From: Rhodospirillales bacterium BBD 1991-14
GTDB taxonomy: Bacteria > Pseudomonadota > Alphaproteobacteria > Kiloniellales > Kiloniellaceae
Assembly: GCA_001657395.1 (NCBI GenBank)
Contig: LYSY01000004.1
Location: 1-64,000, forward strand
Direction: 5' to 3'
Length of the DNA: 64,000 nt
Every line of letters begins with the position of its first letter. Within the stretch, counting starts at the first letter, position 1. Shown here one piece after another: positions 1 to 64,000 of the stretch. Position numbers and translations under genes: made by a program. The notes beneath the pieces were generated by a model, which worked only from the letters and a program-made list of their open reading frames with translations, searched no databases and was not told where the DNA came from.

Positions 1-131
1 ATCCGGGCATGAAGAAGCTGGTCGGCTCCATCCGCAACGGCGTCGAGACCAAGAGCGGCGGCGGTGGTCACACCACCATCTCCTTCGTCGATGCCACGGT
101 GCAGAGCGCCCAGGTGCCGGTACAGAACTGA
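1..131 (+). CDS. C-terminal fragment of an unrecognised protein
   Basis: An open frame enters from the left edge and ends at TGA 129-131, giving about 42 codons. The tail carries a short Gly run followed by a Thr/Ser/Val-rich beta-like end. No family is recognisable from so short a piece. It is on the same strand as the repeat-protein genes that follow, about 94 bases upstream of the first, so it could belong to the same transcription unit. That it is coding is inferred from codon use and the clean stop. Confidence 0.45.
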   Translation, partial: PGMKKLVGSIRNGVETKSGGGGHTTISFVDATVQSAQVPVQN

Positions 132-224
132 CGCCCGGTGAAGGACAGGGATGGCGGCGGCGGACATCAGAGGTTCGCCGCCACCTCCTTCGATCAGCGT
201 TTTGAAGGGTTACGGGTGCAGGTC

Positions 225-2015
225 ATGACACACTTCCGAGATCGGGTCAGAGACCGTTCGATCTGCCGGGCAATCGTCCTGTCGGCGGCGATGCTTCTGG
301 CCTGCAACCCTTTCTTTTCCACCCCGGCAGCCGGCGCCGATGGCTGCACCAAAACGCCCGCTGCTTCCTGCGTGGATGTGCTGCTCACACAGGCTCTGGC
401 GGCTGCGAAGTCGGTAGAGGACGAGTGGCTGCGCGGCCAGGCTCTGGTCGACGTGGCTTTGGCCCAGGCCAAGGCCGGAGATTTCGATACGGCTCTCGCC
501 ACCGCCAAGGCGATCAGGTCCGGCAGCGCCCGCGCCTTTGCCATGCAGCTCGTCGCCGTGGAGCAGGCCAAAGCCGGCCGCTTCACCGAAGCCACCGCTG
601 CCGCCCGGGCGATCGAAACACCGGAAGACCGGGCTTCGGCTCTCTTTGAGATTGCCAACCACCAGGCCATGTCCGGCCTCTACGAGGCGGCCCACGCCAG
701 CGCGGCGGCGATCGAGAGAGACGGCGCCAGATCCATGGTGCTGTCGCACATCGCGATGATCCAGGCGCAGGCCGGCGACTATGCCGCGGCGCGCGCCAGT
801 GCCGTCGCGGCGGACCGGGAAGATGCCTTGGACGAAGTCCACGACTATATCGCCCGGACGCAGGCGGAGGCCGGCGCGTTCGACGCGGCGCTGGCGACTG
901 CGGATGCCATCGCGCTGGCGCCGCGCCGTGACCATGCCATGGGCTTCATTGTCATAGCCCAGACCCGTGCCGGCGCGATTGCGGAGGCCACGGCCGTGGC
1001 TGCGCGCATCGACAACCTCGTTGGGCGCGGCTCGGCGCAGATGTTTATCGCGGCGGCGCAGAGCAAGGCCGGCGACTTCATGGCGGCGCTGGAAACAGCC
1101 GGTCGCATCGAGATTCTGCAGACGAGGGCGCGCACGCAGTCGCGCATTGCCTCGGATCTTGCCGAAGCGGGTCAGCTCGACCGGGCCCTGGAGGTCGTGC
1201 GCAGCATCGAGATGGTCGACGAGCGCGCCGATGCGCTGCGCCAACTCGCAATGGAAGAGGCCGGGCGCGGCGGGCAGCGTGTGCGTGCGCTGTTTCTGGA
1301 GACCGTTGCCGTCACCGGAAGCATTAACGACCAGCGCACACGGGACTTTCTGCTCAGTCAGGTGATCGTGTCGCAGTCTGCCAGCGGTTACGCCGATCTC
1401 GCACTGGCGACGGCGGCGATGATTGCCGAGGGGGTCATACGGGATGAGGCTTTGAGGGCCGTGGCCGGCGCCCAGATCGAGGGCGGCGATCCGGGCGGTG
1501 CTCTCGTGACGGCCCGCAGCATCGCCTATCCGGAAACGCGCGCGCAGGCCCTGGTCGACATTGCGAAGAAGCATGCCGAGGCCGGCGAAACGGACGCGGC
1601 AGCGGCGGTTTTCTCGGAAGTGCGCGCGCTGGCCGAAGACGTGAGCGCAACTCCGGCGGACGCCTGGATGGCCGACAGGCTGCGCAGCAACCTCTCGGAA
1701 AGCCAGGTGGAATCGGGTTTCGCCGAGGCCGGACTTGCCGAGCTTCGGCGTATCGGCGATGACGCTCTCCGTGCCCGCGCGGCTGCCTACATCGCTCGAC
1801 TGCAGGCCGAGGACGGTGACCTTCAGGGGGCCCTCGCCACGGCGCGCGCGGTCGGTGACGCCAACGCACGCTTCGAGGCGCTCTGGTCCATCGCCATCGC
1901 GCTCGCCAGAGGCGGTGATTTCACCGGCATGTCCGCCGCGGTTCGCGAAGTCGGCGACGGCGCGCTGCGTGCCCGCCTGCTGGCCACAATCGCTGTTGAA
2001 CGCGCAGCGCAGTGA
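225..2015 (+). CDS. Exported 33-residue helical-repeat protein, paralogue 1
   Basis: Encodes 596 aa. I chose ATG 225 because it opens a Sec signal peptide (basic start, hydrophobic stretch, cleavage near TPAAGA); the upstream ATG at 138 adds a non-signal leader. A C-x7-C pair (CTKTPAASC) follows the cleavage site. The rest is an almost gapless series of 33-residue TPR-like units of the type ATA.AI-----RA-AL--IA-AQA-AGD--AAL, so the DNA has a 99-base period with diverged copies. Two longer units interrupt the series. The protein is probably an all-helical periplasmic solenoid for protein or ligand binding; no catalytic motif is visible. First of four adjacent paralogues. Function unknown. Confidence 0.8.
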   Translation: MTHFRDRVRDRSICRAIVLSAAMLLACNPFFSTPAAGADGCTKTPAASCVDVLLTQALAAAKSVEDEWLRGQALVDVALAQAKAGDFDTALATAKAIRSGSARAFAMQLVAVEQAKAGRFTEATAAARAIETPEDRASALFEIANHQAMSGLYEAAHASAAAIERDGARSMVLSHIAMIQAQAGDYAAARASAVAADREDALDEVHDYIARTQAEAGAFDAALATADAIALAPRRDHAMGFIVIAQTRAGAIAEATAVAARIDNLVGRGSAQMFIAAAQSKAGDFMAALETAGRIEILQTRARTQSRIASDLAEAGQLDRALEVVRSIEMVDERADALRQLAMEEAGRGGQRVRALFLETVAVTGSINDQRTRDFLLSQVIVSQSASGYADLALATAAMIAEGVIRDEALRAVAGAQIEGGDPGGALVTARSIAYPETRAQALVDIAKKHAEAGETDAAAAVFSEVRALAEDVSATPADAWMADRLRSNLSESQVESGFAEAGLAELRRIGDDALRARAAAYIARLQAEDGDLQGALATARAVGDANARFEALWSIAIALARGGDFTGMSAAVREVGDGALRARLLATIAVERAAQ

Positions 2016-2067
2016 AGGCGACCCAGCCGGGGTGGTGCGTTTGTGCCTCGCTGCAGATGGAGCGACG

Positions 2068-3903
2068 ATGAGAGAGTCCGGAATGATACCGCCCACCATG
2101 ACGCTGCGCCGCCGGACGCCCTGCTTTCTGGGCCTCGTCACGGCTGCGCTCCTGACCGCGGGCATGGTCGCTGAAGCCCGGGCCGATGACGCCGCGGGCC
2201 CGGAGCCCGGCCTCACGGAGTGCCGCGAAGCACCGGTGACGGATTGCGCGAAGGTTTTCTTGGCTGCGGCGCTGGCGGAGCTCGACTCCATCGCGGAACC
2301 GGCGCAGCGCAGCATGCTTTTGCAGGATGTCGCCAACGGCTTTGCCTGGGCCCGGGACTTCGCTGCCGCGCGTGCCGCGCTTGGGCGCATCGAAGACCCT
2401 GGCGAGCGTGACTTTCGCCTGGCTTTTATCGTCGAGATTCAATCGCGCAGCGGGGACGGGGCGGGCGCCGTCGAGACCGCGCAGTCGATCGCGGACCCGC
2501 AGAGGCGCATTAACTCTCTCGTTCAGGTCGCAAGCGAAGGCGGTCTGCCGGCGACTGCCCAGGCGGCCAAGGACAGCGCGGCGGAGATCGACGACCCCGG
2601 GAGCCGTGCCTGGATGCTCAGCGTGATCGCCATGGGGCAGGCCCAGGTCGGTGACTACGAAGGCGCCCTGACAACGGTGGCAGAGATCCAAGACGGTTCG
2701 ACACGCATGGCGGCACTGGGCTCCGTCGCCAGCGTCATGGCCGATGCCGGCGCCTTCGCCCGGGCCTTGACCCTGACGGAAGACATTGCGATCGAGGGAC
2801 TACGCTTCGCGGCTTTGCACGACATTGCCGCGCGCCAGGCAAAGCAGGCGACCACCGAGGACGCGCTGGAAACGGCCGCGCGGATCAGCGATGCGGCCCT
2901 GCGCAATCAGACCCTGGCGATGGTTGCGGCCGGCGCGGCGGAACGCGGGTCCTTTGACGATGCCGCTTCGGTCGCCCAACGCATTCCGGACGCCGAACGC
3001 CGTGCCTGGGCGCTGGGGGTGATAGCCATGCGCAGGGCGGAGAGTGCCGAGAGCGCCGCCGCCTGGGCCATCCTGGAGATGATCGCAGACACAAGGCACC
3101 GGGCTTTTGCATTCAGCAACGTGGCCTCGGCGCTGGCGTCGGAGGACAAGGGTGAGGCAGCCCGCGCGGCTTTCGCCGAGGCCCGGCGCCTCGCCGAGGG
3201 ACTTGACGATCCCCAGGTCAAAGTCAGCGTTCTGCACCGGATTGCGTCGGCTCAGGCCCAGTTCGGCGACCCGCAAGGGGCCTTGGCCGTCGCCCGCGCG
3301 ATCCAAGATCCGCAGCTTCGCGACGCCTCGCTTTACCACATCGCCACGGCGCAGGTTGCCGCGGAGCAGCCGGACCGCGCGCTGGCCACCGCTTCCGAGG
3401 TTGAGAACCCGGAGAGCCGGGCCAGGATGCTGAGCTACATTGCGGTCGCCCAGGCGAAGGCCGGCAACGACTCTTCGGCTCAGGAACTCTTTGCCGAGGC
3501 GCTCGCGCAGGCCGAGCAGCATGAGGATTCGCAGCAACGCGACTATGCAGTCAGCGAGCTGGTCCTCCGCAAGACGGAGGCCGGGTTCGTCGCGGCTGCA
3601 AGAGACGCCATGGAAAGCATAGCGGACGTCCAGGTGCGCGCCACGGCATCCAGCTTCGTCGCTGCGCGCATTGCAGCCGAGGGCGATGTTGAGGGAGCCC
3701 TTGCCATGATCGCCGCCATTGACGATCCGCAGGCCTTGGCCTCCGCCTGGGACCAGGTTTTGAGCGCAGTCGAAGACCGCGGCAAGGTGGAGGATGCGAT
3801 TGCTCTGTCGGAGGGCGCGGAAAGTGCCGGGCTGCGGGCGCTGGCCCTGGCCGCCGCCGGATCGATGCTGATCCCGGCGCCCAAAGCCCCGCAACAGCAG
3901 TAA
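2068..3903 (+). CDS. Exported 33-residue helical-repeat protein, paralogue 2
   Basis: Encodes 611 aa from ATG 2068, with GGAG five bases upstream; in-frame ATGs at 2083 and 2098 are alternatives. A signal peptide runs to about AEARA, followed by the family C-x7-C pair (CREAPVTDC). The body is the same 33-residue TPR-like repeat as the upstream gene, with longer punctuating units near residues 360-400 and 460-510 (AFAEARRLAEGL, ELFAEALAQAEQ). It lies 52 bases after paralogue 1 and 64 before paralogue 3, consistent with one operon. No enzyme motif is seen; a periplasmic scaffold or binding role is inference. Confidence 0.8.
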   Translation: MRESGMIPPTMTLRRRTPCFLGLVTAALLTAGMVAEARADDAAGPEPGLTECREAPVTDCAKVFLAAALAELDSIAEPAQRSMLLQDVANGFAWARDFAAARAALGRIEDPGERDFRLAFIVEIQSRSGDGAGAVETAQSIADPQRRINSLVQVASEGGLPATAQAAKDSAAEIDDPGSRAWMLSVIAMGQAQVGDYEGALTTVAEIQDGSTRMAALGSVASVMADAGAFARALTLTEDIAIEGLRFAALHDIAARQAKQATTEDALETAARISDAALRNQTLAMVAAGAAERGSFDDAASVAQRIPDAERRAWALGVIAMRRAESAESAAAWAILEMIADTRHRAFAFSNVASALASEDKGEAARAAFAEARRLAEGLDDPQVKVSVLHRIASAQAQFGDPQGALAVARAIQDPQLRDASLYHIATAQVAAEQPDRALATASEVENPESRARMLSYIAVAQAKAGNDSSAQELFAEALAQAEQHEDSQQRDYAVSELVLRKTEAGFVAAARDAMESIADVQVRATASSFVAARIAAEGDVEGALAMIAAIDDPQALASAWDQVLSAVEDRGKVEDAIALSEGAESAGLRALALAAAGSMLIPAPKAPQQQ

Positions 3904-3967
3904 GAGATCATCGTGGCCTTGCGGTCCGGCGCGGCCCGTTATCGACGGAGACAGGAGGAGCCAGAGC

Positions 3968-5773
3968 ATGGCTTACACGCAGCGACGTTACCTGGGCGGA
4001 ATCGTCCTGCTCTCGGGTCTCGCCGTGATGACCGCAATGCTGCAGCCCACTGCAGCCACTGGTGAAGCCATGACCGGCGCACTGACCCTGGAGTCCTGCA
4101 GTGGTGCGCTCGTGCCGCGCTGCACAGCGGTGTTGCTTGCGGAAGCCGAAGCACTTGCCACTGATATCGGCGAACGGGAAAGCCGGGAAGCGGCGCTCTT
4201 GACGATCGCTCGTGCGCGGCTCTCGACCGGAGATTACGCGGGAGCCCGCAGAGCCGCCCAGGGGCTCTCTCAGGTCTGGCAGCGTGACTTCGAAATCGCC
4301 AAGGTCGCGGTTGCCCAGGCAACCGCCGGTGATCTCGCCGGCGCCCGTGAGGCGGCGCGGGACCTGACGGATGGGCAAGCACGGGCAGCCGCCGTGAGCG
4401 GTATCGTCGAGGCGCGGGCCGCCGCCGGCGATCTGGAGGGCGCGGTGGCGGAGGCCGAGGCAATCGGGGATCCGGACCTGCGGGCGACGGCGTTGCGTGG
4501 GATCGTCATTGTCCAGGTTTCCGCCGGCGAGCTGGAGCAGGCCCTGGCTCTCGCGGAGCGTTTGGGGGGCGCCGCGCTCGGCACCGAGGCCGCGCGCCTG
4601 ATCGCCATGGCGCAGGCCGACGGCGGAAACTTCGGCGCCGCCCTGGCGATAGCGGCTGCGGCCGACGACCCGGGGCAGCGCGACTTCCTTTACCGCTACG
4701 TCGCGCGCAGCCAGGCCGATCGCGGCGCCATCGAAGATGCCCGCAGCACGGCTGCCTTGCTGAACGAACCCAACGCGCGGGCTTCCGCGCTGGGGCATGT
4801 CGCCGCGGCCGAGGCCAGGGGCGGCGACGTCACGGCGGCGCTTGCGACCGCGCGGGACATTGCGGTCGGCGAACATCAGAACTGGGCGCTGACCCGCATC
4901 GCCTCAGTGCAGGGGCAGGCGGGGGACACCGCTGCCGCACTCTCCACCATCCGGCTTGTCGGCGACGGCTGCCGCCGCGCCGAGGCTTTGCGCGGTCTAG
5001 CCCTGATGCTGGCGGCCGAAGGTGCGGAGGAGTCTGCCCGGGCGGTCTTTGACGAGGCGGTCGCAGCGGCAGACTGCAACGGCGATACCCGCACCGCCGA
5101 CATGACCCTGAACCGCATTGTCGCGGCACAGGCGGAGGCAGGGTACATCGCTTCGGCTCGCACGACCGCGCAAGGTATTGGCGATCCGATCGTCAATGAC
5201 GCGGCGCTCAACATCATCGCCACCACCCTGGCCCAGTCGGGCGAGTCAGAGGCAGCGATTGCAACGGCCCGGCAACTCAGGAACGACGACCTTCGCTGGA
5301 GCCTGCTGCGCCACATTGCGGAACTGCGCGCCCAGGCCGGCGACGCGGCGACGGCAGAGATGTTGTTCGATGAGATCCGCGTGCAGGCGGACTCGCTGGA
5401 CGCGGTCGCGCGCGATAATCTGCTGCTCAACCTCTCCGGAAGCGAGGCGCGGGCCGGATTCTTTGCCGTGGCGCGGACGAACGTGGAAGATATCGAAAAT
5501 GCTGCAATGCGCGCCTCTGCGCAGACGACGCTGGCCCGGTTCCAGGCCGACGGCGGCGACCTGCGCGGCGCCCTGGCGGTCGCCTCGTCCATTGCCGATG
5601 AACGCTTGCGTGCCGACACCATCGGCGAGGTCGTGGTTGCCGGCGCGAAGGCGGGCGACGCGGAGGCGGCCCTGGCGACAGTCCATATGCTTGAGGACCG
5701 GGCAGCCAAGGTCGCAGTGCTCAGCTACAGTGCCGAGGCTCTTCACTTCGCTGCCGAGCCGGAGCAGCCATGA
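3968..5773 (+). CDS. Exported 33-residue helical-repeat protein, paralogue 3
   Basis: Encodes 601 aa from ATG 3968, preceded by a good AGGAGG-like site. The N-terminal signal has a long hydrophobic core (YLGGIVLLSGLAVM) and is followed by the C-x7-C pair CSGALVPRC. The remainder is 33-residue alpha-hairpin repeats ending in AGD--AAL/GAL, plus two longer units (AVFDEAVAAAD, MLFDEIRVQAD). One such unit region has additional Cys residues (CRRAE, DCNGD) not shared by the paralogues. Its stop overlaps the start of paralogue 4 (ATGA), which argues for translational coupling. Function unknown. Confidence 0.8.
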   Translation: MAYTQRRYLGGIVLLSGLAVMTAMLQPTAATGEAMTGALTLESCSGALVPRCTAVLLAEAEALATDIGERESREAALLTIARARLSTGDYAGARRAAQGLSQVWQRDFEIAKVAVAQATAGDLAGAREAARDLTDGQARAAAVSGIVEARAAAGDLEGAVAEAEAIGDPDLRATALRGIVIVQVSAGELEQALALAERLGGAALGTEAARLIAMAQADGGNFGAALAIAAAADDPGQRDFLYRYVARSQADRGAIEDARSTAALLNEPNARASALGHVAAAEARGGDVTAALATARDIAVGEHQNWALTRIASVQGQAGDTAAALSTIRLVGDGCRRAEALRGLALMLAAEGAEESARAVFDEAVAAADCNGDTRTADMTLNRIVAAQAEAGYIASARTTAQGIGDPIVNDAALNIIATTLAQSGESEAAIATARQLRNDDLRWSLLRHIAELRAQAGDAATAEMLFDEIRVQADSLDAVARDNLLLNLSGSEARAGFFAVARTNVEDIENAAMRASAQTTLARFQADGGDLRGALAVASSIADERLRADTIGEVVVAGAKAGDAEAALATVHMLEDRAAKVAVLSYSAEALHFAAEPEQP

Positions 5774-7614
5774 CGGACCCGGCCGGCGCAACGGCTCTTC
5801 GGCATCCGGGCCTTCCGCTCCTGCTCGCGCTTGCCGTCTGCCTGGGCGCAACCCCTTCAGCCGCCCGCAGCGCCCCGCCCGACTGCTTTCAGCAGCCTGG
5901 CCAACATTGCATCGAGACGCTGCGCAATCTGGTAGAGGCTTCGGTGCGCGAGATCGGAGATGAGGGGCGGAGGCTGCGGGTCCAGGGCCAGGTGGCCATG
6001 GCGTTGGCCGAATTCGGCGATTCCGCCGCTGCGCTCGACGCCGCCGCGGCGATCCCCGATGACGATGAGCGCGCCAAGGCGCTGCGCTTCATCGCCTGGC
6101 AGCAATTGGACAGGCGCGACATCGAAGGGGCCGCGGCGACGGTGCGCCTGATCGCAAACCCGATTCTCCGGGACGACGTACTGCGCTCGATCGCCGGGTC
6201 CCGGGCCCGCTTCGGCAATGTGGGTGCCGCCCTGGCGACCGCAGAGACGATCGGGGCCGACTACACCCGGGACTACGCCTTGGCGGACATCGCCCACGCC
6301 CGGGCCAAGAACGGCGATCTGCAAGGCGCCTTCACGATCGTCAGCGGCATCAAGCGGGCCGGCCTGCGCGCTGCGGTCATCTCAGACCTTGCAGCCCTAC
6401 GCGTAAAGGCCGGCGATGTGGAGGCGGCCCTGGCTGCGGTCAGACGCATTGAAGACGAGGAAGCCAGGGTCGCCGCGCTCGGGCGGGTGGCCGAGCTTGT
6501 GCTGGCGAACGGGGATCGGGACGGGACCCTTGCGATCCTGGCGGAGGCATCCGTGCTCGCTCAGGGTATCGCCGGGACGGAGCAGCGCGATGCCGCGCTG
6601 CTGACGGTCGTCATGGGTAAGACAGCCGCCGGGTTTCCCGTCAGCGCCTTTGCAGATGTCATTCTCATCAGCGACCCGGAGCAGTCCGCGCGCGGCTTCA
6701 TTCACATCGCCGCTGCGCATGCGCGGCTGGGCGAGACCCAGGCCGCCCTCAAGACTTTCGACGTCGTTCTTGAAAGCGCGGGAACCGTTGCCGAGGAGCG
6801 GCAGCGCGATGTGCTCCGGGTTCGTCTGGCCGTCGCCGAGGCGGCGGCGGGCTATGCCGAAAGGGCCGGCAGCACCGCGGCGGGCATCTCCAATCAGGCG
6901 ATCCGCGACAACAGTCTCTACGAAGTGTCGGCGACCCTGGCCAATGCCGGCGATCCTGAAGACGCTGCGATGGCTGCGGCTGCGATCGGCAATGCGGCGA
7001 CGCGGGCCGAGGTCCTTGTTCTGATTGCAAGGTCGGTCGCCAGGGCGGGCGATAGCCAGCGCGCCCGCGTGCTTCTGAACGAGGCCGTCGGCACCGCTCG
7101 GCAGCACCAAGACGAAACGCAGCGTACAGCCGCTCTGCTGCGTGCCACAGAGGCGCAGGTGGCGACGGCGTTTCTGGCAGACGCTTTGATAACCGCACGG
7201 GGAATCGAATCCGGCCGCCACCGGGCGCTGGCGCTGGAGACGGTCGCCAGCCGCCTCTCCGCATCCGGCGACCATGATGGTGCCCGGCGCCTGCTGGCTG
7301 AGGCGCAGGGCGCCGTCTCGGACTTGCCGGACGCCGACGACCGCTTCGATGCCCTGCGCGGCGTTGCGTCCATGCAGGTCCGCGCCGGCTACGCCGACAT
7401 GGCGGCCGCCACCGCGGAAGCCATCTCGGATGACGACCATCAGGCCTTCGCCTTGGGGGCGGTTGCCGCCGTGCAGCTCCGCCGGAGAGATTTCGTCGGC
7501 GCCCGCGCGACGGTCCTGCGGATGCGCGACGCGGCGGCGCGCCGGGAGATGCAGATCCGGGTGGCCCTGGACCTGATGGAACACATTCTGACAGACGCTG
7601 CGCCCGAACAGTGA
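5770..7614 (+). CDS. Exported 33-residue helical-repeat protein, paralogue 4
   Basis: Encodes 614 aa. The ATG overlaps the stop of paralogue 3 by four bases. The signal peptide has the hydrophobic core LPLLLALAVCLGA, then the family C-x7-C pair CFQQPGQHC. Repeats are as in its three neighbours, with three longer punctuating units (AILAEASVLAQ, TFDVVLESAG, VLLNEAVGTARQ). It ends 23 bases before the convergent minus-strand operon. Duplication of one ancestral gene explains the four-gene block; the copies are now clearly diverged rather than recent. Confidence 0.8.
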   Translation: MTDPAGATALRHPGLPLLLALAVCLGATPSAARSAPPDCFQQPGQHCIETLRNLVEASVREIGDEGRRLRVQGQVAMALAEFGDSAAALDAAAAIPDDDERAKALRFIAWQQLDRRDIEGAAATVRLIANPILRDDVLRSIAGSRARFGNVGAALATAETIGADYTRDYALADIAHARAKNGDLQGAFTIVSGIKRAGLRAAVISDLAALRVKAGDVEAALAAVRRIEDEEARVAALGRVAELVLANGDRDGTLAILAEASVLAQGIAGTEQRDAALLTVVMGKTAAGFPVSAFADVILISDPEQSARGFIHIAAAHARLGETQAALKTFDVVLESAGTVAEERQRDVLRVRLAVAEAAAGYAERAGSTAAGISNQAIRDNSLYEVSATLANAGDPEDAAMAAAAIGNAATRAEVLVLIARSVARAGDSQRARVLLNEAVGTARQHQDETQRTAALLRATEAQVATAFLADALITARGIESGRHRALALETVASRLSASGDHDGARRLLAEAQGAVSDLPDADDRFDALRGVASMQVRAGYADMAAATAEAISDDDHQAFALGAVAAVQLRRRDFVGARATVLRMRDAAARREMQIRVALDLMEHILTDAAPEQ

Positions 7615-7636
7615 CCGGTCTGCCGTCGGGCTTTGC

Positions 7637-8506
7637 CTAGAAGTCCAGCTCCATCCAGACGGGCCGGTGGTCGGAGCCGTTGGCCGCTTCGTCGATCCAG
7701 CAGCGGCGCACGCGCGCGGCCAGGCTTCCGGACACGAAGATGTGGTCGATGCGGGCCGGATGGTTGGGGTGGCTCGAGGCGTCACTGCGGCCGTTGCCGG
7801 CGATGTCCCAGGCATCGACCAGGCCTTCGGGGCTGTAGAGGCGGCCGTAGCGTCCGGCATCGGGGCCGAGGAAGCGGTCGTACTCGACGGAATCAGGCTC
7901 GAAGTTCAGGTCCCCGGCCAGCACGATCTCCCGCGGCATGGGCAGCGGCCCGCCTTCGGTCCAGCCGGCCTCGGGGTTCGGGTGGGACCCGCACCATGCG
8001 CCACCCTCCGCCGGCGCGCGCTCGAGGATCGCCAGGATCGCGTCGATCTGCGGCAGGCGTGTGGCGCTGCAGAGATGACTCAGGTGCACGGAGTAAAAGC
8101 GGACCGGGGCTCCGCCCGCCGGCGCGATGACGGCCTCCAGAAGGCCCTGTTGGATGCTGTGCTGATTCAGCAATGCGCGCTTCGGCAGCGGAAAGTTCCG
8201 CGACGAGAGGACCGGCGCGCGCGACAGGATCATCGTTCCGAACTGGCGGCGGCGGTTCACCAGGCCGCTGCCGTTGGCGCGGTAACTGGCGTCGACATCC
8301 AGATTGGCGCCGTAGACCCAGTGGTAGTCGCCGAGCAGCCGGGCCAGCTCTTCGGCCTGATCGACCATGCCGGAGCGCTGCCAGAAGCGTTCCACCTCCT
8401 GCAGGGCGATGACGTCGGCGCCATCGACCTCGCGGGCGATGCGCGCCAGGTCGAAGCGCCCGTCCTCGCCCAGTCCGTATTGAATGTTGTAGGTGACGAC
8501 TCTCAT
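7637..8506 (-). CDS. Endonuclease/exonuclease/phosphatase-fold hydrolase (distal)
   Basis: Encodes 289 aa. Family signatures are all present: YNIQYG at the N-terminus, the metal-binding Glu in ALQEVE, the catalytic pair in AGDLNFEPDS, IDHIF, and the C-terminal SDHRPVW. The fold covers Mg-dependent phosphodiesterases and phosphatases acting on nucleic acids, phosphoinositides or sphingomyelin. There is no signal peptide, so it is probably cytoplasmic. The start overlaps the stop of the preceding homologue (ATGA). Last gene of the importer operon, which suggests it processes an imported phosphodiester or organophosphate; this is inference. Confidence 0.75.
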   Translation of the reverse strand: MRVVTYNIQYGLGEDGRFDLARIAREVDGADVIALQEVERFWQRSGMVDQAEELARLLGDYHWVYGANLDVDASYRANGSGLVNRRRQFGTMILSRAPVLSSRNFPLPKRALLNQHSIQQGLLEAVIAPAGGAPVRFYSVHLSHLCSATRLPQIDAILAILERAPAEGGAWCGSHPNPEAGWTEGGPLPMPREIVLAGDLNFEPDSVEYDRFLGPDAGRYGRLYSPEGLVDAWDIAGNGRSDASSHPNHPARIDHIFVSGSLAARVRRCWIDEAANGSDHRPVWMELDF

Positions 8507-9612
8507 GGCAGGCTCACGGTAACGGCAAGGGCTTCGTGGTCGGAGATCGCATCGCCCTGACGGTCGACCGCCGCGACGATGGCGGGGTCTGTGGTGACAA
8601 GGCCGCGGGTGAAGAACCAGTCGATCTTGATATGCGGCGGTGCCGGCGTTCCGTCCGGGCGGGTTCGGGTTGTCGGCGCTGCCTCCAGGTTGCAGGACGT
8701 CCAGTCGTAGCCCTGGGCATGCGCCACCTCGAAGAGCGGCTCGAAAGCTTCGGGGCGGAGAAAGCGGCCCGGTGTTTCCTCCGCGAGGCGCCGGCGCAGA
8801 CTGTGGTAGGCGGGATCGTTCCGCTCCAAGGTATTGGTGTTGAAGTCGCCGCCGATGATCACCGGCGCGCCCGGTGCGTAGGCCTCGATGGCGTCCAGCA
8901 GCACGCCCATCTGCTGCGCGCGATGCGCCGGGCCGGAGTGGCTTTCGAAGTGAACGGCAGCCAGGGTGATCGGCGTTCCCGCCAGGTCCAAGGTCGCCAG
9001 CACGGCCATGCGGCCACCGATCCGCACCTCTCCCTTGAAGCGCTTCTGCCACCATGTGCCGCTGTTTTCCAGCCGCAGCAGGGCCGGGCGCCGCAGAGGG
9101 TACGGGGACAGCAGACCGCCACCATGCAGACCACGGGCATTGTCCTCGCCGCCGTGCCAGACACGTTCGCGTTCGTCGCCCAGCGACAGCTCGATGAACT
9201 CCACCGCGAAGACATAGCCCTGATCCAGGTAGTCCGCCAGGTCGCGCAATGTGTGGCGCTGGCCGGAGCGGGCCATGCCCAGATCGAGTTCGGTCAGTAA
9301 ACAAACATCGGGTTTCACGCGGCGCAGCAGTTCGCCGGAGTCTTCGATGTACTTGCCCCGTTCAACGTTCCAGGAGACGACACGCAGGCTTTGCTTCGGG
9401 AGGCTCTCGGCTGCGGGTTCCCGCACCTCGAGCTGGCGCAGCAGCGGCCAGGCCTCGAAGAGCGCCGCGTGCTCGGGCGGGTCGGGCGGCAGCGCCAGAT
9501 AGCCCCTGCGCGCCGGCAGGTCGGGCCCCTGCAGCTCCGCCACACAGTCATAGGACAGACGCTCGGCGGCCTGCAGACCGGCAAGGGAGAGGGCGCGGTC
9601 CTCGTCAGGCAT
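8503..9612 (-). CDS. Endonuclease/exonuclease/phosphatase-fold hydrolase (proximal)
   Basis: Encodes 369 aa from ATG 9612, which overlaps the end of the ABC ATPase gene by 8 bases; a longer reading lacks a good start. An N-terminal extension of about 80 residues precedes the catalytic domain. Visible motifs are VVSWNVERG, LLTELDLG, IIGGDFNTNT, IKIDWFFTR and ISDHEALAV, matching the EEP metal and catalytic positions. It lacks a signal peptide. Close pairing with a second EEP enzyme directly after a Ugp-type ATPase suggests a two-step breakdown of the imported substrate (inference). Confidence 0.75.
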   Translation of the reverse strand: MPDEDRALSLAGLQAAERLSYDCVAELQGPDLPARRGYLALPPDPPEHAALFEAWPLLRQLEVREPAAESLPKQSLRVVSWNVERGKYIEDSGELLRRVKPDVCLLTELDLGMARSGQRHTLRDLADYLDQGYVFAVEFIELSLGDERERVWHGGEDNARGLHGGGLLSPYPLRRPALLRLENSGTWWQKRFKGEVRIGGRMAVLATLDLAGTPITLAAVHFESHSGPAHRAQQMGVLLDAIEAYAPGAPVIIGGDFNTNTLERNDPAYHSLRRRLAEETPGRFLRPEAFEPLFEVAHAQGYDWTSCNLEAAPTTRTRPDGTPAPPHIKIDWFFTRGLVTTDPAIVAAVDRQGDAISDHEALAVTVSLP

Positions 9613-10705
9613 GCTGGCGCTGTTCCATAGTGTCGTGGCCTGCTGGCGCTTGCGCACGGACCTCCGCAATCCGCCGCTCGCTTGCGGCATCGAAGACAAG
9701 GCTGTCGTTCGCCGAGAACCGCAGGTGAACGGCCGCGCCGACGCCGTGGCTGGGCACCGCGCTGCCCTCCAGCACCCGCAGCTCCCCGAGCGGAGTCTCG
9801 ATGCGGTAAAGCACTTCGCGCCCCATGGGTTCGATGCCCTCGATGCGTCCGGGGACGCCGCTTTCGGCGAAGGTCAGGTGCTCGGGACGCAAACCCAGAA
9901 CGACATCGCCGTCGGCCTGTCCGGTGAGTTCGAGCCGGGTCTCGCCGACGGTCAGGCCGCCCCCCGAGGCGCGGCCGGGCAGCAGGTTGATCGGCGGAGC
10001 GCCGATGAACGCGGCGACGAAGAGGCTGTCGGGACGGCGGTAAAGATCTTCCGGTGTGCCGATCTGCTCGACCCGGCCCTTCGACATGCAGATGATGCGG
10101 TCTGCCATGGTGGTCGCCTCGATCTGGTCGTGGGTGACCAGGATCGTGGTGATGCCGGTGCGCTGCTGCAGGGCGCGGATCTCGGTGCGCATGGAAAGCC
10201 GCAGCGTCGCATCCAGGTTGGACAGCGGTTCATCCAGCAAGAGCAACTGCGGGGTCTTGACCAGCGCCCGGGCCAGCGCCACGCGCTGCTGCTGGCCGCC
10301 GGAAAGCTGGCTGGGGCGGCGGTCGAGCAGTTCTTCCACCTGCACCAGCCGCGCGGTTTCCTCGACCAGCGCCACCGCCCTGTCCTTCGGCACGTCTTTG
10401 AACTTCAGCGGAAAGCCGATGTTGTCGCGCACCGTCATGTGAGGATAGAGCGCATAGGACTGAAAGACGATGCCGACGTTGCGGTCCTTGGCTTCCACCT
10501 CGTTGACGAGGTGGCCGTCGAAGGTCATCTCGCCGCCTGTCGGTGCATAGATGCCCGCCAGCATGAACAGCGTCGTCGACTTGCCGCAGCCCGAGGGACC
10601 GAGGATGGCGACGAACTCGCCGTCGTCGATGGTCAGGTCGGTCGGTTCCACGGCGACCACGTCGCCCCAGGCCTTGGTGATGCTGTTGAGTTCGATCCGT
10701 GCCAT
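9605..10705 (-). CDS. ABC transporter ATPase, UgpC/MalK family
   Basis: Encodes 366 aa. Walker A GPSGCGKST, Q-loop region VFQSYALYPHMTV, signature LSGGQQQR, Walker B LLLLDEPLSNLD and the switch His in LVTHDQ are all intact. The C-terminal third (from about residue 235) is the TOBE-type regulatory domain of the MalK group. It energises import through the two permeases encoded just upstream. The family takes up carbohydrates, polyols or glycerol-3-phosphate; the two phosphoesterase-fold genes downstream favour a phosphorylated or phosphodiester substrate, by inference. Confidence 0.9.
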   Translation of the reverse strand: MARIELNSITKAWGDVVAVEPTDLTIDDGEFVAILGPSGCGKSTTLFMLAGIYAPTGGEMTFDGHLVNEVEAKDRNVGIVFQSYALYPHMTVRDNIGFPLKFKDVPKDRAVALVEETARLVQVEELLDRRPSQLSGGQQQRVALARALVKTPQLLLLDEPLSNLDATLRLSMRTEIRALQQRTGITTILVTHDQIEATTMADRIICMSKGRVEQIGTPEDLYRRPDSLFVAAFIGAPPINLLPGRASGGGLTVGETRLELTGQADGDVVLGLRPEHLTFAESGVPGRIEGIEPMGREVLYRIETPLGELRVLEGSAVPSHGVGAAVHLRFSANDSLVFDAASERRIAEVRAQAPAGHDTMEQRQHA

Positions 10706-10712
10706 GGCGCGG

Positions 10713-11789
10713 TTACCCCTTCACGCCGCCGATGTTGAGCTGGGTCAGGTACTTCTGGAAGAAAAGATAGAGGAAGAGGCTGGGCAGGACGTAGAAAACC
10801 CCGACCGCGGCGACGATGCCGTAGTCCACGCCCATGATGTCGTCGGCGACCCAGAACAGATAGAGGCTCATCATCCAGTTGGACTTTTCGATGAGCAGGG
10901 TGCGTACGAAGACGTACTCTTCCCAGCCTTTGATGAAGGAAAAGACTGCGATTGCGATCAGCCCGACCCGCACCTGCGGCAGCACCACCTGGAAGAAGGC
11001 CTGACGGCGGGAGGCGCCGTCGGCCATGGCGCTCATTTCGATGTCCCAGGGCACGGCGTCGAAGAAGCCCTTCATGATGAAGATGGAGAACGGCAGCTCC
11101 AGGGTGACGATCACCAGAAGCACGCCGAAGATGGTGTCGATCAGTCCAGCCCAATACATGATGAGGAAGATCGGGATGATCAGGGTCATCGCCGGGAAAG
11201 CGTGCAGCACCAGAAGACTTTGCAGAAAGCCGGCGCGGCCGGGAAAGGAGAAGCGCGAGAGGTAGTACCCGGCGAAGGTGGAGACGGTGGAAACGATGAC
11301 CGTCTGGCTGAGCGCCAGGATGAGGGAGTTGCCGAAGGCCGACCAGACGCTGGGGAACTGCGTCCCGACACCGGTCGAGACCTGGCGCGAGGGCAGTTCG
11401 GCGACGATGTCGCGCACCCAGAAGAAGCGGTAGTTGTCGAGGTGGAGCTGGGGACCTACCAGCACGGCAATCAGGACGCAGGTCAGCGCGGCGATGCCGA
11501 GGCTGCCCCAGGTCTTTGTACGCGGCGAGGCGGCAAAGCTGCGCACCAGCGCGATGGCGATGACGGCGGGAATCAGGATGGAGACCGCCTGCCAGAGAAT
11601 GGTGGAGGCGACGCCGCCGCTCTTGGCGGAAAAGGAGATCGCGACCATCCAGAAGTAGGGCAGCAGCACCGGCAGGGTGGTGGCGACGAGAAAGGCGATC
11701 AGCGCGCTCTGGGAGATGCGGCGCCGGCGTCGGGCACGGCGTGCCAGTTCGTCCCAGTCCGTCTGCGAAAGCGCGCTTACGACGGCCAT
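10713..11789 (-). CDS. ABC transporter permease, MalG/UgpE type
   Basis: Encodes 358 aa with a basic N-terminus (RRARRRRRISQSA) followed by a first membrane segment and several more. The cytoplasmic EAA loop reads EMSAMADGASRRQAFFQVVLPQ, the site that docks to the ATPase (the motif spans about residues 250-275). It is longer than the usual 280 aa because of an insertion between the first and third membrane segments. It lies seven bases before the ATPase gene and 17 after the partner permease, in one operon. Confidence 0.88.
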   Translation of the reverse strand: MAVVSALSQTDWDELARRARRRRRISQSALIAFLVATTLPVLLPYFWMVAISFSAKSGGVASTILWQAVSILIPAVIAIALVRSFAASPRTKTWGSLGIAALTCVLIAVLVGPQLHLDNYRFFWVRDIVAELPSRQVSTGVGTQFPSVWSAFGNSLILALSQTVIVSTVSTFAGYYLSRFSFPGRAGFLQSLLVLHAFPAMTLIIPIFLIMYWAGLIDTIFGVLLVIVTLELPFSIFIMKGFFDAVPWDIEMSAMADGASRRQAFFQVVLPQVRVGLIAIAVFSFIKGWEEYVFVRTLLIEKSNWMMSLYLFWVADDIMGVDYGIVAAVGVFYVLPSLFLYLFFQKYLTQLNIGGVKG

Positions 11790-11806
11790 GTCACCGGATC
11801 CTCATG

Positions 11807-12745
11807 TCACTGGACCTCGATGCGCGGCTGCTGCAGCAGGCGCTTCATGTCCATGAAGCGCCACATCAAGAGCGCGGCGGCAATGCCGATTACCACCAGG
11901 ACCAAGGCCAGGGCGGCGCCGTAGGCGTACTGCCCGTTCTCGAAAGCGCGCTGATAGACGTAGAGAGCGTAGACGGTGGTATCGAAGAAGGGGCCGCCGT
12001 TGGTGATCAGCCAGATGTACTCGAAGCTCACCAGCAGCGAGAGTGTCTGGTAGACGGTGATGAACGACAGCGGCCAGCGGATCGCAGGCAGGATGACGTG
12101 CCAGACGATGTGCAGGCCGCCGGCGCCGTCGGCGCGCGCGGCATAGAACAGGTGCTCGGGGATCGAACGGATCGCCGAGGTGAAGATGATCATCCCCATG
12201 GAGGCGCCGATGAAGCCGTTGGCCAGCACGATCAACATCAGCGGATGATCGTTCATCATGTCGTAGACTTCGAAGCCGAAGGCACCGTTGATGAACTGGT
12301 TGAGGAGGCCGCGCTCGGTCGGGTCGACCACCCAGGCCCAGAGCAGGGCATAGACCACCGAGGGGCTCATCCGCGGCAGCAGCCAGACGGCCCGGAAGAA
12401 GCTGCCGACCCTGTCCGGGATGGCGGTGGTGGTGAGCGCCAGCACCAGGCCGAAAGTGACGTTGAAGACCGCCAGGGTACAGAACACGTAGATGAGCGTC
12501 AGCCCCAGCGCTGCGGAGAGGCGGCGGTCGCCGCCCAGCATGCGTTCGAAGTTCTTGGTCGTGAACTCGCTGACCCGCAGGGTCTGGCCCATGTCGGTGA
12601 AGGCGATGGTGATGTCGACGATCACCGGCAGGACAAAGAAGAGCGCGAGAAGAATCAGCGCGGGCCCGAGGAAGAGGACGAAATTCGCCGTCTGGCGGGC
12701 ACGCTGGGAGGCGGCGAAACCGGGAGCAGGCGCGAAGCTGGCCAT
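11807..12745 (-). CDS. ABC transporter permease, MalF/UgpA type
   Basis: Encodes 312 aa from ATG 12745 (MASFAPAPGF); a TTG ten codons earlier is less likely. Hydrophobic segments begin at FVLFLGPALILLALFFVLPV, and the EAA-like loop is in the C-terminal half (FYAARADGAGG...HVILPAIRWPL). It forms the membrane channel with the downstream permease. A strong hairpin separates it from the solute-binding protein gene, which would let the binding protein be made in excess. Confidence 0.88.
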   Translation of the reverse strand: MASFAPAPGFAASQRARQTANFVLFLGPALILLALFFVLPVIVDITIAFTDMGQTLRVSEFTTKNFERMLGGDRRLSAALGLTLIYVFCTLAVFNVTFGLVLALTTTAIPDRVGSFFRAVWLLPRMSPSVVYALLWAWVVDPTERGLLNQFINGAFGFEVYDMMNDHPLMLIVLANGFIGASMGMIIFTSAIRSIPEHLFYAARADGAGGLHIVWHVILPAIRWPLSFITVYQTLSLLVSFEYIWLITNGGPFFDTTVYALYVYQRAFENGQYAYGAALALVLVVIGIAAALLMWRFMDMKRLLQQPRIEVQ

Positions 12746-12777
12746 AACGATTGCTCGATACAAAGCTGCCGGCAACG

Positions 12778-12802
12778 GCCGGCCGGGATCTTCCCGGCCG
12801 GC
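12778..12802 (-). promoter_or_regulatory. Intercistronic hairpin after the solute-binding protein gene
   Basis: A perfect 11-bp inverted repeat with a 3-base loop (arms GCCGGCCGGGA and TCCCGGCCGGC) lies in the 77-base gap between the binding-protein stop and the permease start. No T-tract follows on the minus strand, so it fits an mRNA-stabilising or partial-attenuation structure better than a full terminator. Confidence 0.65.
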
Positions 12803-12822
12803 GCGATGCCGTTCAGCTCGGT

Positions 12823-14193
12823 TCAGCTTCCGCCGACGATGATGACGTCGTCGCCGAGTTCGGCCTGCAGTTCCTCAACCACAAAGGCTGCGCCGTCCTC
12901 GGGCGAGATCCGGCCGGTCTCGACCCCCTGGATGCCCTTGTAGACGATGGCGTTGTAGGGGCCGATCTTCGCGTGGTTGGGCATGAAGGTCGCATAGGGC
13001 AGCAGCCGCGCGCCGGCGCGGAGCGCCCAGCCGTCCTCGACGAACTCAGGCATGGCGGCCTGGCCGAACTTGATCGGTGTGTGACCGCTGGAGACCGCGT
13101 GCTTGGTGTTGGGGACGTGCTGGGAGGCCAGTGCCACCAGCATGGCCGCCAGTTCCTTGTGCTCCGACTCGTCGCTGACCACGTAGATGATCGGATGCGA
13201 CAGGTTGGCCGGCCGTCCGCCCTGCTTCTCCGCCGGGCTGTGCAGCCAGCCCAGTTCGTTGAAATAGTTCTCCTCGGTCAGATTCATGATCTTCAACTGA
13301 TGCGGCACGTTCCAGATGCCGTGGAATTTCATGAAGCTCTCGCGCCCGCGGAAGGCCTGGTGCACGGAATCCCAGGACCAGGAGGTCATGTTCTCCGGCA
13401 GGGCGCCCTTGTCGACGGCGTACTTCAGCCAGGTGAAGAAGTTGGCGAGCTTGGCCTCGTCCATCTTCAGCTTGCCGGAAGCCGGGTCCGAAAGCTCGAT
13501 GCCGAAGGAGGCCATCAGCATCTGAAAGTCGGGACCGACGTTGGGGCGGTGCACGAAGCCGTACTTGGCGGCGCCTTTGTCGACCACCTCGGCGGCCAGG
13601 TCGGCCAGGTCGTAGAGGGTGAACTGGCCCTCCTCGACGGCGGCCGGCAGGCCTTCGATGAAGTCCTCCGACTTGCCGATCTTGCGCAGCATCTCCTTGT
13701 TGTAGAAGAACATGCGGATCTCGGAGTCCTGCGGGATGCCGTAGCGCTGGCCCTTGTAGGTCACCGATTCCCAGAGCACCGGGATCATGTCGCTGTAGAA
13801 GTCCGGGTTGGCCGCGATGTGCTGTTCCATGTTCATCGCATAGCCGGCCTCAACGAAGGCGCCGATCCACTCGTGCGCGGCGACGTAGATGTCAGGACCT
13901 TTGTCGGCGGCGAAGGCTTTCATCACGTCCAGGGCGTCGGCGTCGAAGCCCTTGGCGTTGTTCTCGTGAACTTCGACGGTCACTTTGATGTCGCTGCCGG
14001 CGGCGGCCAGCATGTTGTTCAGGGTCTGGGCGGCCCCGACGATGTTGCCCGCGCGCATCGGCCCGGAGCGGTCGGCGCGGGACCACAGCTTGATGGTGAC
14101 CTCTTCGGCCATGGCCTCGACGGCAGAAAAGCCCGTCGGCAGCGCCACGGCGGCGGCAAGCAACGCGATCTTGGTCGACTTGATGAGTTTCAT
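12823..14193 (-). CDS. Extracellular solute-binding protein, family 1 (Ugp/Mal type)
   Basis: Encodes 456 aa. A Sec signal peptide (MKLIKSTKIALLAAAVALP) is predicted to be cut after AMA, giving a soluble periplasmic protein with no lipobox Cys. The size and the segments ITIKLWSRAD-like start (here VTIKLWSRAD), KGPDIYVAAHEW and YGIPQDSEIRMFFYNKEML are typical of cluster B/D binding proteins for sugars or glycerol-phosphates. It is the first gene of the minus-strand import operon, and the promoter must lie between it and the divergent ROK gene. Confidence 0.88.
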   Translation of the reverse strand: MKLIKSTKIALLAAAVALPTGFSAVEAMAEEVTIKLWSRADRSGPMRAGNIVGAAQTLNNMLAAAGSDIKVTVEVHENNAKGFDADALDVMKAFAADKGPDIYVAAHEWIGAFVEAGYAMNMEQHIAANPDFYSDMIPVLWESVTYKGQRYGIPQDSEIRMFFYNKEMLRKIGKSEDFIEGLPAAVEEGQFTLYDLADLAAEVVDKGAAKYGFVHRPNVGPDFQMLMASFGIELSDPASGKLKMDEAKLANFFTWLKYAVDKGALPENMTSWSWDSVHQAFRGRESFMKFHGIWNVPHQLKIMNLTEENYFNELGWLHSPAEKQGGRPANLSHPIIYVVSDESEHKELAAMLVALASQHVPNTKHAVSSGHTPIKFGQAAMPEFVEDGWALRAGARLLPYATFMPNHAKIGPYNAIVYKGIQGVETGRISPEDGAAFVVEELQAELGDDVIIVGGS

Positions 14194-14357
14194 CCTTCAC
14201 ACCCCCCTCTCGTGGGTCGTTCCTGCGGCACACAATGGCTCGAGGGATGCCCGGCCTCCGCCGCACGGCGCCTGATGCGGCAGCCGAGGGCAGCAACGGT
14301 CATTTACCTCTCCATGAGGTCACTCTACGGGTGAAGGCATCCCTGCGTATGAACCTT

Positions 14358-14388
14358 TTATTATTTCATTTTGAATTAATTAATATAC
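14358..14388. promoter_or_regulatory. AT-rich promoter/operator island between importer and ROK regulator
   Basis: The 282-base divergent gap contains an AT-rich stretch unlike its surroundings, centred on the perfect 10-bp palindrome ATTAATTAAT at 14375-14384. ROK regulators such as NagC and Mlc bind AT-rich inverted repeats, so this is the best candidate operator and promoter for the importer operon and the regulator. The rest of the gap shows nothing else I can name. Confidence 0.5.
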
Positions 14389-14475
14389 TTGATCGCCCGT
14401 AGGCCTTCCACTAGATTCCTGCCTTGGATTCTTGATCGCTTTATCAAGGACTTGTTGCACTGGGATGCCTGTTTC

Positions 14476-15669
14476 GTGAACGTCGGCACCAATCTCGAAC
14501 AGGCGAAGGACTACAACCGGCGGGTCATCTTCAACGCGGTGCGCCAGCACGGGCCCACGACACGGGCGGAACTGGCGCGCATGACCGGCCTCACGGCCCA
14601 GACCATCTCCTCCATCACGGCGGCCCTGCGCGAGCAGGGGCTCATCCGCCTCGGCGAGCGGCGCAAGGGGTTCCGCGGCCAGCCGGCCGTCGAGATCGAG
14701 GTCGACCCCGACGGCGCCTGCGCGGTGGGGCTGAATCTGGACCGCGACAGCATGACCATGGCCCTGGTCGACCTCTCCGGCACCGTGCGCGAGCGCCTGA
14801 CGCGCAAGCTGGACTATCCGACCCCGGATCAGGCTTGCGACCTTGTCCGCGGCGAACTCGACCGGCTGCTGGCGCCCTTAGGGCCGCTGCGCGAGCGGAT
14901 CCTGGGGATGGGCGTCGCCTTTCCCGGCCGTTTCCGCCGCGGCGAGGAAGGGATCCATGCGCCGGCTAACTTCACCGCCTGGCACGGGCTGGATGTCAGC
15001 GCCCTGTTGTCGGAGGTGACGGGGCTGGAAACCTGGGTCGAAAACGACGGCAACGCCGCGGCCCTGGGCGAGCTGCTCTATGGCGCCGGGCGCGGCTGGA
15101 ACTCGTTCTTCCTGCTCTACATCGGCGCCGGGGTCGGCGGCGGGCTGATCGTCAACGGCCAGCCCTTTCGCGGCGCCTCGCGCAACGTCGCCGAGGCGAG
15201 CCGTCTGCCCCTGCCCACGGGCACCAAGGAGTTTTCCGCCGGCGGGCGGCTGACCCACGTGGTCTCGATGTACAACCTGACCCGCCGTCTGCAGGCCGCC
15301 GGCCTTTCCGTCGAGGGCCCGGAGTCCCTGACGGCGCTGTTCCGGCAGGGCGAACCGGAGCTGCTCAACTGGCTGGACGAAGGGGCGGAAGCCCTGGGCT
15401 TTGCCCTGACCTCGGTGCAGTTCCTGCTCGACCCGGACGCCATCGTCCTCGGCGGGCGCCTGCCGGACATCCTGCTCGACGAGCTTCTGGCCAGAACCCG
15501 CTGGCACCTTGAGGGCTGGTTCAACGGCCAGCCCAACCCGCCGCGGCTGGTGAAGTCGCGCCTGGCCGGGGATGCCACGGTCCTCGGCGCGGCGGCGCTG
15601 CCGCTGCACGCGCGCCTCGCGCCCTCGCCGGAGACCGTCTGGATCAAGACCGGGGCCGCGGCATCCTGA
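14476..15669 (+). CDS. ROK-family transcriptional regulator
   Basis: Encodes 397 aa from GTG 14476 (NVGTNLEQ follows), matching the usual start and length of HTH-type ROK repressors; a TTG 29 codons earlier is open but adds an atypical leader. A winged HTH occupies residues 20-70 (TRAELARMTGLTAQTISSI). The ROK domain has the sugar-site ENDGNAAALGE and the phosphate-loop-like IGAGVGGGLIVNG. The usual zinc motif (GHxx...CxCGxxGC) is not visible; the corresponding region reads VAEASRLPL. Divergent from the importer operon, so probably its sugar-responsive repressor. Confidence 0.82.
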   Translation: MNVGTNLEQAKDYNRRVIFNAVRQHGPTTRAELARMTGLTAQTISSITAALREQGLIRLGERRKGFRGQPAVEIEVDPDGACAVGLNLDRDSMTMALVDLSGTVRERLTRKLDYPTPDQACDLVRGELDRLLAPLGPLRERILGMGVAFPGRFRRGEEGIHAPANFTAWHGLDVSALLSEVTGLETWVENDGNAAALGELLYGAGRGWNSFFLLYIGAGVGGGLIVNGQPFRGASRNVAEASRLPLPTGTKEFSAGGRLTHVVSMYNLTRRLQAAGLSVEGPESLTALFRQGEPELLNWLDEGAEALGFALTSVQFLLDPDAIVLGGRLPDILLDELLARTRWHLEGWFNGQPNPPRLVKSRLAGDATVLGAAALPLHARLAPSPETVWIKTGAAAS

Positions 15670-15797
15670 CGCGACCCGGGATCGGGCGGCACAGGCGGCC
15701 GACCGCGCCCGCACGGGCCGCCTCCCGACCGGCTTGACCTCGAACGTCGACCGGGTAGACTGCATTGATCCTTTTCATATTGATAAGAAGCTTAGCA

Positions 15798-17240
15798 GTG
15801 CAGACAGAGCACACGGTTCTCCTTGTCTCCGCGGATGCCGACTTTCTGGATACGGCGACAGAGGCTCTGGGCGCGGACCCGGACTACCGGCTGATCCACT
15901 GCCGCAGCGAACAGGAGGCGGCGGCCCGGCTGAACGAACTGCAGGCGCATCTGATCATCTGCGATGCCGAACTGATCGGCGACGAGTCCGCCAATGTGCT
16001 GGTCAGTGCGCGGATTTCCCATCCTCACGTGGCGCGCCTGCTGTTCGGCTCCACCGACGCGGCGGAGCGCTGCGCCGAGATTGCCCGGCGCGCGGCCAGC
16101 TATCTTTATGTCATGAAGCCGGCGCCGCGCGACCTCATTCGCCTCCTGGCCAAGCGGGCGCTGGAACTCAGCGAGCTGTCCCGCCGCCACCGCGTGCTGT
16201 CGCGCGAACTGAAGATTTCCATGGACGATGACATCTTTGCCCAGCGCGAGGAGTTCTCCGTGAAGGGCGGCTGGTCGCAGTTCGAGAAGCTGGTTTACGT
16301 CAGCGCCAAGATGGCCGAGCTCTGTGCCGAAGCCAAGCAGGCCGCCCAGACCGAACTGCCGGTGCTGATCCAGGGGGAGACCGGAACCGGCAAGGAGCTG
16401 CTGGCCCGGGCCATTCACTTCAATTCCAAGCGCATGAACTCGCCGATGCATGTGCAGAACTGCGGCGGCATGTCCGACGACACCCTGCACTCCGAACTCT
16501 TCGGTCACCTTCGCGGCGCCTTTACCGGCGCTGTCTCGGATCGCCTCGGTCTGTTCCGGGCTGCCGACGGCGGTACGATCTTCCTGGACGAGATTTCCGA
16601 GATCTCGCCGAGCTTCCAGGTCAGCCTGCTGCGCTTTCTTCAGGAGGGAGAGGTGAAGCCGCTGGGCGCCGACCGCCTCTACCATGCCGATGTCCGGGTC
16701 ATCGCCGCCAGCAACCGGCCGCTGGAGAAGCTGGTGGAGAAGGGGGAGTTCCGGCGCGACCTCTATTACCGGCTGAAGGGCTTCGAACTGCACATTCCGG
16801 CGCTGCGCGAACGGCCGGAGGACATCCCGGTGCTCACCGAGTTCTTTGTCGAGAAGTATGCCGGCGTCGTCGGGCGCCGTGTTGTCGGTGTCACCAAGGA
16901 CGTGCTGGCCAAGCTCGAAGCCTACGCCTTTCCCGGCAACGTGCGGGAACTTGAGACCGAGATCCGGCGCATGGTGGCGGTGGCCGAACAGGGCGGCTAC
17001 ATCGCCGCCCGTCATCTCTCGCCGGTGTTCGACCGGGTGACGGTGCGCAGGGACGATGCCTTCGACCTGCCGGCCGACGGCAGCAGCCTGAAGCAGATGG
17101 TCGAGACGCTCGAGAAGCGGGCGGTCACCGCTTCGTTGCAGCGCCATCACTGGAACCAGAGCCGCGCGGCCGACGAACTGGGGCTGTCGCGGGTCGGCCT
17201 CGCCAACAAGATCAAGCGCTACGGTCTGCAGAACGCCTGA
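15798..17240 (+). CDS. hupR: Hydrogenase sigma-54 activator, HupR/HoxA-like NtrC family
   Basis: Encodes 480 aa from GTG 15798. An N-terminal receiver domain (1-125) keeps the phospho-acceptor-like Asp56 (IICDAE) and Lys107 (VMKPAP), but the acidic pocket is degenerate (VLLVSAD). The AAA+ domain has Walker A GETGTGKE, the sigma-54 contact loop GAFTGA, Walker B GGTIFLDE and the FPGNVRELE region. A Fis-type HTH ends the protein (NQSRAADELGLSRVGLANKI). It sits just upstream of hupSL and a sigma-54 promoter, so it almost certainly activates them. HupR is known to work unphosphorylated in Rhodobacter, which would fit the receiver seen here. Confidence 0.85.
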   Translation: MQTEHTVLLVSADADFLDTATEALGADPDYRLIHCRSEQEAAARLNELQAHLIICDAELIGDESANVLVSARISHPHVARLLFGSTDAAERCAEIARRAASYLYVMKPAPRDLIRLLAKRALELSELSRRHRVLSRELKISMDDDIFAQREEFSVKGGWSQFEKLVYVSAKMAELCAEAKQAAQTELPVLIQGETGTGKELLARAIHFNSKRMNSPMHVQNCGGMSDDTLHSELFGHLRGAFTGAVSDRLGLFRAADGGTIFLDEISEISPSFQVSLLRFLQEGEVKPLGADRLYHADVRVIAASNRPLEKLVEKGEFRRDLYYRLKGFELHIPALRERPEDIPVLTEFFVEKYAGVVGRRVVGVTKDVLAKLEAYAFPGNVRELETEIRRMVAVAEQGGYIAARHLSPVFDRVTVRRDDAFDLPADGSSLKQMVETLEKRAVTASLQRHHWNQSRAADELGLSRVGLANKIKRYGLQNA

Positions 17241-17266
17241 AGGCCGGGCGAAAAGGGGGGCAGCCG

Positions 17267-17485
17267 GTGAGCGAGGAGGATCCACGTGTCGTGCGCTTTC
17301 CCTTCTCCCGCCTGCGCCCCGGCGGGAACGAGCCGGCGAAGGATCTGGGCCTCACGCCGCTGTCGCGGCAGATCGACGGCAGCGGCCGCAGCGCCAAGGG
17401 CCACTGGTGCAGCCGCTGCAAAGGCATCTGGTGGAGCTACTTCCTGGAGTCCGAATGCCCGGTCTGCGGCAACCGCCACGGCTGA
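17267..17485 (+). CDS. Small zinc-ribbon protein, hydrogenase-associated
   Basis: Encodes 72 aa from GTG 17267 with a strong G-rich ribosome site (AAGGGGGG) seven bases upstream. The first 45 residues are basic and look unstructured; the C-terminus is one zinc ribbon, Cys48-x2-Cys51-x12-Cys64-x2-Cys67, ending NRHG. It lies 26 bases after the activator gene and before the hupS promoter. Function is unknown. The spacing resembles the zinc ribbon that HypA normally carries, and the HypA of this locus has lost that ribbon. Confidence 0.7.
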   Translation: MSEEDPRVVRFPFSRLRPGGNEPAKDLGLTPLSRQIDGSGRSAKGHWCSRCKGIWWSYFLESECPVCGNRHG

Positions 17486-17551
17486 CTCCCCGCAGCGCCG
17501 CGCAGCCAAGAAAACCCATCCCGACTGCAAAGCAGCTTTTCAGCGCTGCCA

Positions 17552-17566
17552 GCAAAGTTTCTTTGC
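17552..17566. promoter_or_regulatory. Palindromic upstream activating site candidate for hupSL
   Basis: GCAAAGTTTCTTTGC is a perfect 15-bp inverted repeat (GCAAA-N5-TTTGC) lying 87 bases upstream of the -24 element. GCAAAG half-sites recur at 17527-17532 and 17630-17635. The distance is normal for an NtrC-family activator site. The same GCAAA-N5-TTTGC pattern is found at 22031-22045 inside this locus. Confidence 0.55.
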
Positions 17567-17610
17567 ACTGGGCCGCCATGCATCAGCGCCCGCTTGTTGA
17601 TGCGCCGCGG

Positions 17611-17623
17611 TAGCGGTTTGATT
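17611..17623 (-). promoter_or_regulatory. Possible IHF site between activator site and sigma-54 promoter
   Basis: On the minus strand the site reads AATCAAACCGCTA, one mismatch from the IHF consensus WATCAA-N4-TTR. It lies between the palindrome and the sigma-54 promoter, where DNA bending is needed. IHF is known to be required at hupSL of Rhodobacter; the assignment here rests on sequence only. Confidence 0.4.
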
Positions 17624-17652
17624 TTCCGTGCAAAGCATCGCGAAGAACAGCT

Positions 17653-17668
17653 TGGCATATCCCTTGCT
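17653..17668 (+). promoter_or_regulatory. Sigma-54 promoter of hupSL
   Basis: TGGCATATCCCTTGCT matches the sigma-54 consensus TGGCAC-N5-TTGCW with the invariant GG and GC exactly 10 bases apart. It lies 96 bases upstream of the hupS start and is the expected partner of the NtrC-family activator encoded immediately upstream. Confidence 0.85.
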
Positions 17669-17763
17669 TAACGAGGCCTTAAGGGTCTGCGACGGCCCGC
17701 AGTGAAAAACGCCGCGCGCAAAGGTCGGCGTGCGGCGGTACGGCGAAGCACGGGAGGAGAAGA

Positions 17764-18726
17764 ATGGCCAATCTGTTGTGGCTCCAGGGCGGGGCCTGTT
17801 CCGGCAATACCATGTCGTTTCTCAACGCCGAGGAACCCAGTGCCTGCGACCTGGTGACCGACTTCGGCATCAACGTTCTCTGGCAGCCCTCGCTGGGTCT
17901 GGAACTCGGCGACGATGTGAAGGCCATCCTGGAGAAGTGCATCTCCGGCGAGATCCAGCTCGACATCTTCGTCTTCGAAGGCACGGTGGTGAACGCCCCG
18001 GACGGCACCGGCGAGTGGAACCGCTTCTGCGGCCGCGCAATGAAGGAATGGGTGAAGGAGCTTTCCGCCGCCGCCCAGTTCGTCGTCGCCATCGGCGACT
18101 GCGCGACCTGGGGCGGTATTCCGGCCACCGCCCCGAACCCTTCCGAAAGCCAGGGCCTGCAGTTCCTCAAACGCGAACACGGCGGCGCCCTCGGGGCCGG
18201 CTTCACCTCCAAGGCCGGCCTGCCGGTCATCAACATCCCCGGCTGCCCGGCCCATCCCGACTGGGTCACGCAAATCCTGGTGGCGGTCGCCACCGGGCGG
18301 GCCGGCGACCTCTCGCTCGACGAGTTCCAGCGGCCCAAGACTTTCTTCTCTAGCTTCACCCAGACCGGCTGCACCCGGAACATGCACTTCGCCTACAAGG
18401 TCTCGGCCACCGCCTTCGGCCAGCGCAAGGGCTGCCTGTTCTATGACCTCGGCTGCCGCGGCCCGATGACCCACAGCCCCTGCAACCGCATTCTCTGGAA
18501 CCGGGTGTCGTCCAAGACCCGGGCGGGCATGCCCTGCCTCGGCTGCACGGAACCGGAGTTCCCCTTCTTCGATCTTGCCCCCGGCACGGTCTTCAAGACC
18601 CAGACGGTCATGGGCGTGCCCAAGGACCTGCCCGCCGGCGTCGACAAGAAGGGCTACGTGAAACTCACTGCCGCAGCGAAGGGCGCCGCCCCGGCCTGGG
18701 CCGAAGAAGACATCTTCGTCGTCTGA
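17764..18726 (+). CDS. hupS: Uptake [NiFe]-hydrogenase small subunit, group 2a
   Basis: Encodes 320 aa and starts directly with ANLLWLQGGACSGN, with no Tat signal, as in cyanobacterial HupS and mycobacterial HucS; the enzyme is therefore cytoplasmic. It carries the iron-sulfur clusters that move electrons away from the active site. Cluster motifs include IGDCATWGG, IPGCPAHPDW, TQTGCTRN, KGCLFYDLGCRG and MPCLGC. The second Cys of the usual N-terminal CxxC is Asn15 (Cys12-Ser-Gly-Asn15), a hallmark of this group. A GGGAGG-like site (cgggaggagaag) precedes the start. First structural gene of the operon. Confidence 0.95.
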   Translation: MANLLWLQGGACSGNTMSFLNAEEPSACDLVTDFGINVLWQPSLGLELGDDVKAILEKCISGEIQLDIFVFEGTVVNAPDGTGEWNRFCGRAMKEWVKELSAAAQFVVAIGDCATWGGIPATAPNPSESQGLQFLKREHGGALGAGFTSKAGLPVINIPGCPAHPDWVTQILVAVATGRAGDLSLDEFQRPKTFFSSFTQTGCTRNMHFAYKVSATAFGQRKGCLFYDLGCRGPMTHSPCNRILWNRVSSKTRAGMPCLGCTEPEFPFFDLAPGTVFKTQTVMGVPKDLPAGVDKKGYVKLTAAAKGAAPAWAEEDIFVV

Positions 18727-18751
18727 AGAACGACATCTGGGAGGACTCACT

Positions 18752-20350
18752 ATGTCTGCAGCCGTTCAAACCCTGGACATCTCGCCGGTCGGGCGGGTCG
18801 AAGGCGACCTGGATGTCCGTGTCGACATCGAAAACGGCGTCGTCACCAACGCCTGGACCCACGCCGAGCTGTTCCGCGGTTTCGAGGTCATTCTGCGCGA
18901 CAAGGATCCGCAGGCGGGCCTCGTCGTCACGCCGCGCGCCTGTGGCATCTGCGGCGCCTCGCACCTCACCTGTGCCGCCTGGGCGCTCGATACCGCCTGG
19001 GGCACGACGGTGCCGCGCAACGCCATCCTGGCGCGCAACCTCGGCCAGTTGGTCGAATCGCTCCAGTCGCTGCCGCGCCATCACTACGGCCTCTTCATGA
19101 TCGACTTCACCAACAAGAACTATGCCTCAAGCCAGTTCTTCGAAGAGGCGGTGAAACGCTACTCGCCCTTCACCGGAACCTCCTACGAGGCGGGCGTGAC
19201 GATTTCCGGCAGGCCGGTGGAGATCTACGCGCTGATGGGCGGGCAGTGGCCGCATTCCTCCTACATGGTGCCGGGCGGCGTGATGTGTTCGCCGACGCTG
19301 ACCGACGTCACCCGTGCCTGGTCGATCCTGGAGCACTTCCGGCGCAACTGGATCGAGCCGCTGTGGTTCGGCTGCTCCATGGAGCGTTACGAGGAAATCA
19401 GGTCCTACGACGACTTCATGGCCTGGCTGGACGAGCGGCCCGAACATGCCAACTCCGACCTCGGCCTCTACTGGCGCATGGGGATGGAGATCGGCCTGCA
19501 GAACTATGGCAAAGGGCACGGCAAGTTCATCTCCTGGGGCTACCTGCCGCATGAGGACAGGTACCAGAACCCGACCATCGAGGGGCGCAACGGCGCGGTC
19601 ATCATGAAGTCGGGCGTCTACGACGGCGCCAGCGACAGCTTCAAGACGATGGACCAGATCCATGCCCGCGAGGACATGACCCATGCCTGGTACGACGAGA
19701 CGGGCGAGACCCATCCCTTCGACCGGGTGACCAACCCGGTCGGCAAGAACCCGGTTGACCCGGAGGGGAAATACTCCTGGTGCACGGCGGTGCGCCATGC
19801 CGAGAACGGCCGCCTGGAGGCCGGCCCCCTGGCCCGCCAGCTCATCGCCGGCGGCTCCCACGGCGAGGATTGGCAGCACAGTGATCCGCTGATCCTCGAC
19901 ATGTACCGCAAGATGGGCGGTGCCTCGATCCAGCTGCGGCACTTCGCGCGCATGCACGAGCTCTGCAAGCTCTACCGGGAGGCCGAACGCATCCTGCGCG
20001 AGTTCAAGTTGAATGACGAGTGGTACATCAAGCCGACCGAGAAGGACGGCCAGGGCTGGGGCGCCACCGAGGCGATCCGCGGCGCCCTCTGCCACTGGAT
20101 CGACGTGCGCGACGGCAAGATCCGGAACTACCAGATCATCGCCCCGACCACCTGGAACGTCGGACCCCGTGCCTCGGACGGCGAGCGTGGGCCGATCGAG
20201 GAGGCGCTGATCGGCACGCCGATCAAGAGCGCGGCGGATCCGGTGGAAGTCGGCCATGTCTGCCGGTCCTACGACTCCTGCCTAGTCTGCACGGTGCACG
20301 CCCACGATGCCAAAACAGGAGACGAACTGGCACGCTTCCGCACTGCCTAA
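18752..20350 (+). CDS. hupL: Uptake [NiFe]-hydrogenase large subunit, group 2a
   Basis: Encodes 532 aa. It holds the Ni-Fe(CN)2CO site: the L1 motif is RACGICGASH (Cys64, Cys67) and the L2 motif is SYDSCLVCTVH (Cys510, Cys513). The usual DPC of L2 is DSC here. The 16 residues after His516 form a C-terminal extension that the maturation protease should remove after nickel insertion. It starts 25 bases after hupS behind GGGAGGA. Best matched to group 2a enzymes, which oxidise H2 aerobically and in some bacteria down to atmospheric levels. Confidence 0.95.
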   Translation: MSAAVQTLDISPVGRVEGDLDVRVDIENGVVTNAWTHAELFRGFEVILRDKDPQAGLVVTPRACGICGASHLTCAAWALDTAWGTTVPRNAILARNLGQLVESLQSLPRHHYGLFMIDFTNKNYASSQFFEEAVKRYSPFTGTSYEAGVTISGRPVEIYALMGGQWPHSSYMVPGGVMCSPTLTDVTRAWSILEHFRRNWIEPLWFGCSMERYEEIRSYDDFMAWLDERPEHANSDLGLYWRMGMEIGLQNYGKGHGKFISWGYLPHEDRYQNPTIEGRNGAVIMKSGVYDGASDSFKTMDQIHAREDMTHAWYDETGETHPFDRVTNPVGKNPVDPEGKYSWCTAVRHAENGRLEAGPLARQLIAGGSHGEDWQHSDPLILDMYRKMGGASIQLRHFARMHELCKLYREAERILREFKLNDEWYIKPTEKDGQGWGATEAIRGALCHWIDVRDGKIRNYQIIAPTTWNVGPRASDGERGPIEEALIGTPIKSAADPVEVGHVCRSYDSCLVCTVHAHDAKTGDELARFRTA

Positions 20351-20367
20351 GCCCAAGACGGCGATTG

Positions 20368-20390
20368 GGGGGTGGCCTGCCACCCCCTTT
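20368..20390 (+). promoter_or_regulatory. GC-rich hairpin after hupL
   Basis: The arms GGGGGTGGC and GCCACCCCC are separated by two bases and followed by TTT. The T-run is too short for a confident terminator, so partial attenuation or mRNA stabilisation of hupSL relative to downstream genes is likely. Confidence 0.6.
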
Positions 20391-20450
20391 CCGTCAACAA
20401 TAACGATAACAAGAAACAACGATAAAAATGGCAAACTGGGGAAGGGGCGG

Positions 20451-20837
20451 ATGACGCAGGCTGCCACAAAGGATCAGGAGACCGCCGAACGGGAGGCCTA
20501 TATCGCACGCTACGGCGTCGCGCCGGGCGAAGCCGATCACGCCACCCTGTTGCGGATGATCGAAGACCAGATGAACGAAGGGCTGAAGACCATGGTCGAG
20601 CCCTTCCCGGAGACCGACAAGGAGTTCGCAGCCCTTCTCGACGAGCTGCGGCCGCTGAGCGCCGACCAGTTGCGGGAGAAACTGGTGATCAGCGGCTGGC
20701 TGCTGAAGCCTTACGGCGAAGAGGAAATGCGCTGCCAGGAATGCATGTACTACCTCGTCCACAAGCGCTGGTGCGATCTGCCCGAGCTCAGCCTGCCGGC
20801 CGAGCCCGACTGGTGGTGCCGGCTGTGGCGGATCTGA
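20451..20837 (+). CDS. HiPIP-like four-Cys protein, hydrogenase-associated (copy 1)
   Basis: Encodes 128 aa from ATG 20451 behind GGGGAAGGGG. A helical, charged N-terminal part (1-90) is followed by Cys95-x2-Cys98-x9-Cys108-x14-Cys123. The aromatic-rich context (CQECMYYLVH, then WWCRLWRI) resembles high-potential iron-sulfur proteins (C-x2-C-[FY]...C...GWC-x2-W). There is no signal peptide, unlike ordinary HiPIPs, so it would sit in the cytoplasm beside HupSL. An electron carrier or cluster-binding subunit is inferred; a zinc site or a scaffold role like that of mycobacterial HucM are alternatives. Confidence 0.7.
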   Translation: MTQAATKDQETAEREAYIARYGVAPGEADHATLLRMIEDQMNEGLKTMVEPFPETDKEFAALLDELRPLSADQLREKLVISGWLLKPYGEEEMRCQECMYYLVHKRWCDLPELSLPAEPDWWCRLWRI

Positions 20838-20862
20838 TCCTGGCGTAACGGAGGAGGCCGGG

Positions 20863-21210
20863 ATGAGCGAGACCGCATCCGCGCCGCCGGTCGATGCCGC
20901 CGCCGACGAGCGCCTGCGGGCCGAGATCGCGGCGCGGCTGAAAGCGGGCCTCGAAACCGAAGCCTGGCCGCGGGCCGAGACCTCGGAGATGGTGAACGAG
21001 ATCGTTGCCCGCCTGCAGCACGCCGCGCCGGAGGACCTCGATGCCAAGCTCATCATCGCCGGTGTGACCGACCACACGGTGGAGGCCGACGAGATCGAGC
21101 AGCCCTGCGAGACCTGCATGTACTATCTCGTGCACCGGCGCTTCTGCGAACTGCCGGAACTGATGATCCCGGTGGAGCCGCAGTGGTCCTGCCGGCTCTG
21201 GCGCATATGA
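20863..21210 (+). CDS. HiPIP-like four-Cys protein, hydrogenase-associated (copy 2)
   Basis: Encodes 115 aa behind a strong GGAGGAGG site. The C-terminal 35 residues closely repeat those of the preceding gene: Cys82-x2-Cys85-x9-Cys95-x14-Cys110, with CETCMYYLVH and WSCRLWRI. The N-terminal halves are much less alike, although both are helical and include a short matching element (KLIIAG versus KLVISG). A tandem duplication followed by divergence of the N-terminus explains the pair. No signal peptide. The stop overlaps the hupD start (ATGA). Confidence 0.7.
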   Translation: MSETASAPPVDAAADERLRAEIAARLKAGLETEAWPRAETSEMVNEIVARLQHAAPEDLDAKLIIAGVTDHTVEADEIEQPCETCMYYLVHRRFCELPELMIPVEPQWSCRLWRI

Positions 21211-21713
21211 GCGAGTCGCCGCAAGACCTGCCCGAGAAGGCAGCGCTCGAGCTGGCGGTGATCGGCTGCGGCAATACCAACCGCAGTGACGACGGCGTCG
21301 GCCCCAGGGTGATCGCGCTGTTGCGGGAGGCGGCGCTGCCGCGCGGGGTCGCGGTCCTGGATGCGGGCACCGACGGCATGGGCGTGATGTACAGCGCCCG
21401 GGGTGCCAAGCGGCTGATTATCGTGGACGCGCGGGCGCCGGAGGCCGCGCCTGGTGCGGTCTATGAGGTGCCCGGCGACGCGCTGATGGCGCCGCCGCCG
21501 CAAAGCCTGAACCTGCACGACTTCCGCTGGGATCATGCGCTCTACGCCGGGCGCAGGATCTACGGCGAGGCCTTCCCGTCCGACGTCACGGTCTTCCTGG
21601 TGGAGGCGGAGCGCCTGGACCTGGGTCTGGACCTCAGCCCCGCGGTCGAGGCGGCGGCACGCCGCGTCGCCGGGCAGATCACCCGGCTTGCCGGTGCCCT
21701 AAAGGCGGAGTGA
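21207..21713 (+). CDS. hupD: Hydrogenase maturation endopeptidase
   Basis: Encodes 168 aa. It removes the C-terminal extension of HupL once nickel is in place. The N-terminal signature GCGNTNRSDDGVGPRV is the family's nickel-site region, and DAGTDGMG corresponds to the second ligand-bearing segment; a His follows in NLHDFRWDH. ATG 21207 overlaps the stop of the preceding gene and its own stop overlaps the next start, so it is translationally coupled on both sides. Confidence 0.88.
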   Translation: MSESPQDLPEKAALELAVIGCGNTNRSDDGVGPRVIALLREAALPRGVAVLDAGTDGMGVMYSARGAKRLIIVDARAPEAAPGAVYEVPGDALMAPPPQSLNLHDFRWDHALYAGRRIYGEAFPSDVTVFLVEAERLDLGLDLSPAVEAAARRVAGQITRLAGALKAE

Positions 21714-22039
21714 TGCCGACCATGGCCGCAACCGTCGATGTCCGTGCTGGCACCGTCTACCTCTCGGCTGGGGTCGTCGAGCGTTACTTCCCCGGCATCG
21801 ACGCGGTGATCGTCCTGATCCGCGAGGGCGGGCTGCAGGTCCTGCCGGTCCACCGCATGGCCGCCGGCGGCTGCCTGCTGAAGGTCCGCAATGCCGCCGG
21901 CGACCGGGTCGCCACGGCGCCGGATGTCTTCCACGCCAACGGCCTGGGTGACTGGGCCGCGGAGGGCCTGGCAGCCCGCTGGTCGGCCCGTCACGGCGCC
22001 CTGGTTGTCGACCTGCCGTCGATGGCAACTGCAAACTAA
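21713..22039 (+). CDS. Small hydrogenase-cluster protein of unknown function
   Basis: Encodes 108 aa from ATG 21713 (TGATG overlap with hupD; the GTG at 21710 is an alternative). It appears to be a compact alpha/beta protein rich in short beta segments (AGTVYLSAGVVERYFPG, VIVLIREGGLQVLPV) with no Cys cluster and no signal peptide. The sequence does not tell me its function. Position between the protease and the TPR gene suggests an accessory role in hydrogenase assembly. A regulatory palindrome overlaps its last codons. Confidence 0.6.
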   Translation: MPTMAATVDVRAGTVYLSAGVVERYFPGIDAVIVLIREGGLQVLPVHRMAAGGCLLKVRNAAGDRVATAPDVFHANGLGDWAAEGLAARWSARHGALVVDLPSMATAN

Positions 22040-22089
22040 GTTTGCAAACCAAAAAAGAAGTAGACAGTTTTTTGCAAGGCAGCTTTACT
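22031..22089 (+). promoter_or_regulatory. Palindrome and possible internal promoter upstream of the TPR gene
   Basis: GCAAACTAAGTTTGC at 22031-22045 is a perfect 15-bp palindrome overlapping a stop codon and sharing GCAAA-N5-TTTGC with the site upstream of hupS. Downstream, TAGACA (22061-22066) and TTTACT (22084-22089) with 17-base spacing could be a weak sigma-70 promoter. No sigma-54 element is seen here. A second, co-regulated transcription unit for the accessory genes is inferred. Confidence 0.45.
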
Positions 22090-22157
22090 ATCTGAAAAGA
22101 TGGTTTTGCGGCCTTGACCCGGCTGCGCCATCCGAGAAAACCGGGAGGAAACGGGGC

Positions 22158-23153
22158 ATGACCGCACGCAGCCGCACGGAAGATCAGGTGAAAGCCGCCC
22201 TGCGGGTTGTCGAGGAGGCGGAGGCGACTCCCGAAGAGAAGGCCGAGATGCTCATGGAGGTCGCCATGGGTCTGCAGCAGAAGCCGCAGGCGGCCGAAGA
22301 TCTGGAGGCGGCGCTTCAGCTCTATGCCCTGGCCCTGGACCTCTGTCCGCCCGGGCAGGCCCTGCTGACCGCGCGGATCCGCGCGCGCAGGGGGACGGCG
22401 CTGCTGGCTTTCCCGGCGGAGGGTGCGGAGACCATCGCCGAGGCGCGCGATACTTTCGAAGCGGCGCTCGAGGTCTTGAGGACCGAGGGCGCGGCGGAAG
22501 AGGTGGCCGAGGCGGAGATGAACCTCGGCCTCGCGCTGCAGAACCTGGCGGGCGCACAGATGGCGCGCATCCAGGATGCGATCGGCGCCTATCAGCGCGC
22601 CCTGCGCACCTTCGACCGTCAGCGCTTCCCCAAGGAGTTCGCCATCCTGCAGAACAACCTGGCGACGGCCTTTCTCTCCATTCCCTTCACCGACGAACGC
22701 GGCAAGATGCGCGAGGCCCTGGCCGTTCAGGCCTTTGAAGAGGGCCTTTCGGTCGTCACCCTCATCGACCACCCGTCCGAGTACGCGATGCTGCAGAACA
22801 ACCTCGGCAACGCCCTGCAGTACGTCTCCTCGAGCCACCGCGTCGAGAACGGCCTGCGCGCGCTGGAGGCCTACGACGAGGCTCTGAAGGTCCGTTCCGC
22901 CCGCAATGCGCCGGGCGAATACGCCAACACCATCGCCAACAAGGCCAACTGCCTGGCCAACCTGCCTGATGATCCGGCCGATCCCGCGGCCGGCAATGCG
23001 GACAACTGCGCGGCCGCCGTCGCGCTCTACCGCGAAGCCATGGTCATTTTCCAGAACCTCGGCGAGCGCGAAAAGTCGACGACCCTGCAGCTCGCCATTG
23101 CCGAACTTGCCGGCGAGATGGAACACGAAAGCCTGCGGGCCAACGGCGCCTAG
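22158..23153 (+). CDS. TPR protein, hydrogenase-associated
   Basis: Encodes 331 aa from ATG 22158 after GGGAGGAAACGGGGC. It is made of TPR-type helical hairpins with a repeated NNL motif (AEMNLGLALQNLAG, ILQNNLATAFLSIP, MLQNNLGNALQYVS, ANTIANKANCLANLP). There is no signal peptide or membrane segment, so it is a cytoplasmic adaptor. TPR genes recur in group 1h/2a hydrogenase clusters, where their job is not settled; assembly of the subunits or contact with the membrane partner is inference. Confidence 0.75.
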   Translation: MTARSRTEDQVKAALRVVEEAEATPEEKAEMLMEVAMGLQQKPQAAEDLEAALQLYALALDLCPPGQALLTARIRARRGTALLAFPAEGAETIAEARDTFEAALEVLRTEGAAEEVAEAEMNLGLALQNLAGAQMARIQDAIGAYQRALRTFDRQRFPKEFAILQNNLATAFLSIPFTDERGKMREALAVQAFEEGLSVVTLIDHPSEYAMLQNNLGNALQYVSSSHRVENGLRALEAYDEALKVRSARNAPGEYANTIANKANCLANLPDDPADPAAGNADNCAAAVALYREAMVIFQNLGEREKSTTLQLAIAELAGEMEHESLRANGA

Positions 23154-23219
23154 CCGCTGCCCGCGCGGTTCCGTTCAGCCCACTCGAACCAGAGGCCCAT
23201 TCGGACAAGAGGATAAGAC

Positions 23220-23414
23220 ATGGTCATTGCATTTCTCATCGTTTCGCTGGTCGCCGGCATCGCGGCGGCCATGGCGGCGGGCGCCCTTTCCGGCGTGCGC
23301 ATCGGCGGCGAGGCGATCGGCAACGAACTCGCCGCCTACATGGGCTCGCTCTACGGGTTCCTCTCCGGCTCGGTCGGCGTGCTGCTGGGCCTCATCATTC
23401 TTCTGCTGCTGTGA
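23220..23414 (+). CDS. 64-aa two-span membrane protein, hydrogenase-associated
   Basis: Starts at ATG 23220 (cAAGAGGataagac upstream). Two hydrophobic segments, VIAFLIVSLVAGIAAAMAAG and a C-terminal stretch ending VLLGLIILLLL, are joined by a short Gly/Glu-containing loop. Group 2a hydrogenases lack the cytochrome b anchor of group 1, so this and the next gene are candidates for holding the complex at the membrane or giving access to quinone. That role is inferred from position only. Confidence 0.65.
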   Translation: MVIAFLIVSLVAGIAAAMAAGALSGVRIGGEAIGNELAAYMGSLYGFLSGSVGVLLGLIILLLL

Positions 23415-23424
23415 GGGGGAAACC

Positions 23425-23646
23425 ATGCTGAGCACGGCAATCGACTCCGCGAAGCTTCTCTTCGCCGGCAAGCTGTTCAAGGACAATGCGAAGGTCATGC
23501 GCCAGATCGCCATCGGCGCCGGCAGCGGTGCCGCGGTGGTGGTGGTGGTCGGGCTCTTCGCGCCCATGTGGGTGGCGGCGGTTGCCGGGGGCGCGGTCTC
23601 CGGGGTGCTGCAGCCGATCCTCTTCAAAGACCTGAAGTACGCGTAA
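23425..23646 (+). CDS. 73-aa membrane protein, hydrogenase-associated
   Basis: Starts at ATG 23425 with GAGGGGGA upstream, 10 bases after the previous small membrane gene. An amphipathic, Lys-containing N-terminus (AKLLFAGKLFKDNAKVM) precedes one long or two short membrane spans (GAAVVVVVGLFAPMWVAAVA), and the protein ends in a charged tail (FKDLKYA). No family recognised. Seven bases before the NifU-Rieske gene, so probably part of the same electron-transfer module. Confidence 0.65.
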   Translation: MLSTAIDSAKLLFAGKLFKDNAKVMRQIAIGAGSGAAVVVVVGLFAPMWVAAVAGGAVSGVLQPILFKDLKYA

Positions 23647-23652
23647 GAGGCC

Positions 23653-24531
23653 ATGGCCCGGACCGCCAAACAAAACACTTCGGAAGGCGCCGAGCGCAGC
23701 CTGGAAGCCATGCTGCAGGACATCGCGGCGCTGGAGGCGCTGACCGCGGACTGGCCGGAAGCGCACCGCAATGCCGCCCTGGCGCGGTCGCGCGCCATCG
23801 ACGACCTGAACGCCGAAGCCTTCCGCCGGCTCATCCGCGCCTTGAAGGCGGCCCCCGGCATGGCGCCGGCGCTGCGCGATGCAGCGGCCGACGAGGTCGT
23901 CTATGCCGTGCTGCGGCGTCACGGGATTCTGAAGCCGTCGCTGTTCGAGCGGGTCGACGCCGCCCTCGACACCATCCGCCCGACCCTTGCTGGCCATGGC
24001 GGTGATGTCGAACTGGTTCGGGTCGAGCCGCCCCTGGCCGAAGTGCGTTTCCTCGGCGCCTGCGACGGCTGTCCGGCCTCCATGCTCACCTTCTATGCCG
24101 GGGTGAAGAAAGCCATCCAGGACAACGTGCCGGAGATCGCCGAGGTGAAGCAGGCCAAGGGCCTGGGCGGTGGCGGCGCCGAGGCGGTGCACTTCACCTC
24201 GCCCTTTGCCGCGCAGCAGACCGACGGCTGGCGGGCGGCGGCGGCCCTCGCCGAACTGCCGGACGGCGCGACCAAGGTGGTCGAGATCGCCGGTCATTCC
24301 CTGCTGCTCTCGCGCTTCGGCGACAAGGTGACCTGCTTCGAGAACGCCTGCGCGCATATGGGCATGCCGCTGGACGGCGGCGAGATTGCCGATGGCCTCA
24401 TCACCTGTCCCTATCACGCCTTTCAGTATTCGCTGGAAAGCGGCGAGTGCCTGACGGCGCCGGAAGTGCAGCTTCAGCCGCAGGGCGTGCGGGTGGTCGG
24501 CGAGCGCATCGAAGTCCATCTGGCGGAGTGA
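23653..24531 (+). CDS. NifU-Rieske fusion electron-transfer protein (HucE-like)
   Basis: Encodes 292 aa with three parts: a helical N-terminus (1-90), a NifU C-terminal-like domain (about 95-165) with Cys137-x2-Cys140 in GACDGCPAS, and a Rieske [2Fe-2S] domain with Cys233-x-His235 and Cys252-x2-His255 (CAHMG, CPYHAF). This architecture is known from clusters of high-affinity hydrogenases, where HucE/HhyE are needed for activity and are thought to pass electrons from the enzyme towards the respiratory chain. It is cytoplasmic by sequence and follows two small membrane proteins. Confidence 0.85.
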   Translation: MARTAKQNTSEGAERSLEAMLQDIAALEALTADWPEAHRNAALARSRAIDDLNAEAFRRLIRALKAAPGMAPALRDAAADEVVYAVLRRHGILKPSLFERVDAALDTIRPTLAGHGGDVELVRVEPPLAEVRFLGACDGCPASMLTFYAGVKKAIQDNVPEIAEVKQAKGLGGGGAEAVHFTSPFAAQQTDGWRAAAALAELPDGATKVVEIAGHSLLLSRFGDKVTCFENACAHMGMPLDGGEIADGLITCPYHAFQYSLESGECLTAPEVQLQPQGVRVVGERIEVHLAE

Positions 24532-24535
24532 GGCG

Positions 24536-25714
24536 ATGCGGGTCGCGATCTCCCCCTCTTTCGAGCCGGTGAAGGCACCGGGGAGCGTGACCGCGGGGGC
24601 GCCGCTGCTGGACCCTGCGGGGCCGCGGGTGGTCCTCGGCTGGACCGCCGAGGCTCTGGCGGCGCCGATCGAACCCTCGCCCAGCGTGCTCTTCGGTCCC
24701 CGCGGGGTCTGCCTGCATCCGGACGGCTCGCTCTGGGTCGCCGATACCGGCCATCACCGTCTGCTCGGCTGGCGGCGGGTCCCCAGAGCGGACAACGCGC
24801 CGGCCGACTTCGTGATCGGCCAGCCGGACTTCGGTCGCGAAGGGCGCAACGCCAAGGGCCCCGCCGGCGCCCACACCCTGAACGTGCCCACCGGCCTCTG
24901 CGCCTGGGGAGCCGGCCTGGCGGTCGCCGATGCCTGGAACCATCGCGTGCTCCTGTGGCGGGAGACGCCGCGGGCATCCCATCAGCCCGCCGACATCGTA
25001 CTCGGCCAGGACGGCCCGGCCGGCATGCTGGCCAATCGCGGCGCCGACCTGCCGGACGCCGCCACCCTCCACTGGCCTTACGGCGTGGCGGACCTCGACG
25101 GGCGGCTGTTGGTCGCCGATTCAGGCAACCGACGGGTCCTGATCTGGGAGAACCCGGAGCGCAGCGGCCAGCCGGCCGACCGGGTTCTGGGGCAGCGTGA
25201 CTTCATCACGCGGGACGAAAACGCGGGCGGCCCGGTCGGTGCCATGGGCATGCGCTGGCCCCACGGCATCGCCTTCTGGCAGGGCCACCTTGCGGTTTCC
25301 GATGCCGGCAACAACCGCATCATGCTCTGGGACGGCCTGCCGCCGCGCTCCGCCGCGCCTTGCGGGCGGCTGCTGGGGCAGGCAGACTTCGCCGCCTGTG
25401 ACCACAACATGGGCGCCTATTACCCCGATGCCGCGGCTGTGAACATGCCCTATGCGGTGACCGTGGCCGGCGGTCTGCTGATCGCCGCCGATACCGCGAA
25501 TTCGCGCCTGCTCGGCTGGACCCGGCCGGAGATGACGGCGCCTGCCGAACGCCTGACCGGGCAGCCGGACTTTGCCTCCAAGGGCGACAACGCCTGGGGG
25601 CTGCCGGCTCGCGACACACTCTGCTGGCCCTACGGGCTCTCCGCGCTGGGGCGGCAGGTCGCCGTCGCCGACAGCGGCAACAACCGCGTGCTGCTCTGGG
25701 ACCTGGCGTCATGA
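24536..25714 (+). CDS. Six-bladed NHL-repeat protein, hydrogenase-associated
   Basis: Encodes 392 aa. Six NHL blades can be read, each with a W/N-P-G/A...VAD-x-x-N-x-R-[VLI]-L-x-W core (VADTGHHRLLGW, VADAWNHRVLLW, VADSGNRRVLIW, VSDAGNNRIMLW, AADTANSRLLGW, VADSGNNRVLLW). A GQxDF motif recurs between most blades. It should form a closed beta-propeller. No signal peptide, so it is cytoplasmic. NHL genes recur in group 1h/2a loci; a docking role in maturation or electron transfer is inference. Its stop overlaps the hypF start. Confidence 0.82.
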   Translation: MRVAISPSFEPVKAPGSVTAGAPLLDPAGPRVVLGWTAEALAAPIEPSPSVLFGPRGVCLHPDGSLWVADTGHHRLLGWRRVPRADNAPADFVIGQPDFGREGRNAKGPAGAHTLNVPTGLCAWGAGLAVADAWNHRVLLWRETPRASHQPADIVLGQDGPAGMLANRGADLPDAATLHWPYGVADLDGRLLVADSGNRRVLIWENPERSGQPADRVLGQRDFITRDENAGGPVGAMGMRWPHGIAFWQGHLAVSDAGNNRIMLWDGLPPRSAAPCGRLLGQADFAACDHNMGAYYPDAAAVNMPYAVTVAGGLLIAADTANSRLLGWTRPEMTAPAERLTGQPDFASKGDNAWGLPARDTLCWPYGLSALGRQVAVADSGNNRVLLWDLAS

Positions 25715-28131
25715 AGGGCGAAGCCATCACGGTGCGCGGCCAGGTCCAGGGCGTCGGCTTCCGCCCGACGGTCTGGCGCATCGCCACCGAGCTGGGCCTG
25801 ACCGGCGATGTCCGCAACACGGGCGAGGGCGTGGAGATCCGCCTCTGGGGTGCGGCGCTCGACCGCTTCGCCGAGCGGCTGCGCGCGGAGGCGCCGGCCC
25901 TGGCGCGCATCGACGGCCTGGAGCGCCGGCCGCTGGATGTGCCGGTCGACGTTCCGGCGCCCGAGGCGTTCCGGATCGCCGCCTCCTCAGCCGGGGTGAT
26001 GCGCGCTGCCGTCACACCCGATGCGGCAACCTGCCCGGACTGTCTGGCGGAGATGCGCGACCCCTTTGACCGGCGCTACCGCTACCCTTTTGCCAACTGC
26101 ACCAACTGCGGGCCGCGTTTTTCCATCGTCGAGGGCGCGCCCTACGACCGCGACAAGACCACCATGGCCGCCTTCGCGCTCTGCCCGGACTGCCGCGGCG
26201 AGTACGAAGATCCGGCGGACCGGCGCTTCCATGCCCAGCCCGTGGCCTGTCACCGCTGCGGTCCCCGTGCCTGGATCGAGCACCTCGGCGGCGGTGCCGT
26301 GAACCACGAAGCCTTTTCCATGCTCGACGACGTCGATGCCGCCGGCGGCATGCTGATGATGGGCCACATCGTCGCGGTGAAGGGCATCGGCGGCTTCCAC
26401 CTGGCCTGCGATGCCACAAAGGACGCGGTGGTCGCGCGTCTCAGGGCGCGCAAGCGCCGCCGCGGCAAGGCCTTCGCGCTGATGGCCCGCGATGTCGAGG
26501 TCATCCGCCGCTACTGCACGGTTACGGAGGCCGAGGAGGCGCTGCTGAACAGCCCTGCGGCGCCCATCGTGCTGCTGAAAACGACGGGCGAAGCGCTGCC
26601 GGAGGCCGTGGCCCCGGGCCTCGACCGGGTCGGCTTCATGCTGCCCTACACGCCGCTGCATCACCTGCTGTTGCGCCGCATGACGCGCCCGGTGGTGATG
26701 ACCAGCGGCAACCTCTCCGGCCGCCCGCAATGCACGGAGAACGATGCGGCGCGGGCAGAGCTGGCGGCGGTGGCCGACTTCGCCCTGATGCACGACCGGG
26801 GGATCGCCAACCGCATCGACGATTCGGTCGTCCGCCTCGACCTCGGCCGTCCGCGCCTGCTGCGCCGCGCCCGCGGCTATGCGCCGGCGCCCATCGCCCT
26901 GCCGGAAGGCTTCGACCGCGACCGGCAGGTGCTGGCACTGGGCGGGGAGCTGAAGAACACCTTCTGTCTGGTGAAGGACGGCCAGGCGGTCCTCAGCCAG
27001 CACATGGGCGACCTGGAGGACGCCGCGACCGCCGCGGACGTCAGCCACAACCTGCGTCTTTACGAAGAGCTCTTCGAACCGGCGGCGGAGGCGATCGCCG
27101 TCGACTGTCACCCGGACTATCTCTCGACCAAACGCGGTCAGGCGTTGGCGGAGGAGAGGGGGCTGCCGCTGGTCGAGGTGCAGCACCATCACGCCCACAT
27201 CGCCGCCTGCCTGGCCGAAAACGGCTGGCCGCTGGAAGGCGGGCCGGTTCTCGGCATCGCCATGGACGGCCTTGGCTACGGCGCCGACGGGACGGTCTGG
27301 GGCGGCGAGTTCCTGGCCTGCGACTATCGCGGCTACGAGCGCCTCGGTTTCCTGAAGCCGGTCGCCCTGCCGGGCGGCAGCGCCGCGGTGCGCGAGCCCT
27401 GGCGCAATGCCTACGCCCACCTGATGGCGGAGATGGGCTGGGCCGAGTTCGCCATGAACTTCGCCCGGCTTGATCTCCATCAACGGCTGGAGGCCGCCCC
27501 CCGTGCGACCCTCGATGCCATGATCGCCAAGGGTCTGAACGCACCTCTGTCGTCCTCCTGCGGGCGGCTCTTCGACGCCGCCGCGGCGCTCTGCGGCTTG
27601 GCCTGGGAGGCCCAGGCCTATGAGGGCGAGGCGGCGATGCGCTTCGAGGCGGCCATCGATCCGGCGGCGCTGGAGGAGGCGGAGGATCTCGCCTATCCCT
27701 TCGCGATCCCGTTGCTCGGCGGCAAGGGCAGGCCCTACATCGAGCCTCTCGCCGTGTGGCGGGCGCTGCTGGGCGACCTGCATTTGAACACACCGGTCGG
27801 GGTGATCGCGGCGCGCTTTCATCGCGGCCTCGCCAGGGCCATCGTCGCCATGGCCGCGCGGCTGTCTGGTGGTTTGGCGGGAGACGCGAACCGTTTTTCC
27901 GCCGTCGCGCTGAGCGGCGGCTGTTTCCAGAATGCCACGCTTTTCAAACTGGTCCACGAGGGGCTGGAGCAGCGAGGCTTCACCGTGCTCAGTCATGAAA
28001 AGGTGCCGGCCAACGACGGCGGCCTGGCGCTCGGCCAGGCGGTCGTGGCGCTGGCCCAAAAGCAAGGCGATCCGCGCCACGAACCAGGAGAGAGACCAGG
28101 AGAGAGACATGTGTTTGGGGATCCCCGGTAG
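25711..28131 (+). CDS. hypF: Carbamoyltransferase HypF
   Basis: Encodes 806 aa, full length. Domains in order: acylphosphatase-like (about 5-90, GQVQGVGFRPTVWR), two zinc fingers (about 105-190, with CPDC, CTNCGPRFS, CPDCRGEY, CHRCGP), YrdC-like (about 200-385) and a Kae1-like metal/ATP domain with the HHHAHIAAC motif. It turns carbamoyl phosphate into the carbamoyl-adenylate used by HypE to make the cyanide ligands. ATGA overlap with the NHL gene; its end overlaps hypC by 23 bases. Confidence 0.95.
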   Translation: MKGEAITVRGQVQGVGFRPTVWRIATELGLTGDVRNTGEGVEIRLWGAALDRFAERLRAEAPALARIDGLERRPLDVPVDVPAPEAFRIAASSAGVMRAAVTPDAATCPDCLAEMRDPFDRRYRYPFANCTNCGPRFSIVEGAPYDRDKTTMAAFALCPDCRGEYEDPADRRFHAQPVACHRCGPRAWIEHLGGGAVNHEAFSMLDDVDAAGGMLMMGHIVAVKGIGGFHLACDATKDAVVARLRARKRRRGKAFALMARDVEVIRRYCTVTEAEEALLNSPAAPIVLLKTTGEALPEAVAPGLDRVGFMLPYTPLHHLLLRRMTRPVVMTSGNLSGRPQCTENDAARAELAAVADFALMHDRGIANRIDDSVVRLDLGRPRLLRRARGYAPAPIALPEGFDRDRQVLALGGELKNTFCLVKDGQAVLSQHMGDLEDAATAADVSHNLRLYEELFEPAAEAIAVDCHPDYLSTKRGQALAEERGLPLVEVQHHHAHIAACLAENGWPLEGGPVLGIAMDGLGYGADGTVWGGEFLACDYRGYERLGFLKPVALPGGSAAVREPWRNAYAHLMAEMGWAEFAMNFARLDLHQRLEAAPRATLDAMIAKGLNAPLSSSCGRLFDAAAALCGLAWEAQAYEGEAAMRFEAAIDPAALEEAEDLAYPFAIPLLGGKGRPYIEPLAVWRALLGDLHLNTPVGVIAARFHRGLARAIVAMAARLSGGLAGDANRFSAVALSGGCFQNATLFKLVHEGLEQRGFTVLSHEKVPANDGGLALGQAVVALAQKQGDPRHEPGERPGERHVFGDPR

Positions 28132-28390
28132 GATCGTCGAGATCACCGACGCCGATCGTAAGCTCGGCCTCGTGGAGGTCGCCGGCGTCGGGCGGCAGGT
28201 CAACCTCGCCTGCATCGTCGACGACGAGCATCCGCTGGAGGCCTGCGTCGGTGACTGGGTGCTGGTGCACGTGGGCTTTGCCATGAGCCGCATCGACGAG
28301 GACCAGGCGGCGGAGACCCTGGCCATCCTTGCCGAGTTGGGCGAGGTGCAGGAAGAGCTGGCGGCGATGCGCGCCTCCGGCAAGGCATGA
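28109..28390 (+). CDS. hypC: Hydrogenase assembly chaperone HypC
   Basis: Encodes 93 aa from ATG 28109, giving the canonical MCLGIPGRIVEI start whose Cys2 binds the Fe(CN)2CO unit and the HypD partner. The start lies inside the end of hypF. Its ribosome site is a short tandem duplication (ccaggagagaga twice) within hypF codons. Confidence 0.93.
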   Translation: MCLGIPGRIVEITDADRKLGLVEVAGVGRQVNLACIVDDEHPLEACVGDWVLVHVGFAMSRIDEDQAAETLAILAELGEVQEELAAMRASGKA

Positions 28391-28427
28391 AGCCTTTGTC
28401 CCGAATAACGAGACGGAGGGCAGGAAC

Positions 28428-29129
28428 ATGAGCGGCAAGACCGCGTTGGAAGGCCTCTATCCTTTCCTCTACGGCGCCGGGCAGGACGCGGCGGCGGTCG
28501 AAGCCGGGCTTGTCGAGTCGCTGCGCCAGAAGGCCGACCACTCGGTGGAGACCAAGCGGCAGTTCTTCGCGCAGAACGCCGAAAAGATCGTCGCCGTCGC
28601 CCAGGCCATCGCCGCGGTCTACCGCAACGGCGGGCGGCTGTTCACCATGGGCAACGGCGGCTCCGCCTGCGATGCCGCCCACATCGCCGTGGAGTTCCAG
28701 CATCCGGTGACCGCCGGCCGTCCCGCCCTGCCGGCGAAGAACCTGACCGCCGACATTGCGATGATGACCGCCGTCGGCAACGACGTCGGTTTCGAGCACA
28801 TCTACCTGCGCCAGATCGTCGCCCACGGGCGCGCCGGCGACGGCCTGATCGGCGTCTCCACCAGCGGCAACTCGGCCAACCTCATGGCCGCCTTCGAGAA
28901 GGCCCGGGACATGGGCATCACCACCATCGGGCTGGCCGGCATGGAAGGCGGCGCTATGGCGCGCAGCGGCGCGCTCGATCACTGCCTGGTGGTGGAGACC
29001 GACAGCATCCACCGCATCCAGGAATGCCACGTCGCCATCTATCACATCCTCTGGGATCTGACCCACACCCTGCTGGCCGACACCCGCGGCGGCCTTGCGG
29101 ATGCCAGCGCGTCCGAGAAGAAAGGCTGA
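28428..29129 (+). CDS. SIS-domain protein, GmhA-like, in hyp operon
   Basis: Encodes 233 aa from ATG 28428 behind ACGGAGGG. The phosphosugar-isomerase (SIS) core is clear: FTMGNGGSACDAAHIAVEF, STSGNSANLMAAF and the C-terminal ETDSIHRIQECHVAIYHIL. These match sedoheptulose-7-phosphate isomerase GmhA, including the zinc-site region. GmhA-like genes recur inside actinobacterial-type hydrogenase clusters, and no lipopolysaccharide heptose gene is nearby, so it may have a hydrogenase-linked role. That role is not known to me. Confidence 0.8.
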   Translation: MSGKTALEGLYPFLYGAGQDAAAVEAGLVESLRQKADHSVETKRQFFAQNAEKIVAVAQAIAAVYRNGGRLFTMGNGGSACDAAHIAVEFQHPVTAGRPALPAKNLTADIAMMTAVGNDVGFEHIYLRQIVAHGRAGDGLIGVSTSGNSANLMAAFEKARDMGITTIGLAGMEGGAMARSGALDHCLVVETDSIHRIQECHVAIYHILWDLTHTLLADTRGGLADASASEKKG

Positions 29130-29133
29130 CGTC

Positions 29134-30276
29134 ATGAAGTACGTCGACGAATTCCGCGACCCGGAGAAGGCCAAGGCGCTGTTCCGCGAGATCGAGACCC
29201 TGGCCGCGCGGATCGAGACCCGCGACGGCAAGCCGCTGCAGGTGATGGAGGTCTGCGGCGGCCATACGCACTCGATCTTCCGCTACGGCCTGGAGGCCAT
29301 GCTGCCGGAAAAGATCGAGCTGGTGCACGGGCCCGGCTGCCCGGTTTGTGTGTTGCCCATGGGCCGGGTCGACGACTGCGTGGCGCTCGCCGAGCGGCCG
29401 GAGGTGATCTTCACCACCTTCGGCGATGCCATGCGGGTGCCGGGCTCCAAGAAAAGCCTTCTGCAGGCCAAGGCCGAGGGCGCCGACGTGCGCATGGTCT
29501 ATTCGCCGCTGGACGCCCTGGCGCTGGCCCGCGACAACCCGGAGCGGGAGGTGGTGTTCTTCGCCCTCGGGTTCGAGACCACCATGCCCAGCACGGCGCT
29601 GACCGTGCTGCAGGCCGAGGCAGAGGGCATCGAGAACTTCTCCCTGTTCTGCAACCACATCACCATCATCCCCACCATCAAGGCGATTCTCGATTCGCCG
29701 GACCTGCGGATCGACGGTTTCCTGGGCCCGGGTCACGTGTCGATGGTGATCGGCAACCAGCCCTACGACTTCATCGCCCGCCACTACAGGCGCCCGGTGG
29801 TGATCGCCGGCTTCGAGCCGCTGGACATCCTCCATGCCCTCTGGATGCTGCTGAAGCAGTTCGCCGAGGGGCGCTGCGCAGTGGAGAACCAGTACGACCG
29901 CATCGTGCCCAGCGACGGCAACCGCCAGGCGCTGGAGGCCGTCGCAAGCGTTTTCGAACTGCGCGAGTTCTTCGAGTGGCGCGGCCTCGGCTCCATCGAC
30001 CATTCGGGCATGCGCATCCGCGAGGCCTACGCGCGCTTCGATGCGGAGCGCCGCTTCCCGCTGCCGCAGGTGAAGATCGCCGATCCCAAGTCCTGCCAGT
30101 GCGGCGAGGTTCTGAAGGGCGTCATCAAACCCTGGCAGTGCAAGGTCTTCGGCAAGGCCTGCACGCCGGAAACGCCGATGGGTGCGCTGATGGTCTCCAG
30201 CGAGGGGGCCTGCGCGGCCTACTACCAATACGGTGGCGGATTGCGCGCCGGTGTGCCGGTGGAGGCGGCGGAATGA
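29134..30276 (+). CDS. hypD: Hydrogenase formation protein HypD
   Basis: Encodes 380 aa. Conserved segments CGGHTHSIFRYG, GPGCPVCV and GFETTMPST hold the Cys residues that build the Fe(CN)2CO intermediate with HypC. The C-terminal [4Fe-4S] region has SCQCGEVLKG, QCKVFGKAC and EGACAAYY. ATG 29134 gives the usual start; a frame extending upstream overlaps the SIS gene and is not supported. Its stop overlaps the hypE start. Confidence 0.95.
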   Translation: MKYVDEFRDPEKAKALFREIETLAARIETRDGKPLQVMEVCGGHTHSIFRYGLEAMLPEKIELVHGPGCPVCVLPMGRVDDCVALAERPEVIFTTFGDAMRVPGSKKSLLQAKAEGADVRMVYSPLDALALARDNPEREVVFFALGFETTMPSTALTVLQAEAEGIENFSLFCNHITIIPTIKAILDSPDLRIDGFLGPGHVSMVIGNQPYDFIARHYRRPVVIAGFEPLDILHALWMLLKQFAEGRCAVENQYDRIVPSDGNRQALEAVASVFELREFFEWRGLGSIDHSGMRIREAYARFDAERRFPLPQVKIADPKSCQCGEVLKGVIKPWQCKVFGKACTPETPMGALMVSSEGACAAYYQYGGGLRAGVPVEAAE

Positions 30277-31337
30277 ACGTAATGACTCCTGCCAATCCGC
30301 CCACCCGCCGGCTGCGCGCCGAGCGGGTCACCTTGGCGCACGGCGGCGGCGGCAAGGCCATGCGCGATCTCATCGACGACGTCTTCGTCGCCGCCTTCCG
30401 CAATCCGGAGATGGGTGAGATGGAGGATCAGGCGCGCCTGACTTCGGCGGCCCTGGCCGAGCCCGGCGCCCAGCTTGCCTTCACCACCGACAGCTTCGTG
30501 GTCGATCCCCTCGAGTTTCCCGGCGGCGATATCGGCACCATCGCCGTCTGCGGCACGGTGAACGATCTGGCGGTCGGCGGCGCGCGGCCGCTCTGGCTCT
30601 CCGCCTCCTTCATCATCGAGGAGGGGGTGGAGGTGGCGCTGCTGCGGCGCATCGCCGCCTCCATGCGCCGCGCCGCGGAGGAGGCCGGCACGGCGATCGT
30701 CACCGGCGATACCAAGGTCGTCGGCAAGGGCTCGGCGGACAAGCTCTTCGTCACCACCGCAGGCGTCGGCGTCATTCCGCCGGGCCGCAGCCTGGCGGCC
30801 AGCCGCATCCAGGCCGGCGACGTCGCCATCGTGAACGGCGTACTGGGCGACCACGGCGCGGCGATCCTGGCGGCGCGGGGCGACATGGCGCTCACGACGG
30901 ACATCCCCTCCGACTGCCGTTCGCTGAACGGCCTGATGGAGGCGGTGATCGCCGCCGCGCCCAATCTGCGCGCCGCCCGGGATGCAACCCGCGGCGGGCT
31001 CGCGTCGGCCCTGAACGAGATGGCCGAGGCCGCGGGCGTCGGCATCGAGATCGAGGAGACGGCGCTGCCGCTGCGCGACGAGGTCAAAGGCGTCTGCGAA
31101 ATCCTGGGTCTCGATCCGCTCTATCTTGCCAACGAGGGCACGCTCGTGCTCTTCGTACCGGCGGCGGAGTCGCAGGCGGCCCTGGCTGCCATGCAGGACC
31201 ATCCGGCCGGGCGGGATGCGAAGATCATCGGCCGCGCGGTGGAGGGTCACGGCGGCACCGTCGTCATGCAAACGCTGTTCGGCGGGCAGCGCATCGTCGA
31301 CATGCTGGTCGGCGAACAGTTGCCGCGGATCTGTTAG
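30273..31337 (+). CDS. hypE: Hydrogenase maturation protein HypE
   Basis: Encodes 354 aa from ATG 30273 (ATGA overlap with hypD). PurM-like fold with the N-terminal LAHGGGGKAMRDLI and the ATP-site segments TVNDLAVGGA and TGDTKVVGKG. It ends in PRIC, where the terminal Cys is carbamoylated and dehydrated to thiocyanate, the source of the CN ligands. Confidence 0.95.
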   Translation: MNVMTPANPPTRRLRAERVTLAHGGGGKAMRDLIDDVFVAAFRNPEMGEMEDQARLTSAALAEPGAQLAFTTDSFVVDPLEFPGGDIGTIAVCGTVNDLAVGGARPLWLSASFIIEEGVEVALLRRIAASMRRAAEEAGTAIVTGDTKVVGKGSADKLFVTTAGVGVIPPGRSLAASRIQAGDVAIVNGVLGDHGAAILAARGDMALTTDIPSDCRSLNGLMEAVIAAAPNLRAARDATRGGLASALNEMAEAAGVGIEIEETALPLRDEVKGVCEILGLDPLYLANEGTLVLFVPAAESQAALAAMQDHPAGRDAKIIGRAVEGHGGTVVMQTLFGGQRIVDMLVGEQLPRIC

Positions 31338-31364
31338 AACTGGTTTTTTCGAGGGGATAAGGTT

Positions 31365-32084
31365 TTGGAAGGTTTTTTGGTACTGGGGTTTCTGATCGGT
31401 ATGCAGCACGCGCTGGAGGCGGACCACCTGGCGGCGGTCGGCGCCATGGCGGTGAGTGGCAAGTCATCAAAGCGCTGGCTCGCATTGCGTGGCGCGGCCT
31501 GGGGGCTCGGCCACACCATCACGCTCTTTGCGATCTGTGCGGCGGTCATTCTGATGGGGCTGACCCTGACGGAGCAGACCTCGGCGGCGCTGGAATTCGG
31601 CGTCGGCGTCATGTTGGTCCTGCTGGGCCTGGACGTGCTGCGCCGCTTTCGCGCCAAGCGCATCCACTTTCACGTTCACAGCCATGATGCGGGGCCTCCG
31701 CACCTCCATGCCCACAGCCACGCGGGCGCGACCGCGGCGCACCGCGACGACCCGCACGATCACCGCCATCCGGCGGGCTTTCCCCTGCGGGCGCTGGCGG
31801 TCGGGCTGATCCACGGCGCGGCGGGCTCCGCGGGCCTGCTGGCCCTGGCCGTGGCGGCAACCCAGGACGCCTGGACGGCGCTGGGTTACGTGCTCGTCTT
31901 CGGCCTCGGCTCCATCCTCGGCATGGCGGCGCTGTCTTTTGTGGCCGCCTGGCCGCTGGGGGCGGCGGAGCAACGGGCGCGGTGGATCCACACGGGTCTG
32001 ACGCTGGGCGCGGCGGCCCTGGCGATTGTGCTGGGCGTCGACGTCATGGCCGGCACGGCGGAGACCGCCTGGGGAAGCCTCTGA
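31365..32084 (+). CDS. Nickel/cobalt permease of the NicO/HoxN type
   Basis: Encodes 239 aa, apparently from TTG 31365; no ATG lies near the start. The nickel signature HALEADH (H-x4-D-H) is in the first membrane segment, followed by about five more. A His-rich cytoplasmic or periplasmic loop lies near residues 100-140 (HFHVHSHD, HLHAHSHA, DDPHDHRH). It is placed between hypE and hypA, so nickel supply for the hydrogenase is the likely role. The exact transporter subfamily is less certain than the metal. Confidence 0.78.
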   Translation: MEGFLVLGFLIGMQHALEADHLAAVGAMAVSGKSSKRWLALRGAAWGLGHTITLFAICAAVILMGLTLTEQTSAALEFGVGVMLVLLGLDVLRRFRAKRIHFHVHSHDAGPPHLHAHSHAGATAAHRDDPHDHRHPAGFPLRALAVGLIHGAAGSAGLLALAVAATQDAWTALGYVLVFGLGSILGMAALSFVAAWPLGAAEQRARWIHTGLTLGAAALAIVLGVDVMAGTAETAWGSL

Positions 32085-32326
32085 TGCACGAACTGGGCCT
32101 CACGCGCAACATTGTCGCCATCGTCGGCGAGCACGCCGGCTCCCGGCGGGTGCGGCGCGTGTGTCTGGCGGTCGGCCCGCTAGCCTGCGTCGAGCGTGAG
32201 GCCCTCAGTTTCTGTTTCGACATCGTCGCCGAGGGAACGGTGCTGGAGGGCGCCGCGCTGGAGTTTCTCGATGCCGAGGGCGACGTCTTCATGATCAAGA
32301 ACTTCGAAGTGGAGGAGGCGGCCTGA
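32084..32326 (+). CDS. hypA: HypA-like nickel chaperone lacking its zinc ribbon
   Basis: Encodes only 80 aa, against about 113 usual. The nickel-binding N-terminus is intact (MHELGLTRNIVAIV, with His2) and the ALSFCFDIVAEGTVLEGAALEF segment is present (written across two motifs in the family). The normal C-x2-C...C-x2-C zinc ribbon is absent: the chain passes from EGAALEF straight to the usual C-terminal strand EGDVFMIKNFEVE. Both start and stop overlap neighbours (TGATG), so it is a working cistron rather than a broken gene. It should deliver nickel with HypB. Confidence 0.88.
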   Translation: MHELGLTRNIVAIVGEHAGSRRVRRVCLAVGPLACVEREALSFCFDIVAEGTVLEGAALEFLDAEGDVFMIKNFEVEEAA

Positions 32327-33237
32327 TGTGCGGAACCTGCGGATGCTCAGACCCGGCCAATGCCGTGACCCTGACCGATCTGGACAAGGGCGAGCAGGCG
32401 CTGCTGCGCCAGGGCGCGATCACGGCAGCGCCAAACCATCATCATCATCACGACCATGATCACCCCCACGATCATGACCATGACCACCATAATCATGACC
32501 ACGGGCATCATCATGACCACGTCCACGGTGATCATGCACAGGGTGATCACGTCCATGGGCCGCACGGCGAGGTGATCGCGCTGGAGCAGGCGGTGCTGGC
32601 CAAGAACGACCGCATCGCCGACCGCAACCGCGGCTGGTTCGAGGGACGCGGCGTGCTGGCCCTCAACCTCGTCAGCTCGCCCGGCGCCGGCAAGACGACG
32701 CTGCTGGAGCGCACCATCGAGGCGCTGCGGGACCGCGTCGAGATCGCCGTCATCGAGGGCGACCAGATGACCGTCAACGACGCGGAGCGCATTCGCTCTG
32801 CCGGTGCGCGGGCTGTGCAGATCAACACCGGTGCCGGCTGTCACTTGGAGGCCGACATGGTGGCGGAGGCGGTGAAGAGCCTGGATCCGCAGGCCGGCTC
32901 GCTGCTGATGATCGAAAACGTCGGCAATCTGGTCTGCCCGGCCATGTTCGATCTCGGCGAGCGCATGAAGATCGCCGTGATTTCGACCACCGAGGGCGAG
33001 GACAAGCCGCTGAAGTACCCGCACATGTTCCGCGCGGCCGAGGTGGTGGTGATCAACAAGATCGACCTGGCGCCGCACGTGGATTTCGATGAGGCGCTCT
33101 GCACCGCCAACATCAGAAGCGTGAACCCGGAGGCCCGCCTGTTCACGCTCTCAGCGCGCACCGGCGCGGGGATGGACACCTGGCTCGCCTTCCTGGAAGA
33201 CGAGCGCGGCGAGGCCTTCGGCCTGGCAGGCGAGTAG
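32326..33237 (+). CDS. hypB: Hydrogenase nickel-incorporation GTPase HypB
   Basis: Encodes 303 aa. The N-terminus has the high-affinity metal motif MCGTCGC, followed by a long His/Asp tract (about residues 38-80) that can store nickel. The GTPase domain has the P-loop SSPGAGKTT, the metal-site region GAGCHLEADM and NKIDLAP. It loads nickel into HupL with HypA. Last gene of the hydrogenase block; a convergent gene begins 11 bases on. Confidence 0.95.
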   Translation: MCGTCGCSDPANAVTLTDLDKGEQALLRQGAITAAPNHHHHHDHDHPHDHDHDHHNHDHGHHHDHVHGDHAQGDHVHGPHGEVIALEQAVLAKNDRIADRNRGWFEGRGVLALNLVSSPGAGKTTLLERTIEALRDRVEIAVIEGDQMTVNDAERIRSAGARAVQINTGAGCHLEADMVAEAVKSLDPQAGSLLMIENVGNLVCPAMFDLGERMKIAVISTTEGEDKPLKYPHMFRAAEVVVINKIDLAPHVDFDEALCTANIRSVNPEARLFTLSARTGAGMDTWLAFLEDERGEAFGLAGE

Positions 33238-33248
33238 CCGCTTCCGCT

Positions 33249-34379
33249 TTAGGCGACACCTCTCGGTCTCAGGCGCGCCGGGCCGACGGCCTCCGCCGTG
33301 AGACCCAGTTTTGCGACGTCTTCCGGCAGGCCTGCACCGGTCGCGAGTGCTGCGGCGCAGCGGGCCGCTGCCGGTGCCGTCTGGATGCCGTAGCCGCCCT
33401 GGCCCGCCAGCCAGAACAAGCCCTCCACCGTCTCGTCGAAGCCGATCACCAGGGACTTGTCGGCGACGAAGCTGCGCAGCCCGGCCCACTTGTGGGCGAT
33501 GCGCCGCACCTTCAGCGTCGTCGCGCGCTCGATGCGGTCGACGGTGACGGCGATGTCCAGTTCTTCCGGCTGCACGTCGCAGGGCTCCATGGGGGTCTCG
33601 TCGCCGGGTGAAGCGAGCAGGCGTCCCGACTCGGGTTTGAAGTAGAAGCTCTCGGCGATATCCGCCACCAGCGGCCACTCGCGACAGTCCGGCCCCTCCG
33701 GCCCGTCGAATGTGATGGCGGTGCGCCGCTTGGGCTGCAGCCCGATGGGCTCCGCACCGGCCAGGCGGCCCAGAGCGTCCGCCCAGGCGCCGGCCGCGTT
33801 CACCAGCACCGGGGCGGCAAAGGTTCCCTTGGCGGTTTCCACCTGCCAGAGCCCGCCGGTCCGCCGCGCGGCAATCACCTCCGCGCGGGTCACCACCTGG
33901 CCGCCGCGCCGCCGCAGGCCTTTCAGGTAGCCCTGGTGCAGGGCGTGAACGTCGATGTCGCTGGCGTTTTCCTCGATCAGCCCGGCAGCCGCATAGCCCG
34001 GGCGGACGACAGGCACCAGTTCGGCCACCTCGGCGGCGGTCAGGGCGGCCGTATCGGCACCGGCGTCCTTCTGGAAGGCGGCGAGGTCATCGAGCTGATC
34101 CTCCCGCGCCAGATAGACCGAGGGCCGCGGCGAGAGCAGGGCATGTTCGGCAAAGCCCTCCGGCGGCGCGTCGTAGAACGCCCGGCTGGCCCGCGTGATC
34201 GCCCGAATGACGTCGTTCCCGTAGCTCTCCAGGAACTGGGCCGCCGAACGTCCGGTGGTGTGGTAGCCCGGCGCGTCCTCGCGCTCCAGCACGGTGACGC
34301 TGCCGTCGGCGGCGAGCTGATAGGCCGCAGAGGCGCCGGCGATGCCGGCCCCGACGACGAGAAAGTCGCAGCTCTGCAT
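33249..34379 (-). CDS. FAD-dependent amino-acid/amine oxidoreductase (DAO family)
   Basis: Encodes 376 aa from ATG 34379, which places the dinucleotide-binding motif VVGAGIAGASAAY at residues 8-20. Other family features are HTTGRSAAQF, the VNAAGAWAD segment and the C-terminal GQGGYGIQTAPA that closes over the flavin. Members oxidise D-amino acids, glycine, sarcosine or related amines; the substrate cannot be read here. It is a single gene converging on hypB with no link to the hydrogenase. Confidence 0.82.
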   Translation of the reverse strand: MQSCDFLVVGAGIAGASAAYQLAADGSVTVLEREDAPGYHTTGRSAAQFLESYGNDVIRAITRASRAFYDAPPEGFAEHALLSPRPSVYLAREDQLDDLAAFQKDAGADTAALTAAEVAELVPVVRPGYAAAGLIEENASDIDVHALHQGYLKGLRRRGGQVVTRAEVIAARRTGGLWQVETAKGTFAAPVLVNAAGAWADALGRLAGAEPIGLQPKRRTAITFDGPEGPDCREWPLVADIAESFYFKPESGRLLASPGDETPMEPCDVQPEELDIAVTVDRIERATTLKVRRIAHKWAGLRSFVADKSLVIGFDETVEGLFWLAGQGGYGIQTAPAAARCAAALATGAGLPEDVAKLGLTAEAVGPARLRPRGVA

Positions 34380-34430
34380 GATCAGTCTTTCAGAATCCGG
34401 TGTCGGCGCGGCATAGAGGCGCAAAGCCTA

Positions 34431-34490
34431 GAGCAGATCCGGGTTTGATGGAATCACGGAAGCGATCCATCAAACCCGGTGAATCTGCTC
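34431..34490. repeat. Palindromic intergenic repeat, element A
   Basis: Left arm 34431-34452 and right arm 34466-34490 form a 22-bp hairpin whose only flaw is a 3-base bulge (TCA) in the outer part of the right arm. The outer ends read GAGCAGAT and ATCTGCTC. It has the same plan as element B, 14 bases away, and looks like a family of small dispersed palindromes common in alphaproteobacteria. Confidence 0.8.
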
Positions 34491-34504
34491 CAATTTTTAA
34501 GTGC

Positions 34505-34567
34505 AGAGCGGATTCACATGTTTAGACGCAAACACGAAAGTGTTTCCGTCTAAACATGATCCGCTCT
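34505..34567. repeat. Palindromic intergenic repeat, element B
   Basis: A long hairpin with outer arms AGAGCGGAT / ATCCGCTCT, an inner GTTTAGACG / CGTCTAAAC and a small apical AACAC-GAAA-GTGTT. The only flaw is a 3-base TCA bulge at the same place as in element A, but on the opposite (left) arm. The pair lies between a minus-strand oxidoreductase and a plus-strand unknown gene. Confidence 0.8.
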
Positions 34568-34627
34568 AACGGCGAAAGCGGTCGCGGTCACGCCCGGATC
34601 TGCCTTAGACTGCAGGCATCGACAGCC

Positions 34628-35032
34628 ATGACACTCCTGCCTCCTGAAAGCGACATCGACAGCCGGCTGCCCGTTTGGGTGGCTTGCAGCGCGCTCTGCC
34701 TGGACACCGAGCTCGGTGCGCCGGATTTTCAGCGCATCGCGCGGGTCTGTGCGGCCTCGCCCTACAGCGCAGCCGATCTCGACCGGATCATGTCCGCCGA
34801 GGTCTGGCCTGCCTTCGGCATCAATCTGTTGTCGGTTGCCGGCGCGTGGGCGGGCTGGGACGAGGTCTTCGTGCAGGAGCGGGTGCTGCAAAGCCAGCGC
34901 CGGCGCTGGCGGATTCCCTGGCGGCTCAATCCCTTGGCGCGGACGGTGCGCAAAGACTGGGTGGAGGTGCGCCGCCGCGTCGACGAGATTCGCGCCCGGC
35001 CGGGCGCATCGCCTTCAGATCAGTCGCTGTAA
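34628..35032 (+). CDS. Small uncharacterised protein (DUF7079-like)
   Basis: Encodes 134 aa from ATG 34628; an upstream start at 34556 would run into the palindromic repeat. The sequence pattern VWVACSALCLDTEL...IARVCAASPYSAADLDRIMSAEVWP, with NLLSVAGAWAGWDEVFVQERVL, recalls a family of small proteins of unknown function; the family number is from memory and less sure than the resemblance. The C-terminus is basic. No signal peptide. Ends 8 bases from the convergent LacI gene. Confidence 0.6.
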   Translation: MTLLPPESDIDSRLPVWVACSALCLDTELGAPDFQRIARVCAASPYSAADLDRIMSAEVWPAFGINLLSVAGAWAGWDEVFVQERVLQSQRRRWRIPWRLNPLARTVRKDWVEVRRRVDEIRARPGASPSDQSL

Positions 35033-35039
35033 CGCCGCT

Positions 35040-36077
35040 TCAGCCGGGCGTGACGAGGGTGGGGGTGACGCGCACGACCTCCGGCGTCGTGGTGTCGGAG
35101 TCCAGCAGGCGGAAAGCCTCGCGGATCAGACCCTCGACGTCCTGGCGCATCATGATCACCGGGAAACGCAGGTAGCGCACGAAGGGGTCGTAGTCGTAAC
35201 AGCCCACCACGAGCCGCTCGACCGTCTCCGGCGGCAGGGAGGCGAGGAAGCTGAGGCCGCCCTCGAAGGCGATGGTCGAATTCACCAGCAGGGCGCGGGG
35301 CGCCGTGGCCGGATCGCGGAACAGCTTCTGCGCTTCCTTGGCGACGATTTCCGGGTTGTATCCGGTGGCCACCACCTGCTCGGCGGCGCAGCTGCCGGTG
35401 CGCCGCTCAACCACGCTGCGGAATCCGGCGATGCGCTCGCTGGTGGCGAAGTCCTTCTCGCGCCCGCCGAGAAAGAAGATGCGGCCCTTCAGGTGGGCAT
35501 CGGAGTCCGGGCGCGCGTCGAACATGGCGTCCGTCAGGGTCATGGCGCCGGCCCGGTTGTCGGAGATCACCGAGGCGGCAAGCTTGCCCGGCAGGTCGAC
35601 GTTGACATGGCGCACGCCGGCATCGGCGCAGAGACGGCTGACCGCGTCCGGGTCGGTGGCGCCGGCGACGAAGAGGGAGTCGACCGCGTAGGAGATCAGC
35701 GTGTCGACGGTGCGCTGCTCCTCCTCCGGGTCGCGGTGGGTGCTGACGGTGATCGGGCAGAGGCCGCGCTGGCGCGCCTCGACCTCGAAGGACTGGGCGA
35801 GGGAGGCGAAAAAGCGGTTGTCGTACATCGGCATGATGAGCCCGGCGATGCCGGAGCGCGACTGCCTGAGGCCGCGCGCCTGCAGATTGGTGCGGTAGCC
35901 CTCCTTCAGCGCGGTCTGCTGGATCTGGCGCACCGTGCTTTCCTTGATGCGCCGCTGCCGCCAGGTGCCGTTGAGCGCCGCGCTGACCGTTGACGGCGAG
36001 GCGCCGGTCAACTGCGCCAGGTCGTAGATCGTGGTCTTTTTCGCCGCTCCCGGCCGGTTTTTGCCCGCGACCTTCAC
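35040..36077 (-). CDS. LacI-family transcriptional regulator
   Basis: Encodes 345 aa from GTG 36077; an ATG two bases earlier runs into a stop. The HTH and hinge are clear (TTIYDLAQLTGASPSTVSAAL, residues about 15-35), followed by a periplasmic-binding-protein-like sensor domain. The N-terminus carries an extra basic leader (KVAGKNRPGAAKK). It is divergent from the sugar importer operon and most likely represses it, releasing on binding the imported sugar. Confidence 0.88.
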   Translation of the reverse strand: MKVAGKNRPGAAKKTTIYDLAQLTGASPSTVSAALNGTWRQRRIKESTVRQIQQTALKEGYRTNLQARGLRQSRSGIAGLIMPMYDNRFFASLAQSFEVEARQRGLCPITVSTHRDPEEEQRTVDTLISYAVDSLFVAGATDPDAVSRLCADAGVRHVNVDLPGKLAASVISDNRAGAMTLTDAMFDARPDSDAHLKGRIFFLGGREKDFATSERIAGFRSVVERRTGSCAAEQVVATGYNPEIVAKEAQKLFRDPATAPRALLVNSTIAFEGGLSFLASLPPETVERLVVGCYDYDPFVRYLRFPVIMMRQDVEGLIREAFRLLDSDTTTPEVVRVTPTLVTPG

Positions 36078-36097
36078 ATCAGACTCCGAACATACTT

Positions 36098-36114
36098 GAC
36101 TCCCAACGGGAGTC
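36098..36114. promoter_or_regulatory. LacI-type operator between regulator and sugar importer
   Basis: GACTCCC-AAC-GGGAGTC is a perfect 7-bp inverted repeat with 3-base spacing in the divergent gap, 21 bases upstream of the LacI start. A partial copy (AGACTCC) lies at 36081-36087. Likely operator for autoregulation and control of the importer. Confidence 0.65.
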
Positions 36115-36220
36115 TAATACCCTTTGCTCTATCGATTGTGCAAGCAGACTTGCCTCAAAGTGGGTAGGAGAAACACCAAAACAGACAATCGTCCATAACA
36201 AGAATCATAGGGAGGATGGG

Positions 36221-37219
36221 ATGTTCGCGAGAGTTTTGAAGGCGGCTGCGGTCGCTTTTGCCATGGCCGGGATGGCCGCAGCAGGCAGCGTGGCGGCGGC
36301 GGACAAGCCGAAAATGGGCGTCGTGGTCAAGATCGGCGGAATCCCCTGGTTCAACGCCATGGAAGTCGGCATCAAGCAGCGTGCCGAAGAGCTTGGCATG
36401 GACGCCTTCATGATCGGCCCGACCAGCGCCGATCCCGCGCTGCAGGTGCGTGCCATCGAGGATCTGATCGCCCAGGGCGTCGATGCCATCGGCGTCGTGC
36501 CCAACGATGCGGAGGTGCTGGAGCCCGTGCTGGCCAAGGCCCGCGCCCAGGGCATCAAGGTCATCACCCACGAAAGCCCGGACCAGCAGAACGTCGACTG
36601 GAATTTCGAGCTGGCCTCGGCCAACGGCTTCGGCGAAGCCCATGCCGACCTGCTGGCGGAAAAGATGGGCGGCACGGGCGACTACGCGGTCTTTGTCGGC
36701 TCGCTGACGGTGCCGCTGCATAACGCCTGGGCCGATGCAGCGATCGCCCACATCAAGGCCAACTATCCGGATATGAATCTGATCGGTGAGCGCCACGGCG
36801 TGGCCGAGAGCGCCGACGACAGCCGCAAGACGGCGCTTGACCTGATCTCCGCCAATCCCGACCTCAAGGGCTTCCTCGCCTTCGGCAGCCAGGGTCCCAT
36901 CGGGGCCGGGCGCGCCATCGAGGAGCGCCGCAAGGTCGGCGACATCCATGTCCTCGGCCCCTTCTCGCCGGGCCAGGGACAGAAACTCATCAAGTCCGAC
37001 GCCATCTCCGGCGGCTTCATGTGGAACCCCATGGAGGCGGGCCGTGTCTTCGTCACCATGGCCGACCTTCTGGTGAAGGGCGAAGAGATTACCGCGGGTA
37101 TGGAGATCGAAGGACTGGGTACGGTCAACCCGGAGCCGGGTTCGACCAACATCATCGTCGACCAGTTGGTGACCATCAACAAGGATACGGTCGACGAGCT
37201 TGCGGCCATGGGCCTCTGA
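36221..37219 (+). CDS. Sugar-binding periplasmic protein (RbsB/LsrB-like)
   Basis: Encodes 332 aa from ATG 36221, preceded by GGGAGGATGGG. Sec signal peptide (VLKAAAVAFAMAGMAAAG, cut after VAA). The mature start KMGVVVKIGGIPWFNAMEVG is typical of type I sugar and autoinducer-binding proteins. First gene of an import and catabolic operon under the divergent LacI regulator. The ligand is probably a pentose, ketohexose or related sugar. Confidence 0.88.
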   Translation: MFARVLKAAAVAFAMAGMAAAGSVAAADKPKMGVVVKIGGIPWFNAMEVGIKQRAEELGMDAFMIGPTSADPALQVRAIEDLIAQGVDAIGVVPNDAEVLEPVLAKARAQGIKVITHESPDQQNVDWNFELASANGFGEAHADLLAEKMGGTGDYAVFVGSLTVPLHNAWADAAIAHIKANYPDMNLIGERHGVAESADDSRKTALDLISANPDLKGFLAFGSQGPIGAGRAIEERRKVGDIHVLGPFSPGQGQKLIKSDAISGGFMWNPMEAGRVFVTMADLLVKGEEITAGMEIEGLGTVNPEPGSTNIIVDQLVTINKDTVDELAAMGL

Positions 37220-37232
37220 CTGCTGTGACCTT

Positions 37233-37266
37233 GGGGCGGTGCCTGCTGGTGCCGCCCCATTCTTTT
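37233..37266 (+). terminator. Hairpin with T-tract after the binding-protein gene
   Basis: GGGGCGGTGCC and GGTGCCGCCCC form an 11-bp stem (two wobble pairs) around TGCT, followed by ATTCTTTTT. It resembles an intrinsic terminator but lies inside the operon, so it probably attenuates transcription so that the binding protein is made in excess of the ATPase and permeases. Confidence 0.75.
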
Positions 37267-37317
37267 TGCGAGGCTCGTTTCTTTACAGGCGCGTCCTTAA
37301 AAGAGGATTGACCGCTT

Positions 37318-38820
37318 ATGGCTGAGCAGGCCGCGCGGGGGGCGGTGCTGGCGATGCGCGGGGTCTCCAAGACCTTCGGCGGCGTCAAGGCCCTCGACGA
37401 TGTGTCCTTCACGGTGCGCCCGGGCGAGGTCCACTGCCTAGCCGGCGAGAACGGCTCGGGCAAAAGCACCGTGATCAAGATCGCCACCGGCGTCTACACG
37501 GCCGATCCCGGCGCCGGCATCGAGATTGCGGGGCAGAGCGTGGCGGCGCCCACGCCCGGTCTGGCGCGCCGCCTGGGCATCGCCGTGATCTGGCAGGACC
37601 TGGCGCTCTTCCCGGAAATGACCGTTGCCGAAAACATCGGCTTCGAAGCGCTGCTCGGCGCGCGACCGAAGCCTGTGGCACGCAGGCGCATGCGCGAGAC
37701 GGCGGCACAGGTGCTGGCCCGCCTGGGCGTCGCGCTGGACCCGGACGCGCCACTGCGCAGCCTGCCCATCGCCAAGCGCCAGATCGTCGCCATCGCCCGC
37801 GCCCTGGTGGGCGAGGCGCGGCTGATCTTCATGGACGAGCCCACGGCCTCGCTCACCCAGGCCGAAACCGATCACCTGCTGGACATCGTGCGCACGCTCG
37901 CGGCTTCGGGCGTGGCGGTGGTCTTCGTCAGTCACCGCTTGGCCGAGGTGCTGGAGGTCTCCAGCGCTGTCACGGTGCTGCGCGACGGGCGGCTGGTCGG
38001 GGTCTTTCCGACCGAGGGCATGACCCAATCGCGGCTGACCGAACTGATGACCGGCCAGACCTTCGACAGCGCCGTGGCCGCGCGCGACCGCAGCGCGGCT
38101 CCGCCGGTTCTCGAACTGAAGGGCCTGACCCGGGAGGGCGAGTACGCGGACATCGACCTCACCATCCGCAGGGGCGAGATCCTGGGCATCACCGGGCTCA
38201 TCGGCGCCGGGCGCACGGAGCTGGGTCACACCCTCTTCGGCATGACCCGTCCGGACCGCGGCGAGATCCGCTTGGACGGAAAGCCGGTGCGCTTTCGCTC
38301 CAACGGCCAGGCGATCCGGGCCGGCATCTCCTATGTCTCCGAGGACCGCCTGTCCCTCGGCCTCATCCAGCCGCAGTCGATCGCAGACAACCTCAGCCTC
38401 ACGGTGCTCGACCGGCTGCTGACGGCGGGCCTTATCTCGCCGGCGCGCAAGGCCCGCCTCGTCGACCACTGGATCCGCGAGCTGGCGGTGAAGATCGGCA
38501 CGCCCGCCGACGCCGTCGCCACGCTCTCCGGCGGCAATCAGCAGCGCATCGTCCTGGCCAAGTGGCTGGCGACCGAGCCCCGCCTGCTCGTACTCGACGC
38601 CCCGACGGTGGGGGTCGACGTCGGCGCAAGGGCCGGCATCTTCGCCATCATCCGCCGTCTCGCGGAGCAGGGGCTGGCGATCCTGCTGATCTCCGACGAA
38701 GCGCCTGAAGTCTATTTCAACGCCGACCGCGTGCTGCATATGGCCGGCGGGCGCATTGTCGGCCACTACGACCCCCGCGCGACGAGCCTCGCCGAGCTGG
38801 AACAGGCGGTCTATGCGTAG
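37318..38820 (+). CDS. Sugar ABC transporter ATPase, RbsA type (double NBD)
   Basis: Encodes 500 aa with two fused ATPase domains. The first has a canonical Walker A (GENGSGKST) and Walker B (LIFMDEPTASL), but its signature region reads RSLPIAKRQIVAIARAL. The second has the degenerate loop GLIGAGRTEL with an intact TLSGGNQQRIVLAKWL, as usual in RbsA-type proteins. It powers the two permeases that follow; its end overlaps the first permease start. Confidence 0.92.
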   Translation: MAEQAARGAVLAMRGVSKTFGGVKALDDVSFTVRPGEVHCLAGENGSGKSTVIKIATGVYTADPGAGIEIAGQSVAAPTPGLARRLGIAVIWQDLALFPEMTVAENIGFEALLGARPKPVARRRMRETAAQVLARLGVALDPDAPLRSLPIAKRQIVAIARALVGEARLIFMDEPTASLTQAETDHLLDIVRTLAASGVAVVFVSHRLAEVLEVSSAVTVLRDGRLVGVFPTEGMTQSRLTELMTGQTFDSAVAARDRSAAPPVLELKGLTREGEYADIDLTIRRGEILGITGLIGAGRTELGHTLFGMTRPDRGEIRLDGKPVRFRSNGQAIRAGISYVSEDRLSLGLIQPQSIADNLSLTVLDRLLTAGLISPARKARLVDHWIRELAVKIGTPADAVATLSGGNQQRIVLAKWLATEPRLLVLDAPTVGVDVGARAGIFAIIRRLAEQGLAILLISDEAPEVYFNADRVLHMAGGRIVGHYDPRATSLAELEQAVYA

Positions 38821-39796
38821 ACTGATCAACGCCAACGCCACCGAGTTCTGGCTGATCCTGGTGATCTTCGCGCTCGGGCTCTTTCTTTCCCTGACCACCG
38901 AGCAGTTCTTCACCCTGGTGAACTTCACCGACCTGCTGAACACCTCCGCCGTCAACCTGATCTTCGCCATGGGGCTGGTGGTGGTGCTGATCGCCGGGGC
39001 CATCGACATCTCCTTTGCGGTGGCGGCCTCGGTTGTGCAGTACGTGGCCGCCCTGGCGCTGATGGCGCTGGGCGGCGGCAACTGGGTGCTCGGTTTCCTC
39101 ATCGCCGGTAGCTGCGGCATTCTCCTGGGGGCGGTGAACGCGGCGCTGATCCATCACTTCCGAATCATCTCCATCGTCGTCACCATCGCGACCTTCAACG
39201 TCTTCTTCGGTCTCCTGATGTTCTTCACCCGCGGGGTTTCCATCTACAACCTGCCGGGCTGGTGGAGCGACCGCATCATTCTCTGGGAGTACGAGACCGC
39301 AAGCGGCGCCTGGGCGGAGATCACCCTGCCGGTGCTGGTGATGGTCTTCGCCGTGATCGCCACCTGGCTGCTGATCAGCCACAGCTCCACCGGGCGTCAG
39401 CTCTATGCCTATGGCGACAACCCGGAGGCGGCGCGGCGCATCGGCATCTCGCCCGGCGCGGTGCAGTACATCGCCTTCGCCTGGCTCGGCCTGATGCTGG
39501 GCATCGCCGGTCTGATGCAGGTGAACTACGCGCAGGAGGTGGTGCCCAACGCGCTGTTCGGGCGGGAGCTGGACGTGCTGGCCGCCGTCGTCCTGGGCGG
39601 TGCACGCCTGGGCGGCGGGCGCGGCACGGTGCTGGGCTGCGTGCTGGGCGTGCTGCTCATCGCCATCACCGAAAACGGCCTCAACCTGCTGGGGGTCTCG
39701 CCCTATGCCTTCAAGATGGTGGTGGGCGGCATCATCCTGGCGGCCATCACGCTCTCCAATCTCTCCCTCGAAAGCCTGGCGGGGCGGCGGCCATGA
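38813..39796 (+). CDS. Sugar ABC transporter permease 1 (RbsC type)
   Basis: Encodes 327 aa from ATG 38813, overlapping the ATPase stop by 8 bases. About eight to ten membrane segments; the family motif GRQLYAYGDNPEAARRIGI is the cytoplasmic loop contacting the ATPase, followed by GARLGGGRGTVLG. It pairs with the next gene as a heterodimer, an arrangement less usual than the single RbsC. Confidence 0.9.
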   Translation: MRRLINANATEFWLILVIFALGLFLSLTTEQFFTLVNFTDLLNTSAVNLIFAMGLVVVLIAGAIDISFAVAASVVQYVAALALMALGGGNWVLGFLIAGSCGILLGAVNAALIHHFRIISIVVTIATFNVFFGLLMFFTRGVSIYNLPGWWSDRIILWEYETASGAWAEITLPVLVMVFAVIATWLLISHSSTGRQLYAYGDNPEAARRIGISPGAVQYIAFAWLGLMLGIAGLMQVNYAQEVVPNALFGRELDVLAAVVLGGARLGGGRGTVLGCVLGVLLIAITENGLNLLGVSPYAFKMVVGGIILAAITLSNLSLESLAGRRP

Positions 39797-40779
39797 TGGA
39801 GGAACTGAAGGCGCGGCTGGGGCCGGAGGTGCTGGGCCTGACGGTCTTCCTGCTGGCGGTCATGCTGGTCTTCTCTTTCCTCAGCGACCGCTTCCTGACC
39901 GCCGCAAACTTCGGCTCCGTCGCCGTGCAGTTGCCGGAGTTGGGCATCCTGACCCTCGCCATGCTGCTGCCCATACTCTCCGGCGGGCTCAATCTCGCGA
40001 TCATCTCCACCGCCAACATCTCGGCGCTCACGGTGGCCTGGGTGCTGCAGGTGAACGGCGGGCCGGAGGCGGGCATGGGCGCCTTCCTGCTGGGCGCCGC
40101 CCTGGCCCTGGCGGTGGGCGGTGCCGCCGGCTTCCTCATGGGCGCGGTGACCGCCATTTCCGGCGCCCATCCCATCCTGGTCAGCCTGGCGATGATGATC
40201 TTCCTGCGCGGCCTCGGCGAATACCTGACGCGCGGCGGCGACATCTCCGGCTTTCCCGACTTCGTCGCCGCCATCGGCCACGGCAGTCTGCTGGGCATTC
40301 CCGCGCCGCTGATCGTCTTTCTCGCCTGCGTGGCCATCTGGCAGGTGCTGCTGGGGCGCACGCGCCTCGGCTTCTTCACCTACATGGTCGGCTCCAACAT
40401 CGAGGCGACGCGTTACTCCGGCGTCGACACCAAGCGCGCGCTGATGCTGATCTACACGCTTTCCGGGATCATGTGCGCCATTGCCGGTATCGTCATGATG
40501 GCGCGCTTCAACTCGGTGCGTGTCGGCCACGGGGAAGCCTATCTGCTGATCACCGTGCTGGCCTGCTTCCTGGGCGGCGTCGATCCCTTCGGCGGCTTCG
40601 GGCGGGTCGCCTCCGTCCTGCTGGCCCTGGTGATCCTGCAAATCCTGTCCTCCGGCCTGAACCTGCTGGGGGCCAACCAGCACCTCAGCACCGCGGTCTG
40701 GGGGCTGTTTCTCATCGCGGTCATGGTCCTGCGCTTTGGCTGGAAGCGATGGTTCGAAAGAAAGAGAGGCAAGACATGA
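39793..40779 (+). CDS. Sugar ABC transporter permease 2 (RbsC type)
   Basis: Encodes 328 aa; ATG 39793 overlaps the stop of permease 1 (ATGA). Polytopic, with the coupling-loop region TYMVGSNIEATRYSGVDTKR and the conserved FLGGVDPFGGFGRV. Paralogous to permease 1 but clearly diverged. Its end overlaps the epimerase start. Confidence 0.9.
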   Translation: MMEELKARLGPEVLGLTVFLLAVMLVFSFLSDRFLTAANFGSVAVQLPELGILTLAMLLPILSGGLNLAIISTANISALTVAWVLQVNGGPEAGMGAFLLGAALALAVGGAAGFLMGAVTAISGAHPILVSLAMMIFLRGLGEYLTRGGDISGFPDFVAAIGHGSLLGIPAPLIVFLACVAIWQVLLGRTRLGFFTYMVGSNIEATRYSGVDTKRALMLIYTLSGIMCAIAGIVMMARFNSVRVGHGEAYLLITVLACFLGGVDPFGGFGRVASVLLALVILQILSSGLNLLGANQHLSTAVWGLFLIAVMVLRFGWKRWFERKRGKT

Positions 40780-41624
40780 AGGGTCTGGGCGTACACACGA
40801 GCCTCTGGGCCATGGAATGGACCCGGGCGGGGGCGGAAACCTCGGTGGCCGAGGCCAAGCGCTACGGCGTCGACTTCATCGAGATCGCGCTTCTCGACCC
40901 CCCGGCGGTGGACACCGCCCACACCCGCGCGCTGCTGGAAGACGCGGAGATGACCGCGGTCTGCTCCCTCGGCCTGCCGGAGAGCGCCTATGCCTCGCGG
41001 GACCCGGAGAAGGCGGTGGAGTTTCTCTCCCTGGCCATCGACAAGACGGTGGAGATCGGCGGTCTGGCGCTCTCCGGCGTCACCTACGGCGGCATCGGGG
41101 AGCGCACGGGCGTGCCGCCGACGCAAGCCGAGGTCGACAACGTCGCCCGCGCGCTGGAGGGGGCGGCCCGCTACGCCAAGACCAAGGGCATCGATCTGGG
41201 CATCGAGCCGGTGAACCGCTACGAGAACCACATCATCAACACGGGACGCCAGGCCGCCGAGATGATCGCCAAGGTGGGCGCCGACAACATCTTCATCCAT
41301 CTCGACACCTATCACACCAACATCGAGGAGCATGGCGTCGCCAACGGCATCCTCGCGGCGCGCGAACACCTGCGCTACATGCACATGTCCGAAAGCCACC
41401 GCGGCGTGCCCGGCAGCGGCACCTGCGACTGGAACGAGATCTGCGGCACCCTGGCGGCCATCGGCTTCGACGGCGGACTGGCGCTGGAAAGCTTCATCAA
41501 CCTGCCGCCGCAGATCGCTTCGGCCCTTTCGGTCTGGCGGCCGGTCGCCGACAGCGCCGACCAGGTGATGCAGGAAGGTCTGCCCTTCCTGCGCAACATG
41601 GCCCGCCAGTACGGGCTGGTCTGA
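40776..41624 (+). CDS. Sugar isomerase/epimerase, D-tagatose 3-epimerase-like
   Basis: Encodes 282 aa. AP-endonuclease-2 TIM-barrel fold with the four metal ligands in place: Glu in GIEPVNRYENH, Asp in IHLDTYHTN, His in MHMSESHRG and Glu in LALESF. This pattern fits ketose 3-epimerases of the tagatose/psicose type. Overlaps permease 2 and the kinase at either end, so it acts on the imported sugar. Likely sequence: ketose epimerised, then phosphorylated by the next gene (inference). Confidence 0.82.
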   Translation: MKGLGVHTSLWAMEWTRAGAETSVAEAKRYGVDFIEIALLDPPAVDTAHTRALLEDAEMTAVCSLGLPESAYASRDPEKAVEFLSLAIDKTVEIGGLALSGVTYGGIGERTGVPPTQAEVDNVARALEGAARYAKTKGIDLGIEPVNRYENHIINTGRQAAEMIAKVGADNIFIHLDTYHTNIEEHGVANGILAAREHLRYMHMSESHRGVPGSGTCDWNEICGTLAAIGFDGGLALESFINLPPQIASALSVWRPVADSADQVMQEGLPFLRNMARQYGLV

Positions 41625-42292
41625 TGACCCCTGCCGGGCGGACGGCGGGCCAGGGGCCGCTGGATCCGGAGGGCTTCCTGGCGACTCTGGAAGACCTCCT
41701 GTCGGACATCCCGGAGGGCGGCCGGCGGCTGGTTGCCATCGCCGGGGCCCCGGCCTCCGGCAAGACGACCCTGGCCGCCGAAGCGGAGCGGCATCTGAAC
41801 GCCGCGGCGCCGGGTTCCGCCGCCGTGCTGCCGATGGACGGCTTCCACTACGACGATCAGGTGCTGGTGCCGCGCGGCTGGCGGGCCCGTAAGGGGGCGC
41901 CCCATACCTTCGACGTCGGCGGCCTCGCCGCCATGCTGGCGCGCCTGAAGCGCAACGACGAGACCGCCGTCGCTGTGCCGCGCTTCGACCGCAGGCTGGA
42001 GATTGCCCGCGCCGGTGCCGCGCTGATCGACCGCACAGTGCGGCTGGTGCTCGTCGAAGGCAACTATCTGCTGCTGGACGAAGCGCCCTGGGATGCGCTG
42101 GCACCCGCTTTCGATCTCACCGTCATGATCCGCGCCGAGGAAGCGGCCTTGGCCGATCGTCTGCGCCGGCGCTGGGTCGACCACGGCCTCGACGCTGCCG
42201 GTATCGCCGCCAAGCTGGATGACAACGACCTGCCCAACGCCCGCCTGGTTTACGAGAGCAGCCGGGCGGCCGATGTTGAAGTGGCGACCTAA
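41624..42292 (+). CDS. P-loop sugar kinase, FrcK-like
   Basis: Encodes 222 aa; TGATG overlap with the epimerase. Uridine-kinase/pantothenate-kinase fold with P-loop AIAGAPASGKTTLA, the PMDGFHYDD motif, RKGAPHTFD and VEGNYLLLDE. This is the pattern of FrcK, the kinase-like gene in rhizobial fructose (frcBCAK) operons. It probably phosphorylates the epimerised ketose. Confidence 0.82.
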   Translation: MTPAGRTAGQGPLDPEGFLATLEDLLSDIPEGGRRLVAIAGAPASGKTTLAAEAERHLNAAAPGSAAVLPMDGFHYDDQVLVPRGWRARKGAPHTFDVGGLAAMLARLKRNDETAVAVPRFDRRLEIARAGAALIDRTVRLVLVEGNYLLLDEAPWDALAPAFDLTVMIRAEEAALADRLRRRWVDHGLDAAGIAAKLDDNDLPNARLVYESSRAADVEVAT

Positions 42293-42369
42293 GCGGCAAA
42301 AAAGCCTAGACTCCGTCTTCGCAGATGGCACGGCCAGCGGCGAAATCGAACGCAGAGGGAGGACGGGCT

Positions 42370-43383
42370 ATGGCTCCAGACGACAACACGCCGCGAGCGG
42401 CGCGCGATCAAAAGGCCTTCATGGACGCGCTTTACTGGTGGGGGGTGCCGACCCTGTTTCGCGCGCCGCACGACCCGGACCCGGCGGCTTGCGACATCGC
42501 CCTGGTCGGCGTGCCCCACTCGACCGGCAACGGCACGACGGAGCGCGACCAGCACCTGGGGCCGCGGGCGGTGCGCGACATCTCGGCCAATGGCCGGCGC
42601 GTCCACATGCACTTCGAGCTGGACCCCTGGAATGCCTGCCGGATTCACGATCTGGGCGATGTCCCGCTGCCGGAGGCCAACAACAACGAACGCTGTATCG
42701 AGCGCATCACAGAGTTTTACCGGGCCGTCGATGCCGCCGGCACGCGGCCGGTCTCCGTCGGCGGCGACCACTCCATCACCGGCGGCATCCTGCAGGCGCT
42801 GGGCGGTTCCACGTCACGGCTGACCGGCGGTAAGAAGGCGGCGATCCTGCATTTCGACGCCCATACCGATGCTTTTTCCAACATGAAGCACTTCCTCGGG
42901 GCCGAGAAGTCGGCGGCCCACTGGGCCGCCTATCTGGTGAACGACGGTCATGTCGACGCGGAGCGCAGTGTTCAGGTCGGCATCCGCGGCAACGCCCGCA
43001 CCCTGGACTGGCTGAAGCCCAGCTACGACCTGGGCTACGAGGTCATCACCATGGACCGCTACAAGGAGATCGGAGCGGCACGTTCCATCGAGATCATCCG
43101 CGAGCGCATCGGCGACCATCCGGTCTACATCACCTTCGATCTCGACTGCCTCGATCCCACCGTGGCGCCGGGCTGCGCCAATATAGAGGCCGGCTGCAAC
43201 GGCTTCATGATCGACGAGGCCATGGCGCTGCTGCGCGCCGTGCGCGGCTTCAACGTCATCGGCGGCGACGTCGTCTGCCTGATGCCGACCAAGGACAGCC
43301 CCAACAAGATCACCGCGATGGTCACCATGGCCGTGATGTTCGAGATGCTGAGCCTGATCGCCGCCAGCCATTTCAAAGAGTAA
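42370..43383 (+). CDS. Ureohydrolase of the arginase/agmatinase family
   Basis: Encodes 337 aa from ATG 42370 behind GAGGGAGGA. The binuclear manganese site is complete: GGDHSITGG, FDAHTDAF and TFDLDCLDP. The family hydrolyses guanidino compounds (agmatine, guanidinobutyrate, guanidinopropionate, arginine) to urea; the sequence does not settle which. It lies 77 bases after the kinase on the same strand but has no evident pathway link to the sugar operon. Confidence 0.85.
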   Translation: MAPDDNTPRAARDQKAFMDALYWWGVPTLFRAPHDPDPAACDIALVGVPHSTGNGTTERDQHLGPRAVRDISANGRRVHMHFELDPWNACRIHDLGDVPLPEANNNERCIERITEFYRAVDAAGTRPVSVGGDHSITGGILQALGGSTSRLTGGKKAAILHFDAHTDAFSNMKHFLGAEKSAAHWAAYLVNDGHVDAERSVQVGIRGNARTLDWLKPSYDLGYEVITMDRYKEIGAARSIEIIRERIGDHPVYITFDLDCLDPTVAPGCANIEAGCNGFMIDEAMALLRAVRGFNVIGGDVVCLMPTKDSPNKITAMVTMAVMFEMLSLIAASHFKE

Positions 43384-43494
43384 GCGCGTGCTTAGTTCGA
43401 ATTCCAGGCGCGCATACGTCTAGAAGCGTGCATCCCGCGTTGAGGGTCGCCAGGACACTTAGGCGAATCGACCGCGGCAGCCGAAGCAGTCAGC

Positions 43495-44082
43495 CTAGTT
43501 TACCACGATAGCCGATTGCCAGTATGGCAGGAGCTGCTGGAACGGCACCGGTTGCGTGAAATACGCGAGTGGATCATTGATGAACAGAACGGGTTGCACG
43601 CCAAAGGGTGTAGTCTGCCACGCCATGCCGCGCAGGACGACCACGTGCCCAGAATAAGGAGAGGTCTTTACCTGCATAATGATCGGGCGGCCAGACGCAA
43701 GCGTGTTGTACAGAACCATCGGGTTAGCCGGCGGCGCGAGACTGGCATAGCCGCCGCCAGTGAGATTGAGTAAGCCGATGATCTCGTTCGTATGCCCTGT
43801 CCGAATACAGGCATTGATCAGCTGTTGGTTGCCTTGGGGATTGCAGCAATAGGGCTGCGGGAAGTTGTTCGCCCTAGACACGAGTTCGCATTGATGGGGG
43901 CTTTGATGCACCGGAGTTTGCGCTTTCCAATGAGCAATCTGCTCAACCACGGCAACCCAGCACCAAACTGGCGTATGTTGCGGAGTATTCTGAATGCCCA
44001 AGTCTATGGGCGGCGGCACTTGCGCGCCTGCGATCCTGAGAAATGCCACCATCAGCAATGAGACGAGCACAAAGAGCTTCAT
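43495..44082 (-). CDS. Exported papain-like cysteine protease, C39/AvrRpt2-like
   Basis: Encodes 195 aa from ATG 44082 behind AAGGTG. Signal peptide KLFVLVSLLMVAFLRIAGAQ. Catalytic-type residues are Cys in TPVWCWVAVVEQIAH, His in YSGHVVVLRG and Asn-Asp in FINDP, the papain-like order. More Cys residues (HQCEL, YCCNPQG, NACIR) could form disulfides. Base composition is visibly less GC-rich than its neighbours, suggesting transfer. It stands alone. Substrate unknown; a secreted effector, toxin or bacteriocin-type peptidase are possibilities. Confidence 0.72.
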   Translation of the reverse strand: MKLFVLVSLLMVAFLRIAGAQVPPPIDLGIQNTPQHTPVWCWVAVVEQIAHWKAQTPVHQSPHQCELVSRANNFPQPYCCNPQGNQQLINACIRTGHTNEIIGLLNLTGGGYASLAPPANPMVLYNTLASGRPIIMQVKTSPYSGHVVVLRGMAWQTTPFGVQPVLFINDPLAYFTQPVPFQQLLPYWQSAIVVN

Positions 44083-44118
44083 AGCGCACCTTGGTAAGGT
44101 TTCATCCCATACAAATGT

Positions 44119-44146
44119 CACTCATGATTGAGTGTAAGTGATTATA
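44119..44146 (-). promoter_or_regulatory. Promoter and inverted repeat upstream of the cysteine protease
   Basis: On the minus strand a perfect -10 box TATAAT lies at 44146-44141. Immediately downstream the perfect inverted repeat CACTCA-TGAT-TGAGTG (44119-44134) covers the expected start site and could be an operator. No clear -35 was found. The remaining gap to 44274 holds nothing else recognisable. Confidence 0.5.
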
Positions 44147-44274
44147 CATTTTCCACCTTAGATCCCCTTCGACGACAATGCCGCTGCCAAAGTTGATGGT
44201 CAAGAGCAACTTACCCATGAAGCCGGTCGGAAGCCCCGGACCGCCGACAGCCACTTGAGGCCGTAGGCAGGGCG

Positions 44275-45000
44275 CTACAGCTCCTCCAAGGGCTCGTGAT
44301 GCCCGAAGCGCCGCGTCCCGCCTGAGACCGGCGCGGCCCAGCGTGCGGCGTTGCGCAGCACCTGCCGGATCTCGGGCTGCAGGAAGGTGGGGTAGGTCTC
44401 GTGGCCCGGGCGGAAGTAGAAGATGCGGCCCTTGCCGCGGCGGTAGCAGCAGCCGGAACGGAACACCTCGCCACCCTTGAACCAGCTGATGAAGACCAGT
44501 TCGTCGGGCGGCGGCACGTCGAAGGGCTCGCCGTACATCTCCTCCTGCGGCAGGTCGATGGTCTCGCCGAGGCCTTCGGCTATGGGATGGCCCGGTGCCA
44601 CCACCCAGAGGCGCTCGTTTTCGCCCGCGTTGCGCCACTTCAGGTCGCAGCTTGTGCCCATGAGGTCCTTGAACACGCGCGCGAAGTGGGCGGAGTGCAG
44701 GACGATCAGGCCCATGCCGTCGAGCACCCGCGCCTTGACACGGTCGACGATCGCCTGCGGCACGTCGTCGTAGGCGTGGTGGCTCCACCAGAGAATCACG
44801 TCTGTCTTGTCCAGCACCGCCTCCGTCAGGCCGCAGTCCGGCTGCTCCATGGTGGCGACGGAGACCTGGAAGTCGTCTGCCTCTTCAAGGGCGTCGGCCA
44901 GGGCGCCGTGAATGCCCTGCGGATAGATCTCCAGCACCTCCGGCTTGCGCGTCTCTTCGACGTTCTCGTTCCAGACCAGAACGCGGAGTTTCTTCGGCAT
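44275..45000 (-). CDS. ThuA-like glutamine-amidotransferase-fold protein
   Basis: Encodes 241 aa. The start [11 protein letters not shown], the [16 protein letters not shown] segment, LIVLHSAHF and HPIAEGL, plus the C-terminal [22 protein letters not shown], are typical of the ThuA family, named for trehalose utilisation in rhizobia. The biochemical reaction of many members is unresolved. It is divergent from the TetR gene, so may be its target. Confidence 0.82.
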
Positions 45001-45136
45001 GGGGCTTTGGTCCCCTGATCGGGTGGGGCGGCGCGCTTACGCCCCTTTACCAGATCGTGGAGCGTGAGCGCCACTGCGAAGGTGCTGCGGCCCCGAAGGG
45101 TGCTGCGGCGGGTCTTGCCTGCGCGCTCCAAGGCCG

Positions 45137-45187
45137 TTGACAAACTCGGACGCTTGTCCTAACCAAGGGTTCGGACGAGCGTCCTAA
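45137..45187 (+). promoter_or_regulatory. TetR-gene promoter with two operator copies
   Basis: TTGACA (45137-45142) and TAACCA (45160-45165) are spaced by 17 bases. Two copies of CGGACGnnnGTCCTAA occur at 45147-45162 and 45172-45187, 25 bases apart; the second contains the perfect palindrome GGACGAGCGTCC. The first sits between -35 and -10, so binding would block transcription. They are the likely sites of the TetR protein encoded downstream. Confidence 0.7.
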
Positions 45188-45250
45188 TTTCTTTTGCCGG
45201 CGAAGGAGTGCCTTGTAGCAGCGGATTTGGGCGAGCCGGGAGGCGATCTC

Positions 45251-45871
45251 ATGAGTGACAAGACAACACGCGAGCGCATCGTCGATGCCGCCGACCGGCT
45301 GTTCTACCGGCAGGGCTACGCGCATACGTCCTTCACCGACATTGCCGGGGTGGTGCAGATCTCGCGCGGCAACTTCTATCATCACTTCAAGACCAAGGAC
45401 GAGATCCTGGAGGCCGTGATCGCGTTCCGCCTGGCCAAGACGCAGGCGATGCTCGAACGGTGGGAGGCTGAAGGGAAGAACCCGGAAGAGCGCATCCGGC
45501 ACTTCATCCACATTCTGGTTGCCAACTGGGACGACATAAAGCTCTACGGCTGCCCGGTCGGCACCTTGAGCACGGAACTTGCGAAACTGAACCACGCCTC
45601 GCAGGAGGAGGCGAAGCGTGTCTTTACGCTGTTTCGTACCTGGCTGTGCCGGCAGTTCGCGGATCTCGGCCACGAGGCGGAGGCCGACGAACTGGCGCTC
45701 CATCTTCTCGCGCGCAGCCAGGGCGTCGCCATGATGGCAAACGCCTTTCACGACAGGGCCTTCGTTGCGCAGGAGGTGAAGCAGATGTGCGACTGGGTGG
45801 CGTCCTACGCGCAGCCCGCGGGCGGATCCGTGAAACGGAGCGGCGCGGCGAAACGGAAGAAGACGAGGTGA
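45251..45871 (+). CDS. TetR-family transcriptional regulator
   Basis: Encodes 206 aa from ATG 45251 behind GGGAGG. N-terminal HTH RERIVDAADRLFYRQGYAHTSFTDIAGVVQISRGNFYHHF (shown here by its ends: RERIVDAADR and GNFYHHFK). The C-terminal ligand domain has Cys residues (YGCPVG, LCRQF, MCDWV) and a basic tail. It probably controls itself, the divergent ThuA gene and perhaps the next gene. Confidence 0.88.
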   Translation: MSDKTTRERIVDAADRLFYRQGYAHTSFTDIAGVVQISRGNFYHHFKTKDEILEAVIAFRLAKTQAMLERWEAEGKNPEERIRHFIHILVANWDDIKLYGCPVGTLSTELAKLNHASQEEAKRVFTLFRTWLCRQFADLGHEAEADELALHLLARSQGVAMMANAFHDRAFVAQEVKQMCDWVASYAQPAGGSVKRSGAAKRKKTR

Positions 45872-45986
45872 AAGAAGAGGGCGGGCCAAAAGGCTGCTTC
45901 CGGCCGGTGACATCGGCAGCGCCCTGTACCGGGTCTGCCCGGAGGCCGCGATTCAAACCAAGTGATACAGATGGGAGAACGATCCG

Positions 45987-46274
45987 ATGTTTTTCGTGCA
46001 GCTCAGGTTCTCGAGCAACAAAGACCAGGCCGGCCAGTTCATGGAGGGTCACAAGGACTGGATCAAACGCGGCTTCGACGACGGCGTGTTTCTGCTGAGC
46101 GGAAGCCTTCAGCCCAATCTGGGTGGCGGGATCGTCGCACACAACACCTCGCTGCCGGACCTTCAAAGCAGAGTGAACGAAGACCCCTTCGTCGCCCAGG
46201 ATGTGGTGCGCGCGGAGATTCTTGAACTCACGCCGTCGCGCACCGACGATCGGCTGGACTTCCTCAACGGCTGA
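45987..46274 (+). CDS. YciI-like protein
   Basis: Encodes 95 aa with a ribosome site GGGAGA. Small ferredoxin-like fold of the YciI type: FFVQLRFSSNKDQAGQFM, then GHKDWIKRGFDDGVFLLSG and DPFVAQDVVRAEILEL. The family has a conserved His-Asp pair (GHKDW here) thought to be catalytic; the reaction is unknown. It follows the TetR gene by 115 bases and may be in its regulon. Confidence 0.75.
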   Translation: MFFVQLRFSSNKDQAGQFMEGHKDWIKRGFDDGVFLLSGSLQPNLGGGIVAHNTSLPDLQSRVNEDPFVAQDVVRAEILELTPSRTDDRLDFLNG

Positions 46275-46291
46275 ACGGCGTCCGCCGCGTC

Positions 46292-47530
46292 TCAGGCCTT
46301 CAACAGATCCAACAGCGTCAGCGCCACCACCTCGGTGGCCTTGTGCAGGTCTTCCAACGGCAGCCGTTCGTCGGCGCGGTGGGCGTTGGCTTCCTCGATG
46401 GTATGGGGGCCGGCGCCGTAGAGCACGGTGGGAATGCCGGCGGCGGTGTAATGGCGGGCATCGGTGTAGAGCGGCACGCCCTTGGGCGCCACGGGCTCGC
46501 CCATCACGTCCGTCGCCCGCGCGGCCAGGTACTCGGTCAGGCGCTCGCCGCCCTTCAGCGGCATCAGCGGCGCGGCCAGCAGGATGCGCCGGATGGTGAC
46601 GGTGATTCCTTCGAAAGGCGCCGCTGCGGACTCAATGAGCGCCCGCAGATCTGCTTCGGCCTGTTCGGGGTTCTCCTCCGGGATCATGCGGCGGTCGAGG
46701 CGGAAGGTGACGCGGTCCGGGACCACGTTGGTGTTGATGCCGCCCTCGATCAGGCCCACGGTCATCTGCGGGCTGCCGATGCCCTCGATCTGCGAGACGG
46801 TTTCGCCGAGACCCCCGCGCCAGGCGTAGAGCGCGGTGAGGATGGCGTTGGCGGCCTCCAGGGCGTCGTGGCCGGTGTAGGGCATGGCGGCGTGGGCCGA
46901 CTTGCCGTCCACCGTCACCTCCAGGTGCAGGCAGCCGTTGTGGGCGGTCACGACGTTGTAGGAGAAGCCGGCGCCGATGGAGAGGTCCGGCTTGGTGAGG
47001 CCCTGGTCGATCAGCCAGCGCGGGCCGATCTCGCCGCCGGCCTCCTCGTCGTAGGTGAAGTGCAGTTCGACCGTGCCGTTCAGGGCGGCACCGGCCGCCG
47101 CCGCCCGCTCCAGGGCGATCAGGGCGTAGGTGTAGGTCGCAAAATCCGACTTGGATACGGCGACGCCGCGCCCGTACATCCAGCCGTCCTCGATCTCGGC
47201 GCCGTAGGGGTCCTTGGTCCAGCCTTCGCCTGGCGGCACCACGTCGCCGTGGGCGTTGAGGGCGATCACAGGCCCCTCGCCGAACTTGCGTCGGACGATC
47301 AGGTTGGTCGCTGAGATCATGCCCGCCGCCTTCACCGTCTCCTCGGGCACCGGGTGGCGCTCGACCGTGAAGCCGAGGTCTTCCAGCAGCGCCGCGGCGC
47401 GCTCCCCATGAGCGGCGCAGTCGCCCGCAGGGTTGTCGGAGGGCACCTTCACCAGCTCCGCCAGGAAACGGACCTGCGCCGCGCGCTCGGCCTCCAGGGT
47501 CGCGCGGATGATCTCTTCTGGGTTGCTCAT
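46292..47530 (-). CDS. M20-family deacylase (ArgE/DapE-like)
   Basis: Encodes 412 aa. Zinc ligand motifs ALNAHGDVVPPGEGW and FTYDEEAGGEIGP are present, with a dimerisation domain around residues 180-295. Members deacylate N-acyl amino acids or dipeptides. It is the last gene of the purine-catabolic minus-strand operon, 51 bases after the allantoate hydrolase-like gene, so its substrate may be an ureido or carbamoyl acid from that pathway (inference). Confidence 0.8.
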   Translation of the reverse strand: MSNPEEIIRATLEAERAAQVRFLAELVKVPSDNPAGDCAAHGERAAALLEDLGFTVERHPVPEETVKAAGMISATNLIVRRKFGEGPVIALNAHGDVVPPGEGWTKDPYGAEIEDGWMYGRGVAVSKSDFATYTYALIALERAAAAGAALNGTVELHFTYDEEAGGEIGPRWLIDQGLTKPDLSIGAGFSYNVVTAHNGCLHLEVTVDGKSAHAAMPYTGHDALEAANAILTALYAWRGGLGETVSQIEGIGSPQMTVGLIEGGINTNVVPDRVTFRLDRRMIPEENPEQAEADLRALIESAAAPFEGITVTIRRILLAAPLMPLKGGERLTEYLAARATDVMGEPVAPKGVPLYTDARHYTAAGIPTVLYGAGPHTIEEANAHRADERLPLEDLHKATEVVALTLLDLLKA

Positions 47531-47581
47531 ACGGGTTCTTCTTTTTTTGAGGGCTTGAACGGGCGGGTCGGTTATAGAGGG

Positions 47582-48853
47582 TCAGGAATCCGGGCGGGCG
47601 AGGGAGGCCGGGTCGAGGTGTTCGAGGAAGTCGAGGAAGACCCGCGCGCCCACCTCGGCGTCCTCGCCGGTGATGCTTTCCAGCGGGTTGTGGCTGATCC
47701 CGCCGCCGCAGCGCAGGAAGATCATGGCGATGGGGCAGAGGCTCGCCAGCGCCATGGCATCGTGGCCGGCGCCGCTCGGCAGCCTCAGGGGGCTGATGCC
47801 CTGGCGCACGATGGCCTGGTCAAGTTCGGCCATCAGCGCCGGGTCGCAGGCGACGGCGGCTTCGGAGTAGAGACATTCTATGGCGAAGTCGAGACCGCGG
47901 CGTTCGGCGATGGCGGTCATCCCGGCCTTCAGCGCGGCGACGGCGGCGTCGCGCTGGTCGTCCGCCGGGGCGCGGATGTCGAGGGTGAAGGTGACGGCGC
48001 CGGGGATCACGTTGATGGCACCGGGTGCCGCCTCGATGCGCCCGACGGTGGCGACCAGGCCATCCTCGCCCTGCCCGTGGGCCTCGATTGCCAGGATCAT
48101 CTCCGCCGCCCCGGCCAGGGCATCCTTGCGCAGGCCCATGGGCACGGTGCCGGCGTGACCCGCCATGCCCCCAAGGGTGATGGCGAAGCGGCTGGCCCCG
48201 TTGATGGCGGTGACCACACCCACCGGCAGACCTTCGGACTCCAGGACCGGGCCCTGTTCGATGTGCAGTTCGACGAAGGCCAGGATGTCCTTGGGGTCGC
48301 GCGCCTCGCGGGCGATCTCCGCCGGCTCGCAGCCGAAATGGCGCAGGGCCTCTTCCAGGGTGGTGCCTTCGGAATCCTGCAATGCGAGGATCGCCGGGTC
48401 GACGCTGCCGGCCACGGTGCGCGAACCGGACAGGGTGGTCGGGAAGCGCACCCCCTCCTCGTCGCCGAAGGCGATGACCTCGACGGCAAAAGGCAGGCGC
48501 TTGTGACGGGCGTTCAGGTCGGCGATGCAGGCGATGGGCAGGGCAACGCCCAGGTTGCCGTCGTAGGCGCCGGCATCGCGCACGGTATCGATGTGGGAGC
48601 CGGTGATGAGCGTCTTCGCCCCCGGCTGCGCGGCCTCGTAGCGGCCCACCACGTTGCCGATGGCGTCGATGCGCGCGGTCATCCCGGCGGCCTCCATGGC
48701 GTCGATCACCGCCGTGGCGCAGGCCTTGTGCTCGGCGCTGAGGAAGACCCGGGTGAGCTTGTCCGGTGCCTCGCTGAAGCGCGCCCAGGTGTCCACCAGG
48801 GCCTTGATTTCGTGGCCGCTGAGGGTGAGCGGCTGTGCCGCGGCCAGGGTCAT
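47582..48853 (-). CDS. Allantoate amidohydrolase-like M20 hydrolase
   Basis: Encodes 423 aa from ATG 48853, overlapping the uraD stop. Metal and substrate motifs of the allantoate amidohydrolase / N-carbamoyl-amino-acid hydrolase group are clear: TGSHIDTVRDAGAYDGNLGV, AFGDEEGVRFP, ELHIEQGPVLE and SGAGHDAMALA. Given uraD and puuE upstream, conversion of allantoate towards ureidoglycolate with ammonia release is the best call; ureidoglycolate amidohydrolase is an alternative. Confidence 0.85.
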   Translation of the reverse strand: MTLAAAQPLTLSGHEIKALVDTWARFSEAPDKLTRVFLSAEHKACATAVIDAMEAAGMTARIDAIGNVVGRYEAAQPGAKTLITGSHIDTVRDAGAYDGNLGVALPIACIADLNARHKRLPFAVEVIAFGDEEGVRFPTTLSGSRTVAGSVDPAILALQDSEGTTLEEALRHFGCEPAEIAREARDPKDILAFVELHIEQGPVLESEGLPVGVVTAINGASRFAITLGGMAGHAGTVPMGLRKDALAGAAEMILAIEAHGQGEDGLVATVGRIEAAPGAINVIPGAVTFTLDIRAPADDQRDAAVAALKAGMTAIAERRGLDFAIECLYSEAAVACDPALMAELDQAIVRQGISPLRLPSGAGHDAMALASLCPIAMIFLRCGGGISHNPLESITGEDAEVGARVFLDFLEHLDPASLARPDS

Positions 48854-49356
48854 GGCAGCATCTCCTTCAGTCTGAGCAGCGCGATGCGCTCGATCTGCTC
48901 CAGGGCGGTGGCGAACTCCGCCTCCGCATCGTTGTTCAGGCGTGCGCGGAAGGCGGCCAGGATCTCGTCCTTCGAGCACCCCTTCACAGCCATGATGAAG
49001 GGCATCCGGAAGCGTTCCTTGTAGGCCTCGTTGAGGGCCGTGAAGGTCTCCCGCTCGGTATCGCTCAGCAGGTCGAGGCCGGCGGAGGCCTGCTCCCTGG
49101 CGGAGTCGGCGGTCAGCCGCCCGGCTTGGGCCAGGCGCCCCGCAAGGTCGGGGTGCGCGGTGATGAGCGCGCGCTTCTGGTCCTCGCTGCCCGCCTGCAT
49201 GGCTCTCACCAGGAGTGCGTGCAGCGCCTCGGCCGTCTCGGCGTCTGCAGGGATACCGGCGTCGTAGGCCGCCTCGGCGATCCAGGGTGAATGCTCGAAG
49301 ACGCCGCCGAAGCGGGCGACGAAGCTGTCCCGGTCGAGTTCGGCCAGCCTGCTCAC
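48850..49356 (-). CDS. uraD: OHCU decarboxylase
   Basis: Encodes 168 aa from GTG 49356, overlapping the puuE stop. Family motifs FGGVFEHSPWIAEAAY, HPDLAGRLA (catalytic His) and FRMPFIMAVKG are present. It converts 2-oxo-4-hydroxy-4-carboxy-5-ureidoimidazoline to S-allantoin. Coupled to puuE and the allantoate hydrolase by overlaps. Confidence 0.92.
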   Translation of the reverse strand: MSRLAELDRDSFVARFGGVFEHSPWIAEAAYDAGIPADAETAEALHALLVRAMQAGSEDQKRALITAHPDLAGRLAQAGRLTADSAREQASAGLDLLSDTERETFTALNEAYKERFRMPFIMAVKGCSKDEILAAFRARLNNDAEAEFATALEQIERIALLRLKEMLP

Positions 49357-50261
49357 GGCCTGTGCTTCTCGTGCCAGTGGCGGGCGATGTCGATACGCCG
49401 CGGCGTCCAGACGGCGTCGTGCGACTTCACGTAGTCCAGGAAACGGGCCAGCGCAGCCGCCCGCCCAGGCCGCCCGGCGAGACGGCAGTGCAGGCCCACC
49501 GACAGCATTTTGGGCGCGCCGGCCTGGCCCTCCGCATAGAGCAGGTCGAAGGAGTCCTTCAGGTAGGTGAAGAACTGATCGCCCGCATTGAAGCCCTGGG
49601 GCGTGGCGAAGCGCATGTCGTTGGCATCCAGGGTGTAGGGGATGATGAGGTGGGGGCCCTTGGGGCCTTCGACCCAGTAGGGCAGGTCGTCGGCGTAGGA
49701 ATCCGATGAATAGAGAAAACCGCCGTTCTCCATCACCAGGTCCAGGCTGTTGACGGAGGTGCGCCCGGTATACCAGCCGAGCGGGCGTTCGCCGGTGACC
49801 CGCTCGTGGATGCGGATCGCCTCGGCCATCTGGGCGTGCTCCGCGTCCCGCGAGAAGTCCTTGTACTCGATCCACTTGAGGCCGTGGGAGGCGATCTCCC
49901 AGCCTGCCTCCTGCATGCCTCGGACGGCGGCGGGATTGCGTTCCAGCGCGGTGGCGACGCCGTAGACGGTGACCGGGATTGCGGCCTGGGTGAACAGCCT
50001 GTGCAGCCGCCAGAAGCCCGCGCGGCTGCCGTATTCGTAGATCGACTCCATGTTCATGTGGCGCTGGCCGGGCCAGGGCTGGGCGCCGACGATCTCCGAC
50101 AGGAAGGCCTCGGAGGCCGCATCGCCGTGGAGGATGGAGTTTTCGCCGCCTTCCTCGTAGTTGATGACGAACTGAACGGCGATCACAGCACCGCCGGGCC
50201 AGGCCGGGTCCGGCGGCGTGGCGCCATAACCGATCAGATCGCGCGGATATTCGCCCGCCAT
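49353..50261 (-). CDS. puuE: Allantoinase PuuE, polysaccharide-deacetylase fold
   Basis: Encodes 302 aa. Recognisable segments: VINYEEGGENSILHGD near the N-terminus, ASHGLKWIEYKDF with the metal-site His, and GWYTGRTSVNS. It hydrolyses allantoin to allantoate and is unrelated to the amidohydrolase-type allantoinases. First gene of the minus-strand operon, divergent from uraH. Confidence 0.9.
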   Translation of the reverse strand: MAGEYPRDLIGYGATPPDPAWPGGAVIAVQFVINYEEGGENSILHGDAASEAFLSEIVGAQPWPGQRHMNMESIYEYGSRAGFWRLHRLFTQAAIPVTVYGVATALERNPAAVRGMQEAGWEIASHGLKWIEYKDFSRDAEHAQMAEAIRIHERVTGERPLGWYTGRTSVNSLDLVMENGGFLYSSDSYADDLPYWVEGPKGPHLIIPYTLDANDMRFATPQGFNAGDQFFTYLKDSFDLLYAEGQAGAPKMLSVGLHCRLAGRPGRAAALARFLDYVKSHDAVWTPRRIDIARHWHEKHRP

Positions 50262-50599
50262 TCCCTGTCCCCTTTCGGCATCCCCGCGCTGCGTCCTCTT
50301 GAGGGCCCATTCCGCACGCGCACGAACTATTCTAGTCCAGATTATTGCGCCCTCACTTGCAGGTTTTTTTTGAAACTGCTTATGGAGGGAGTAATCTTCT
50401 GTTTTCTGTCGCTGCCCTGGAAGATAGAGCGTCTCATAAGGCCAGCGACAAGGCGAGGGCCCCTCTAAAACAATCAGGGTCCGCCCGTAAAGGGTAAAAG
50501 CTGCAAGGCCGGTGGATCGCGCCCGTGGTATGACCGATCAGGGGAGCGGGCAGCGGCCAAAGGCCGGAACAGGGACAGGCTGATCAGGAGGGGGATTGT
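50262..50599. other. Divergent intergenic region of the purine operons
   Basis: A 338-base stretch with no convincing gene, containing the promoters of puuE (minus) and uraH (plus). It is less GC-rich in the middle (a T8 run near 50365 and TTCTGTTTTCTGTC). It also holds the foldable segment listed separately. I could not assign -35/-10 boxes with confidence. Confidence 0.6.
50408..50449 (+). promoter_or_regulatory. Candidate structured leader near uraH
   Basis: Outer stem GTCGCTG / CAGCGAC (7 bp) encloses an internal loop and an inner GAG-CGT-CTC hairpin, a two-stem shape with an asymmetric loop. It lies 150 bases before uraH on the plus strand. Location in a xanthine/urate locus makes a purine-sensing RNA (for example the NMT1/xanthine class) worth testing, but I cannot confirm the class consensus. 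Confidence 0.3.
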
Positions 50600-50989
50600 A
50601 TGGCTGGCAGCAGCGCCAGTGGGTCTGGTAACGGGTCGGGCAGGCTGACCACCCATGTGCTGGACACGGCCAACGGCCGCCCGGCAGCGGGCATCCGCAT
50701 CGCGCTTTACCGGCTGTCGGGCGAAACGCGCGAGCACCTGGTTACCACCGAGACCAACGCCGACGGGCGCTGCGACGGGCCGCTGCTGGAGGGCGCGGCC
50801 TTTGCCGCCGGCATCTACGAGCTTGTCTTCCAGGCCGCGGACTACTTTCGCGGACTTGGGACCGCCCTGCCGGACCAGCCTTTCCTGGACGTCGTGCCGA
50901 TCCGCTTCGGGATCGCCGCGCCCGGGGAGCATTATCACGTCCCGCTGCTGATCTCGCCTTACGGCTACTCGACCTACCGGGGTAGCTGA
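50600..50989 (+). CDS. uraH: 5-Hydroxyisourate hydrolase (transthyretin-like)
   Basis: Encodes 129 aa behind AGGAGGGG. After a Ser/Gly-rich leader, the diagnostic motifs are [26 protein letters not shown] and the C-terminal [18 protein letters not shown]. It converts the urate oxidation product HIU to OHCU, the substrate of UraD on the opposite strand. First gene of the plus-strand operon. Confidence 0.95.
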
Positions 50990-50993
50990 GCCC

Positions 50994-52484
50994 ATGCGCC
51001 GCGAACTCCGCTTCCTGCTGAACGATGCCCCGCGGCGGCTGACCCAGGTCGATCCCACCATGACGGTGCTCGACTACCTGCGGCAGGTCGAGGGCCTGGT
51101 GGGCACCAAGGAGGGCTGCAACGAGGGCGATTGCGGCGCCTGCACCGTGGTGCTGGCGCGCCCGCGCGACGGCGGTCTTGCCTACGAAGCGGTGAACGCC
51201 TGCATCCAGTTCGTCGGCACCCTCGACGGCTGCCAGCTCATCACCGTGGAACACCTGGCGGAGAACGGCGCCCTGCATCCGGTGCAGCAGGCCATGGTGG
51301 ACTGCCACGGCTCGCAGTGCGGCTTCTGCACGCCCGGTTTCGTCATGTCGCTCTTCGCCATGACACGCCACCACGCCGCGGCGCCCGACGATGCGACCGT
51401 GAACGACGTGCTCGCCGGCAACCTCTGCCGCTGTACCGGCTACGCCCCCATTGCGCTGGCCGCCAGGCAGGCCTACCAGGGCGCGCCGCGCGACGACCGA
51501 TTCATGGCGCAGGAGACGGCGACCCTGGAGGCGCTTGCCGGCCTGCAGGATGACAAGACCCTCGCGGTGGCGGACGAGAGCGGCGTCAGGCAGTTCTTCG
51601 CACCGGCCAGCCTTGAGGTTCTGGCGGAACTCTATGAGGAGCATCCGGAGGCGACCCTGGTCGCCGGCTCTACCGACGTGGGTCTCTGGGTCACCAAGGA
51701 CCTGTTCCGCCCGCAGACGGTGATCGCCCTCGGTCGCGTTGCCGGCCTCGCAGAGATCGATGAAACCGGCGACACGCTGGAGATTGGCGCGGGGGTGACC
51801 TACAGCGAGGCCATGGCGCGGCTCGCCGCGCACTATCCCGACATGGGCGAGGTGATGCGGCGCCTCGGCTCGATGCAGATTCGCAACGCCGGGACCATCG
51901 GCGGCAACATCGCCAACGGCTCACCCATCGGCGATTCGCCGCCGCTGCTGATCGCCGCCGGGGCGACCCTGCACCTGCGCAAAGGGACGGCACGCCGCTC
52001 CCTGCCGCTGGAGGACTTCTTCATCGACTACGGCAAGCAGGACCGTGCGGCGGGCGAGTTCGTCGCGGGCATGACCCTGCCCCTGCCGCAGCCGGGCCAG
52101 ATGTTTCGCGCCTACAAGATCTCAAAGCGTTTCGACCAGGACATCTCCGCCCTGCTGGGGGCCTTCAACCTCACGATCGAGGACGGGCGGATTGCCGAAG
52201 CGCGCCTTGCCTACGGCGGCCTGGCGGCGACGCCCAAGCGCGCGCCAGCGGCCGAAGCCGCGCTGACCGGCGCGGTCTGGGACGAACCGACGCTGGAGCG
52301 CGCCATGACCGCGCTGGAGCGCGACTTCTCCCCGATCAGCGACTGGCGCGCCTCGGCGGACTATCGCATGACCGTCGCGAAGAACCTGCTGCGGCGCTGC
52401 TTCATCGAAACGACGGCGCCGGACAGCGCGACACGGCTGGTGGGCCCCGGCGCCATCGGGGCCCCGGGTTATGCCCATGCCTGA
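50994..52484 (+). CDS. xdhA: Xanthine dehydrogenase small subunit (2Fe-2S, FAD)
   Basis: Encodes 496 aa. First iron-sulfur centre: GCNEGDCGACTVVL. Second: CHGSQCGFCTPGFVMS and NLCRCTGYAPI. FAD domain: AGSTDVGLWVTKDL and TIGGNIANGSPIGDSPP. It passes electrons from the molybdenum site to NAD. It starts 4 bases after uraH and overlaps xdhB by 14 bases. Confidence 0.94.
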   Translation: MRRELRFLLNDAPRRLTQVDPTMTVLDYLRQVEGLVGTKEGCNEGDCGACTVVLARPRDGGLAYEAVNACIQFVGTLDGCQLITVEHLAENGALHPVQQAMVDCHGSQCGFCTPGFVMSLFAMTRHHAAAPDDATVNDVLAGNLCRCTGYAPIALAARQAYQGAPRDDRFMAQETATLEALAGLQDDKTLAVADESGVRQFFAPASLEVLAELYEEHPEATLVAGSTDVGLWVTKDLFRPQTVIALGRVAGLAEIDETGDTLEIGAGVTYSEAMARLAAHYPDMGEVMRRLGSMQIRNAGTIGGNIANGSPIGDSPPLLIAAGATLHLRKGTARRSLPLEDFFIDYGKQDRAAGEFVAGMTLPLPQPGQMFRAYKISKRFDQDISALLGAFNLTIEDGRIAEARLAYGGLAATPKRAPAAEAALTGAVWDEPTLERAMTALERDFSPISDWRASADYRMTVAKNLLRRCFIETTAPDSATRLVGPGAIGAPGYAHA

Positions 52485-54809
52485 AGCGGCGATCAAAGGC
52501 GGCGTGCAGGAGCCGCTGCGCCACGACAGCGGGCACAAGCACGTCTCCGGCTCGGCCGCCTACATCGACGACCTGCCGGAGCCGCAGGGCCTGCTGCATG
52601 TCGCGCTCGGCCTTTCAACGGTGGCCCGCGGCCGCATCCGCAAGCTGGACCTGGCACCGGTGCGCGCGGCGGAGGGGGTTGCCCTGGTGCTCACCGCCGC
52701 CGATGTTCCCGGCGTCAACGACATCAGCCCGACCCATCGCCACGACGAGCCGATCCTGGCCGAAGAAGCGGTGGAGTACGTCGGGCAGCCGATCTTCGCC
52801 GTAGCGGCCCGTACGCGCGACGAGGCGCGGCGCGCGGCGCGGCTGGCGGAAATCGACTACGAGACGCTGCCGGCGGTGCTGAGCTTTGCGGAGGCCCGCG
52901 CCGGCGGGGAGATGGTGACGGAGCCCATGACTCTCGCCCGCGGCGATGCCGCCGCCGCCCTGAAGGCCGCACCGCGCCGGCTGCAGGGCCGCATGGCCGT
53001 TGGCGGGCAGGAGCACTTCTATCTGGAAAGTCAGATCGCCATGGCCCTGCCCGGCGAGGACGACGAGGTCCGGGTGCTGTCCTCCACGCAGCATCCCACC
53101 GAAATCCAGACCATGGTGGCCGGGGCGCTGGGGGTGCCTGCCAATGCCGTCACCGTCGAGGTGCGGCGTATGGGCGGCGCCTTCGGCGGCAAGGAGACCC
53201 AGGGCAATCTTTTCGCCGTGGTCGCGGCCCTGGTCGCCAAAAAGACCGGACGCGCGGCCAAGATCCGGCCCGACCGCGACGACGACTTCGCCGTCACCGG
53301 CAAGCGTCACGATTTCGAGATCGACTACGACGTCGGATTCGACGGGGAGGGGCGCATCCTGGCCCTGGACATGACCTATGCGGCGCGCTGCGGGTGGTCG
53401 GCGGACCTCTCGGGCCCGGTCACCGACCGCACCCTCTTTCACGCCGACAACTGCTACTACTTTCCCGATGTCCGCCTCACCTCCCAGCCGCTGAAGACCA
53501 ACACCTGCTCCCACACCGCCTTCCGCGGTTTCGGCGGCCCCCAGGGCATGATCGGCGGCGAGCGGGTGATCGAGGAGATCGCCTTCGCCCTCGGCAAGGA
53601 CCCGCTGGAGATCCGCAAGCTGAATCTCTACGGCCCTGGCGGCCGGGACGTGACGCCCTATCACCAGCAGGTCGAAGACAACATCGCGCCGGAGATCATC
53701 GAAAATCTGGAAGCCGACAGCGGCTATCGCGCCAGGCGGGATGCCATCCGGGCGTTCAACGAAACGTCGCCGGTGATCAAGCGCGGCATCGCGCTGACAC
53801 CGGTGAAGTTCGGCATCTCCTTCACGCTCACGGCCTACAACCAGGCCGGCGCGCTGGTGCATATCTACCGCGACGGCTCCATTCATCTGAACCACGGCGG
53901 CACCGAGATGGGCCAGGGACTCTACACCAAGGTGGCCCAGGTCGTCGCGGAGGCCTTTCAGGTCGACATCGACCGGGTGCGCATCACCGCCACTTCCACC
54001 GGCAAGGTGCCCAACACCTCGGCCACCGCGGCCTCCTCCGGTTCGGACATCAACGGCATGGCCGCGCTCAACGCCTGCAACACCATCAAGGCGCGGCTGG
54101 TCGACTTCGCGATGGAGAACTGGGGTGTGCCGGAAGACCAGATCGAGTTCCTTCCCGGCTGCCTGCGTGTCGGCAACCAGAAGATCGCCTTTGCCGAGGT
54201 CGTGAATGCGGCCTATCTGGCCCGGGTCTCGCTGTCCTCGACCGGCTTCTACAAGACGCCGAAGATCCACTGGGACCGCGCCGCGGGCCGGGGTCGTCCG
54301 TTCTATTACTTCTCCTACGGGGCTGCCGTCAGCGAGGTGGCCGTCGATACGCTGACCGGCGAATACAGGGTCGAGCGCGTCGACATCCTGCACGACGTCG
54401 GCGAGTCCCTGAATCCGGCCATCGATCTGGGCCAGATCGAAGGCGGCTTCGTGCAGGGCATGGGCTGGCTCACCACCGAGGAGCTGTGGTGGGACGACGC
54501 CGGCCGCTTGCGCACCCATGCGCCCTCGACCTACAAGATTCCGGCCTGCAGCGACCGGCCCCCGGTCTTCAATGTCGACCTGCTGAAGGACAGCCCGAAT
54601 CGGGAGGAAACCATCTTTCGCTCCAAGGCCGTGGGGGAGCCGCCGCTGATGCTGGCGATCTCCGTGCTCCATGCGCTCTCGGACGCCATTGCCGCGGTCG
54701 GCGACCATCGCCTCTGTCCGCGGCTCGACGCCCCGGCAACGCCCGAGCGGGTGCTGATGACCGTCGAACGCCTGCGCAAAGAGGTCATGGCCTCCGCGGA
54801 GGCGGCGTC

Positions 54810-54813
<4 letters not shown>
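52471..54813 (+). CDS. xdhB: Xanthine dehydrogenase large subunit (molybdopterin)
   Basis: Encodes 780 aa. Molybdopterin-binding and active-site motifs of true xanthine dehydrogenases are present: GGQEHFYLESQ with the substrate Glu, FRGFGGPQGM with the purine-contacting Arg, GTEMGQGLYTKVAQ, and VGEPPLMLA with the catalytic Glu. It oxidises hypoxanthine and xanthine to urate. The chaperone gene xdhC is not adjacent. Overlaps the ABC ATPase start. Confidence 0.94.
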
Positions 54814-56376
<1,563 letters not shown>

Positions 56377-56387
<11 letters not shown>

Positions 56388-57534
56388 CCCGGGAGCCGCC
56401 GGCAACCGGCTGGTCGTCTACAGCATCTTCAACCCGGCGTCCTGGAAGATCGAGCCGCGGCGGGAGATCCCCAAGAGCCTGCTCTACGCCACCCCGCTGC
56501 TGGCGGTGGTGCTGACGGTGGTGACCGGCTTCTTCATCTTCCTTTCCATGGGCTACAACCCCTTCCTGGCGCTCTATCACTTCTTTGTTTCGCCGCTGCT
56601 GACGCTCTACGGTCTCAGCGAACTGCTGGTGAAAGCCGGGCCGCTGATCATGATCGGCGTCGGTCTCGCCGTCGGCTTCCGCGCCAACGTCTGGAACATC
56701 GGCGCCGAGGGGCAGCTCACTCTGGGCGCCATAACCGGCGGCGTGATTGCGCTGGCCTTCTGGAACCAGGAAACCTGGTGGACCCTGCCGCTGATGTGCC
56801 TCTGCGCGGTCGGCGGCGGCATGGCCTACGCGGCGATCCCCGCCTTCCTGCGCACCCGTTTCAACGTGAACGAGATCCTCACCAGCCTGATGCTGACCTA
56901 CGTGGCGACGTTGTTTCTGTCGACCCTGGTCTACGGGCCGCTGAAGGACCCTATGGGCTTCAACTTCCCGCAGTCGCGCATGTTCGGCGACGCCGCGCTG
57001 CTGCCGATCCTGCTGGAGGGCACGCGCCTGCACCTGGGCGGCGTAGTGGCCTTGATGATCGCGGTGGCGGTCTGGGTGCTGATGACCTTCACCATCGTCG
57101 GCTTTCAGGTGCGCGTGCTCGGTCAGGCCCCGGCGGCGGCACGCTACGCCGGCTTCAGCGGCAAGCGCATCGTGTGGTTCTGCCTGCTGCTGAGCGGCGG
57201 CCTCGCCGGGCTCGCCGGCACCTTCGAGGTGGCGGGCCCCATCGGCCAGCTCGTGCCGGTGATCTCCCCCGGCTACGGCTTCACCGCCATCATCGTCGCC
57301 TTTCTCGGGCGCCTGCATCCCCTGGGGATCATCCTCTCCGGGCTGGTGATGGCGCTCTCCTACATCGGCGGCGAGAACGCCCAGGTGCAGGTCGGCCTGC
57401 CCCAGGCGGTGACCGGCGTCTTCCAAGGCCTGCTGCTGTTCTTCCTCCTGGCCTCCGACTTCCTGGTGCGCTACCGCGTCCGCCGCAATCCGGCGGCCCT
57501 GCGCCACGCGCCCCAGGCGCAACCGGCGGAGTAG
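56377..57534 (+). CDS. BMP-type ABC transporter permease 1
   Basis: Encodes 385 aa from ATG 56377, overlapping the ATPase end. Polytopic, with the conserved FRANVWNIGAEGQLTLGA motif and VLGQAPAAARYAGFSGK, the coupling loop of nucleoside-type permeases. Pairs with the following permease. Confidence 0.92.
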
Positions 57535-57540
57535 ACGCCC

Positions 57541-58470
57541 ATGTCCATCGATGCCGTCGCCCTCGTGCTCCTCACCGTCATCGGCTCGGCGACCCCGCTG
57601 CTCTTCGCGGCGCTGGGCGAACTTGTCGTGGAGAAGTCCGGTGTCCTCAACCTGGGCGTCGAGGGCATGATGATCCTGGGTGCCGTCGCGGCCTTCGGCG
57701 TCGCTGTCACCACCGGCTCAGGCACCCTCGGCGTGCTGGCCGGTGCGGCGGCCGGCATGGCCATGGCCTTCATCTTCGGCGTGCTGACCCTCACCCTGGC
57801 CGCCAACCAGGTGGCCACGGGCCTCGCCCTCACCATCTTCGGCCTCGGCCTTTCCGCGCTGCTCGGCGTCGGCTTCATCGGCATTCCGGTGGAGCCGCTG
57901 CCCAAGCTGGCGCTGCCCGGCCTCAGCGACCTGCCGCTCATCGGCCCGCTCATCTTCGGCCACGACGCCCTGATCTATCTCTCGATCTTTGCCGTCGCCG
58001 CCGTTGCCTGGTTCCTGAAGAAGTCGCGTGCCGGCATGATCCTGCGCGCGGTGGGCGAGTCCGACATTTCGGCACACTCCATCGGATACGATGTCATCGC
58101 CGTGCGCTACCGCGCCGTTCTTTTCGGCGGCGCCATGGCGGGTCTCGGCGGTGCCTTCCTCTCCCTGGTCTACACGCCGCTGTGGAACGAGGGCATGACC
58201 GCGGGGCGCGGCTGGATCGCGCTGGCCCTGGTGGTCTTCGCTTCCTGGCGGCCCTGGCGCCTCCTGGCCGGCGCCTATCTCTTCGGCGGCGTCACCATCC
58301 TGCAGCTCTACATGCAGGGCGCGGGCGGCTTCGACATCCCGGCCCAGGTGATGTCCATGCTGCCGTACCTGGCGACCATTCTTGTACTGACGATCATCGC
58401 CGCCGGCCCCTGGAAGGGCCGCCTCGATGCTCCGGCTTGCCTCGGCAAGCCTTTTAGGCCATCAACATAA
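57541..58470 (+). CDS. BMP-type ABC transporter permease 2
   Basis: Encodes 309 aa. Diagnostic GVLNLGVEGMMILGA and LRAVGESDISAHSIGYDV segments and about eight membrane spans mark the partner permease of the nucleoside family. Six bases after permease 1. Confidence 0.92.
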   Translation: MSIDAVALVLLTVIGSATPLLFAALGELVVEKSGVLNLGVEGMMILGAVAAFGVAVTTGSGTLGVLAGAAAGMAMAFIFGVLTLTLAANQVATGLALTIFGLGLSALLGVGFIGIPVEPLPKLALPGLSDLPLIGPLIFGHDALIYLSIFAVAAVAWFLKKSRAGMILRAVGESDISAHSIGYDVIAVRYRAVLFGGAMAGLGGAFLSLVYTPLWNEGMTAGRGWIALALVVFASWRPWRLLAGAYLFGGVTILQLYMQGAGGFDIPAQVMSMLPYLATILVLTIIAAGPWKGRLDAPACLGKPFRPST

Positions 58471-58515
58471 CAAGGGACACCGGGAAAGAACCCACTCACT
58501 AGGAGGCTCAGAAGA

Positions 58516-59595
58516 ATGTTCAAAACCCTGTCACGCCGCCATTTCCTGGCGGGCAGTACCGCTGCGGCGGGCGCGCTCGGCCTGGGAAGCCGTGCCGCCT
58601 TCGCCGCCGACCCGCTGAAGGTCGGCTTCGTCTACGTCGGGCCCATCGGCGACTTCGGCTGGACCCACGGCCACGACGTCGGCCGCAAGGCCGTTGAGAA
58701 GGAGTTCGGCGACAAGGTGGAGACCACCTATGTCGAAAGCGTGCCGGAGGCGGACAGCGAGCGCGTCATCCGCCAGCTCGCCGCCGCTGGCAACAAGCTG
58801 ATCTTCACCACGTCCTTCGGCTACATGAACCCGACCATCAAGGTCGCCAAGCAGTTCCCGGACGTGAAGTTCGAGCATGCGACGGGCTTCAAGACCGCGC
58901 CGAACGTCTCGGCCTACAACGCCCGCTTCTACGAAGGGCGCGCGGTCATCGGCACCATCGCCGGACACCTGACCGAGACCGGCAAGTTCGGCTACATCGC
59001 CTCCTTCCCCATTCCGGAGGTGGTGATGGGCATCAACGCCTTCATCCTTGCCGCCCGCAAGGTGAGGCCCGATGCGGAGATCAGCGTGGTCTGGGTGAAC
59101 TCCTGGTTCGACCCGGGCAAGGAGGCCGATGCCGCCAAGGTGCTGATCGACCAGGGCTGCGACGTCATCACCCAACACACCGACAGCGCCGCGCCGATCC
59201 AGACCGCTGGCGCCCGCGGCGTCTGGTGCTTCGGCCAGGCTTCCGACATGTCGTCCTTCGCGCCGGAGCATCATGCGACCGCGATCCTGGACGTCTGGGC
59301 GCCCTACTACATCGCGCGCACCGCCGCGGTGCTGGACGGCACCTGGCAGACCACCAACGTCTGGCAGGGCATGAAGGAGGGCATGGTGGAGATGTCCCCC
59401 TACAACGAGCGCCTGCCGGCCGAGGTGGTGGAAGCGGCGGAGAAGGTGCGCAAGGGCATACTCGACGGCAGCCACCATGCCTTCACCGGCCCGATCAACG
59501 ACCAGACCGGCAAGGAGCGCGTCCCCGCCGGCGTGACCATGACCGACGAGGCCCTGCTCACCATGGACTGGTACGTCGAGGGCGTGACGGCGTAA
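58516..59595 (+). CDS. BMP-family purine/nucleoside-binding protein, Tat-exported
   Basis: Encodes 359 aa. The N-terminus has a twin-arginine motif (SRRHFLAG) and cleavage after AFA, so export is by Tat rather than as the usual lipoprotein. The BMP start KVGFVYVGPIGDFGWTHGH, EHATGFKTAPNVSAYNARFYEGR and the C-terminal TGPINDQTGKER are diagnostic. Last gene of the operon, followed by a terminator. Confidence 0.92.
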   Translation: MFKTLSRRHFLAGSTAAAGALGLGSRAAFAADPLKVGFVYVGPIGDFGWTHGHDVGRKAVEKEFGDKVETTYVESVPEADSERVIRQLAAAGNKLIFTTSFGYMNPTIKVAKQFPDVKFEHATGFKTAPNVSAYNARFYEGRAVIGTIAGHLTETGKFGYIASFPIPEVVMGINAFILAARKVRPDAEISVVWVNSWFDPGKEADAAKVLIDQGCDVITQHTDSAAPIQTAGARGVWCFGQASDMSSFAPEHHATAILDVWAPYYIARTAAVLDGTWQTTNVWQGMKEGMVEMSPYNERLPAEVVEAAEKVRKGILDGSHHAFTGPINDQTGKERVPAGVTMTDEALLTMDWYVEGVTA

Positions 59596-59619
59596 CGCCC
59601 AGCGGCGGTAAGGGTACGA

Positions 59620-59650
59620 AAACAGCGGGGAGTTTTCCCCGCTGTTTGCT
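59620..59650 (+). terminator. Terminator of the purine import operon
   Basis: AAACAGCGGGGA and TCCCCGCTGTTT form a perfect 12-bp stem with a 4-base loop, ending in T residues just after the BMP gene. The T-run is short and partly inside the stem, but position and strength fit an intrinsic terminator. Confidence 0.8.
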
Positions 59651-59653
59651 TAG

Positions 59654-60445
59654 GTGCTTCGGAGTCAACGACCTTTGGCCATTCCGCAGTATTCGCGAAA
59701 GGTGTATCTCTGGACGGCCGCCGCGGTGGCCACTGCCCTGGGTGCAGCTTGGATGGCGCGCGCCCTTGTTCAAGAACCGATGATCTTCGATCTCTCTACG
59801 GCGACCGCGGTTCTTGGCGTTTTTCTTATCTCACTCGTTGCGCTCTACTACTCACTGTCTTCAAGGCATGCCGCCGCCAAGGGGCGTTCAGGCGGCTTTG
59901 CAGCCAAGCTCGGGCAAGGGATGGCACTCATCCTTTTCGGGATTGCCGTAAGCATCGCCCAGGTCGGCATTGGCTACGCCTTGGCGGATATCGTCGGCTT
60001 CCGGACGGAATTTGATTACATCGAACCTTACGAAGTGGCGGCGGAGGGGTCTGATCGGGACCGGTCAGTCGTGCTGGATGCGCGTGCGTCCCACCAGTTT
60101 ACCTTGTTGAACATCGTCAAACGAACGGGCCCACCCTTCTGGTTTGCGCTCTGTGCCGGCCCTGGCAAAGCGCCGCCGCTGCTCCCTGAAGATGCCAGAG
60201 TATTTCACATGGTTGACGGTCGGGATGTCCAGTTGGAGGCCGACTTCCGCTATGACGAACATCGTGATCCGCCCCGCCGGGCCGAATGCACTGTCGAAGA
60301 GCTTCACATCTTCCTCGACGTGCCGCAGCGCGAGCGTATCTGCATCGATCTACGCTTTCTTGAAGGCAGCCAGCGAAGCTGCTGGGATCTGGTGCGTGAG
60401 CTGGACGAGGATGTCGTCATGTTGCGGGATGCTCTGCGCCTTTAG
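59654..60445 (+). CDS. Two-to-three-span membrane protein of unknown function
   Basis: Encodes 263 aa from GTG 59654 (TTG 59675 is possible). Hydrophobic spans: LWTAAAVATALGAAW, a second AVLGVFLISLVALYYSL and a third GMALILFGIAVSIAQVGIGY. A soluble C-terminal domain of about 150 residues follows, with scattered Cys (LCAGPG, ECTVEE, ICIDLR, SCWDLV). No family recognised. It is less GC-rich than its neighbours and stands alone after the terminator. Confidence 0.6.
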   Translation: MLRSQRPLAIPQYSRKVYLWTAAAVATALGAAWMARALVQEPMIFDLSTATAVLGVFLISLVALYYSLSSRHAAAKGRSGGFAAKLGQGMALILFGIAVSIAQVGIGYALADIVGFRTEFDYIEPYEVAAEGSDRDRSVVLDARASHQFTLLNIVKRTGPPFWFALCAGPGKAPPLLPEDARVFHMVDGRDVQLEADFRYDEHRDPPRRAECTVEELHIFLDVPQRERICIDLRFLEGSQRSCWDLVRELDEDVVMLRDALRL

Positions 60446-60545
60446 CCGATGCACCAGGGCTCCGCTGCATGCCCGGTTGCAAGGCCGGCCGTGTCGATTG
60501 CGGTGATGGCCTTTGCGTCCGTGTTGATTGGCGTGCGAGACGGAG

Positions 60546-61757
60546 TTACGGCCAGAGACCGACCACCATGAGCAACAGGGCCATGCCAGCCAGCGCCTGC
60601 ACAACCGCACCGCCGGCCAGAATACGGATCACCCGCGCCTCGCTTGCCTCCTGTTCGAAGGCATCGCGGCGGACCAGCCAGTAGTAACTGTCATTCGGCA
60701 GAATCGCGACGAAGGAGCCGAGGCAGATCGCAAAGACGGCGGCGATGGGATCGGCCCCGCTTGCCGCCACGACAGGGGCGGCCACCGGGGCAACGGCGGC
60801 GAAGGTCGCCATCGAGGACCCTTGCGCCAGTTTGAAGATCACTGTCAGGCCGAAAAGCGCCATCAGCGTCAGCAGCCCGCTTCCTGTTGGCGCCAGTTGG
60901 TTCAGCGGCACCAGCCCCGTCACCACGGCCCCGAAGGCGCTGGCCGCGCCGATGACCAGCAGGAGCGAGCCGGTGCGCCGCACGGCGCTGTCGAGGCAGG
61001 CGCGGCGCTCGGCGGCGGGCGTCTGCAACAGAGCAAGGACCGCCGCGGCGATCAATGCCCCTTTCGGTGTGAGCAGGAAATCAAGAGCGCCGATACCGCT
61101 CTGTCCGAACAGGCCGCCCAAGACGAGCAGGGCGGTCAGGACCGCAAAGGGCGCGGCGGCGATCCACAGCCGTCCTTCGTGGTGATCCGTCTGTTCTTCG
61201 TTCCCCTCCGCGGTCCTGCCGACGGCGAAGCGTCCCCAGATCACCCCGGCAGCCCAGACCGGCAGCGTCAACAAGACGCCGAACAAGAGCAACATGGCAG
61301 GCTGTGCACTAGCCGTGCTGGCCGCGCCCAGGCCCACTGCCACAATCAATGGCCCTGCGGGATAGAGCAGTTTGAACCCGGCATAGGCCCCGAACGCCAG
61401 ATCGAGCTTGTAGCGCCCGGCCGCCGGGGCGAGCGCGGCATAGGCCGTGTCAGGGCAGATCATGGCGGCACCCGCAACCGGCGATGCCAGGGCGGCGCTG
61501 CGCCCCGCCGCCTCTGACGCCACGTTCCGGCAGGACAGGGCCGCCGCCATCGTGAAGGATGGCAGCAGGATCAGGGCGAACTCGCCCAAGGCCCAGCCAA
61601 ACCCGGTGTTGAAGGTGGAGATCATCTCCGCCGCACCGAGGCCACTGGCAAGGCCGAGCAGAAGCGTCAGCAGCACCATCCAGATGACCAGGGGAAGGTC
61701 CGGAAGCCAGCGCGAACGGACGGCGGCATGAGCGGTGGACGTCGTGGTATCTGCCAT
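60546..61757 (-). CDS. GntP-like organic-acid permease
   Basis: Encodes 403 aa with about ten to twelve membrane segments. The near-C-terminal ILPNDSYYWLVRRD matches the NDSxFWL signature of the gluconate/D-serine permease family, and GSFVAILPND precedes it. A soluble acidic loop (TAEGNEEQTDHHEG) splits the protein at mid-length. Divergent from a LysR regulator. Substrate unknown. Confidence 0.68.
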   Translation of the reverse strand: MADTTTSTAHAAVRSRWLPDLPLVIWMVLLTLLLGLASGLGAAEMISTFNTGFGWALGEFALILLPSFTMAAALSCRNVASEAAGRSAALASPVAGAAMICPDTAYAALAPAAGRYKLDLAFGAYAGFKLLYPAGPLIVAVGLGAASTASAQPAMLLLFGVLLTLPVWAAGVIWGRFAVGRTAEGNEEQTDHHEGRLWIAAAPFAVLTALLVLGGLFGQSGIGALDFLLTPKGALIAAAVLALLQTPAAERRACLDSAVRRTGSLLLVIGAASAFGAVVTGLVPLNQLAPTGSGLLTLMALFGLTVIFKLAQGSSMATFAAVAPVAAPVVAASGADPIAAVFAICLGSFVAILPNDSYYWLVRRDAFEQEASEARVIRILAGGAVVQALAGMALLLMVVGLWP

Positions 61758-61802
61758 GTCGGTGACGGGCCTGTAAGATGAATTTGACTCATGGTACGCT
61801 GC

Positions 61803-61837
61803 GATATCTGACGGTAAAAATGAGAAAACCTGATATC
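61803..61837. promoter_or_regulatory. Paired GATATC sites in the GntP/LysR gap
   Basis: The 6-bp palindrome GATATC occurs at 61803-61808 and 61832-61837, 29 bases apart, in the short divergent region upstream of the LysR start. Paired sites about three helical turns apart fit a LysR dimer-of-dimers. Candidate only. Confidence 0.4.
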
Positions 61838-61840
61838 ATC

Positions 61841-62725
61841 ATGCGTCATGCTCATGCTAAGATCCCGCTCCGGTCGCTCCAGGTCTTCGAGGCCGCCGCC
61901 CGTTGCGGCAGCTTCACCGCCGCCGGGACAGAACTCGGGATCACCCAAAGCGGGGTGTCCCGGCAGGTTTCGGATCTCGAAGCGGTCCTGGGTGTCGCGC
62001 TCTTCACCCGGAACGGCGCCCGGTTGACAGTGACATCAGCCGGACAGCGGTTGGCCGGCCAGCTTGCCGATGCCTTCGCCCGGACATGGGCGGCGGTTGC
62101 CGAGGCGACGCGCTCGGATCAGGTGGTGATCCTTTCGATGCTGCCGTCCGTTGCGACCCGCTGGTTCGCGCCGCGCCTCGGGCGCTTTATGGCGGCGCAC
62201 CCGGAGATCGACCTGCGGATCACGGCCTCGCGCCATCTGGTGGATTTTGCCGCGGAGGGCATTGATGCCGCGATCCGCTACAGCCCGGCGCCCTCCCCCG
62301 ATCTGGAGGCGACCAAACTCGCCGATGAGACGGTGCGGCCCGTCTGCACCCCTGACTACGCGCGCAAGCTCGGCCTGTCGAAGCCGGACGACCTTGGCCG
62401 CGCGGTCCTGCTCCACGGCGACATTCCGGAAAACTGGGACGCCTGGTTTGCCGCGGCGGGCTGTGCGCAGGCCCCACAGCCGGGACCGCGACTGGGCGAT
62501 GACGGCGCTATCCTCCAGGCCGTGCTGGACCATCAGGGCGTGGCGCTTGGCCGCTCCCTCCTCGTGGCCGACGATATTGCCAATGGCCGCCTGGTCACGC
62601 TCTTCGAGACGTCGCTCGCAGCCAGCCATGCCTATTGGTTCGTGCGTCCCGACAGCAGCCCACCGACCAAGGCGACCTCAGCCGTGCAGGCATGGTTGCT
62701 GCACGCGTTTGGGGAGGGCGGCTGA
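61841..62725 (+). CDS. LysR-family regulator, GcvA/AmpR type
   Basis: Encodes 294 aa from ATG 61841, giving the usual KIPLRSLQVFEAAARCGSFT start; in-frame ATGs at 61820 and 61778 lie in the operator region. HTH segment GTELGITQSGVSRQVSDLE. The effector domain has the GcvA-like EGIDAAIRY and DDGAILQAVLDHQGVAL. Divergent from the GntP-like permease and so its likely regulator. Confidence 0.86.
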   Translation: MRHAHAKIPLRSLQVFEAAARCGSFTAAGTELGITQSGVSRQVSDLEAVLGVALFTRNGARLTVTSAGQRLAGQLADAFARTWAAVAEATRSDQVVILSMLPSVATRWFAPRLGRFMAAHPEIDLRITASRHLVDFAAEGIDAAIRYSPAPSPDLEATKLADETVRPVCTPDYARKLGLSKPDDLGRAVLLHGDIPENWDAWFAAAGCAQAPQPGPRLGDDGAILQAVLDHQGVALGRSLLVADDIANGRLVTLFETSLAASHAYWFVRPDSSPPTKATSAVQAWLLHAFGEGG

Positions 62726-62802
62726 TGTTTCTTCGAGCGGATCGCGGTTTGATGGCAGCGGCAAAGATGGGGCGCCAGGGCATCCCCCTGCACCTCTTAG
62801 TC

Positions 62803-62844
62803 GGCCCGATCAAGGACCAGACCGGCAAGGAACGCATCGCCGCC
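62803..62844 (+). pseudogene. Scrap of a BMP-family binding-protein gene
   Basis: These 42 bases encode GPIKDQTGKERIAA and match 38 of 42 bases of 59488-59529, the C-terminal signature of the BMP protein upstream. The surrounding frame does not continue as a BMP protein and soon runs opposite the halogenase gene. It looks like the remnant of a duplicated or deleted copy. Confidence 0.5.
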
Positions 62845-62871
62845 GTCTTGATTTCTGACGGGCTCCGCAGG

Positions 62872-64000
62872 CTACTTGCGTCCTGCCGTCTTCTTCGCCT
62901 TCGTGGTGATCACTGGGTTCAGCGGCGCGGCCTGGTCGGGGAGGGGGACGGTGGGCATCTGGAATTGGGCGCTGGGCAGTTTCGGTTTCGCCGGGAGCTT
63001 GGGGCCGGTTGCGGCTTTGCCTGACACCGCTCCGCCCTCGCCGCGGATGTTGGCGAGCAGGGTGCGGTGGTCGGGCAGGGCCTTGACCGCGGCGTCGATG
63101 GCGCGGCGGGTCTGCTTCACGTAGTCGCGCCAGGGGGCGGGGCGCAGCACCACGCCGCCGTCGCGCGGCGGGGCGGCGTAGCCGGTCTCGTAGACCTGCT
63201 TGCCCAGCATCACCGCGTGATAGACGCGGTAGGAGAACAGCGAGGAGAACGCGAGGTCGTAGCGCGTCGGGACGGCGTGCTTCCAGAGCGCCAGGTTGGC
63301 GGCCAGGGAGTCCGGCACCTCGAGCGCTTCGCGGGCGTCGATCCAGTAGGGACTGTCCGTGCGGTTGCCCAGCGCATAGTGCAGGCAGATGAAGTCCCGC
63401 ACCTCGTCGTAAAGCTGCGTCGCGATGGTGTTGTAGCGCTCGCGCGGAGGCGCGGCGAAGTCCTTGTCCGGGAAGTAGGCGAGCAGCCAGCGCGCGCTCA
63501 TCTCGATCATGTAGATGGCGGTCGACTCCAGCGGCTCGATGAAGCCCGAGGACAGGCCTATCGCGACACAGTTCTTCACCCAGGGCCGGCGCGTGCGCCC
63601 GACCCGCATGGGGATGAAGCGCGGCACCGCGTCCTTGGCCGCCGCGCCCAGTTGCGGGGCCAGATGGTTGAGCAGTTCGGCGCCCGCTTCGTCGTCGCTG
63701 CGGTGGGCGCTGGAGAAGACGTAGCCGGTGCCGACCCGGCTGTAGAGCGGCACGCGCCAGGCCCAGCCGGCGCCCAGCGCCGTCGAGCGGGTCAGCGGCT
63801 CGATCCTCTGCGGGTCCGGATGGGGGATCTGCACCGCCGCCGCGCGGTCGTTGGCGAGATACCGGGAATAGTCGACGAAGGGCTCGCCCAGTGCCTTGTT
63901 GATGAGGAAGCCGCGAAAGCCGGTGCAGTCGATCACCAGCTCCACCGGGTGGGCGCCGCGCTCCTTTAGGGTGAGGGCGGTGATGAAGCCGCGCTCGTCG
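62872..64000 (-). CDS. Flavin-dependent tryptophan halogenase-like protein (5' end outside)
   Basis: The frame is open from the right edge to the stop at 62872, about 375 codons, so the N-terminal FAD motif is outside the window. Family features: VIDCTGFRGFLINKAL, GWAWRVPLYSRVGTGYVFSS (the WxWx[IV]P motif that blocks monooxygenation in halogenases), IGLSSGFIEPLESTAIYMIE. It ends in a Lys/Pro-rich tail. Such enzymes chlorinate or brominate indoles or other aromatics; many uncharacterised relatives exist, so the substrate is open. Confidence 0.82.
   Translation of the reverse strand, partial: DERGFITALTLKERGAHPVELVIDCTGFRGFLINKALGEPFVDYSRYLANDRAAAVQIPHPDPQRIEPLTRSTALGAGWAWRVPLYSRVGTGYVFSSAHRSDDEAGAELLNHLAPQLGAAAKDAVPRFIPMRVGRTRRPWVKNCVAIGLSSGFIEPLESTAIYMIEMSARWLLAYFPDKDFAAPPRERYNTIATQLYDEVRDFICLHYALGNRTDSPYWIDAREALEVPDSLAANLALWKHAVPTRYDLAFSSLFSYRVYHAVMLGKQVYETGYAAPPRDGGVVLRPAPWRDYVKQTRRAIDAAVKALPDHRTLLANIRGEGGAVSGKAATGPKLPAKPKLPSAQFQMPTVPLPDQAAPLNPVITTKAKKTAGRK

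Follow-up and report, generated by a model that had tools for sequence, protein, structure and literature searches.

Directly after the structural genes of an oxygen-tolerant group 2a [NiFe]-hydrogenase, the window (the whole stretch of DNA that was analysed, 64,000 nucleotides) encodes two small paralogous proteins, ORF1 and ORF2, that form a conserved pair. This pair was restricted to group 2a genomes in the sets that were searched, no HucM was found near it, and the small subunit HupS that accompanies it has Proteobacteria-specific changes around its exit site. We tentatively favour the reading that ORF1 and ORF2 would be metal-binding, likely [4Fe-4S], cytosolic partners docking on the exit face of HupS in place of HucM, where the cluster type, the docking site and the function are what we infer.

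Group 2a hydrogenases carry out trace-hydrogen uptake in many aerobes. Structural work has shown how electrons reach quinone in the mycobacterial form, which has HucM. Should the pair serve this purpose in the proteobacterial form, one enzyme core would be equipped with two unrelated coupling devices, and the pair may replace the part that links the hydrogenase to the membrane in some other bacteria. Cytosolic HiPIP-like proteins would, if this is true, also put that site to a new use. Work on the acceptor, a role so far proposed for HucE and for a putative HiPIP, gains from the pair a short gene list that can be tested.

A conserved pair of four-cysteine proteins after hupL

The two proteins lie between hupL and the gene of a HycI-type protease, with the ORF2 stop overlapping the protease start (ATGA; Table 1), and are 40% identical across 94 aa (BLASTP E 1e-23). 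Both carry C-x2-C-x9-C-x14-C (C95/C98/C108/C123 in ORF1, C82/C85/C95/C110 in ORF2), read from both translations exactly as an earlier note on this DNA had described it, and both finish in CRLWRI with no residue beyond the Ile. No Pfam, NCBIfam or PHROG model matched either protein above its cut-off. The note had also stated that neither protein has a signal peptide, and none is visible among 79 ORF1 and 80 ORF2 homologues, with export judged from hydropathy and the RR motif only: the highest 19-residue hydropathy mean is 1.03 for ORF1 and 1.14 for ORF2, and a Tat-like RRxF[LIV] occurs in none of them within the first 40 residues.

Table 1. Coordinates of the hydrogenase operon and its flanking genes in the window
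Feature	Position	Strand	Remarks
Sigma-54 activator	15765-17240		
72-aa CxxC-CxxC protein	17267-17485		between sigma-54 activator and hupS
hupS/hucS, group 2a small subunit	17764..18726	+	K212, Y227, Y298 kept; N206-M207-H208 after Cys203
hupL/hucL, group 2a [NiFe]-hydrogenase large subunit	18752..20350	+	best PDB match HucL
ORF1	20451..20837	+	128 aa; acidic N-terminal part (helical look) and four-Cys HiPIP-like tail
ORF1 C-terminal module, C95 to I128	20733..20834	+	C-x2-C-x9-C-x14-CRLWRI
ORF2	20863..21210	+	115 aa; ORF1 paralogue
ORF2 C-terminal module, C82 to I115	21106..21207	+	four Cys, CRLWRI end
Hydrogenase maturation protease, HycI/HupD type	21207..21713	+	
109-aa protein, no known family	21710..22039	+	in 80/80 loci (best 80 of 158)
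TPR-like protein	22089..23153	+	Pfam TPR match sub-threshold; position of Nostoc alr0691
64-aa membrane protein	23220..23414	+	sub-threshold NCBIfam asr0689 family match, E 1e-5
73-aa membrane protein	23425..23646	+	position of Nostoc asr0690
hucE, NifU domain and Rieske domain	23653..24531	+	
NHL-repeat protein	24536..25714	+	
hypF-like carbamoyltransferase gene	25711..28131	+	from sequence, and hypF annotated at the same place in Sphingopyxis

A search of the PDB with ORF1 gave no match below E 0.08. In a single-sequence search, residues 36-66 of ORF2 matched 5h7c, a designed helical repeat, with an E of 5e-8 summed over many weak repeats; no single repeat was significant, and we discounted this match as chance or helix likeness. 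The designed helical proteins, kinesin and Egl-nine fragments returned by profile searches of the PDB were read in the same way. DUF2284 was also set aside as a family for ORF2, being matched weakly by 7 of 63 rows, at best with 20.5 bits against a cut-off of 25 (L093, residues 25-90).

A profile built from seven sequences had 158 confirmed matches in the species-genome collection, and the best 80 of these loci were analysed (70 from Alphaproteobacteria, 7 from Gammaproteobacteria, 1 from Mariprofundia and 2 unplaced). Among these best 80 of 158 loci, ORF2 was found in 80, ORF1 in 79 and hupL in 78, and the pair stands directly after hupL in all 78 that have it; together with the coordinates in the window, this agrees with the placement after hupL and before the protease that had been noted earlier. 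The order hupS-hupL-ORF1-ORF2-protease-109-aa gene is constant through the 80 loci, and the absences (hupS in 4, hupL in 2, and ORF1 in L025, which starts inside the operon) always fall at a contig end.

All 78 usable ORF1 tails keep the four cysteines with their exact spacing, as do 77 of the 78 usable ORF2 tails, counts that omit the rows with ambiguous bases (both proteins of L060 and ORF2 of L052). Also invariant are R-C-x-E-C, Y, L, H, W-C-D, P-E, P, W, C-R-L-W and the final I in the 78 usable ORF1 tails, and C-E, M-Y, C, L-P-E, W-S-C and L-W-R-I in all 78 ORF2 tails. The exception among the cysteines is L064 (9995-10303, a Roseicyclus MAG), where the second motif Cys of ORF2 is replaced by Arg, through an assembly error or as a natural variant. 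The ORF2 alignment A2 (63 rows) excludes L064 along with near-identical rows, and its invariant columns overstate the second motif Cys because L064 is left out.

In a tree of 107 rows (47 ORF1, 60 ORF2), the ORF1 and ORF2 sequences fall on opposite sides of a branch supported at 100/100, and the duplication therefore predates the spread of these operons. Judged by this tree, ORF1 and ORF2 are an ancient duplicated pair of which both copies have been retained.

The pair accompanies group 2a hydrogenases

Three draws of genomes were each searched with HupL and with ORF2 or an ORF2 profile, genomes being matched as far as they were listed. HupL was present in 4 of the 385 genomes of the class draw (82-100% identity), and the same 4 hold both ORFs with no match elsewhere; it was present in 4 of the 378 genomes of the phylum draw (81-100% identity), again the same that hold both ORFs, and in 6 of the 143 genomes of the relatives draw (91-100% identity), the same 6 having two strong ORF matches each. 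Over the three draws, both copies occur in 12 of the 12 distinct genomes that encode a close group 2a large subunit; the pair occurs in none of the 30 distinct genomes having only other [NiFe]-hydrogenases, which were counted at E 1e-60 or better and are 34-43% identical. The earlier note had asked whether the homologues track group 2a hupL, and by these counts they do; in the searched genomes they are not found mostly away from hydrogenase loci. Single weak matches in three further genomes of the relatives draw, G046, G050 and G125 (E 0.004-0.008), all without a group 2a hupL, were set aside.

HupS keeps its quinone contacts and changes near the exit site

The closest solved relative of HupL is HucL of mycobacterial Huc (7uus/7utd, E 9e-186) and that of HupS is HucS of the same enzyme (E 1.5e-154), and it is by these closest solved relatives that the hydrogenase is assigned here to group 2a. 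In HucS, menaquinone is contacted by Lys212, Tyr229 and Tyr301 (PMC10017518; this and the other papers are cited from excerpts of their text). Mapped by alignment, with the chain counted by hand, these contacts correspond to K212, Y227 and Y298 of the window HupS. They are conserved in 75/75, 75/75 and 74/75 (one gap) proteobacterial HupS sequences, a set made of the window and 74 of the 76 loci with a hupS match (those with fewer than 200 aligned residues being excluded), and all three are kept in five HupS sequences of other phyla. HupS may therefore itself still reduce quinone, in which case an extra electron carrier is not required, and HupS probably retains a quinone site. The proposal in the earlier note that a pair of high-potential carriers would suit a hydrogenase passing electrons towards quinone thus has these kept contacts counting against it in its simple form.

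Residues of HupS that are fixed in Proteobacteria only gather in the C-terminal part of the protein, accounting for 15 of the 107 conserved columns at positions 188-320 and for 3 of the 118 at 1-187 (Fisher p 0.002, with five outgroup sequences and with the cut at 188 picked after the list was seen). Plain identity to the Mycobacterium HupS is similar in both parts (71% and 68%). Among these Proteobacteria-specific residues are N206-M207-H208, right after Cys203, and K300-L301-T302, right after Y298. By standard hydrogenase numbering, we take Cys203 to be a ligand of the distal cluster. Such changes near the exit site would be expected were the exit face occupied by another partner.

HucM was not found near the proteobacterial pair

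For comparison with other phyla we used five group 2a loci, on plasmids, from Runella and Hymenobacter (Bacteroidota), Thermus, Mycobacterium intracellulare and Sulfobacillus. Searched in six frames over about 9 kb on either side of hupL, these five loci gave no homologue of ORF1 or ORF2 above noise. HucM or DUF1641 proteins lie near hupS in three of them: the Mycobacterium gene immediately before hupS encodes a protein that matches the HucM chain of Huc (PDB 7uus, E 3e-34), and Thermus and Sulfobacillus have DUF1641 (PF07849) proteins near hupS. A HucM profile run over the available DNA of the 80 proteobacterial loci gave no HucM-sized match, the best one (E 0.005) being a 60-residue stretch within a large protein on the opposite strand, upstream of the regulator. 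Candidates in L022, L040, L045, L046 and L095 (E 0.005-0.23) were rejected; four are partial matches inside an opposite-strand protein of more than 400 aa upstream of the regulator, and the fifth falls in the beginning of the TPR frame. DUF1641 occurs in 1 of the 12 pair-bearing genomes, on another contig. A strict alternation of HucM and the pair is rejected, because at the two Bacteroidota loci both are missing within about 9 kb of hupL.

The HucM of Huc assembles the oligomer and forms a tube that has been proposed to carry menaquinone to HucS (PMC10017518). DUF1641 is likewise part of the huc operon of Parageobacillus (PMC12976888), and HysM, a HucM-like protein, belongs to an archaeal group 2e enzyme (PMC11018855). 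ORF1 and ORF2 resemble HucM in being small accessory proteins encoded beside group 2a hupSL, and HucM acts at the quinone side of HucS (PMC10017518). Unlike them, HucM forms a coiled-coil tube and was not found near the proteobacterial loci. As homologues of HucM, ORF1 and ORF2 were rejected: hhalign gave 3% and 0.7%, and HucM chains were not among the PDB profile matches.

The tails resemble high-potential iron-sulfur proteins

The earlier note had compared the layout of both proteins with that of HiPIPs. As a reference we used nine HiPIP sequences, namely genes from 3 of 142 genomes of the class and six HiPIPs of the PDB; no HiPIP gene was found in the window's own genome. ORF1 and ORF2 have the cysteine order and the aromatic surroundings of PF01355. 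Like short HiPIPs such as PioC (PDB 6xyv), they have C-x2-C followed by aromatics and a single third Cys, and in ORF1 an aromatic stands right before the last Cys (WWC against GWC), followed by x-[LA]-[WY]. The last Cys lies in WWCRLW in ORF1 and in WSCRLW in ORF2, and short HiPIPs, spaced C-x2-C-x8-C-x12-C, end in GWCRLY, GWCKLY or GWCELW; the Gly of G-[WY]-C is Trp in both window proteins, and ORF2 has Ser before its last Cys.

A profile of the nine HiPIPs, run unfiltered over 20,668 frames from the window and the 80 loci, placed ORF1 in all of the top 20 and in 72 of the top 80 positions and ORF2 in 3 of the top 80, which is to be taken as a ranking and not as a probability because the frames come from homologous loci and make a poor null. 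With the same profile, ORF1 tails from 11 loci reached 10.8-22.1 bits, compared with means near 0 for shuffles with the cysteines fixed, and the real score was reached by 0 of 500 such shuffles in 10 loci and by 2 of 500 in one. ORF2 tails from the same 11 loci scored 6.5-12.2 bits and were equalled by 0-8 of 500 Cys-fixed shuffles. A profile of three short HiPIPs separates poorly, being reached by 0-26 of 500 shuffles for ORF1 and by 8-201 of 500 for ORF2. Against the HiPIP profile, hhalign gave 64% for ORF1, 81% for the ORF1 tail alone and 29% for ORF2.

Pfam HIPIP (PF01355) was matched above cut-off by neither of the two window proteins. It was reached by 4 of 56 ORF1 rows, all sub-threshold (best E 0.085), and was narrowly the commonest family among them, the next two having 3 of 56 each. 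In the scan of 63 ORF2 rows HIPIP was not among the families listed (25 of 27), and an FmdE zinc finger appeared weakly in one row. No HiPIP came up, at any E up to 10, when the PDB was searched with profiles of ORF1, of ORF2 or of the ORF1 tail. Further differences from HiPIPs are the extra N-terminal part, the x9/x14 spacing against x8/x12, the lack of a visible export signal, the exact stop at CRLWRI, the tie to one hydrogenase and family scores that are all sub-threshold. We thus read the likeness of ORF1 to HiPIPs as real, by distant kinship or by convergence, and as insufficient for family membership; in ORF2 the likeness is weaker by the same scores. Of the earlier comparison, what stands is a resemblance of the ORF1 tail above chance (profile ranking, shuffles and hhalign), with all scores below threshold, less of it in ORF2 and no PDB match to a HiPIP.

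Published work on related systems

A HiPIP beside a group 2a hydrogenase is, in outline, an idea already published: in Acidithiobacillus ferrooxidans a putative HiPIP, DN052_04130, beside hupLS was proposed in 2020, and it is induced together with DN052_04125, a gene of no known function (PMC7735108). Like DN052_04130, ORF1 and ORF2 are small putative Fe-S proteins adjoining group 2a structural genes, a link made by position and annotation only, with no sequence comparison. The account of DN052_04130 in section 10 of that paper describes no pair, family or relation to HucM, and a search of open papers, as far as their excerpts go, found no description of the paired family or of its relation to HucM. 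What is new here is that HucM was not found near the pair, and that the Proteobacteria-only HupS residues gather in its C-terminal part, some of them beside the quinone site. A paper on the endo-hydrogenase of A. caulinodans (PMC2650096) was rejected as a precedent, as it concerns a group 4 enzyme.

HucE is needed for H2 use in M. smegmatis (PMC6883350), and a survey of group 2a operons names hucE and NHL genes (PMC7784904); both genes of this operon type, HucE with its NifU and Rieske domains and the NHL protein, are present near hupSL in the window. The window also resembles the extended hyp operon asr0689-alr0693 of Nostoc (PMC2408588), in which genes of the same kinds (TPR, two small membrane proteins, NifU-like and NHL) stand ahead of hypF. 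Unlike in Nostoc, the TPR gene comes first in the window, and ORF1 and ORF2 are not among the five Nostoc ORFs described there.

Possible roles of ORF1 and ORF2

We hypothesise that the N-terminal part of ORF1 and ORF2, probably helical, would bind protein, and that the four tail cysteines would hold a metal centre, most likely [4Fe-4S] in a HiPIP-like setting. The pair could then dock where electrons leave HupS, on a face close to the distal cluster and the quinone site, and perform in Proteobacteria the coupling job of the unrelated HucM in mycobacterial Huc. Coupling may proceed by electron relay, or by shaping a route of quinone access beside the small membrane proteins of the operon, which possibly provide a membrane contact for a hydrogenase without HucM nearby. 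A bolder version, which we regard as rather improbable, is that the HucM quinone tube has been replaced by duplicated cytosolic HiPIP-like [4Fe-4S] subunits on HupS, which with the small membrane proteins would make a second, unrelated quinone coupling of the same core.

On the other hand, the pair could consist of maturation factors that build or check HupS (Fe-S insertion, oxygen shielding) or assemble HupSL, and then leave the enzyme. The genes directly precede the protease and are clustered with NifU-Rieske and other accessory genes, and the matching neighbour genes of Nostoc were proposed to serve small-subunit maturation (PMC2408588). Moreover, the A. ferrooxidans enzyme is described as having two subunits only (PMC7735108, on Fischer 1996), which speaks against tightly bound additional subunits should the pair occur in that species. 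However, none of the five loci from other phyla has the pair, although a small subunit of the same kind is presumably made there, and the tail resembles an electron-transfer cluster site more than a known chaperone; we consider maturation not very likely.

The tail could instead be a zinc module, and the pair a redox-inactive scaffold that stands in for HucM by arranging HupSL oligomers or membrane contact and does nothing else. The four invariant cysteines would also suit zinc, with a His near them in 78 of 78 ORF1 and 73 of 78 ORF2 tails. The quinone contacts kept in HupS, which may reduce quinone itself, also speak for this reading, and HucM, not found here, is a non-redox scaffold (PMC10017518). 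Against this, the commonest weak Pfam match of the ORF1 rows is HIPIP and no zinc-finger family, the ORF2 scan being of no help, and we hold a zinc scaffold to be unlikely.

That ORF1 and ORF2 are true soluble HiPIPs, free cytosolic high-potential carriers from HupS to quinone or another acceptor as suggested for DN052_04130 (PMC7735108), agrees with that proposal and with the PioC-like tail (GWCRLY against WWCRLW), but appears very unlikely for two diverged copies that are strictly linked to one hydrogenase, extend some 80-95 residues ahead of the first Cys and so look like dedicated partners, and that lack the Tat-like signals which the three genome-derived reference HiPIPs carry. The docking reading, in which the pair would be bound to HupS, is the one that we retain. 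For completeness on export, the PDB HiPIPs of the reference set are presumably exported proteins.

Other genes of the operon and of the window

Several smaller observations concern the neighbouring genes. The 72-aa protein has a GHWCxxCxxxW...CPxC tail with the look of a zinc ribbon or a rubredoxin, and no Pfam match above cut-off; it occurs in 72 of the 80 loci (best 80 of 158), with CxxC..CxxC in 71 of these 72. The gene of the 64-aa membrane protein is found in 60 of the same 80 loci. In four of the five other-phylum loci the place of the 109-aa gene is held by small unnamed genes, a likeness of position. In L069, L072, L075 and L086 (gamma/zeta-type), the TPR-hucE-NHL block is on the other strand, and ORF1-ORF2 remain with hupSL and the protease. 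At 138-7614, away from the hydrogenase genes, four long successive frames encode, as judged by eye, similar repeat-rich proteins of about 600-720 aa that have a pair of cysteines close to the mature N-terminus and look like tandem paralogues.
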